Below are positions 1-38,090 of a stretch of 38,090 bases of DNA, in pieces (position 1 is the first letter of the stretch; the number at the start of each line of letters is the position of its first letter). Where the stretch lies: assembly GCA_029975295.1 (NCBI GenBank), contig JARKPK010000084.1, positions 1 to 38,090 on the forward strand. The letters are read 5' to 3'. The notes below the pieces were generated by a model that made no database searches, had not been told where the DNA came from, and saw only the letters and a list, made by a program, of their open reading frames with translations. The position numbers were made by a program, and so were the translations under genes. The stretch is from Thermoguttaceae bacterium. Its GTDB lineage: Bacteria; Planctomycetota; Planctomycetia; Pirellulales; Thermoguttaceae.

Positions 1-170
1 CCGCGGCCTTTCAGCCGCGGATAGCACGAACGTCTCGCCGTCAAGCGGGTCGATGCCTAACGCTTCAATGGAGCCGCGGCCTTTCAGCCGCGGATAGATT
101 CCCGCAATCGCAAAATCGCTCGGCGTCTCCGCGCGCTTCAATGGAGCCGCGGCCTTTCAGCCGCGGATAG
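1..170 (-). CRISPR. CRISPR array, leader-proximal end (2 full repeats, 1 partial, 2 spacers)
   Basis: Identical repeats lie at 62-97 and 135-170, and the last 24 nt of a third lie at 1-24, cut by the window edge. The repeat is 36 nt (37 if the shared preceding C is counted), with spacers of 37 nt at 25-61 and 98-134. Each repeat holds a 7-bp inverted repeat (CCGCGGC / GCCGCGG) around a 6-nt loop. Read on the minus strand the repeat ends in ATTGAAGC, close to the ATTGAAAC end usual in type I repeats. This gives the direction of transcription: right to left, away from the leader and co-directional with the cas genes. The first repeat is therefore 135-170, and older spacers lie beyond the left edge. 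The hairpin suits cleavage by a Cas6-type nuclease, here the C-terminal part of Csb2. Spacer targets cannot be told from the window. Confidence 0.95.
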
Positions 171-385
171 TTCACACTTCGCAAGTCCTTGATTTCTAGC
201 TATTTGCAAAGAGCGTTTCGAGAGGTCGCACCGACCAATGCCCAGAGGGGCGGCCACGGGAACGGACTCGGGTTGCAAACGGCTACGAAATAAAGGAGTT
301 AGACTCATTCGAACGCTCCCAGGGGTTTCGTCGTCACTGTACCGCTCGAATACCCAAGGATTGAAACGGAAACCGTCGTCGGTTC
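171..385 (-). promoter_or_regulatory. CRISPR leader region
   Basis: This non-coding stretch lies directly upstream of the first repeat on the transcribed (minus) strand, between a candidate terminator (386-430) and the array, so it is where the leader and the array promoter should be. The 40 nt next to the repeat are more AT-rich than their surroundings, as leaders often are. It contains the boxA-like element listed separately. No confident -35/-10 pair could be picked. The leader assignment rests on position and on the repeat orientation. Confidence 0.6.
204..214 (-). promoter_or_regulatory. boxA-like antitermination site in the CRISPR leader
   Basis: The minus strand reads GCTCTTTGCAA, close to the bacterial rrn boxA core (GCTCTTTAACA), and lies 33 nt before the first repeat. 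BoxA in RNA is bound by NusB/NusE and makes RNA polymerase resist Rho. BoxA-like sites upstream of CRISPR arrays have been reported to protect long untranslated array transcripts. The match is short, but the position, strand and distance are what that model predicts. Confidence 0.5.
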
Positions 386-430
386 AAAAAAACAGGGGGC
401 GTGCCACCTCCTTGCCGAATACAGTTCGGC
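386..430 (-). terminator. candidate intrinsic terminator between cas2 and the leader
   Basis: On the minus strand a perfect 6-bp hairpin (GCCGAA / TTCGGC, 414-430) is followed by a second imperfect stem (393-412; AGGAGG against CCCCCT with one mismatch) and then a run of seven T (392-386). This would end the cas transcript before the leader and leave the array under its own promoter. The stems are modest, so this is a candidate only. Confidence 0.35.
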
Positions 431-898
431 TCAACTAGAGAAACCAGATAGTCCAAAAACTGACACCGCTGAACGCGAACGCGAGACCAAGCCTCCCCTG
501 AAGGATCGCAGTCGCTCGCGGGGGCTGCGCGTGTGTTCGAACGGGTTCGAGTTCGGGTTCATCTCGGTCGTTTGTGAAGTTGCTTCAGCATCTCTCTTGG
601 AAACAGGCCCTTCGCCCGGCAGCCGAGCGGTTTACCGCGGACGACTACCTAGAGCACCGACTATGGCCGTCGGGCCGACCGCCCGGATTTCGCAATGCCT
701 TGGCGACGATGGCGGCCGGAGATGCCAACGCGCCGACGCCTTGGGCGCGCGGCAGCGGCACCGGCGGGGCATCAGGAAGATCATACCGCATAAGGCGGCC
801 GCACTCAACGGCGAACGAACTGGAGGACGAGCGATTATCGGATGATCGAGCGAGGCCAGGGTTGGCGATTTGCGAGGCATCGTTTCGCTGAGAGGTGG
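431..898. other. 468 nt downstream of cas2 with no recognised gene
   Basis: Short open frames exist on both strands (for example plus 574-891 and minus 632-880), but none resembles a known family, none has a convincing ribosome-binding site, and they overlap one another. No repeat matching the CRISPR repeat was seen. The stretch is long for a cas2-to-leader distance and may hold decayed sequence. Confidence 0.5.
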
Positions 899-1192
899 TC
901 AGAAAATCCAGGCAGTGCGTTTGGGCGGTTCGTTGCGCGGGGGGCCCCAGTACTGGAGGCAATGATCGCCGCGCGCACCGACGGGGCCGAGGTTGACCAG
1001 GATGACGCGGTCTTCCGCCCAATTGAGGATTTCCCAGAGGGCTTCCTTCATCCGTTGCCGTTCGACGGGCGAAAGCTCGCAACGGAAGACGGAGAACTGG
1101 AGCGGCAGGCCGAAGCCGCGCATTTTTTTGTAGGTGCGACGAAGCCGCTTTGGGTCGGCCACGTCGTAACAAACGAGGTAGACGGAGCGCAT
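899..1192 (-). CDS. cas2: CRISPR-associated endoribonuclease Cas2
   Basis: The product is 97 residues, the usual length for Cas2. Cas2 forms the dimeric core of the Cas1-Cas2 integration complex that inserts new spacers at the leader end. The N-terminus MRSVYLVCYDVADPKRLRR is the Cas2 signature: a beta strand ending in the conserved Asp (D10), then a helix rich in basic residues. The middle (FGLPLQFSVFRCEL) gives the second strand, with the usual Phe-Ser-Val-Phe-Arg. The ATG at 1192 was chosen because the fold begins there. A ribosome-binding site, AAAGGAA, lies 8 nt upstream and overlaps the cas4-cas1 stop codon, so the two genes are probably translationally coupled (14-nt gap). A longer open frame upstream in this phase is only a shadow of cas4-cas1. 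cas2 is the last gene before the leader and array. Confidence 0.95.
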   Translation of the reverse strand: MRSVYLVCYDVADPKRLRRTYKKMRGFGLPLQFSVFRCELSPVERQRMKEALWEILNWAEDRVILVNLGPVGARGDHCLQYWGPPRNEPPKRTAWIF

Positions 1193-1206
1193 GAGGCGGG
1201 TTCCTT

Positions 1207-2925
1207 TCAGCGGGTGCAAAAGGCCGGGTAGCGAGGGATATCGCCGAGCAAGGCGCGTGCGAGGAGCCTGGCCTGCACCTGCATGATGCGTTGGTAGCTG
1301 ATGCGATAGCCGAAGATAGGATGCGTGACAAGCGATTCCATGCGTCGCTGATAGGCGGCCAAGACAGCGCGTCGTCCGGCATCGGTCAGGGCGACGGCGC
1401 CGGCGCGGCGGATGAAACTGTCGGGGTTCACTTCGCCGTTGTTGATGAGGGTAAGGACGGTGGAATCGGCGACAATGGGCCGGAACTCTTCGGCGAGGTC
1501 GAGGGCGAGCGAGGGGCGGCCGTATCGGGGTCGGTGAAAGAAGCCGAGCATGGGGTCGAACCCGGCAGCGAGGACGGCCAAGGCGGCATCTTTGACAAGC
1601 AAGGCGTAAACGAACGACAAGAGAGCATTGACCGGGTCGCGCGGGGGCCGGCGGTTGCGGCCCTCGATGTTGAATCCGGAATCGGGTTTGAGCAGCAAGG
1701 AGAAGCCTTCGAAGTAGGTTTTGGCCGCTATGCCCTCGATGCCGAGCAGGGTTGCAGCGCTGGCGGCTTCGAGCGCGCGGCGAGCGAGAATGGCAAGTCT
1801 GCGGAGCGTATCGGCGGCCTCGGGTTTGGGCAGGTGGCGACGAAGGATCGTGCGGGCGTTCTTGATTTTTCCGACGACGAAGCGTCGGGCGAAGCTGAGT
1901 GAGCGGCGCGGATTGGCAGCGGCGGCAAACTGGGCGATACGGAGCTCGACATTTTTGTGCGTCATGCCGGCAGTGACGGCATGGAACCACCCGCCGTAGG
2001 AGAAGTGGCAGATGGGAATTGAAGCGGCGGCGAGCTCGCGCACGGCTTGCGCGCTGACCTGAACGTTGCCGAGAAGGCAGACGTGGGAAACGTCGATCAT
2101 GCGAATCGAACGGGTTTGACCGTCGCGGTTGCGGACGGTGATCTCGTCGCCGCTTTTTCCGACCGCGGCGCCCTGTTCGGCGACGTAGAGCGGAAGCGCG
2201 TCGTCGCGCCGCGGGACGAGATGCCGCACGGCGACGGACTCGCGGGGGCCGTTGAGAAAAGCGACCTCGTCGGGCAGGCAGATGCCCACCAGCGAGCAAC
2301 GGGGGCACTTGGGGCTATCGACCAGCGGCGGGGGCAGTTTGCCCGCTGCCGCGACCGTTCGAAGCTGTTCGACCAGTTCGCGCGTGCGTTGCACAAGGGC
2401 GTCGTCGAAGGGGATGGAAACGCGGCGTCGCGACTCGACGAAGTAGATGATGCCGCCCTCGCAGTGGTAGCCGTTTTCGCGGAGGATCAGCCCTTGGGCG
2501 CAAAGCTGCACTTGTTCGGGTTCGTAGGCGTTGCCGGGAACCGAAGGCACTTTGCCTCGCTTGTAATCGACGGGAAGAACGGAAGCCGAGGAGAACTCCA
2601 TCAGATCGATCTTGGCGATTAGACCTTCGCCGGGCGCAGAGAGCATGACCGAGCGGGAATGGAGAACGGAATCATCGGCGGCATTGGGGGCGAGGGCGTC
2701 GGTTGCGTCGGGAACAGGCGGGTCGGGTACGGGAGCGTTGGAAGGACGATCGACCCGGCGATGGGCGAAACGGCCTTCGATGGTGTCAAGATTGTCGGCG
2801 AACTCGCCTTGGACCCATTCGAGGTAGGCAAGCCGCGGGCAATAGGCGAACTCGTTGAGCATCCGAGCGGGAATCAGTTCGGGCACGTCCTGCTGCGCGA
2901 GGAAATCGGGGTCGAGCGTGCTCAT
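1207..2925 (-). CDS. cas4-cas1: Cas4-Cas1 fusion protein (spacer acquisition)
   Basis: A 572-residue fusion. Residues 1-220 are Cas4, a RecB-family nuclease with an iron-sulfur cluster: Cys29 near the N-terminus and Cys207, Cys210 and Cys216 would hold the cluster, with His55, Asp107 and the Asp120-Tyr-Lys122 motif at the nuclease site. Residues 235-572 are the Cas1 integrase: Glu397 in LLGIEGIAAKTYF, His464 in GFFHRPRYGRPSLALDL and the Asp476/Glu479-Glu480 cluster match its metal-binding residues. Cas4-Cas1 fusions are typical of type I-G; in Geobacter sulfurreducens the fusion selects PAM-matched prespacers. Residues about 57-90 are a Pro/Asp-rich stretch inside Cas4 that looks like a flexible insert. 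The ATG at 2925 (MSTLDPDFLAQQD) was chosen over longer in-frame extensions because Cas4 homology starts there and AAAGG lies about 9 nt upstream. A 493-nt gap separates it from csb2. Confidence 0.95.
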   Translation of the reverse strand: MSTLDPDFLAQQDVPELIPARMLNEFAYCPRLAYLEWVQGEFADNLDTIEGRFAHRRVDRPSNAPVPDPPVPDATDALAPNAADDSVLHSRSVMLSAPGEGLIAKIDLMEFSSASVLPVDYKRGKVPSVPGNAYEPEQVQLCAQGLILRENGYHCEGGIIYFVESRRRVSIPFDDALVQRTRELVEQLRTVAAAGKLPPPLVDSPKCPRCSLVGICLPDEVAFLNGPRESVAVRHLVPRRDDALPLYVAEQGAAVGKSGDEITVRNRDGQTRSIRMIDVSHVCLLGNVQVSAQAVRELAAASIPICHFSYGGWFHAVTAGMTHKNVELRIAQFAAAANPRRSLSFARRFVVGKIKNARTILRRHLPKPEAADTLRRLAILARRALEAASAATLLGIEGIAAKTYFEGFSLLLKPDSGFNIEGRNRRPPRDPVNALLSFVYALLVKDAALAVLAAGFDPMLGFFHRPRYGRPSLALDLAEEFRPIVADSTVLTLINNGEVNPDSFIRRAGAVALTDAGRRAVLAAYQRRMESLVTHPIFGYRISYQRIMQVQARLLARALLGDIPRYPAFCTR

Positions 2926-3205
2926 CGGGAGGCCTTTCGAAGCTGAGAACCTGTGATGCAAAAACCAACAAACCTCCGTGCGGAATAGGAGGGAGTGATC
3001 GTTAGACCGGCAATTTCGAGTCCGGCTCACGTTCGTTCCCGCGGAACCCGCCCTAGTGTCGGCCGGCCTTTGAACAGAGAATTTCGCAATGCAAGAGCGG
3101 TCGTCGGAACCGCAATTCCGCCGCGCGGCATTCTTCTGTCGGCAGAAGCCAGAGCAACATGGGTTGACCGTGCGGCATCGCGAGTGCGAGCATCGACGAA
3201 AGCGG

Positions 3206-3253
3206 CTCCGGGCCGCGTCGGCGCGCAAAGGCGCAACGCCGACGCGGCCGGAG
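3206..3253. repeat. strong hairpin (inverted repeat) upstream of cas4-cas1
   Basis: The arms at 3206-3223 and 3237-3253 pair over 17 bp with a single bulged G, and almost every pair is G-C. The loop is 13 nt. No T-run follows on either strand, so it is not a standard intrinsic terminator. It could be a pause or attenuation site, or a target for RNA processing, between csb2 and cas4-cas1. Confidence 0.7.
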
Positions 3254-3395
3254 CGCACAGCCCAACGGAAACCGGCCGCTGGAGCACGGCGATGCAGCGC
3301 AGCCGGCGCGCAGGATGCGACGCCGAAGCGTTGACGCATCGTGCGCGCGGCGTTGCCGCTGCGCCACAATTGGCCACTGATTGTTTTGGGTCGAG

Positions 3396-3408
3396 TTGTC
3401 AAAGAGCG
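3396..3408 (-). promoter_or_regulatory. boxA-like site just downstream of csb2
   Basis: The minus strand reads CGCTCTTTGACAA, which differs from the rrn-type boxA GCTCTTTAACAA at one position of twelve. It lies 10 nt after the csb2 stop codon, on the transcribed strand. It shares the CGCTCTTTG core with the leader boxA at 204-215. It could let transcription pass the untranslated 493-nt gap, or be a remnant of an older leader. Confidence 0.5.
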
Positions 3409-3418
3409 AACTAGGGGG

Positions 3419-5011
3419 CTAGGATTTTTCGGCGACGAACAAACCCAGCCCGAAATGCGACGCGTAGCCGAGCAAAAGCGGACCATTGATCGGTTCGGAA
3501 AAGGTCAATCGCAGTCCAAATCCGACATCGACCGGAGGAGGGACCGCAGTGCGTCCGCGAACGCGAACGAAATGCCGCAAGTTGCGAGTCAAGACCGGAT
3601 CGACACCGACCTCAACGTCCTCGGGAAAGCCGCGGGACCGAAGCTCGGCCTGAACTTGACCGACCAGGGAGTTCTTGCCGCTGCGCTTGAGAAACCGCGG
3701 TGGGACAAAGGGGGTCGAGCTTTTCCAAACTCTAGCGCCGCCCGGCGGGCCGAGCACTGCGACAAGACTGTTTTTGATGAGGTTCGGCAAAGCAAGAGTC
3801 TGAACGCTCGAGACGGATTGAGTGAAGCTGCTCCACATACCCGCCACGGCGACCTGGATATCGCCAACACCTCCTTTGGCCCAGGTTCGCTTGACTCTTC
3901 GGATGGCCCGTTGAGCGGCATCGCCCAAGCCCGACTTGGCGAAGACGATCAGGTGATCGAGTCGGCCGTCATTGTCGAGGTCAACAGGAACAACATGACT
4001 GTGATCGTGCTGCCGTTTCAAGGGCAAGCCGAACTCGTTCCGGCCCGTGATCTCGGGGCAATCCGTTCGGCGGCCGTTGCCGACAGCGGCAACCAGTTGG
4101 CGATGGAATCGCTCGGCCTGCGGAAGGGTTCGTTCAACCATCGGCAAGGCGGCCCGATTCCCGCTGGGGGTCGTCCATGCGAGCAATGCGATGGCGACCG
4201 GTTCGTGGTTGACTGGCGTGGGGCAAGCGGGCGGAGCCGTTTGCATACGGTCGCTGCTTCTCCAATACAAAACACGCTGCGAGCCGGGCGGCTGCGACCA
4301 ACCGCGACTCTTCCACCAAGCGGTGTCTTTCGTAAGACAGGAGACCAGATTTGGCGGACAGGGCCCGTTATCGTCAGACTTGACCTTCTTCGGGCCGCGG
4401 CGTTTGACGGGGGCAGCGGCCGCCGCAGGCTGCTCAATATGCAGGCTACGCCATTGCAGGTAGGCCTCGGGCGGAACAGGGGCGATCAGTGATACCTGCT
4501 CCCAGTCTGAGCCGCGGGGCCGGTGTTGTTCGCAGGGAAGGCAATCCCAATCGACTGATTGATCGGCAACCAGCTCGCCTTCCACCCAGCTTTCGCTGCG
4601 GCCGAGATAATCGAGCGAAGACGTAAGTGCGGCAAACAATTCGGCTTCGTCCGCATCGAGCGCGCAGGGCCAGTGCACCAGCAACTCGCCGTCGCCGACG
4701 TTGGCCCAGGTGTCGAAAACCAGTGTCGTTTTCTGAGCCTTCCCTTCGAGGTACGGCATGTAGTGGCGGCTGTGTGCGGCGGTTGCGAAAGGCAGGCGAT
4801 AGAATGGCAGAACGCCGGCCAGTTCTTCGATCAGCCGAACGGCCGTCGGCGGAATCTGCTTCCAACCAAGGTGGGCGAAGCCGACGGCAATCAGCGCGCG
4901 CAGCACTCGCCACGGACTGGGGGGCCACTCGATCAGCCCTTCGTTGACATGGTGCCCCCAGGGCGTGGCGTGATAGCGCCCGCCCGGGAAGCGGAATCTG
5001 ACGGTGGGCAT
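3419..5011 (-). CDS. csb2: Csb2, Cas5-Cas6 fusion of type I-G (GSU0054 family)
   Basis: The product is 530 residues. Csb2 is the type I-G protein that combines a Cas5-like RAMP, which holds the crRNA 5' end, with a Cas6-like RAMP, which cuts the repeat. The N-terminus (MPTVRFRFPGGRYHATPWG, then WPPSPWRVLRALIA at about 29-42) is the family signature. The C-terminus (GPLLLGYASHFGLGLF, about 510-525) is the glycine-rich loop expected of a Cas6-type RAMP. His13, His20 and His21 near the N-terminus are conserved-looking; which residue is catalytic cannot be told here. It starts at 5011, 9 nt after the csb1 stop. That stop (TGA) overlaps the ribosome-binding site TGAGGTG, so the pair is probably coupled. 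It is the last effector gene. After it come a boxA-like site and the gap before cas4-cas1. Confidence 0.92.
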   Translation of the reverse strand: MPTVRFRFPGGRYHATPWGHHVNEGLIEWPPSPWRVLRALIAVGFAHLGWKQIPPTAVRLIEELAGVLPFYRLPFATAAHSRHYMPYLEGKAQKTTLVFDTWANVGDGELLVHWPCALDADEAELFAALTSSLDYLGRSESWVEGELVADQSVDWDCLPCEQHRPRGSDWEQVSLIAPVPPEAYLQWRSLHIEQPAAAAAPVKRRGPKKVKSDDNGPCPPNLVSCLTKDTAWWKSRGWSQPPGSQRVLYWRSSDRMQTAPPACPTPVNHEPVAIALLAWTTPSGNRAALPMVERTLPQAERFHRQLVAAVGNGRRTDCPEITGRNEFGLPLKRQHDHSHVVPVDLDNDGRLDHLIVFAKSGLGDAAQRAIRRVKRTWAKGGVGDIQVAVAGMWSSFTQSVSSVQTLALPNLIKNSLVAVLGPPGGARVWKSSTPFVPPRFLKRSGKNSLVGQVQAELRSRGFPEDVEVGVDPVLTRNLRHFVRVRGRTAVPPPVDVGFGLRLTFSEPINGPLLLGYASHFGLGLFVAEKS

Positions 5012-5020
5012 GGGTGCACC

Positions 5021-8176
<3,156 letters not shown>

Positions 8177-8180
<4 letters not shown>

Positions 8181-10843
8181 CGAGCCACCTCCGAAGCCAA
8201 AGTGGGATCGTTCGTATTCCGTCGCGACGCGCGAACGTCGGCCGCTCGCACAAGTGCCTCCAAGTAAGCCAACGCACCGGGTCCGAATCGATCGAACAGT
8301 CCGATACAGCGCTCGCGCCAACTAATGCCTGTCGCCGCCGAAAGCCCGATCGCCGCCGGCGACAGCGTCAACGTAGCCTCTGGGGTCGGCGCGTCGTCTG
8401 GCGCCACCCGCACCGAGGGCAAGCGGTCGCCCTCGCGGACACCGCGGATGGGCAGCCCGCGATCATCGCGAGCGACATAATCCTGATCCTTCGGCGATGC
8501 GTGCAGCGCCACACGCACTTTTCCGTGATGACAAGCCACCAAATAGGCAATCAGGTTGAATTCGTCGGCCGACGTCTGAATCAATCGTTCCACCACTCGG
8601 CTCGGCGACGGCTTCGACGATTGGTCAGCGATTTCGTACCCGAGCTCGCCGAAGATCTCGCGCCATGGGCCGAACAGCGCTTGGTGCATTGGGGCATACT
8701 GACGCAGCAACGCCAGAAGCCCCAACGCGCTGGCCAATTCATGCCGAAAGCCGGGCCGAGCATCCGTGTTGTCGGGAAAACGATAGAGACAACCCCTCGG
8801 CCAACACTCGTTCGGGGCCTTGGCCAAATCCGCTCGCTCCGGCCGATGGAATTCGCCACCAGATCGAATCGACCCTTGAAATGCAGGATGCGATTTCCCC
8901 CAATCGTGCCACAATCCGGCCATCTCGAGCACGCTGTTGAGTCCACCTCCGAGCTTCAGTTCTTGCGCAATCTTCTTAGCCTCGTCCGCAACCTCCTGAT
9001 GATGGAAGGCGATCGTCTTCCACGGGCAAATGCTCAACGGTTCACCGTCTTGCCGGTCGTCGGCCTGTTCGAGCAATTCTGCCATCGGATCGACCGACGG
9101 CTCATCCACAGGCTCTACCGGATCATTGGATTCGGGATCGAAGCCGCGATCCGGTCGATAGCCGCCGCAGTCGGCCGCCACGCACACGATGCGCCCTGGC
9201 AGCAGCGATGCCCGATTCGCTTCAACCCAATCGCCGTCGATCCAATCCCACACCCACGCCCTCATTCCACCCCGCAACGTCGGCTTCTTTTTCGTTGTCG
9301 TCTCCTCGCCGCACAGCCAATCTCGGGCCTTCAAGAAGGGAATCGCGCAGAGTTCGCGCCGATGCGGACGACGTTCTGACGAAGGAGTTTCGTCCTTGCC
9401 CACCTCGACCCAAAACACCTGGAGATCACGTTCATCTCCGGAACGAATAAACCGGCTGATGTCGAGGTCGGCGCCGGTCAGGTCGGGAGTCGTATCGAAC
9501 AACTCGTCGAACTCCTTCCGCATCAGCAAGTGCAAAGGCTCATACGGATACAGCCGTCGCCGCACCGTTTCCGATAAGCCTTCCTCGAACGCCTCTAAGG
9601 CGGCAATGCCCGCGTCGTTGAGCTGCCCAACCGCATCCCAAGCGGCTAACAACTCTTCCGGTTGATACGGGGCGGCCTGCTTCTCACCTCGCCCACGATC
9701 GACAACCACGCCCCGCCCTTCGCCGCCGTACCGCGAGCAACGGCCGAAGCGTTGCACCAAACTGGGCCACGGCGCCAATTCGGTAATCAAGCAACCTGCC
9801 GAGATATCCACCCCCGCTTCAACAACTTGTGTCGCCACGATGATCCGGTCTGCACCCTCGCAGCAGGCATCCCGATTGAGAAACTGCTCGCGCCATCGCT
9901 CGCGTTCGGCGGGGCGAAACCGGCTGTGGGCAAGTTCCACTCCCTCTTTCCGACCGGCCTTCTTCAGTTCCTCGAAGGTGCGACACGCCCGATCGACCGT
10001 GTTGCACACGGCAAGCGTGATCTTGCCGAAACGCCCCGGTTTCAACGAATTGTGCTGTTCGACAATCAACTTGGCGAACGCGCGATCATCTTTCTCGGCA
10101 ATCTCAATTGCATTGATCGCTTTTTTGATCCGCCAAAGCTCATCGGAACGCTGCTTTGCCGGAACGACGCACGGTGACTCCACCCATTGCTTATGGAACT
10201 CTCGCGTATCGACGCTTTCCAGCCACTGCGATTGCAACGTCGCACTCATCCACCACGTGAAGCACGGCCGAAGGTGCTTCGCCCGATCTCGATCACGAAA
10301 CGCCTGCAATTGGGCCGAGGTCGCCAAGCCCACATCCATCAATTGAGTTTCGTCCATCACCCAGAGGGCGTCTTGATTGAGAAGCCCGAACTCGACGGGC
10401 CACCGCGCCCGGCCGCTGCCGAACCCGCGATTCAACGCGCGCGACAGCAACATGTCTTGCGTGCCGATGATGATGGCCGGTCGCTCCGGATAGAGGAACC
10501 ATTCGCCGGCATCTTCGCCGCCCATCGCAAGCGCGATCAACGGGCGTCGGTCTTCCGGAATCCGAGAGGCGAGGCGCCGCGCCACTTGTTCGGTTTGCTC
10601 CACCAAAACCCGCATGGGCAAACACCACACCAGCCGACGGGGCCAATCGTCGGCGGCGCGCGCAATGCGATGATACGCCCAAGCGGCCAACACCCCTTCC
10701 GTCTTGCCTAAGCCGGTGGGTATTCGTATCAAGCGATTACGACACGTCGCTTCGCCGCCCAAGGATGCCTGCCATGGGCGAGGGCCGGTCGAGTGCTCAG
10801 TCGAACGAATGAACCAATCCGTGTAGGAGGGAACATTATCCAT
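8177..10843 (-). CDS. cas3: Cas3 helicase-nuclease with C-terminal HD domain (type I-G)
   Basis: The product is 888 residues. It is the ATP-dependent helicase and single-strand nuclease that degrades target DNA after recruitment by the crRNA complex. Helicase motifs are IPTGLGKTE (Walker A, 41-49), MDET (163-166), MSATL (199-203), VVEAGVDIS (340-348) and QRFGRCSRYG (364-373). The HD nuclease lies after the helicase: FHHQ (613-616), GLWHDWGK (643-650, His646-Asp647), RHELAS (700-705), CHHGK (771-775) and a late Asp869. This helicase-then-HD order is the reverse of the common Cas3 layout and is characteristic of type I-G. A Pro/Asp-rich linker (about 565-600) precedes the HD part. The ATG at 10843 was chosen because homology starts there and GGAG lies 8 nt upstream. 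It is the first gene of the operon and ends in an ATGA overlap with csx17. Confidence 0.95.
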
Positions 10844-11630
10844 CGAGGTTTCTCCGAGGTGACATTCGATCGAGAATCTGGCATTTGGTGCTGTAAATCC
10901 GGAACAGAAGACAATCCCGCATCGACGGGCATGCCGCAAGCGAAGTACCTATACTGTCGGGACATGTTGCCCGTAGCTTACCGATTCTCGTTCAAACTTC
11001 AAGCGCGCAGCTGGATTATCGTCGAGCCGCGTGATGTCTGCTCAGCAACCAGTCGCCAGAACATGGAACGCGATCTACCGACGTTGCGTAATCCTGGCTC
11101 ATCGTTCATCGAAGACGCACGAGTTCGTCGGCTGTCGCAGCTCACTAGAACTACGGGCTACGACATTTTGGCTATTGTACGCGTTACATCCCATTCGGCA
11201 GATTCGTCGCTGTGGCGGCCAAGTTCTCTTCTGCGCGGCCTTGCAGGTTCCAATCGCAAATACAGTGGAACTGGTTCGAATCGGATGATTTCTTGCATCG
11301 AGACGACCTGCGCCCTGAATGGGTACGGCATTGTGCGGGTCAACTCGCCGTCGACAATTGATTGCCCGTTGACCAATCGCGGCGAGCAACGTCAACCGGC
11401 GCGACCCAATGGCCAAACACCGCCGTTGTCAACAATCAGGATTGCGGGCGGTTTCCGGCCGCGATCGTCGCTCGCATCTGCTGCCACGCTGATGAATGCC
11501 GCCACGGCAGAGCCGCAATCTTACTCCAGGCGGCGCCCAGATTCTGTCCAACCCCTTGACGGCGGAGGGGGTCGATTCTGCATTGTCTTGGTCAATAGCT
11601 CTTGCGTTTCTCGGGAAATGTTGAGGGCGA
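10844..11630. other. 787-nt region upstream of cas3 with no recognised gene
   Basis: The promoter of the cas operon should lie at the cas3 end. The minus strand has a TATAGG at 10948-10953 that could be a -10 box, but no good -35 box at the right distance. Open frames cross the region on both strands (plus 10793-11674 partly antisense to cas3, minus 11158-11376), but none resembles a known protein. Parts of 10960-11290 appear less GC-rich than their flanks by eye. This looks like decayed or foreign sequence between the cas operon and the GH97 fragment. Confidence 0.5.
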
Positions 11631-12041
11631 TTGAAAATGGCGGCGGCGGGAGAGAGTCAGGGCAACCGTGTTGAGCGCGGTCGAAAAACGACCGCGGCGG
11701 GCGGCGGAGAAGGCGGCGGCGAGATCGAGTTCGTCGAGAAGCTGCCGGGGCTGTTTGATGAGAAACGGGTGTACACCGACCTGGGCAAATGGGTCACGGT
11801 CGCCCGGCGGCAAGGCGAAACGTGGTTTGTCGCCAGCATGGCCGATGGCAGCCCGCGGTCTTTCCAACTCAAGCTCGACTTCCTCAAACCGCGCGTCGCC
11901 TACCTCGCGAGCATCTACACAGACACGCCGGGCAAACAAACGACCACGCATGTCCGGCAACGGGTTGACGCCGAGAGCGTTGTCGCCATCGACATGGAGC
12001 CCAACGGCGGACATGCGATGACTATCGAGGAGGACAAGTAG
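11631..12041 (+). pseudogene. fragment matching the C-terminal domain of a GH97 alpha-glucosidase
   Basis: The open frame is at most 136 residues (TTG start at 11631, ATG at 11637). From residue 31 (about 11721) to the stop it resembles the C-terminal beta-sandwich of glycoside hydrolase family 97: IEFVEKLPGLFDEKRVY, then LGKWVTVARRQGETWFVASM, then a strand pattern ending in DMEPNGGHAMTI. GH97 enzymes are about 650-700 residues and act on alpha-glucosidic or alpha-galactosidic bonds; the whole catalytic barrel is missing here. The first 30 residues are low-complexity (Gly/Glu/Arg) and do not look like GH97. No convincing ribosome-binding site precedes it. It is best read as the 3' remnant of a gene truncated on the cas side. 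A small independent protein is possible but less likely. Confidence 0.55.
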
Positions 12042-12056
12042 CCATACGGCATGCTA

Positions 12057-12110
12057 CGGCATCGGTTGCTCTAGTGCTTCTGGCGTCCGCCGCAGCCGCG
12101 GCCGATGCCG
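12057..12110. repeat. inverted repeat between convergent genes
   Basis: CGGCATCGG (12057-12065) and CCGATGCCG (12102-12110) are perfect 9-nt complements in the 90-nt space between the GH97 fragment stop and the end of the giant LEPR gene. The loop is long (36 nt) and no T-run follows, so this is a weak candidate for a shared bidirectional terminator. Confidence 0.3.
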
Positions 12111-12131
12111 CAGTGCCACGCGCGGCCCATT

Positions 12132-15100
12132 TCAATCGGACAATCCCGTTGCCCAGAAGTTGCGAACGGGGCGGCTCCGACTGAAAGCAGTTGTCGGGCG
12201 CATCGCAGAACTGCCGCCTTCAGCAAACGCAGCTACTCTCGGATCACGAAGGCCCACGGCAAGCCGGCGTCGGCCGGGCGTTGTCAGAGAGTCTGTCAAT
12301 TCGTCGGCCAACGAACCAAATCGGGGTTCGAGCAACCAGTCGGCGTATAGCAGCGCGGCGCGCCAGCGCGTGCCCGCGGCCTCAGCGCGTCGGGCGACGT
12401 CGGGGGCATTGGCGACGGGATCGACGACCACGTCCGCGATTGAGCCGGAAGCCAATTCTTCCACCACGGGCGCTGCGGCAGGCTGTGCGGCGACGCCGCT
12501 TTCCGGCACGGCAGACAACAACACCGTTGTCTCCGAGATGACCTGCGGCGCGCCCGCAATTTCGGCCGAGTCGCCCAAACCAACAGAACCGGTTGCGGGC
12601 AACACAGGGGGCGGAACAACGAGCGTTTGCCCCAGCTGCCGCCGAGCCAACAGCACGTCGGTGGCATTGACCAAGCCACTGCCATTGAGATCGCACATCG
12701 CGTCGGCGCCCACGGCGGCGAAAGGCCGAACGGATGCGGCCACATGGTCAACGTCCGCTTGCGTTACTGCGAGGTCGCCGTCAACATCGCCGGGCAACAC
12801 AGCGAAGCGGAATCGAAAATCGCCGCCGGCCGTTCCGTCGCCCGACGGGTAGCTCGCGCCGTTCGGGTCGGAAGGTCCTGCCGGATTCGTCCATTCGCCG
12901 TCAAGACGGTTGCCGGCCCAATCAGTGATCGGGCTGCTGGAGTCGGCGTTGAGAACAAGTTCGAGCACATCGGCGGCGATCGCGGTGGGCAGGGTCCAAG
13001 TGGCGGTGAACGTGGCCGAGTCGTAGCCGAAAACGGCGTCGGACAAGTCGTAAGCGGACCGAGAAACGCCGAACAGCGACAAATCGTCGCGATCAACGCT
13101 CACGTCTTCGCTAAACACGATTCTAATCTGATTGATGTTCGTCCAAGGCGCCGCTTGCCATTGGCTTGCGCCGCTTCCGACGCCAATCGACCAGCCGCCG
13201 ACGTGCATGGGCCCAAGCGAGGCCAGCGAGTCGAGAAAACGCCCCGACCACGCCGTGCTGCCGAGCAACACATTGACCACCTGCGGCGGCGTGGCGTCGA
13301 TCAGCCACGAGGCGGTTGCGCCCGACAACAAATGATTGCCGCCCCCGTCTTCGATGCCTGAACCGCTGGACGGCAATGCCAGCAGATAGTTGCCCGATCG
13401 AGATGTCAGCGGAGCGAGATTGCCCAGTATCCAAACGCGATTGTCTACGGTGGTGAGCGTTTCGGCGCCGGTGAGCAAATTCGATCCGCCGTTTCGAGTC
13501 AGCACCAGGTCGCCCAAATCGAAGTCTTCGATCGGTTCGCTGAAGGTGATGGTCACTTGATCGACGCCGGCTTGGTGCGGTCCGGGGGGCAGCGAGCCGA
13601 TTGCCACCGTCGGTGCGACCGTATCGATATTCACGGCACCGAGGCTTGTCGCGTAACTGACTCGACCGTAGCCATTGTTCACACAGACCGTCAACGGATA
13701 GCTCCCGTCGAGCAGGGGCTGCACAACGTTGTCGGCCAGGCGCCACGTAAAATTGCCGTTGTTGGTCGCAGCGTAGTACACATCTCCCACACGAACGGTC
13801 ACCGCTCCGACAACATCCGATACCGCCCCGCCGACCGACGGCGTCGGGTCGGAGCCATTGTAATTGCCGACGGTTATCGACATCGGTTGGGCGACGACGT
13901 ACGGGGCGGCGGGCACGAGAAACCGACCGTCGATCGGCAAACCATCGAACGTCGTTCCATTGCGTTGCCAGGCCACGGCCAGGTTTCCGCCTCCGCCGCC
14001 CTGTTTTTGAATCGCCTCGATGTAGTAGCGATGTCCGGCGACGAGGTGGACGAAGACGGATTTTTGCGAAGCGAATTTCGTCCATTCTCGAGAGCCTGTC
14101 GAGCCGGAGACCGACGCGATCAGCGTCCGATTGGCCGGGTCGTCGTCGCTGGAAAGCCACAACTCGCTGCTGTCGTCGCTGGCGATGTAGAAGCAGTAAT
14201 CGCCGGTGGTTTCAGGCACGATGTAACCGCGCATGCGTTCGCCCGAATTGGTGAACTGATTGACCGGTGATTCGAAGAGCGATCGCACCTCTTGCTGCGA
14301 AAAGCCGCCGGGAAACGCCGACAGCCCCGTCAAATTGCTCACTGCCGTGCCCGAGCCGATGTTCAGCCAGTACTCGCGGAGGATGCCGCCGCCGTATTTG
14401 AACGACGCTTGCAGGCCGGCAGCGGGAAGCGGACCATCGCGCCCGAGAACGCCGGCCGCAACCACCTGCCAAACGCTTCCCAACCCCATGGTCGGCACAG
14501 TGAGGATCACGGTTCTGCCATCGCCGGCCAACGCCGCCGCCAACGGAGCAAACGGAGCGCCGCCGGAAGATATCGCATAGTTGGCCGCTTGCTCAGCGGC
14601 AGCACGATCGAGCGGCTCGGTGAAGGTCAAGTAAACGGTCGTCGGATCGGTCGCAATGGCCGATGCAATGCCCGCCGGCCCGATCACCAAGCTTGCCGAA
14701 CGGGCGCCTTCGATTCGACTGGCGTTGCGCGCCGAAACCTGGTAAGTGTGGCGCGTCGCGGTCGAGACATTGACGTCGGCAAACGTGGGTTCGGTCGAAT
14801 AGGCATAGACCGCGCCATTGCGATAAATGACGTAGTCGGCCACCACTCCGTCGACTTCGACTGCGGGATTCCACGAAAGCACGACCGAGGCGTTGTCGGC
14901 CCCTACGCGGGCGCGCAGTCCCTCAACCGCCGCCGGCGAGGTCGCGTCGATATCCGGACCAAACGGAGAAAGCCGAATGCCCGGAATCGGCAATGCCGGA
15001 TCGTTGTTTTCCCAAACGCCGCCGGGCAACTGCCAGCGAACAGCCAAGTTGTCGCCGCCGCTTCCCTCCTTGTGCAGCGCCTCGATGTAATAACGGCGTC

Positions 15101-18100
15101 CGGCTTCGAGCTGAATGGGCACGGCATTGTATTGCGTTGTGAACTTCGTCCACTCGCGCGAATTCGTCCATCCGGAAACATAGGCGATCTTCACCTTGTT
15201 ATTCGGATTCTCGTCCGTCGAGAGCCACAATTCACTGCTGTCGTCGCTGGCGATCCAGAAGGTGTAGCCCCCGCTCACCGGCGGAACGATGTAGCCGCGA
15301 ATCCGCGTACCGTAGTAGTCGCCGAAGCTCACCGGCGCTTCGAACGATGCGATGTAGTTCGATCCGCTGGGGTTGTTCGGGAAGTTGGGATTGCTCGTCA
15401 AATCCGCAACCGCCCCGCCCGTGTTGAGTCCCGTCCAGTACTCGCGCAAGAGATAGCCGACGCCCTGCGGCACAAAGGTGAAACTCAGCGGGAGCGCGGC
15501 AGGCAGTTGGCTGCCGGCGCGCGTGGTCAGGCCGTTGATGGTCAGGGCATAGCTGGCGCCCGGCGTCATCGGCGACGCAGTGGTGAGAATGATTCGCGTG
15601 TCGTTGCCGGCCAATGAAACGCCGGCCAACTCGCCTCCGGAAAACACGTAACGGTCGAGGCTTGCCGCCGTCGCAGGATTCAGCGGCTCGCTAAACCGGA
15701 CCTCAATGTGCGTGATGTCGATCAACAGGTACGACACCACGCCGGGAACCGAAGCAACGATCGCAGCGCGGTTGCTCTCGTAGCCGTCGCGATTGACGGC
15801 AGCGACCTGATAGACGTAAGAGACAGCGGGCTGCACGCCCGAGTCTGTGTACGCGGGGACGGACGAGACGCCGATCGCGATGCCGTCGCGATAAATCACG
15901 TAATGGCCGACCGGGCTGTCAACGTCGACTGAAGGAGCCCAACTCAACGACACCTGAGCGCCGGGAGCGAATTGGGCTGTTGCAACGAGCCCGTCCGGCA
16001 CGCTGGGCGGAGTTTTGTCGATCGGCACATTTTCCCCGCCGGGAGTCCCTCCCAACTGGGTTGCGCGCCAGTTGATCGAGTCGTTGCCGTACCCAGCGGG
16101 TCGAATGCGCATCAGTGCCGGACCGTTGCCGTCGGGCTTGCTCGGCCAGTTGTTCCGATCGCTGTAATTGACTCGGTCGATTTCATAGCGGGGAATGACG
16201 CCCGGATCGGGATTGCCTGCCTGATAAAGCCTTAGCATCTCGCCGTCGTTGTTCAATCCGCCGCTATACACCCCGGCGACGGGAATATTGTTGGCAGCGA
16301 TGCCATAGCGGGCGTCGAACGCGGCGTAGTCTCGAACAAGCACCAGCCGCTCGCCCGGCGCCAGCGTCGTGCGGCCGCTTCTGGTCGCGAACGAGTCGAG
16401 CAAGGGCGAAGCGGCAACCACCTCGTGGCCCGGCCTGACGAACTTGACGGTGTCAGCGATTGTCCAACCGCCGACGGCCGTAAGCCCTCGGGCGAGTTGC
16501 ACGCTGCCCGCGCCGGCAAACGCGAAACTGCCCAGACTGACCCAAACGTCGGCGGCCGAAATCGCCGGCTGATTCTGATCGACCGTTACAGTGATCGGCC
16601 CGCCGACTGCGTTGATTGTGTACCGGGCCGAGTCGTCCAAGTCGCGGCGTTTGCCGTCGCCATCGATCAAGGTGAAATGGACGAGAACTTCGTACTCCCC
16701 GTTGAGCAATTCCGGACAGTTCCAAGTGGCCGTCGCTCCCGACTCCAACGTCCACAGCTCGCTGCCCATGCCGTTGGAGTACCACCCGAAACTGAAGCCG
16801 ACGCCGGCGCCGATGTGGAACTCGGCAAGCGAGAGGACTGATTCGGAGCGGTTGTAAAGCTCGATGAATTCGAATGCGTCGGCGTCAGTGAATCCGGCCG
16901 CGATTTCCGCGGAGGTGGGAGCGGCCGGGTGATACATGATTTCACTGAGAACCAACGGCGCAATATACGGCACGCTGTTGGCCCCGCCGGAGTAATCCGG
17001 CCCGGTCCCGAATGTGGGCGTTTGCAAGAGTGTAAAGTCCGTGCCGCCCGTCGAACGCGTGTGCAGCCCGGTGGAAACGCCCTCGGGCGCGGCGCCGAAA
17101 TCGACCCGTTCGCGATAGCCCCCCGCAGCGCCGTTGGCGTTTGACGACAGGTAAACCTCGTCGCCGTGCTCGCTCAGCGCGAAAGGCGCACGGCAGCCGG
17201 GGTCGGCCGTGTTGCCGAAGTGACTTAGCTCGGTAAGCACCAAGTAGCCTTTGGGCGCTATGATCGTGCCGGCGGCGATCTGATACATTTGCAGATCACT
17301 CCGACGATCGCTGAGGAACCAACCGCCAATGTCGATCGGCTGGTCGGTCGTGTTGTGCAGTTCAATCATGTCGCCCTGCGTCGGGGACGTGTGCGAGAGC
17401 ACCTCGTTGATGATGATCGCGCCGGGCGCAACCAGAACGTCGTCGTACCCCGGCGTGCCGCCCGGCGCCGCGCTGGAGCGCCACCCTCCGCTTTCGTCCC
17501 ACAACGACAGCGACTGACCCGGGCTGCGCACCGTCAGCGAAAATCCGTCGCCATCGGTGTGTTTATACCAATCGTCGCTGTAGGTGAACTCGTGGATCAC
17601 GCCGCCCATCGGCGACTCGAGGATGATCTTCTCGCCGACGCCGTCGAGCCGGCCGCTGTATTGGCCGACCACCAACAAGCTTTCCCAAGCATCGCCAAAC
17701 CGGGCGCGCAAGGCGTCGCCGTAACGAAACCGAAACGCCGCAGCATTGGCCACGACGAGCTTGAACTGCCCCGGCTCGATGATCACATTGGGGAACTCAA
17801 ACGAGACCCCTTTGGTAAGTCGCAGGCCGCCAAGCGGCAACGGCTGCGTTCCGATATTGGTGATTTCCAGGTACTCGAAAAGGTTTGCGTCGAAAAACCC
17901 GGCGGCGATCTCCGCGGCACTCGGCGCGGCGGGAGTGTACATCAGCTCCGTCAGTCGGATCGACGGCGCGAGGTTGGCGTAGAACGCCGCGACCGACAAC
18001 GCGCTCCACTGGCCGCCGTCGAAGGCTCGGGCGGCAAGTGTTGCACTTTGGCTCGGAACGATCGGCCCAACATAGGCGATGGCCGCCGGATTCAGTCCGC

Positions 18101-21100
18101 CGCCCGGAAGCCGCGGATCTGTTCCATCAAGCGTATAGTAAACCGTGCCGCTCGGGGCCGTGATCGACAACACATCGCCCGGGTCGAACGCGCCGCCATG
18201 CTGCGCCCGGCCGTTGAGCGCGAAGGCCGGGGCGTCGATTTGCGGGTAGAGCCCTGCGTCGCGGAGCTGCTGCAAGACGACGGCAGTTCGTTGCGGCAGA
18301 TAGGTGGTCAGCGTCCAATCGCGCTGGGCGGTCCACATCGCCGGCGTGTCGGGCGTCGTTTGATTCACGTCGCCCCAGCGGGCCGACTCGGCAATGACGG
18401 CCAGCTCAATTGTCCGGGCCAACTCGGCGTAACGGGCGATCGAGGCCTCGGGCGTCAGGGCGCCGCCGTTGAACATGTGCCGCTGCACGTGGTCGGCAAA
18501 CATCATGCGAAACTCGGGAACCGCAACAAGGTAGTAGTAGGGCCGCGCAATCATCACGTTCACGCCCAACTGGTTCTTGTACAGATCCGAATTGAGCCCG
18601 ACGGACCATTCCGCGTCCCAACTGAACGACTTGTAGCCGGTGCTGTCGGGACCATTGGGGCGCGCGGCATAGAAGTTGTGGCTCGGCCAATCGCTGTTGC
18701 CCAAGTAGAAGTTCAACAGCATGTAGTCGATGTAATTGTGCATGTCGAGCAACACCGGGTAGTTCGTGTTGCGCGATCCGTCGGGGTTCTGCCCCATAAG
18801 CGCGTAGAACATCTCGGCATTGTAAACGCCCGATCCAAAGGCCAGACCGCCGTTGACCGTGTCGCCCAAAAGGCGAAAATCGGCCGGGTTGAACGCCGTT
18901 TTCGCGCCCGAAGCGGCAAACAGTTCCACGCCGGCGTCGCCGTCGTGTTGGTAATACACCAGTTCGACGGTGTAAACGCCCGCGCGCGGAATGACCACCG
19001 TCGTCAACGTATCGGTCATGCCGCGCAGGCCGTCGTAACGCATTTCTCCCAGCACGTTGACTCCGTCGCGCAGCCGGAAAAGAAATCCGTCGTCGCAGAA
19101 GACGCCAAACGTCCACGTTCCGGCGGTTGCAACGGTCACCGCCGCCTCCACGGCAACAACAAAGTCTTCAACGGCGTTCCGCCCATCGCTGCCGACGCCC
19201 GGAAACAGCGTATCGGCCGCAAAGTGCCCTTGATTGCCGGTATCGAGGAAGTTGACGACGTTGCGGTATTCCCGCGCCGCGGAAATGTGCTTGGAGGGGT
19301 CGTCGATCACGCTCTGCGCAGCAGCCAGGTTCGTAATCGGAATGTTCGCCTGATAGACCGTGACCGCGGCCAGATCGGCGAGCGATGCGCCCAAGCCGAG
19401 CTTGGCGTGGTCGCCCACCAGCCGCCATGCTGTGGTTTCGCTCCACGACGACCACTGGCCGGGCGCAGCGAAGACTTCGATTTCGGCCCCGCCCGTTCTC
19501 TGAAAATAAACGAGGCGCAGCCGGTAGGCGCCGGGCGTGTCGATAAAGACGGACTGCAACGTGTCGCCAGGGGTGCGAGTGCCGGCGTAGGAAACGTCGA
19601 GCACGGTTTCGTCGTCGCGAGTCAAAGTCAGCCGAAAGTCCTCGTCGCTGCTCACGCCGAACGTCCACCACCCAGCCGCAGGAATGGAAACGGTTGTTCG
19701 CGATTCCATCACTACGTTCTGCACCGCCACGCCGCTGCTGCCGAAACCGCTTGTGCCGGGAAATACAACGCTGCTGCCGAACCGACCGTCGCTGCCTGTG
19801 CTCAAAAAGTTCACAGTCGCCGTATTCTGCGTGCTCGTCCACGCCTGCACATTGCGGCGGACGGTGATGGCGCCGGTGGCGATCGTCGCCGGCGCGCCAA
19901 GCACCTTGTACGAAAACGTGTTCGCCGTTGCCGCAGTTATCACGAATGTGCCGTTGTATTGCCCCTGAGAAGCGCCCGAAATGTTCACCACGTCGCCGTC
20001 ACTGAAACCGTGGCCGGGCAAATGAACGATCGCCACAGCCCCGCTGCGGGTGATTCCGTAAGGTTGCGCGAAGATCGCGCCGCTGGCCGGCGTTGACGGC
20101 GTGCCGGAGACGGTGTAGCTGAACGTGTTGGGCGTAACATTGCTGATCACAAACGAGCCGTTGTAGGCCGACTCGTTCGCGCCGCTGATCAGTATCGTTT
20201 CGCCGTTGACGAACCCATGCCCCGCCAGCGTGACCGTCGCCGTCGTGCCCACGCGGGTGATGCCGGCCACGGGCAGAGTCATCGCTTGGGCGAAAAGCGC
20301 GCCCCGTGCCGGCGCGCTCGGGGCGCTGGACATGCTGTAGTTGAACGTGTCGGCGGTGACGCCGCTGATGACAAACGTGCCGTTGTAGGCCGACTCGCCG
20401 GCGCCGCTGATCTGCACCCGTTGACCGTTGACGAAACCGTGTCCGGCCAGGGTCACGGTAGCCGTCGTGCCTGCGCTGGTGATGCTTGCGACAGCCAACC
20501 TCGGCGCTGCGCCGGCGGGCGAGAGCGAAGGTTGCGTGATGATGTTTTCCGCATCGGCGATGCTCGCAACATTGATCACCGACGCCAAGGCCGCCAGCCC
20601 CGGGTTCGTTGTCGCCGTAACATTGCTGTTGACCAATTGCCACGCCGTCGTGGCCGACCAAGAGCTGAAGCTTCCCTTCGCAGCATAAAGCTCCAACTCG
20701 GCACCGGCGGTCGTCCCCTGAAAATACACCAGCCGCAACGTGTACAGGCCGGCCTCGGTGATGTTGACCGTTTGCAGGGTGTCGCCCGGGGTGCGCAAGC
20801 CGCTGTAGGACGAATCGAGCACGGTCGTGTCGTTGCGAATCAGTTGCAGCCGGAAGCCGTCGTCGCTATTGACGCCGAACGTCCAAGCGCCCGTCGTGGG
20901 GATGAAAATCGAACTGTTCGCCTCGATCACGAAGCCTTGCCCGGGCGTGCCGGCGGCCGTTCCGGGAAATTGGCTGTTGTTGCTGGTGTAGCGGCCGTCG
21001 GCGCCCACGTTCAGAAAGTTGATCGTGCTGAACACGCTCGAATACGACCACGCTTGCTTCGCCGACGACTTGAGGATGTCTTCGGCAGCGGCCAGAGTCG

Positions 21101-24100
21101 TCAGGGGCAGCACCAGATACGAAGCGATTCCACCTCCGGCCGTGTCGCCGACCAATCGCCAGTTGCTTGTTTGGCTCCACGAGCTGTAGTTCCCCTGCGC
21201 GGCGAAGAGTTCCAATTCGGACCCGCCGCTGCGCTGAAAATACACGAGCCGCAATCGATAATCGCCTGCCTGGGTGATGTTGAACGCCTGGATTTTGTCG
21301 GCAGGCGAACTCATCGTCGTGTCGTTGGCAAGCGTGTACGTGTCGGTGCCGTTGGTCAAGGTCAGCCGAAATCCATCGTCGCTGTTGACGCCGAACGACC
21401 AGTACCCGGCTGCGCCAATGGTGATGCTGCTGATGATTTCGACGACGAAATCATTGGTCGCCGTCGTACCGGCGCCGGGAAAACCGGCGTTGCCGGTGGT
21501 GAAACGGCCGTCCGCTCCGTTATTCAAATAGTTCACCGTGGCGGTGTTGTGTTGGCTGACCAGCACCTGCTTCGAAGCCGTGCTGATCACGCTTTCGGCC
21601 TCGGCCAAGTTGCCCACCGTGGTGTTCGACTTGTAATAAATCGACGTGAAACCCGGCGTACTCGAAGCTGCCGCGGCATAATAGGTCACGTTGAACCCGG
21701 GCGCGCCCGCCTGGTAGATCCGATTGGCGACGCCCCAATTCGTTTTCGCCAGCAAATCGTTCCATGCGGGCAACTCGCTGGTGACGCCATCGGAGTAGCC
21801 GGCGTTGTTCGACTCCCAATCGTCTTTGTCGCCGCCCATGTAATCGGCGGCGAACGACTCGTCCGGTCGCTCTGTCGCCTGATAGATGCCCCAATACAAT
21901 CCATCGACAAACAGATGGACCCAACGCGAGTGATGGTCGGGTTGCCCCATGGCCAAATGCGTATCGGAGGCGAAAGTGTCGCGGATGTACTGCACGATCG
22001 CTCCGTTGCCGGGCCAGGAATCGTTGAACTGCGACCGGAGGATGATGGAATCGAACTGCTCAACTGCCCCAGCGCCGAACAGCGACGTTTGCAGCTTCGT
22101 CGGCCCGTAGTCGCCGCTGAAGACAATGCGGAACGAATGTTTTTTGTACTGCGGCCGCCGTCCCACGCCGCCGTAAATGTTCACCCCGGCGTTGATCTGG
22201 AAATCGTCGCCGGCGCCCGGTCCAAAGTATTCCAACGACCCGGGCACGCGCATCGGATCGCCGTTGTAGTCAGGATTCAGGCTGATGGCCTCGTTGGCAT
22301 AGATGCCGTACTGCGGATCGAAAAGGTGATCGCGGTGCAGCGACAACGACATCGACGGGAGCGACAACAAAGCGTCATTAAGCAGATTCTTGTACGCCGG
22401 GTCTTCGGTAATCCGCGGATCCATGGCGTAGTCGGCCGGCCACGAAGCCCAATTCGACGGAAACCCATCGGGCGTTGCCGACTGTCCGATGATGTCGGCC
22501 AAAAAGATGTACGTCGAGGAAACCGTATCGCTTTTCTCGAAGCCGTCTTTGACGGAAACGGCGCGAACCACCGTCGTCGTATTGAGCGTCAACGGCACGG
22601 TGTAGCGTTGGCCCAACCGGGTGGCTCCGATCGATCCCGTCGCCGGCGACGACGGCGTGCCGGTGATCGTGTACGCGAAGGTGTTGGCGGTGACGTTGGT
22701 GATGACGAAATCGCCGTTGTACTCGGTTTGCACCGCGCCCGAGATTCGAATGCGGTCGCCCTCGGAAAACCCGTGGCCCGTCGAGGTCACGGTTGCCGTC
22801 GTGCCGGAGCGGACGATGCCGCTGACCGACCGATCAACCTTGACCACGCTCAACGCGCCGGAGGCTGCGACGCCGGGCGCCGTCGCCATCGTATAGGTGA
22901 ACGTGTTTGCCGTCACATTGCTGATGGCGTACACGCCGTTGTACGCTGCCTGGGTCGCCCCCGAAATGCATACGAGCGAGCCTTCGGTATAGCCGTGGCC
23001 CGTCGAGGTCACCGTCGCCGTCGTGCCGCTCGATGTGATGCTGCTGATCGAACGGGTGATGTAGGGCATCGACGGATCGGAGCCGTCGAGCGTGAAGTAA
23101 ATGGTCGCGCCCGGCGTGCTCGATGTCAGAACAAGAGCGACGGATTGGTCGTAGAACCCGTGCGGCGCGCTGAAGGTGGGCGCGTCGGCCTTCTGCCATG
23201 TGTCCGAAGTGTTGGCCGTTCCGGGGGTCGGCGTTGTGAAGAAATGTCGCCCGAGCGAAGTCGAAGCGATTCGCGCGATCTTCGGCGCGATCAACAGATC
23301 GCCGTCGCTGCCCGGGGCGAGCAGAGCCTGGATCGCCAGAACGTTCCCGCTCGCTTGCAGGCGATTCGGGTTGCTGTCGTCAAGAAACGCGCTGAGGTCG
23401 ATCGTCTCGTAGGTTGACGATTGAACCTCGCTGGTGCGCGGCGCCAGCGCCCGGCTGTCCCACGCAACGCTGGCGGGGGCGTTGCGACGGGCGATCTCCA
23501 CTCCGTTGAGATAGGCGACGTAGCCGTCGTCGTAGGCCATCATCAGGACAAGCGATTCCTCCGGCGACAAGTCGGGCGCGTCAAAGGTGATCCGGGTGTA
23601 TAGCGAGCTGCCGCCCGCCTGCTCAATGGCGTTGCGGACGTCGGTTCGGACGAGGCTTGCCACGCTATGGGCCGGTCCGGTGAAAGGAGAACTTCTCACC
23701 GCCAGACCGCCGTTGGCCGTATCGCCGACAAGCCGAAACGTGTTCGTGTTGAACGCCAGATCGTACCGCAACGAGGTAATCGTGCCCGTGGCCGGCGAAC
23801 TCGGCGCGCCGCTGATCGTGTAGGTGTAGGTGTTGGTCGTCACCCCAGAAATGACGAAGAAACCGTTGTATTCCGGCTGATTGGCGCCGGCGATTTGGAT
23901 GATGTTGCCGTTGGCATAGCCGTGATTGTTGCTGGTTACTGTGACCGTGCTGCCCGAACGGGTGATGCTGCTGATCGAGCGCGGCGTGTTCGTCGCTGCC
24001 GGCGCAGCAAACAGTTCGACCGCTGCAGAGCTCGCACCCTGGAAATAGACCAAGTTCAATTCGTATTCGCCCGGCGCGGCGAAATAGGCCACGCCGATCG

Positions 24101-25151
24101 AGTCGGCCGTACCCCGCGTGCCATCGAACTGCAACGCCCCGCCGACGATTGCCGTGCCGGTTCCGCTGGCAGCCACGAACGAAGCGCCGTTGATGCTCAG
24201 GCGAAAGCCGTCGTCGCTGTTGACGCCGAACATCCAATAGCCGGCCGTCGGAATCGAAACCCTTCCGTTCGCCTTCAGCACGTAGTTGCTCTCAACCGCG
24301 CCGATGGTTGCGCCTGGGAACGTGACGTCGTAAATGAAACGCCCGCGACCGCCCGTGTTGAAGTAGTTGATCGTCGCTGCGGTTTCGGTGCTGCACCAGC
24401 TTTGCATAGCGGGGTCGGACAGAATCGCATCGGCCATCGCCAAGTTGCCGATGCTGCCCGAAATGCTCGATTTGTAGCCCCAAACGGCAAAGCCGGGCAC
24501 GAGTTCGCCATATCCCAGCCCCGTTGGCCCCTGCTGCCACGAGATGTCGGAGAACCCTGGTTGGGTCCATGTGGCGCCGAGCGACCCGTCCACCGGCACG
24601 TACCATCGGGCAATCGCCCCCAAGTCAACCAGCGTTGTTTCGGAGTACACTTGACCAACGCCGTAGGAAACGTCCGTCTGTTGCGACGGATAGGGAAGGT
24701 AGGAGAAGACCGTCGTTCCCAACGGGTCCTGCAATCGCAAGTTCGCGCCGTCTTTGTCGAGGTTGAAACTCGTATGCAACTCGCCGTTGGGATCCCTAAG
24801 ATCTCGCCCTGTGGCAAAGAGCACGCGGAACTCGCCCGGGCCTAAGCTCATGCTCGGAAAGACCCAGGTGGTGTTCTTATAAACCAGCCGCCAGTTGCTC
24901 AGATCGACCGACTCTTCGGTATCGGGATTGTGGATTTCGAGCCAATCGGAATACTGCCCAAACGCGTCTTGAAGGCCGCTTTTGTTGCTGGCCAGCAACT
25001 CGCTGATGATCGGCATCGCAGCCAGCAAGCAGCGAGGTTCGAGCGATTCGAAGACTAATCGCCTTCCACCCGTTCCACGAGGCCGCCGCTTCGGTTGGGG
25101 AGCGCTTTTCGCTGGCAAGGAACTCAATGCGTCGCGCCACGTGTACAACAT
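12132..25151 (-). CDS. giant secreted LEPR-x-LL / CotH / lamin-tail / PA14 / dockerin protein
   Basis: The product is 4,339 residues. Order along the protein: LEPRCLLA motif at 37-44 (the planctomycete LEPR-x-LL N-terminus of surface proteins); lamin-tail-like domain 46-160; a beta-sandwich 175-640 split by an insert; a chitobiase/hexosaminidase C-terminal-like domain 655-885 split by an insert; a CotH-kinase-like domain about 886-2200 split by a 960-residue insert; a second chitobiase-like domain 2305-2392; three more lamin-tail domains (2395-2570, 2577-2720, 2730-3040), the last split by a golvesin-like insert; a tandem pair of Fn3 + SbsA-Ig + PA14 cassettes (3043-3750); Ig-like domains; a type I dockerin (4118-4176, GDVDGDLAVTQADV and DLNGSGLVNATDV); and a Pro/Ala-rich tail. 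The ATG at 25151 has AGGAG 7 nt upstream. A standard Sec peptide is not obvious. Binding or adhesion to polysaccharide is likely; the function is not known. Confidence 0.9.
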   Translation of the reverse strand: MLYTWRDALSSLPAKSAPQPKRRPRGTGGRRLVFESLEPRCLLAAMPIISELLASNKSGLQDAFGQYSDWLEIHNPDTEESVDLSNWRLVYKNTTWVFPSMSLGPGEFRVLFATGRDLRDPNGELHTSFNLDKDGANLRLQDPLGTTVFSYLPYPSQQTDVSYGVGQVYSETTLVDLGAIARWYVPVDGSLGATWTQPGFSDISWQQGPTGLGYGELVPGFAVWGYKSSISGSIGNLAMADAILSDPAMQSWCSTETAATINYFNTGGRGRFIYDVTFPGATIGAVESNYVLKANGRVSIPTAGYWMFGVNSDDGFRLSINGASFVAASGTGTAIVGGALQFDGTRGTADSIGVAYFAAPGEYELNLVYFQGASSAAVELFAAPAATNTPRSISSITRSGSTVTVTSNNHGYANGNIIQIAGANQPEYNGFFVISGVTTNTYTYTISGAPSSPATGTITSLRYDLAFNTNTFRLVGDTANGGLAVRSSPFTGPAHSVASLVRTDVRNAIEQAGGSSLYTRITFDAPDLSPEESLVLMMAYDDGYVAYLNGVEIARRNAPASVAWDSRALAPRTSEVQSSTYETIDLSAFLDDSNPNRLQASGNVLAIQALLAPGSDGDLLIAPKIARIASTSLGRHFFTTPTPGTANTSDTWQKADAPTFSAPHGFYDQSVALVLTSSTPGATIYFTLDGSDPSMPYITRSISSITSSGTTATVTSTGHGYTEGSLVCISGATQAAYNGVYAISNVTANTFTYTMATAPGVAASGALSVVKVDRSVSGIVRSGTTATVTSTGHGFSEGDRIRISGAVQTEYNGDFVITNVTANTFAYTITGTPSSPATGSIGATRLGQRYTVPLTLNTTTVVRAVSVKDGFEKSDTVSSTYIFLADIIGQSATPDGFPSNWASWPADYAMDPRITEDPAYKNLLNDALLSLPSMSLSLHRDHLFDPQYGIYANEAISLNPDYNGDPMRVPGSLEYFGPGAGDDFQINAGVNIYGGVGRRPQYKKHSFRIVFSGDYGPTKLQTSLFGAGAVEQFDSIILRSQFNDSWPGNGAIVQYIRDTFASDTHLAMGQPDHHSRWVHLFVDGLYWGIYQATERPDESFAADYMGGDKDDWESNNAGYSDGVTSELPAWNDLLAKTNWGVANRIYQAGAPGFNVTYYAAAASSTPGFTSIYYKSNTTVGNLAEAESVISTASKQVLVSQHNTATVNYLNNGADGRFTTGNAGFPGAGTTATNDFVVEIISSITIGAAGYWSFGVNSDDGFRLTLTNGTDTYTLANDTTMSSPADKIQAFNITQAGDYRLRLVYFQRSGGSELELFAAQGNYSSWSQTSNWRLVGDTAGGGIASYLVLPLTTLAAAEDILKSSAKQAWSYSSVFSTINFLNVGADGRYTSNNSQFPGTAAGTPGQGFVIEANSSIFIPTTGAWTFGVNSDDGFRLQLIRNDTTVLDSSYSGLRTPGDTLQTVNITEAGLYTLRLVYFQGTTAGAELELYAAKGSFSSWSATTAWQLVNSNVTATTNPGLAALASVINVASIADAENIITQPSLSPAGAAPRLAVASITSAGTTATVTLAGHGFVNGQRVQISGAGESAYNGTFVISGVTADTFNYSMSSAPSAPARGALFAQAMTLPVAGITRVGTTATVTLAGHGFVNGETILISGANESAYNGSFVISNVTPNTFSYTVSGTPSTPASGAIFAQPYGITRSGAVAIVHLPGHGFSDGDVVNISGASQGQYNGTFVITAATANTFSYKVLGAPATIATGAITVRRNVQAWTSTQNTATVNFLSTGSDGRFGSSVVFPGTSGFGSSGVAVQNVVMESRTTVSIPAAGWWTFGVSSDEDFRLTLTRDDETVLDVSYAGTRTPGDTLQSVFIDTPGAYRLRLVYFQRTGGAEIEVFAAPGQWSSWSETTAWRLVGDHAKLGLGASLADLAAVTVYQANIPITNLAAAQSVIDDPSKHISAAREYRNVVNFLDTGNQGHFAADTLFPGVGSDGRNAVEDFVVAVEAAVTVATAGTWTFGVFCDDGFLFRLRDGVNVLGEMRYDGLRGMTDTLTTVVIPRAGVYTVELVYYQHDGDAGVELFAASGAKTAFNPADFRLLGDTVNGGLAFGSGVYNAEMFYALMGQNPDGSRNTNYPVLLDMHNYIDYMLLNFYLGNSDWPSHNFYAARPNGPDSTGYKSFSWDAEWSVGLNSDLYKNQLGVNVMIARPYYYLVAVPEFRMMFADHVQRHMFNGGALTPEASIARYAELARTIELAVIAESARWGDVNQTTPDTPAMWTAQRDWTLTTYLPQRTAVVLQQLRDAGLYPQIDAPAFALNGRAQHGGAFDPGDVLSITAPSGTVYYTLDGTDPRLPGGGLNPAAIAYVGPIVPSQSATLAARAFDGGQWSALSVAAFYANLAPSIRLTELMYTPAAPSAAEIAAGFFDANLFEYLEITNIGTQPLPLGGLRLTKGVSFEFPNVIIEPGQFKLVVANAAAFRFRYGDALRARFGDAWESLLVVGQYSGRLDGVGEKIILESPMGGVIHEFTYSDDWYKHTDGDGFSLTVRSPGQSLSLWDESGGWRSSAAPGGTPGYDDVLVAPGAIIINEVLSHTSPTQGDMIELHNTTDQPIDIGGWFLSDRRSDLQMYQIAAGTIIAPKGYLVLTELSHFGNTADPGCRAPFALSEHGDEVYLSSNANGAAGGYRERVDFGAAPEGVSTGLHTRSTGGTDFTLLQTPTFGTGPDYSGGANSVPYIAPLVLSEIMYHPAAPTSAEIAAGFTDADAFEFIELYNRSESVLSLAEFHIGAGVGFSFGWYSNGMGSELWTLESGATATWNCPELLNGEYEVLVHFTLIDGDGKRRDLDDSARYTINAVGGPITVTVDQNQPAISAADVWVSLGSFAFAGAGSVQLARGLTAVGGWTIADTVKFVRPGHEVVAASPLLDSFATRSGRTTLAPGERLVLVRDYAAFDARYGIAANNIPVAGVYSGGLNNDGEMLRLYQAGNPDPGVIPRYEIDRVNYSDRNNWPSKPDGNGPALMRIRPAGYGNDSINWRATQLGGTPGGENVPIDKTPPSVPDGLVATAQFAPGAQVSLSWAPSVDVDSPVGHYVIYRDGIAIGVSSVPAYTDSGVQPAVSYVYQVAAVNRDGYESNRAAIVASVPGVVSYLLIDITHIEVRFSEPLNPATAASLDRYVFSGGELAGVSLAGNDTRIILTTASPMTPGASYALTINGLTTRAGSQLPAALPLSFTFVPQGVGYLLREYWTGLNTGGAVADLTSNPNFPNNPSGSNYIASFEAPVSFGDYYGTRIRGYIVPPVSGGYTFWIASDDSSELWLSTDENPNNKVKIAYVSGWTNSREWTKFTTQYNAVPIQLEAGRRYYIEALHKEGSGGDNLAVRWQLPGGVWENNDPALPIPGIRLSPFGPDIDATSPAAVEGLRARVGADNASVVLSWNPAVEVDGVVADYVIYRNGAVYAYSTEPTFADVNVSTATRHTYQVSARNASRIEGARSASLVIGPAGIASAIATDPTTVYLTFTEPLDRAAAEQAANYAISSGGAPFAPLAAALAGDGRTVILTVPTMGLGSVWQVVAAGVLGRDGPLPAAGLQASFKYGGGILREYWLNIGSGTAVSNLTGLSAFPGGFSQQEVRSLFESPVNQFTNSGERMRGYIVPETTGDYCFYIASDDSSELWLSSDDDPANRTLIASVSGSTGSREWTKFASQKSVFVHLVAGHRYYIEAIQKQGGGGGNLAVAWQRNGTTFDGLPIDGRFLVPAAPYVVAQPMSITVGNYNGSDPTPSVGGAVSDVVGAVTVRVGDVYYAATNNGNFTWRLADNVVQPLLDGSYPLTVCVNNGYGRVSYATSLGAVNIDTVAPTVAIGSLPPGPHQAGVDQVTITFSEPIEDFDLGDLVLTRNGGSNLLTGAETLTTVDNRVWILGNLAPLTSRSGNYLLALPSSGSGIEDGGGNHLLSGATASWLIDATPPQVVNVLLGSTAWSGRFLDSLASLGPMHVGGWSIGVGSGASQWQAAPWTNINQIRIVFSEDVSVDRDDLSLFGVSRSAYDLSDAVFGYDSATFTATWTLPTAIAADVLELVLNADSSSPITDWAGNRLDGEWTNPAGPSDPNGASYPSGDGTAGGDFRFRFAVLPGDVDGDLAVTQADVDHVAASVRPFAAVGADAMCDLNGSGLVNATDVLLARRQLGQTLVVPPPVLPATGSVGLGDSAEIAGAPQVISETTVLLSAVPESGVAAQPAAAPVVEELASGSIADVVVDPVANAPDVARRAEAAGTRWRAALLYADWLLEPRFGSLADELTDSLTTPGRRRLAVGLRDPRVAAFAEGGSSAMRPTTAFSRSRPVRNFWATGLSD
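13902..16025 (-). repeat. tandem duplication of an Fn3 + SbsA-Ig + PA14 cassette
   Basis: Residues 3043-3400 and 3401-3750 have the same three-domain order. Paired motifs are VGHYVIYRDGIAIG / VADYVIYRNGAVYA (Fn3), VRFSEPLNPA / LTFTEPLDRA (Ig) and LREYWTGLNTGGAV / LREYWLNIGSGTAV plus ASDDSSELWLS in both (PA14). It is a tandem duplication that has since diverged. Confidence 0.75.
16392..16787 (-). repeat. golvesin-like module inserted in the fourth lamin-tail domain
   Basis: This encodes residues about 2789-2920. The lamin-tail domain runs FIELYNRSESVLSLAEFHI, is interrupted by this block, and resumes with GRTTLAPGERLVLVRDYAAF. The block has the golvesin-type pattern: GATATWNCPELLNGEYEVLV, then ITVTVDQN, VSLGSFAFAGAG and WTIADTVKFVRPG. 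Confidence 0.65.
18828..21713 (-). repeat. modules U2-U5 inserted in the CotH-like domain
   Basis: This encodes residues 1147-2108, about 962 residues. Four U modules in tandem start at GNLAEAESVI, TTLAAAEDIL, ASIADAENII and TNLAAAQSVI, each with an NFL/NYL-x-x-G motif, a W-x-FGV core (FGVNSDDGFRL in U2 and U3) and a VYFQ-like strand. The flanks AWNDLLAKTNWGVANRIYQ and NAEMFYALMGQNPDGSRNTN belong to one continuous CotH-like domain in other planctomycete proteins. The third unit (U4) carries three B modules. Confidence 0.75.
19851..20501 (-). repeat. modules B4-B6, nested inside U4
   Basis: This encodes residues 1551-1767, three B modules in tandem, each with an HGF-(V/S)-(N/D)-G core, YNG(T/S)FVI and NTF-x-Y. 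They separate IADAENIITQPSLSP from QAWTSTQNTATVNFL, which are contiguous in the equivalent place of U3. B4 and B5 are the most alike. Confidence 0.75.
22608..23060 (-). repeat. modules B2 and B3 inserted in a chitobiase-type domain
   Basis: This encodes residues 698-848, two B modules in tandem. They interrupt the chitobiase/hexosaminidase C-terminal-like fold between IYFTLDGSDPSMPY and YTVPLTLNTTTVVRAVSVKD, which are normally separated by only a few residues. The two copies are also alike at the DNA level: GTGGCCCGTCGAGGTCAC occurs in both (near 22773 and 22996). Confidence 0.75.
23688..24476 (-). repeat. module U1 inserted in the first beta-sandwich domain (carries B1)
   Basis: This encodes residues 226-488 of the giant protein. 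The flanks read as one domain once it is removed: GPTGLGYGELVPG before it and SLVRTDVRNAIEQAGGSSLY after it. The module starts at a GNLAMADAIL motif, has the core TAGYWMFGVNSDDGFRL and VYFQG, and ends in FRLVGDTANGGLA. It contains a smaller B module (listed next). The same U architecture recurs four times at 18828-21713. Confidence 0.75.
23754..23981 (-). repeat. module B1, nested inside U1
   Basis: This encodes residues 391-466. B modules are about 70 residues and start with a SISSITRSG-like segment, then TVTVTSNNHGYANG, then YNGFFVISGVTTNTYTYTIS and end near SPATGTI. B1 sits between FAAPAATNTP and LAFNTNTFRLVGD of U1, sequences that are almost adjacent in the sister U modules that lack a B module. 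Confidence 0.75.
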
Positions 25152-25742
25152 CGTCCACTCCTGCTTCGGAGCCAGTGCGCGAGAAGCGATGTCCCGCCCG
25201 CTGCCGGGCTTCTCGCGGTTGGCATCCCGCTCGAAGCTTCACGGCCTTAGCTCCCCTCGATTGACGGGGTCCCCAACCGTTGCTCAACGTGAGCGAGAGC
25301 GCTTTGGCCAACAGCCCTAACGGCACGCTCACGAATTGCCAACAATACTCTAGTGTCAGTCAGAAAAAAACACCAGTTCTTTATGCCAAAGCTGCCCGAG
25401 GTGTGAAGTCGGCTGCGGCCGTTTGTCGGCAGACGACAGTTGCAGCGAACCTGCCCAGGCGTAGAATGGACCCCGCGTCTGGTCAAAGTCTCGACGGACG
25501 GACCGAACGATCGCGGCGACAATACGCCGAGCACCAAAGGGCATGAATCCGCCGGCAATAATCGAGCGGCAAGGGGCGAGGTTTTCATCGCCGCGAGATT
25601 TGTCCGGGCCGCGCGCTCCGACCGGCTCGGGTTTTCCCGGTGTGGTTGCGACTTCGCTCGATCTCGGCTCGATCTCTATGGAAGCTCGGTTGGGGGTCCG
25701 TTGGGGCTCGGTCTCAGTGTCTCTGGAGAAGGGTGTCGAATA
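25152..25742. other. 591-nt divergent intergenic region
   Basis: It separates the leftward LEPR gene from the rightward sulfatase gene and should hold both promoters. Small open frames (minus 25247-25588, plus 25543-25743) look like nothing known. The second ends on the sulfatase start codon but has unconvincing composition and was not called. One weak sigma-70-like pair is listed separately. Confidence 0.5.
25440..25467 (+). promoter_or_regulatory. weak sigma-70-like promoter candidate for the sulfatase gene
   Basis: TTGCAG (25440-25445) and TAGAAT (25462-25467) are separated by 16 nt and read towards the sulfatase, whose start is 275 nt downstream. The -35 box is only partly consensus, so this is tentative. 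Confidence 0.25.
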
Positions 25743-27638
25743 ATGGGTCATGCTGCTAACGTGGGATGGGTGGTCGCAGCATTGGTCTTGATCGGGGCCG
25801 CACCGCCCACCGTGGCTGCCGCCGACCCGCCACAAGCAAACGCCGACTCGACGCGGCCGAATATCGTGTGGATCTCGTGCGAAGACACTTCGCCGTGGTT
25901 GGGGTTCTGCGGCGACACGTTTGCCCGCACGCCCAACCTCGATGCCTTGGCCGCCCGCGGAGTTCACTACACGCAGGCCTATGCCACGGCGCCGGTTTGC
26001 TCGCCCGCCCGATTCGCCATCATCACGGGCTGCTATGCCACCTCGCACGGCACGCAGCGGCTGCGATCAACCTTCCCCATGCCCGATTCAGTGCGAGGGT
26101 TGCCGTCGTACTTGCGCAAAGCGGGCTACTACTGCACAAACAACGCCAAGACCGACTACAACACGGCCGCCGAGGGTCGCCTAATTGTCGAATCGTGGGA
26201 CGCATGCAGTGATCGGGCGCACTGGCGCAATCGCAAGCCCGGTCAACCGTTCTTCGCCGTTTTCAACTTGATGGAAACTCATCAGAGCCGCGTCTTCGAG
26301 AGCGCGGCGGCGCCGTCGCTTCCGCCTTCGCTGCGGCACGAACCGGCCGAAGCGCCGTTGCCGCCGTTCTACCCCGAAACTGCGGCGGCGCGGCGCACCA
26401 TGGCCCGGGTTTACGACTGCATCTCGGCCATGGATGCTCGCGTGGGCGAAATATTGGCCGAGCTCGATCAGGCAGGGCTCCGAGAAGAAACCATCGTCTT
26501 CTTTTGGGGCGACCACGGCCAGGGAATCCCTCGCGGCAAGCGCACCCTGTGGGACACCGGGTTGAAGGTTCCGCTCGTCGTCTGGTTCCCCGAGAAATAC
26601 CGCCGTCTTTCCCCTGTCGCTGCGGGCGAAATGTGCGATCGGTTGGTCAGCCTAATGGACCTCGGGCCCACGGTGCTTAGCCTCGCAGGCATACCGGTTC
26701 CGGCGGGCCTCGACGGGCAAGCCTTTCTGGGCAAGGCCGACAGCAGTCGGCGCGAGTACGTCTTCGGGGCTCGCGACCGGGTGGACGAGGCACTTGATCT
26801 GAGCCGTTCGGTGCGCGACGCGCGATACCTCTATATCCGCAATTTCATGCCCGATCTTTCATGGAATCAGCCCGAGCGATTTTCCGACCAGCTTGAGTTG
26901 CGCCGCGAAATCGGCCGATTGGCTGCCGCGGGCAAGCTCAATGCGGCGCAGCTCACCTACGCCGGTCCGAACAAGCCGCGCGAAGCGCTTTACGATTCGG
27001 AAAAAGACCCATGGCAAATCCACAATGTTGCCGATGATCCCGCCTACCGACCAGTGCTCGAACGAATGCGCAAAGCGTTGCGAAAATGGCAGTTGGAATC
27101 ACGCGACTTGGGGCTGATGCACGAGGCCGAGGCCGCTCGGCTCGTTGCCGATGGTCGGCCGTTGATCGAGGTCGCTCGCGACGAAGGCGTTTATCCGCTT
27201 GCCCGTGTGCTCGACACGGCCCAACGCGTTGGGCTTTCAGGCGAAGTCCCTGAGTTTGCCCGGCGCTTGGCCGACGCGAATCCAACGGTGCGATACTGGG
27301 CGATTGTTGGGCTTCGCGCGGCAGGAGACGAGGCGATCGCGGAAAAAACGGCTATCGAGCGGGCCATGGCCGATCCGTCGCTGCCAGTGCAGGTTGAGGC
27401 AGCGGGCATCCTCGCCCGCTGGGGACAGAGCCAGGCTGTCTCCCACTTGGCAACGGTTCTGCGATCGGGCGATGAGCATGCCCGGCTGCATGCCGCCCGA
27501 ACACTGCAGCTCTTGGGTGAGAAAGCCCGCGCGGCCCTGCCCGCAATGCAAGAAGCCCTCAAGCAAGGCAATATGTTCATCCGGTTCAGCTTGGAAGCTG
27601 CGATCGAGGCCTTGAACCCTGGGCAAGCGAGGCCGTAG
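25743..27638 (+). CDS. secreted sulfatase with C-terminal HEAT-like repeats
   Basis: The product is 631 residues. Sulfatases hydrolyse sulfate esters, here probably on polysaccharides in the periplasm or outside the cell. An N-terminal signal peptide is visible (hydrophobic VGWVVAALVLIGAAPPTVAA, likely cleavage near residue 27). The formylglycine motif is CSPAR at 86-90, so Cys86 would be the converted catalytic residue. Metal ligands expected in the family are met by Glu47-Asp48 and by Asp257-His258 in WGDHGQG. After the sulfatase domain, about 483-631 reads as helical HEAT/PBS-lyase-type repeats (YWAIVGLRAAGDEA, VQVEAAGILARWG, HAARTLQLLGEKA). The ATG at 25743 was chosen because it begins the signal peptide; an open frame extends upstream without coding character. 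The substrate cannot be told. It is divergent from the LEPR gene. Confidence 0.93.
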   Translation: MGHAANVGWVVAALVLIGAAPPTVAAADPPQANADSTRPNIVWISCEDTSPWLGFCGDTFARTPNLDALAARGVHYTQAYATAPVCSPARFAIITGCYATSHGTQRLRSTFPMPDSVRGLPSYLRKAGYYCTNNAKTDYNTAAEGRLIVESWDACSDRAHWRNRKPGQPFFAVFNLMETHQSRVFESAAAPSLPPSLRHEPAEAPLPPFYPETAAARRTMARVYDCISAMDARVGEILAELDQAGLREETIVFFWGDHGQGIPRGKRTLWDTGLKVPLVVWFPEKYRRLSPVAAGEMCDRLVSLMDLGPTVLSLAGIPVPAGLDGQAFLGKADSSRREYVFGARDRVDEALDLSRSVRDARYLYIRNFMPDLSWNQPERFSDQLELRREIGRLAAAGKLNAAQLTYAGPNKPREALYDSEKDPWQIHNVADDPAYRPVLERMRKALRKWQLESRDLGLMHEAEAARLVADGRPLIEVARDEGVYPLARVLDTAQRVGLSGEVPEFARRLADANPTVRYWAIVGLRAAGDEAIAEKTAIERAMADPSLPVQVEAAGILARWGQSQAVSHLATVLRSGDEHARLHAARTLQLLGEKARAALPAMQEALKQGNMFIRFSLEAAIEALNPGQARP

Positions 27639-27882
27639 CGACCTAGAACGCGCCCGAATCCCAGAGGCTCGCTGCGGGAATCCGCCCAGCCTGGCTGTCG
27701 GCCCCCTTGCTTTCCCTGGCGCCACTGTTGGCTGGTCTGCACGATCAACCAACTCCGAGGGACTTCGGCAGCATCGCGCTGTGGCACAGCACTCGGGTTT
27801 CACAGCGACAGACCGCCGTTGCGTGGAAACGCAAGTCGTTATCGCCCAAGCCCAACTCGGGGTGCAAAGCCCTCGACCGAAT

Positions 27883-27906
27883 AGGCTCGCCGAGGCCTCG
27901 TTTTTT
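27883..27906 (+). terminator. intrinsic terminator candidate after the sulfatase gene
   Basis: AGGCTC at 27883-27888 pairs with GAGGCCT at 27892-27898 with one bulged G and a 3-nt loop. Two bases later come six T (27901-27906). It lies 245 nt after the sulfatase stop and directly before the next promoter, a sensible place to insulate the two transcripts. Confidence 0.45.
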
Positions 27907-27907
27907 G

Positions 27908-27935
27908 TTGACACCTGTTCTCAATCAATTACAAT
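27908..27935 (+). promoter_or_regulatory. near-consensus sigma-70 promoter of the giant repeat-protein gene
   Basis: TTGACA (27908-27913) is a perfect -35 box and TACAAT (27930-27935) a 5-of-6 -10 box, with a 16-nt spacer. It starts one base after the terminator T-run. It would give a 5' leader of about 215-220 nt before the ATG at 28161, with several small potential hairpins (for example ATCCC / GGGAT near 27975) but no recognised riboswitch. Confidence 0.65.
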
Positions 27936-28160
27936 CGAGACCGTGTGCGGGAACAGAGGGTGCCGCTTGTCGGCGATCCCCTTCGTAGGGATGGCACTTC
28001 GCGCTGCAAATCGCGGCGTTGGATTCTCTTTCTATCAATAGCGACTGTTTTCGGCGACCGTTGGTCGGCCGTCGCAATTTGCCATCATTCTGGGTTTCTC
28101 GCCATGCGGCGCCGGGTGTTGTCGTTTGTCCGCAACGTCCCTGATCACGGGAGGTGTTCC

Positions 28161-31100
28161 ATGTTTCGTTGCCTCATTCCTTTCCGTCCCATGTTGAATC
28201 GGGCTCGTTGCGCGATTGCTTTCTCACTCGCTTTGGCGGTGTTGATGGCCGGGCCGGCCGGCGCCGCAATCATCCTTTGGGACGGCGAAGGCGGCGACAG
28301 TCTTTGGACCAACGCGGCCAACTGGTATGACGTGACCAATTCCACCAACGATGTGTTGCCCACGACCTACGTGCCCGGCGACGATCTGCAGTTCAACACC
28401 TCGGCCGGCACGATCTGGCTGAACGGCGGCCAAACGGCCAATTCGCTTTCCTTCTCGGCCAACGCCGCGCTGGGGGCTTACGGCACGAGCAACGTGCTGA
28501 CCGTTTCCTCCGCCAGCGTATCGGTTGGCTCGGGCACACTGGCCACGATGAATGCCGCCTACAACAGTTGGGCGTTGAACATCTCCGGCGGCGGTACGTT
28601 GTTCATGAACCACCCGTCGCCGGCGTTCACCGGCAACATTGTGGTCGATGGCGCAGGCACGACGTTGCTCCACCGGCAAGAAGGGCTGACGCCTCAATAT
28701 AACGGAATGAACAGCTCGCAAGAGTTTTCGCGATTTGATCAGCTTTCGCTCGGCTTGAGCACCGCGGTGAAGACGATCACGTTGCAAAACGGCGGTGTCT
28801 ATCGGATCATCGGCACGGGAAACAACGCCGAAAACAACTTTAAGAACATCGTGATTGGCTCCGGCGGTGGCACGCTGAACCTTGCCGCCGGCTATTTGGT
28901 GCAACAGCTCGACGACGTGGGCCAGATCACCGCGACGACCGAAGCCTTCACGAAAGCCGGCAAAGGTCGCCTTTTGATCGCCGGCGGCATGGCCGACGGC
29001 AACCCGTTGGGCGGCACGGTGAACGTTGACGGCGGCATTCTCGAACTGAACCGCCTGCAAGGCGGAAGCACCACTGCCGGCACGCGGTTCGCCGGAATTG
29101 CGGCCACGGGCACCGTCGTCAACATCAACAGCGGCGGAACGCTCTTGATCAACAGCGGCACGCAAGGCCGCATCGACGTGCCCACGATCAACCTCAACGA
29201 CGGCGGAACTTTGGCTACCCAGGGCAACAACGCGCACATCATCGGCCTCGACGGCGGCGGCACGACGCTCAACGTCTCGGGCACAGCCCGAATCCTTCTG
29301 CGCGACCTGTTCAACCCGCAACAGGCGCGTTTGCCGCGCGTTCGCACCGCGCTGACTGGCAACGGGACGCTCGAATTGATCGGCAGCACCGAAAACGCGA
29401 GCAATACGCGTTTGGTCATTGAACGCGGGTCCGACTCTACCTTCTCGGGCCTCTTCCGCCTTTACGAGAACGCGGTGATCGAGGCCAACCCGCGATTCAA
29501 TCCCACCGCAGATACCGGCAAGGTGCTTGCCAGCGGCGACATCGAGTTCGCCGGTTGGGGCAACATCCTCGATGTTCGCGACTCGAACAGCGCGGCGGCC
29601 TCGGTGTTCGATTACAACGCCAACGACCTGCTGCTGACCAGCACGCAGGCCGGCAGCATTGCGCGTTTGGTCGTGCAGCGGGCTACTACGGCCGCGGGCA
29701 CGGGTCATTTGTTCCATTTCGGAACGTTGACCATGGGCAATCAGCGGCTCGCCATCGAGGGCAACAACAGCTATCAGGCCGGACTGAGCGGCACCGCCAC
29801 CATCACCGGCAACGCGATCATCGAAATGCGATCCGACGGCATTCCGCTCGTGTTGACCAACGCCGCCGCCGTGACGGAAGACGCCGCCGGCCGCAAGCTC
29901 ACGATCTTCAAGACCGGGCAAGGCAATACCGCGGCTCGCGATGTGATCAGCGGAGGGGTGATCGGTATTTCCAATCTCGAAGTCACGACGGGCACGCTGC
30001 ATCTTCGCGGTGAGCTGGGGGCCATCGGCGCCGGGTTCGGCGGCGCGGCCCCGACAATCACGGTCAACGGCGGCGGAAATACCGCCATAACGAACACGCT
30101 GCCCACCCAAGGCTTGCTGCATTTGGATAGCAACACCGGCCACGTTGTCGGCTCCACCACGGTTTTCGCCGCCGCCAACAACAACGACCGCGTGATCGAT
30201 AGCGCCATCGTCAACCTTCGGGCCAATTCCACTTTGCGTCTCACGTCGGCCAACAACGTAGGCACGACCGAAACGCTCGGCACGGTCAACGTCGGCGGTC
30301 ACGGCACTTTCGACATCGTGAAGACCGGAACCGCGGCTTCGCCCGTGGCGCTCACCCTCACCACGCTCAACCTCGGAACGAGTGCGACGGCCAATTTCAC
30401 GGGCGCCAGCCTCGGCATTGCCGGCAACAACACGTCGCGGATCATCCTGCCCGGCACGTCCACCGGAATCCTTTCAAGCTACTACCATTCGGGCAACGAA
30501 TGGGCGAAATACGACAGCACGATCGACAGCGGCTTCGAACTGGGCGTCACGCCCTTCGTCAACACCGACTATGCTCTGAACACCGCCGAATCAACGTGGG
30601 CGAGCGGGCAGAAGGTGAAGTACACGGCGGGCGGAACATTCCTCACCGGAAATCGCAGTGTTGACCGGTTCAACATGGCTGTCGCAGGTTCCATCAATTT
30701 GAACGGATTCAATCTGACGTTCGAGGAGGGAGGCGTAATCACCTCCGTGGCGAACATCGGCTTCGTTGACAACAACCCCAGTTTCCCGGGCGCAGGCGGG
30801 GTGCTCACAGCCGGAGTCGGGCCTGGGCCGGCCGAACTGGTGTTCTACGCCAATGCTCTCACCGACATCAAAGTTCCCATTGCCGACAATGCCGATGGCG
30901 GCAGCGTTTCTTTCGTCAAGAGCGGCCCGGCCGAGTTGCGGCTCACCCATCACTCGCTTGGCGTCGGCGCCGGCGTATCAGCCATCGATCCCTACACCAC
31001 CCCGACTTGGACAAGCACGCTCACCGGAAGTTGGATCATCAACGATGGCCGACTGAACGTGCATCGTGGGCAGTTTCTCGGCGGTCGGCTGGTAATCCTC

Positions 31101-34100
31101 AACGGGGGCCATCTTGAAATCAACCAACCCGTCTCCAACGCCAACGCCGACTCGATCATCACCGGCTGGGGCAACGACATTACGATCAACGCCAACGCCT
31201 CGGTGGCCGCCGACGACAATGGCGAATCGGCCGACGCCAACACCGGCGATCGGGCGCTGGTCAAGCTCGGTTCGCTGACGATCAACAATGGCGCGATCAT
31301 GGGCCACGGTTCGTTTAGCGAGATCGACATCGCCTACATGGGCGGCGCCAACTTCTACGGCACCCCGACATTGACCGCCGTGCGTTCCGGCAACGTCAAC
31401 TCATGCACAATCATCAACGGCGCTCTGGCGGGCAGCGGATTCAACATGACCGCCACCCTGGGCAATGCCTCGGTGGTGCTCGGCGGCGGATCGCCCGACT
31501 CAAGCGCAAACACCTATGATGGAACGATCACCATCTTCACTGGCGATCTCCGTATGAACAAGGCCAACGGCACGCTGGCCATTACCGACGGCACGGCCGC
31601 CGAAGACGTTGTTATCAATGGTGGCGCGCTTTACTGGGGGCCGGGCCATCACGGCGATCTGACCACGACCAACAACATCAGTCTCACCAACAATGGTTTG
31701 CAAGGCATCGCGCCGACTTCTCCGGCCGCAGTGCTCGCCGCCGGCCAAGAGCAGATCGCCGACACGGCGACGATCACGTTGCTCTACGGCACGCTCGGCC
31801 AGGCCGACCGCATCAACAACGAGACCTTCGGCACGTTGATCCAAAAGAACGGCACGTTCAACGTCGGGCTCGGGTCGATCGCGGTCGAAACCTACACGGT
31901 TTCGGGAGGCGCCTTCACGATCGACCGCAGCGGATCGTTCACCGCGGACACGATCACCATGACGCCCGGCTCGCCCGACCTGAACATCACTACGGGGATC
32001 GCGGCCGGGCCGCAAACGACTCTTCAGGTCGGCGCAGGCGGCATCTCGCTGAGTAATCAAAACATCAACCTCGGCACCGGCAGCAGCGTCAACGTGATGG
32101 GCTCGGGCGGCGCGCTCAAGCTCGGCGGCAATCTCACGTTCACCGGCTCCGATCTGGTGGCCGGTTCGTACGGTCGCAAAGGCATCTTCGTTCAGCTCGG
32201 CAACAGCTTCCGGCAACTCGGAAACAGCCGTGTTGACTTGATGGGCGGAACGCGCGATTTCAATATTGCCACCGACGCAATCTATACGATCACCGCGCCG
32301 ATCACCAACGGCGGACTGACCAAGAGCGGCGGCGGCGCGCTGGTGCTCGAACCTTATCAGGCCAGCAACTTCGCCGGGGCGATCACGGTGAACGCGGGCG
32401 TGCTGCAAGCCAAGGGCGACGGCGCGTTCGGCACAAGCGCCGGCGGCGTGACGATCAACAACGGCGGCACGGTGAAACTCGACAGCGGTTGGACTTTCGG
32501 CGATGATTTCGTCGTCACCGGCCCCGGCGCGTTGGCGCCCGGCGGCTTGGGGGTTCGCGAGGTGGGCGCCTTGGTGGCCCTCGGCGGCTTCAGCCGGCTT
32601 ACCGGTGCGGTATCGCTGGCCGGCGACGCCACCCTGGCCGGCGACACATTTCTCGATCCTTCAGTGGCGCCGGGGGTCGGCGGTTTGGCCTTCCGCATCG
32701 GCACCCTGCGAATCGAATCGGCCGGCGGCATCACGGGCGCCGGCCATCTGACCCTCTCCGGCCATGGCGATGGCGTTGTTACGGGAGGCGTCAACACAAC
32801 CTCGGGCGGCCTGACCAAAGACGGCGCAGGCCGCTGGACCCTCGCTGGCGCAAGCTCGTATGTCGGGACCACGGCGGTCGCGGCCGGCTCGCTCCGCGTA
32901 ACGCACGCCGCCGCGCTGGGTTCGACCAGTGCGGGCACGACCGTTTATGGCGGCGCCACGCTCGAATTGCTCGGCGGCATTTCGCTGGCCGAACCGTTGA
33001 CCCTCGCCGGCAGCGGAATCAGCTCTCAGAGCGGCGCAATAGTGAACCTTGGTGGCGCCAATACGCTGGCCGGCCCAATCACGATGTTCGGCGCGACTCT
33101 GCGATCCGATGCCGGCTCGTTGACCGTAACCGGCGCCATCAACGGCGGCGTCAACGAACTGACCCTTGCCGGCGCAGCGGGCGGCAGCGTTAACGGCAAC
33201 ATTACGGCCGGCGCACTGACCAAGCGCGGCAGCGGCGTCTGGACATTGGCCGGGGCCAACACCCTGAGCGGCGGAACCGACATTTATGGCGGCACGCTCT
33301 TGCTGAATTACTCAGCCAACAACGGCAACAAACTCAATTCGACCGGCGCGCTGACGATGCACGGCGGCACTCTCTCGATCATCGGCAGCAGCAGCGCCGC
33401 CACGGCGCAATCTGTCGGAAGCCTCGCCCTCGCCGAGGGCGGCGCCGCAATTCAGGTCGCAAGTGGCGTCGGCCAAAGCGCCACGCTCGATTTGGGCAAC
33501 ATCAGTCGCGGTTCCACGAGCGGCGCCACGGTGGACTTCGTTCTTCCGTCCTCCGGCGCAATCACAACCACATCGTCGGTTTCGAACGGCATTCTCGGCG
33601 GTTGGGCTACCGTGGGCGGTCAAGATTGGGCTTCTCTCTCCGGGGCGAACATCGTCGCCCTGACCTCCTACACTCCGCTGGCCACTGCCACCTCAACCGA
33701 TAATGCCGTAGTTTCCGCTCCCTTCGCGTTGGCCGCGAGCAGCACGGTCCATTCGCTGAAGATTGCCGCATCGAACGCCAACCTGGACCTGGGGGCCAAC
33801 AACCTTCAGCTCGGCTCAGGCGGTTTGCTCTACACGGGCGCCGGCAACGCCGCTATCACCGGCACCGGATATGTTTCGGGGTTGAGCCTGTTCGACGAGT
33901 TCATTATTCACACCGCGAGCGGCACACTCGACATCGCCGCCCCGATCATCGGCTCGTTCGGCTGGGGCGGGCTCACCAAGACGGGCGCGGGCACGCTGGT
34001 TCTCAGCGCCGCAAACGACTTCTCCGGGACGATCAACGTCAACGGCGGCACGCTGGCCGTCGTCGGCAGCGGCGGAACGGGGGCCACCGTGGGGCTGGGG

Positions 34101-37100
34101 GCCGCTAATCGCGACATGATCCTCAACGGCGGCACGTTCGCCGTGATGGGCCCCGATTACGACCCGGGCGCCAACACCCTTCAGTTCGTCATCGGTCCGG
34201 CGGGCGGCACAATCCGCTCGATTCTCGGCGCGCAAATCTCCATCAACGACGGGAACACAACCGGCCTGACTCCCACCCAACTCCGCGGCAGCGGCGACCT
34301 GACCTTCGCCGGCGGCGGACGCTACCGTATGGAAGGGGGCACTCCGCAATTCATCGGATTTACGGGCAAGGTGACCGTCGATGGCGGTCTGTTGCTGGTT
34401 GGCCACAGCAACGCGCTCGGCGGGCGAAAGGAACAGACCATCACGCTCAAGTCGGGCAGCGCGATTGTCAACCAAACGGGTTTCGGCCTCGGGCTAAATG
34501 GGTTGCCCAACGACATCATTGCCGAAGGCGGTGTCGAGTTCTTCGCCGTTGGCGGAAATCGCGTTTACGGCGGCGACATCCAACTTTACGGAACGAACAC
34601 CATCGCCCTGTTCGAACGCGACGCCCTGCAAACGGAACGCCAGCTCTATTTCAACGGTCGTGTCTCCGGCTCGGGCGTCACTCTTAACGTGTTCGGCGCG
34701 AACAACGGCAATCCATTCTACCTGACGAGCGGGGCCAACGCCCTGACGGGCACGATCAATCTGAACCCCAATGCCGTGCTCGAAGTTCGCAGCCCGGGAT
34801 CGCTCGGCATAGCCGACGGCGACGTGACCGTAAACCTGTCGACCAACGCCCGGCTGTTGCTCCGTCACTGGCAAAATGCCGACTACCACGCCGATGTTGT
34901 GGTCAACGGCCACGCGGAGATCAACTCCGATCGGCTGACCGGATTCGCCGGCGGCGCTCAGCAGTTCCTCAGCATTCGCAACCTCACGGTCAACGGCGAC
35001 AACACCATCCTCACCGTCGGCGGCGCCAACAACTACTACACCCGAGTAAGCGGCTTAGCAACGCTGAACGGCGTCACCAGCACGGTGCTCAACGTAACGG
35101 CCTCCGACCTGATCCTCGAGAACGGCCTGAACGTGAGCAACTCGTTGAGCACGATCGACAAACGCGGCGCGTTTTCCGTGATCTTGCGCGGGCCGGTGAG
35201 CAACCATACCGGCACGCTTCTGCTTCAGCAAAGCCTCTTCGTCCTCCAAGACGGCGGCACGCTGCCCAACACGTCGACGATTGAACTTCGCGGCGGCGAA
35301 CTTCGCATCGACAATAGCAACGGCGCCGTGCCCGATCGCGTCAACGATTTGGCGGCGATCAATCTCGGCGGCGGCGTGCTTCGCATTACCGGGCCGGAAA
35401 CCCTCGGCACCGTCACAGCTGTGTCCGGCGTTACGCAAGTCATCAGCAATCCCATCAGCGAAACAACCCCCGTGCCGCTGGTGCTCACCGGCTTCACGCG
35501 AAACACCGGCGCCATTGTCCAATTGCAGGCGCCCGATCTCGGCACTGCGGTTGTGGGCGCGGGCACAATCGGCCAGCCGCGAATCTCATCGCGCATTCTC
35601 TTGCCGACGGCGCCGGCGTTGGCCGACAGCGGGCAGACCATCCCCGGTTTCGTCGGGAACAACGCGATTGATTTCGTGCAATACTCGACCGCCCTGGATG
35701 GCGGCGTGCCGCTAGGATTCCAGGATATGCGCAATCCCGGTTCGGGCGCCGCGTTCGCAACCAATTACACGAACGATCCCGCCGAAACGGCCTGGAATGA
35801 CACCGTCATCGCCCGGCTGACCAACGGAACCGATAGTACGACGGTTACCACCACCCTCACCGCGAATCGCGCCTTGGACGCCATCAAGGTTGAAACGGGC
35901 GGCACAAACCGCATTCGAACCATCGACGTTGCCGCGAACACCTTGCGCATTGAAGGCGGAGGCATCCTCGATGTGGCTGCCACTGGACATGTGCTGAACA
36001 TCAACGGCACCGGCGGGCTGACTGCCGGCACCGCGACACCCGGTTCCTCCACGGCCGAGCTTGTCCTTGGCGGAACGGGAACGATTACCGTCGCCGCCCC
36101 CGTGAAGGACAATTCCACCCAGCCCGTGGCCGTGGTGAAAGTCGGCTCCGGCACGGTTCATCTCAACGGGAATAACACCTTCACCGGCGGGCTTTATATC
36201 AACGCGGGCACGCTCAACACCACCAGCGCCAACTTCAACGGATCGACCCCCAACCCGATCTATCTGGCCGGCGGCACCCTGACGTTCAACATCGCCAGCG
36301 GCAGCACCGCCATCGATCTCGGCGTGCCCGATCATCCCGTTTATGTCAACGCCAGTTCGCTCATTGTGCTCGACAATGGCACGGGCGCGGGCACGGATAA
36401 CGACATCTCCCTCGGTGCGCTGACGATCAACGGACCCTATACCCTCGGCCTCCGCAGTTTCGACAGCATGGACGCCTCGTTTACCGGCTTCCACTCGTTC
36501 TTCGGCACGCCTACTCTCGACATGGCCCAAGCCGCGTCCGGAGGCAACCAAACTGGCGTGTTCACCATCAGCGGCACGATCGCCGGCTCCGGGTTCAATG
36601 TGGGCTCTTCCGGCGCCACCGACAACACGACCTCCGTCCTGCAAATTGGCGGCGGCGCGACCGACACCGCTTCGAATACCTACAACGGCAAGGTCACAGT
36701 GCTCTTGGGCGTGGGCAGCACGGGCAGCTTTAGCGAAGACCTCCGCGTCGAACTCAACAAAGCCGACGGCTACAACGCCATTACTGGCGATCTGGAGATC
36801 AACGGCGGCGTGGTCCGCAACATGGCCAACGACCAAATTGCCGACTCGTCCAATATTGTCATCAACCAGGGCCAGTATCACTTGAACAGCTTCAGCGAAA
36901 CTGTGGCCTCCATCACCATGAACGGCGGCAACGTGCTCACCGCCCCGACAACCGGCACAGCCCCCGCCGGCACGCTGACCATCACCGGCGCACTGACCGT
37001 GCTGGGGCTCGACGATCTGACCGGCGGCATTGCCACCGGCTTCACCGTCGGCAACAAGAGCACCGTCACGGTCAACGGCCTGACGACCATCGGCACCTAC

Positions 37101-38090
37101 GGGCGAATTCATCTGACCGAAGGTCAAACGTTCGCCACCTTGAACATCAACGGCGGACTGCAAATGATCGGCGGCCTGCTGAGCCAAAGCAGCGGCTCCG
37201 GGGCCAATATCGTTCGGCTGAGCAGCGACGTGACGACGCTGGCCGCCTCCGTCCCGTCGAACCTCGGCAGTTCGACCGACTCCGACACCTTCCTCGAACT
37301 CAACGGCATCCGCACGTTCACCGTCGCGGACGGCCCGGCCGGAATCGATCTGATCGTTTCGACCGTCATCCGCAACAGCACGGCGCCGTCGGCCGTCGGC
37401 GGTTTCATCAAGGCCGGCCCCGGCGTGATGCAGCTGCAAGGTCATGCAACGGCTGCCAACAGCTACACTGGCACGACCACGGTCAACGAGGGCACGCTCG
37501 TCCTGGCTCGTAACGCCGGCACCAACGCCATCCCCGGCGGCGATCTGACCATCGGCGACGGAGTCGGCGGCCCCAAGGCCGACATTGTCATCCTTCGCAA
37601 CAGCAATCAAATCGCGGATGGCAACAACGTCACCATCGCCAGTTCCGGCCTGCTCGATCTCGAAACGTTCAACACGAGCGATACCATCGGCGGCCTGAAC
37701 GGCGACGGCGCTGTCGACCTCGGACCCGGAAGCGTGCTGACAATCAATTCCGCGGCACCCAGCGACTTCGCCGGAGTCCTTGCCGGCGCCGGCAGCTTGG
37801 CGAAGACGGGCGCCGACGTATTCAAGCTCAGCGGCACGGCCGCTCATAGCGGCGTTACGACGGTCACCGCCGGCGTCTTGGTTGTCAATGGTGCGGTAAC
37901 GCTATCGTCGGTTGTCAATGTCGATACCGGCGCAACCCTCGGCGGCCTAGGTTCGATCGCCGGGCCGGTGAGCATCAACGCCGGCGGTACGCTCGATGCC
38001 GGCGACGGCGCGACCACTGGCACGCTGACGATCAACAATTCGCTGGCGTTCGCCTCGACCGCCGGGGCGGTGTTCGACATCGCCTCCGAC
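28161..38090 (+). CDS. giant secreted protein of autotransporter-associated beta-strand repeats (3' end beyond window)
   Basis: The frame is open from the ATG at 28161 to the window end: 3,310 codons with no stop where checked. GGGAGGT lies 5 nt before the ATG. Residues 1-35 form a signal peptide (basic start, hydrophobic AFSLALAVLMAG, cleavage near PAGA). The mature part begins with a WDGEGGDSLWTNAANW motif typical of these proteins. Repeats of the type G-x-(L/F)-x-K-x-G-x-G-x-(L/W)-x-L ... GGTL follow, clear near residues 263, 1383, 1547, 1682, 1935, 2659, 3080 and 3211 (for example GGLTKTGAGTLVLS, GALTKRGSGVWTLAG). They predict one long beta-helix. In Proteobacteria such repeats precede a beta-barrel; in planctomycetes they usually end in a PEP-CTERM or another sorting signal. 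The C-terminus is outside the window, so anchoring cannot be judged. Function is unknown; adhesion or surface structure is likely. Confidence 0.9.
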   Translation, partial: MFRCLIPFRPMLNRARCAIAFSLALAVLMAGPAGAAIILWDGEGGDSLWTNAANWYDVTNSTNDVLPTTYVPGDDLQFNTSAGTIWLNGGQTANSLSFSANAALGAYGTSNVLTVSSASVSVGSGTLATMNAAYNSWALNISGGGTLFMNHPSPAFTGNIVVDGAGTTLLHRQEGLTPQYNGMNSSQEFSRFDQLSLGLSTAVKTITLQNGGVYRIIGTGNNAENNFKNIVIGSGGGTLNLAAGYLVQQLDDVGQITATTEAFTKAGKGRLLIAGGMADGNPLGGTVNVDGGILELNRLQGGSTTAGTRFAGIAATGTVVNINSGGTLLINSGTQGRIDVPTINLNDGGTLATQGNNAHIIGLDGGGTTLNVSGTARILLRDLFNPQQARLPRVRTALTGNGTLELIGSTENASNTRLVIERGSDSTFSGLFRLYENAVIEANPRFNPTADTGKVLASGDIEFAGWGNILDVRDSNSAAASVFDYNANDLLLTSTQAGSIARLVVQRATTAAGTGHLFHFGTLTMGNQRLAIEGNNSYQAGLSGTATITGNAIIEMRSDGIPLVLTNAAAVTEDAAGRKLTIFKTGQGNTAARDVISGGVIGISNLEVTTGTLHLRGELGAIGAGFGGAAPTITVNGGGNTAITNTLPTQGLLHLDSNTGHVVGSTTVFAAANNNDRVIDSAIVNLRANSTLRLTSANNVGTTETLGTVNVGGHGTFDIVKTGTAASPVALTLTTLNLGTSATANFTGASLGIAGNNTSRIILPGTSTGILSSYYHSGNEWAKYDSTIDSGFELGVTPFVNTDYALNTAESTWASGQKVKYTAGGTFLTGNRSVDRFNMAVAGSINLNGFNLTFEEGGVITSVANIGFVDNNPSFPGAGGVLTAGVGPGPAELVFYANALTDIKVPIADNADGGSVSFVKSGPAELRLTHHSLGVGAGVSAIDPYTTPTWTSTLTGSWIINDGRLNVHRGQFLGGRLVILNGGHLEINQPVSNANADSIITGWGNDITINANASVAADDNGESADANTGDRALVKLGSLTINNGAIMGHGSFSEIDIAYMGGANFYGTPTLTAVRSGNVNSCTIINGALAGSGFNMTATLGNASVVLGGGSPDSSANTYDGTITIFTGDLRMNKANGTLAITDGTAAEDVVINGGALYWGPGHHGDLTTTNNISLTNNGLQGIAPTSPAAVLAAGQEQIADTATITLLYGTLGQADRINNETFGTLIQKNGTFNVGLGSIAVETYTVSGGAFTIDRSGSFTADTITMTPGSPDLNITTGIAAGPQTTLQVGAGGISLSNQNINLGTGSSVNVMGSGGALKLGGNLTFTGSDLVAGSYGRKGIFVQLGNSFRQLGNSRVDLMGGTRDFNIATDAIYTITAPITNGGLTKSGGGALVLEPYQASNFAGAITVNAGVLQAKGDGAFGTSAGGVTINNGGTVKLDSGWTFGDDFVVTGPGALAPGGLGVREVGALVALGGFSRLTGAVSLAGDATLAGDTFLDPSVAPGVGGLAFRIGTLRIESAGGITGAGHLTLSGHGDGVVTGGVNTTSGGLTKDGAGRWTLAGASSYVGTTAVAAGSLRVTHAAALGSTSAGTTVYGGATLELLGGISLAEPLTLAGSGISSQSGAIVNLGGANTLAGPITMFGATLRSDAGSLTVTGAINGGVNELTLAGAAGGSVNGNITAGALTKRGSGVWTLAGANTLSGGTDIYGGTLLLNYSANNGNKLNSTGALTMHGGTLSIIGSSSAATAQSVGSLALAEGGAAIQVASGVGQSATLDLGNISRGSTSGATVDFVLPSSGAITTTSSVSNGILGGWATVGGQDWASLSGANIVALTSYTPLATATSTDNAVVSAPFALAASSTVHSLKIAASNANLDLGANNLQLGSGGLLYTGAGNAAITGTGYVSGLSLFDEFIIHTASGTLDIAAPIIGSFGWGGLTKTGAGTLVLSAANDFSGTINVNGGTLAVVGSGGTGATVGLGAANRDMILNGGTFAVMGPDYDPGANTLQFVIGPAGGTIRSILGAQISINDGNTTGLTPTQLRGSGDLTFAGGGRYRMEGGTPQFIGFTGKVTVDGGLLLVGHSNALGGRKEQTITLKSGSAIVNQTGFGLGLNGLPNDIIAEGGVEFFAVGGNRVYGGDIQLYGTNTIALFERDALQTERQLYFNGRVSGSGVTLNVFGANNGNPFYLTSGANALTGTINLNPNAVLEVRSPGSLGIADGDVTVNLSTNARLLLRHWQNADYHADVVVNGHAEINSDRLTGFAGGAQQFLSIRNLTVNGDNTILTVGGANNYYTRVSGLATLNGVTSTVLNVTASDLILENGLNVSNSLSTIDKRGAFSVILRGPVSNHTGTLLLQQSLFVLQDGGTLPNTSTIELRGGELRIDNSNGAVPDRVNDLAAINLGGGVLRITGPETLGTVTAVSGVTQVISNPISETTPVPLVLTGFTRNTGAIVQLQAPDLGTAVVGAGTIGQPRISSRILLPTAPALADSGQTIPGFVGNNAIDFVQYSTALDGGVPLGFQDMRNPGSGAAFATNYTNDPAETAWNDTVIARLTNGTDSTTVTTTLTANRALDAIKVETGGTNRIRTIDVAANTLRIEGGGILDVAATGHVLNINGTGGLTAGTATPGSSTAELVLGGTGTITVAAPVKDNSTQPVAVVKVGSGTVHLNGNNTFTGGLYINAGTLNTTSANFNGSTPNPIYLAGGTLTFNIASGSTAIDLGVPDHPVYVNASSLIVLDNGTGAGTDNDISLGALTINGPYTLGLRSFDSMDASFTGFHSFFGTPTLDMAQAASGGNQTGVFTISGTIAGSGFNVGSSGATDNTTSVLQIGGGATDTASNTYNGKVTVLLGVGSTGSFSEDLRVELNKADGYNAITGDLEINGGVVRNMANDQIADSSNIVINQGQYHLNSFSETVASITMNGGNVLTAPTTGTAPAGTLTITGALTVLGLDDLTGGIATGFTVGNKSTVTVNGLTTIGTYGRIHLTEGQTFATLNINGGLQMIGGLLSQSSGSGANIVRLSSDVTTLAASVPSNLGSSTDSDTFLELNGIRTFTVADGPAGIDLIVSTVIRNSTAPSAVGGFIKAGPGVMQLQGHATAANSYTGTTTVNEGTLVLARNAGTNAIPGGDLTIGDGVGGPKADIVILRNSNQIADGNNVTIASSGLLDLETFNTSDTIGGLNGDGAVDLGPGSVLTINSAAPSDFAGVLAGAGSLAKTGADVFKLSGTAAHSGVTTVTAGVLVVNGAVTLSSVVNVDTGATLGGLGSIAGPVSINAGGTLDAGDGATTGTLTINNSLAFASTAGAVFDIASD

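Follow-up and report, generated by a model that had tools for sequence, protein, structure and literature searches.

In-frame domain insertions at two levels in a giant planctomycete protein, and a recurrently filled insertion region in its relatives

An open reading frame (ORF) of 4339 residues, with no stop inside, was found on the minus strand (12132-25151) of the 38,090-nucleotide stretch of Thermoguttaceae bacterium DNA analysed here (contig JARKPK010000084.1), which we call the window. Four of its domains, a GH2-type beta-sandwich, a chitobiase-type domain, a CotH-like domain and a lamin-tail domain, were interrupted in frame by other domains, some of which were themselves interrupted; homologues had the corresponding sites empty or differently filled, and the first sandwich of these proteins repeatedly carried unrelated cargo. 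The ORF most likely encodes a secreted multi-lectin planctomycete surface protein. Our preferred explanation, to which we assign a probability of about 0.7, is that self-folding modules were captured, rarely and in frame, at permissive loops, and were then inherited, duplicated in tandem and spread among paralogues.

Architecture of the giant ORF and its inserted modules

The ORF had a LEPR-type signal at the N-terminus and a dockerin-like repeat near the C-terminus (Pfam, both below the cut-off), with lamin-tail, sandwich, chitobiase-type, CotH, fn3, GLEYA and PA14 domains between them; the Pfam matches included CotH, LTD, CHB_HEX_C_1, PA14 and Golvesin_C. The original prediction had claimed that four domains were split and that both halves of each were still readable, and this was borne out when the split hosts and their inserts were mapped with the help of Pfam and homologues. 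The inserts were five modules of a type called U, six of a type called B and one golvesin-like domain, so that the claim that U and B account for most inserts held, except at the lamin-tail domain, which was cut by the golvesin-like domain. U1 lay in the sandwich and carried B1, the chitobiase-type domain contained B2-B3, CotH contained U2-U5, and U4 carried B4-B6, giving the two levels, with B inside U, that had been proposed; insertion in loops and conservation of the frame were likewise supported. The U2-U5, B2-B3 and B4-B6 modules formed tandem runs, each run within one insertion site. The features are the following (coordinates of the window, residues of the ORF):

12132-25151, minus strand: giant ORF, 4339 aa (ORF call and Pfam)
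25017-25067, minus strand: LEPR-type planctomycete extracellular signal, residues 29-45 (PF07595, below cut-off)
24489-24638, minus strand: GH2-type beta-sandwich, N half (SandN), residues 172-221
23697-24485, minus strand: U1 (PA14-like), inside the sandwich and carrying B1, residues 223-485
23766-23981, minus strand: B1 (FCCH-fold barrel, as modelled for B3) inside U1, residues 391-462
23319-23693, minus strand: GH2-type beta-sandwich, C half (SandC), residues 487-611
23061-23189, minus strand: chitobiase-type domain, N half, residues 655-697
22839-23054, minus strand: B2, residues 700-771
22617-22832, minus strand: B3, residues 774-845, 222 nt from B2 (folded alone)
22500-22616, minus strand: chitobiase-type domain, C half, residues 846-884
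21705-22352, minus strand: CotH-like domain, N part, residues 934-1149
21123-21650, minus strand: U2 in CotH, residues 1168-1343
20619-21110, minus strand: U3 in CotH, residues 1348-1511
19386-20600, minus strand: U4 in CotH, carrying B4-B6, residues 1518-1922
20283-20498, minus strand: B4 inside U4, residues 1552-1623
20061-20276, minus strand: B5 inside U4, residues 1626-1697, 222 nt from B4
19854-20066, minus strand: B6 inside U4, residues 1696-1766
18837-19364, minus strand: U5 in CotH, residues 1930-2105 (U profile; no Pfam family at E 0.01)
18243-18830, minus strand: CotH-like domain, C part, residues 2108-2303
16788-16961, minus strand: lamin-tail domain 3, N half, residues 2731-2788
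16386-16787, minus strand: Golvesin_C-like insert in lamin-tail domain 3, residues 2789-2922 (134 residues)
16038-16385, minus strand: lamin-tail domain 3, C half, residues 2923-3038
12633-12794, minus strand: Dockerin_1-like repeat, residues 4120-4173 (below Pfam cut-off)

The giant gene was adjoined by a gene for a sulfatase with C-terminal HEAT repeats (25440-27638, plus strand), and a second giant ORF of at least 3382 aa, with seven passenger-associated-transport repeat matches, ran off the contig (27945-38090, plus strand). Downstream of the giant ORF, a type I-like CRISPR-Cas operon (1207-10939, minus strand) contained a fused Cas4-Cas1, Cas_GSU0053, a Cas3-like helicase whose HD match lay towards the end of the chain, and a pair of large ORFs, of 530 and 759 aa, that had no Pfam match.

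All five U (about 165-185 residues, excluding their own inserts) matched the U profile at E 2e-37 or better, and all six B (71-72 residues) had E-values of 5e-35 or lower with the B profile; these matches are partly by construction because both profiles were built from window copies (U1 was left out of the U profile); independent homologues of U and of B exist outside the giant ORF. The cut-off of Pfam PF07691 (24 bits) was reached by four of the five U (U1 34.4, U2 24.5, U3 37.9 and U4 24.2 bits), and U5 had no match to this family at E 0.01. In the AlphaFold2 model U1 had the PA14 beta-sandwich fold, aligning with the PA14 lectin 6m8m over 153/177 residues (Z 16.1, 2.9 Å), and the U profile matched 6m8m by sequence at E 0.0024. 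Strong U matches in the source genome (>120 bits) numbered five in the window gene, two in C164 and one in C76, besides three weak ones (20-22 bits) in other places, and U was present in 17 of the 119 family genomes at E 0.001. The U of C76 contains what we take to be a DNRLRE-like domain.

An Asp-Asp pair was present in U1, U2, U3 and U5 and Asp-Glu in U4, as read from the sequence, in which cis geometry is not visible; in MpPA14, two consecutive Asp joined by a cis peptide bind Ca (PMC8092209). A glycan-binding role is proposed, four of the five U having retained the two Asp to which Ca is bound in PA14 lectins, and the inserts would likely serve to multiply and vary putative glycan-binding surfaces, with B as a possible spacer or accessory barrel.

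Folded alone, B3 reached a pLDDT of 93.1, and the fold obtained matched both the FCCH of the ubiquitin-activating enzyme UBA6 (Z 11.0, 77 residues, 2.1 Å) and the phi92 endosialidase barrel (Z 10.7, 79 residues, 2.0 Å). As modelled, B is a small beta-barrel of the E1-FCCH/endosialidase fold; the FCCH and endosialidase barrels themselves sit lodged within larger folds. By sequence B remained below the Pfam cut-offs, the first member scoring 16.1 against 29.5 bits for E1_FCCH (PF16190) and 16.6 against 35 for End_beta_barrel (PF12195), with best E-values over the six members of 0.012 and 0.0035, respectively. Matches of B to PHROG families included virion structural and tail proteins, those of B3 in BFVD included baseplate, fibre and tail proteins, and at least 413 stretches related to B were found in viral contigs. 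The 80 viral loci that were kept contained 85 ORFs with B, of which 62 had one B each. The proteins L073-L075 presumably resemble prophage structural proteins. B would most likely come from a pool of phage structural proteins, where its close sequence relatives are common.

Within one bacterial family B had six hosts, namely U, the chitobiase-type, lamin-tail and CotH domains, an unnamed 'LTVGG' domain and a protein which we take to be an RHS-like repeat protein with B inside (L062, G015:C145). Its distribution was patchy, 5 of the 119 family genomes having it; a phylum scan for B covered no more than 15 candidates per genome. In a paralogous ORF of 4265 aa in C76 of the source genome (L021), a lamin-tail domain is interrupted at one place by B-B and at another by B, and the tandem B pairs of C76 and G002:C50 occupy the same place in the same domain.

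Split hosts, empty sites and the sandwich socket

Structure prediction of the split regions, named as a check in the original prediction, was carried out on residues 170-886 (717 residues; AlphaFold2, alignment of 57 rows, mean pLDDT 83.8). The match to the continuous GH2 N-terminal sandwich 5czk (Z 12.6, 140 residues, 2.8 Å) spanned model residues 1-461, and the match to 6m8m spanned model residues 48-319, a range containing B1. Because the aligned lengths were shorter than the first-to-last residue spans, we infer that U1 and B1 were skipped in these matches. The model thus supports the packing of the sandwich halves as one domain and of U1 round B1, and the two nesting levels are supported by structure, since the sandwich and PA14 matches span the inserts. 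The chitobiase halves were also modelled, and among the matches listed (model residues 1-478) none covered the chitobiase part, which does not count against its fold.

The CotH parts (934-1117 and 2107-2303) aligned with the uninterrupted CotH of L105 at 29-52% identity per block; a bridging alignment was obtained with two of the three homologues tried (L105 and, similarly, L102), the alignment with L118 having entered the inserts. The parts of lamin-tail domain 3 aligned with uninterrupted domains in two of the five homologues tried (G002:C26 and G002:C18), the alignment with C76 being scattered, and the golvesin insert of this domain was common to G018:C87 and G002:C9. When uninterrupted and B-bearing chitobiase domains were aligned jointly with phage B, the uninterrupted rows were misaligned.

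A profile search for uninterrupted versions, which the original prediction had also named, found homologues with an empty site for every host type. Compared with these, a single B represented a net gain of 71-78 residues (71-73 in LTVGG, 72 and 76 in the second of the lamin-tail sites, and 72 for CotH, 77 for U1 and 78 for the chitobiase-type domain). Two B added 149 to 155 residues and three B added 226, and little host sequence was visibly lost at the B sites. One protein (L060, G018:C170) contained the LTVGG domain twice, once with B and once without it. One lamin-tail domain was filled in C76 of the source genome and in G002 and empty in G018 and G010, and the LTVGG domain showed the reverse pattern across genomes. 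Nested insertion was therefore seen in both of its aspects, hosts being continuous in homologues and, in the case of the sandwich and U1, modelled as folded across the insert; these are the opposites of the two outcomes that the original prediction had named against itself, halves that do not pack together and homologues that always contain the inserts.

The insertion region of the sandwich, here called the socket, was surveyed twice. A scan with the sandwich-U-chitobiase region gave 79 loci, by title mostly planctomycete or verrucomicrobial, with one Acidobacteria, three Nealsonbacteria and two named only 'bacterium'. The first sandwich contained U in 63 loci and another domain in 13, was empty in one and unjudgeable in two, and 63/79 overstates U because the query contained U and one of the two peptide patterns was U-specific. 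Second sandwiches were empty in 30 of the 31 judged and had U in one, those without a recognised N half being left unjudged. Because the first query held U, the survey was repeated with a sandwich-only profile, on 40 regions from five genomes chosen by score and not comprising all matches; 38 of 47 sandwiches were filled (three of them ambiguous), seven were empty and two lacked the N half. There was no adjoining chitobiase match in any of the seven empty sandwiches, nor in six of the filled ones. A whole second sandwich lay ahead of the C half in L325, L337 and L352, an arrangement that may be tandem and not nested.

The pooled, non-redundant sockets adjoining a chitobiase domain numbered 102, the majority of planctomycete or verrucomicrobial origin, of which 61 carried U, 40 other cargo and one was empty; five twice-fetched sockets had been removed before this count, and percentages come from a recount without them and without the empty L175. 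By BLAST the 102 sockets comprised eight cargo clusters and the empty socket. Among the non-U cargo were lamin-tail-like, F5/8 type C and laminin-G-like domains and weakly matching DUF1349-like ones (LTD and DUF1349 below the Pfam cut-offs). Among the eight clusters, L151 and L177+L346 look alike, and both L151 and L177 match Laminin_G_3; in the largest cluster, composite inserts connect U with cargo that begins with LTD. Rather than a single exact point, the socket is two neighbouring positions beside one strand: a short strand G-V/I/L-G-F/Y preceded the cargo in 52 of the 61 sockets with U and 13 of the 40 others, and the cargo came before that strand in 22 of these 40, mostly LTD-led, the simple strand pattern having missed the strand in several rows. 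Clean borders were seen when the empty L175 was compared with L178, which carries F5/8C. U in the sandwich is widespread and not local to the giant ORF, and the U1-type insertion, being present in many planctomycete and verrucomicrobial records, is therefore probably old.

Some further observations were made during these surveys. In L160, L167, L347 and L350 an LTD-like cargo start was followed by another sandwich, by eye a sandwich within a sandwich. G010 and G018, which belong to the same family, had at least 36 sandwich matches each, a large paralogous surface-protein family. L107, L156 and L157 are records titled Candidatus Nealsonbacteria bin.20 whose genes are planctomycete-type giants, so that the title fits them badly.

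Origin and spread of the inserts

We propose a scaffold made of the sandwich, chitobiase-type, CotH and lamin-tail domains, with small self-folding modules plugged into its surface loops. The first arrivals would have been rare in-frame captures through illegitimate recombination, which could survive since a compact domain can be accommodated in a loop while the host stays folded, and later copies may have come from tandem duplication and from recombination between giant genes that are paralogues. Tandem gains are evident in the several U of CotH and in the B doublets and the B triplet; the claim that the arrangement is different from simple tandem domain gain is true only of the module that reached each site first. 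The suggestion that coding segments moved as units within and between domains stands in so far as the modules are lodged as units in other domains, but nothing recent or active is visible.

Cargo was the same in 57 of 57 filled scaffold pairs at 62-97% identity, in 157 of 178 pairs at 55-62% and in 347 of 733 at 50-55%, with sharing underestimated in the low identity bins because relatedness was judged by BLASTP only; the most similar scaffold pair with unrelated cargo was 57.3% identical. Since cargo was always the same at 62% scaffold identity or more, exchange or insertion is slow. The CotH-lodged U, except for U5, which was unplaced, formed one clade (0.92) beside sandwich U of the same lineage, in a tree where L115 repeats G002:C26, suggesting one within-family transfer followed by tandem duplication. 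B6, which is lodged in U4, grouped with B modules from lamin-tail domains of other giant genes (UFBoot 95-96, IQ-TREE), and this grouping is the strongest indication that B passed from one host domain to another and from gene to gene. A clade of 13 giant-protein B had a UFBoot of 62, and the deep B nodes were weak, as the module has 72 residues. FastTree joined nine B of giant proteins in one clade (0.93), which was absent as such from the IQ-TREE tree of 43 tips, where only inner nodes (95-96) hold, and which was not retained.

Diversity in the socket could also come mainly from exchange and not from new insertion, if paralogous scaffolds recombined at conserved flanks and swapped their cargo. 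The number of sandwich matches in each of G010 and G018, the presence of eight cargo clusters in one socket region and the finding that scaffolds up to 57% identical (DNA 67-70% over about 580-690 nt) carry cargo without BLAST similarity are in favour of such exchange. We nevertheless regard it as unlikely to be the main source, because no recent exchange is visible, cargo being the same in all filled scaffold pairs above 57.3% identity, because LTD-led cargo lies mostly across a strand from the U position, and because shared flanks cannot explain B sites in several unrelated domains.

At the DNA level, the absence of a transposase and of target duplications, reported in the original prediction, was confirmed within the scope covered. 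Transposase families were not among the Pfam matches of the eight neighbouring ORFs scanned, and the comparison of module boundaries that it had recommended, made on the 12 insert blocks, gave a mean longest shared border word of 5.4 against 5.5 in controls, words below about 5 nt being undetectable. One of the 12 blocks, B1, had a 9-nt word common to both borders, a length reached by 4% of controls. The repeats of at least 24 nt in the ORF amounted to one inverted pair, with arms 5.8 kb apart, and no DNA scar backs any recombination route. In L062 an 8-nt word was common to both B borders, and 13% of controls reach 8 nt.

These data also bear on the idea that B, possibly together with U, is a coding element able to move at the DNA level in its own right and to enter genes in frame, in the manner of PARCELs or the Rickettsia palindromic elements, which occur as coding modules in many host genes. 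Such mobility would suit the six host domain types of B in one bacterial family and the spacing of tandem B, which was exactly 222 nt in four of the five tandem pairs, from three genes (in the window, 20061-20498 and 22617-23054). It is, however, very improbable: dyad symmetry was absent from the DNA of 17 B units (z between -2.01 and 0.53), the 12 blocks had no excess of border repeats, and the source genome contained nine copies in two genes only (six in the window gene and three in C76), so that DNA folding, border repeats and genome copy number all leave this reading unsupported. The B pairs listed above 55% amino acid identity still differed at 25-43% of nucleotides, the most similar of them having 75% DNA identity. 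The GC3 of B, taken as a possible sign of recent arrival, was mostly near or above that of the host gene and in a few cases slightly below it (B3 0.89, against a block mean of 0.773, SD 0.048), a pattern that points neither way.

Inheritance of ancient, fixed composite domains, with no insertion within visible history, agrees with the presence of U in the sandwich socket across planctomycete and verrucomicrobial records and with the insertion points of U that paralogues share in the sandwich and in CotH, but it has hardly any probability left, being already contradicted for B and for the CotH-lodged U by sites empty in homologues, even within one protein, by the varying number of U in CotH (0, 1, 2 or 4 among homologues) and by the patchiness of B.

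Comparison with known systems

In this family about 100 versions of a single insertion region can be aligned, in empty, single, composite and nested states, and a plug occurs in several unrelated hosts, so that one can measure in what order and how fast domains are inserted and how well insertion is tolerated. The family also provides protein engineering with a catalogue of permissive loops found in nature, and it suggests a module pool common to phage proteins and the giant surface proteins of bacteria. More speculatively, and with more doubt than confidence on our part, the GH2-sandwich socket and a phage-derived FCCH-fold plug might constitute an evolvable display system in giant surface proteins of the PVC group, in which dozens of paralogous scaffolds acquire, nest and swap cargo that binds glycans while phages and hosts share a pool of loop-insertable domains.

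Domain insertion and nesting are already known, and it is the socket and the recurrent phage-type plug that look new, no description of either having been found by title or abstract start in literature that included few subscription journals and no preprints. A1-B-A2 architectures, with nesting up to six levels, are established (Schaeffer et al. 2026, PMC13114784). As in the giant ORF, a domain interrupts another and the inserts are smaller than the hosts (PMC13114784); in contrast, the giant-ORF family has a socket region that takes cargo of several types unrelated to each other, and a single plug that enters a number of unrelated hosts within the gene family. The words PA14 and lamin are absent from the main text of that paper.

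PARCELs resemble B in being coding modules in many host genes (PMC2996958), but their DNA has dyad symmetry (PMC2996958) and that of B has none. GH3 beta-glucosidases, for which two independent insertions were proposed, resemble the giant ORF in having PA14 within another domain (PMC6987092); they differ in that the host is an enzyme, and the relevant passages mention no domain inside PA14 (PMC6987092). The evolved Dit of lactococcal phages is similar in that a carbohydrate-binding module lies inside a structural protein in some relatives only (PMC6669499), and differs in being a phage baseplate protein, with nesting unmentioned in the passages concerned (PMC6669499). The BEAN and HABAS insertional domains of RNA polymerase represent, like B, a small domain type inserted at several non-equivalent places (PMC11515920), by a mechanism called unclear in section 3.1 of that article (PMC11515920). 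Their insertions were few and tapered off after early evolution (PMC11515920), whereas those of the giant-ORF family vary between genera of one family and are found in proteins predicted to be exported.
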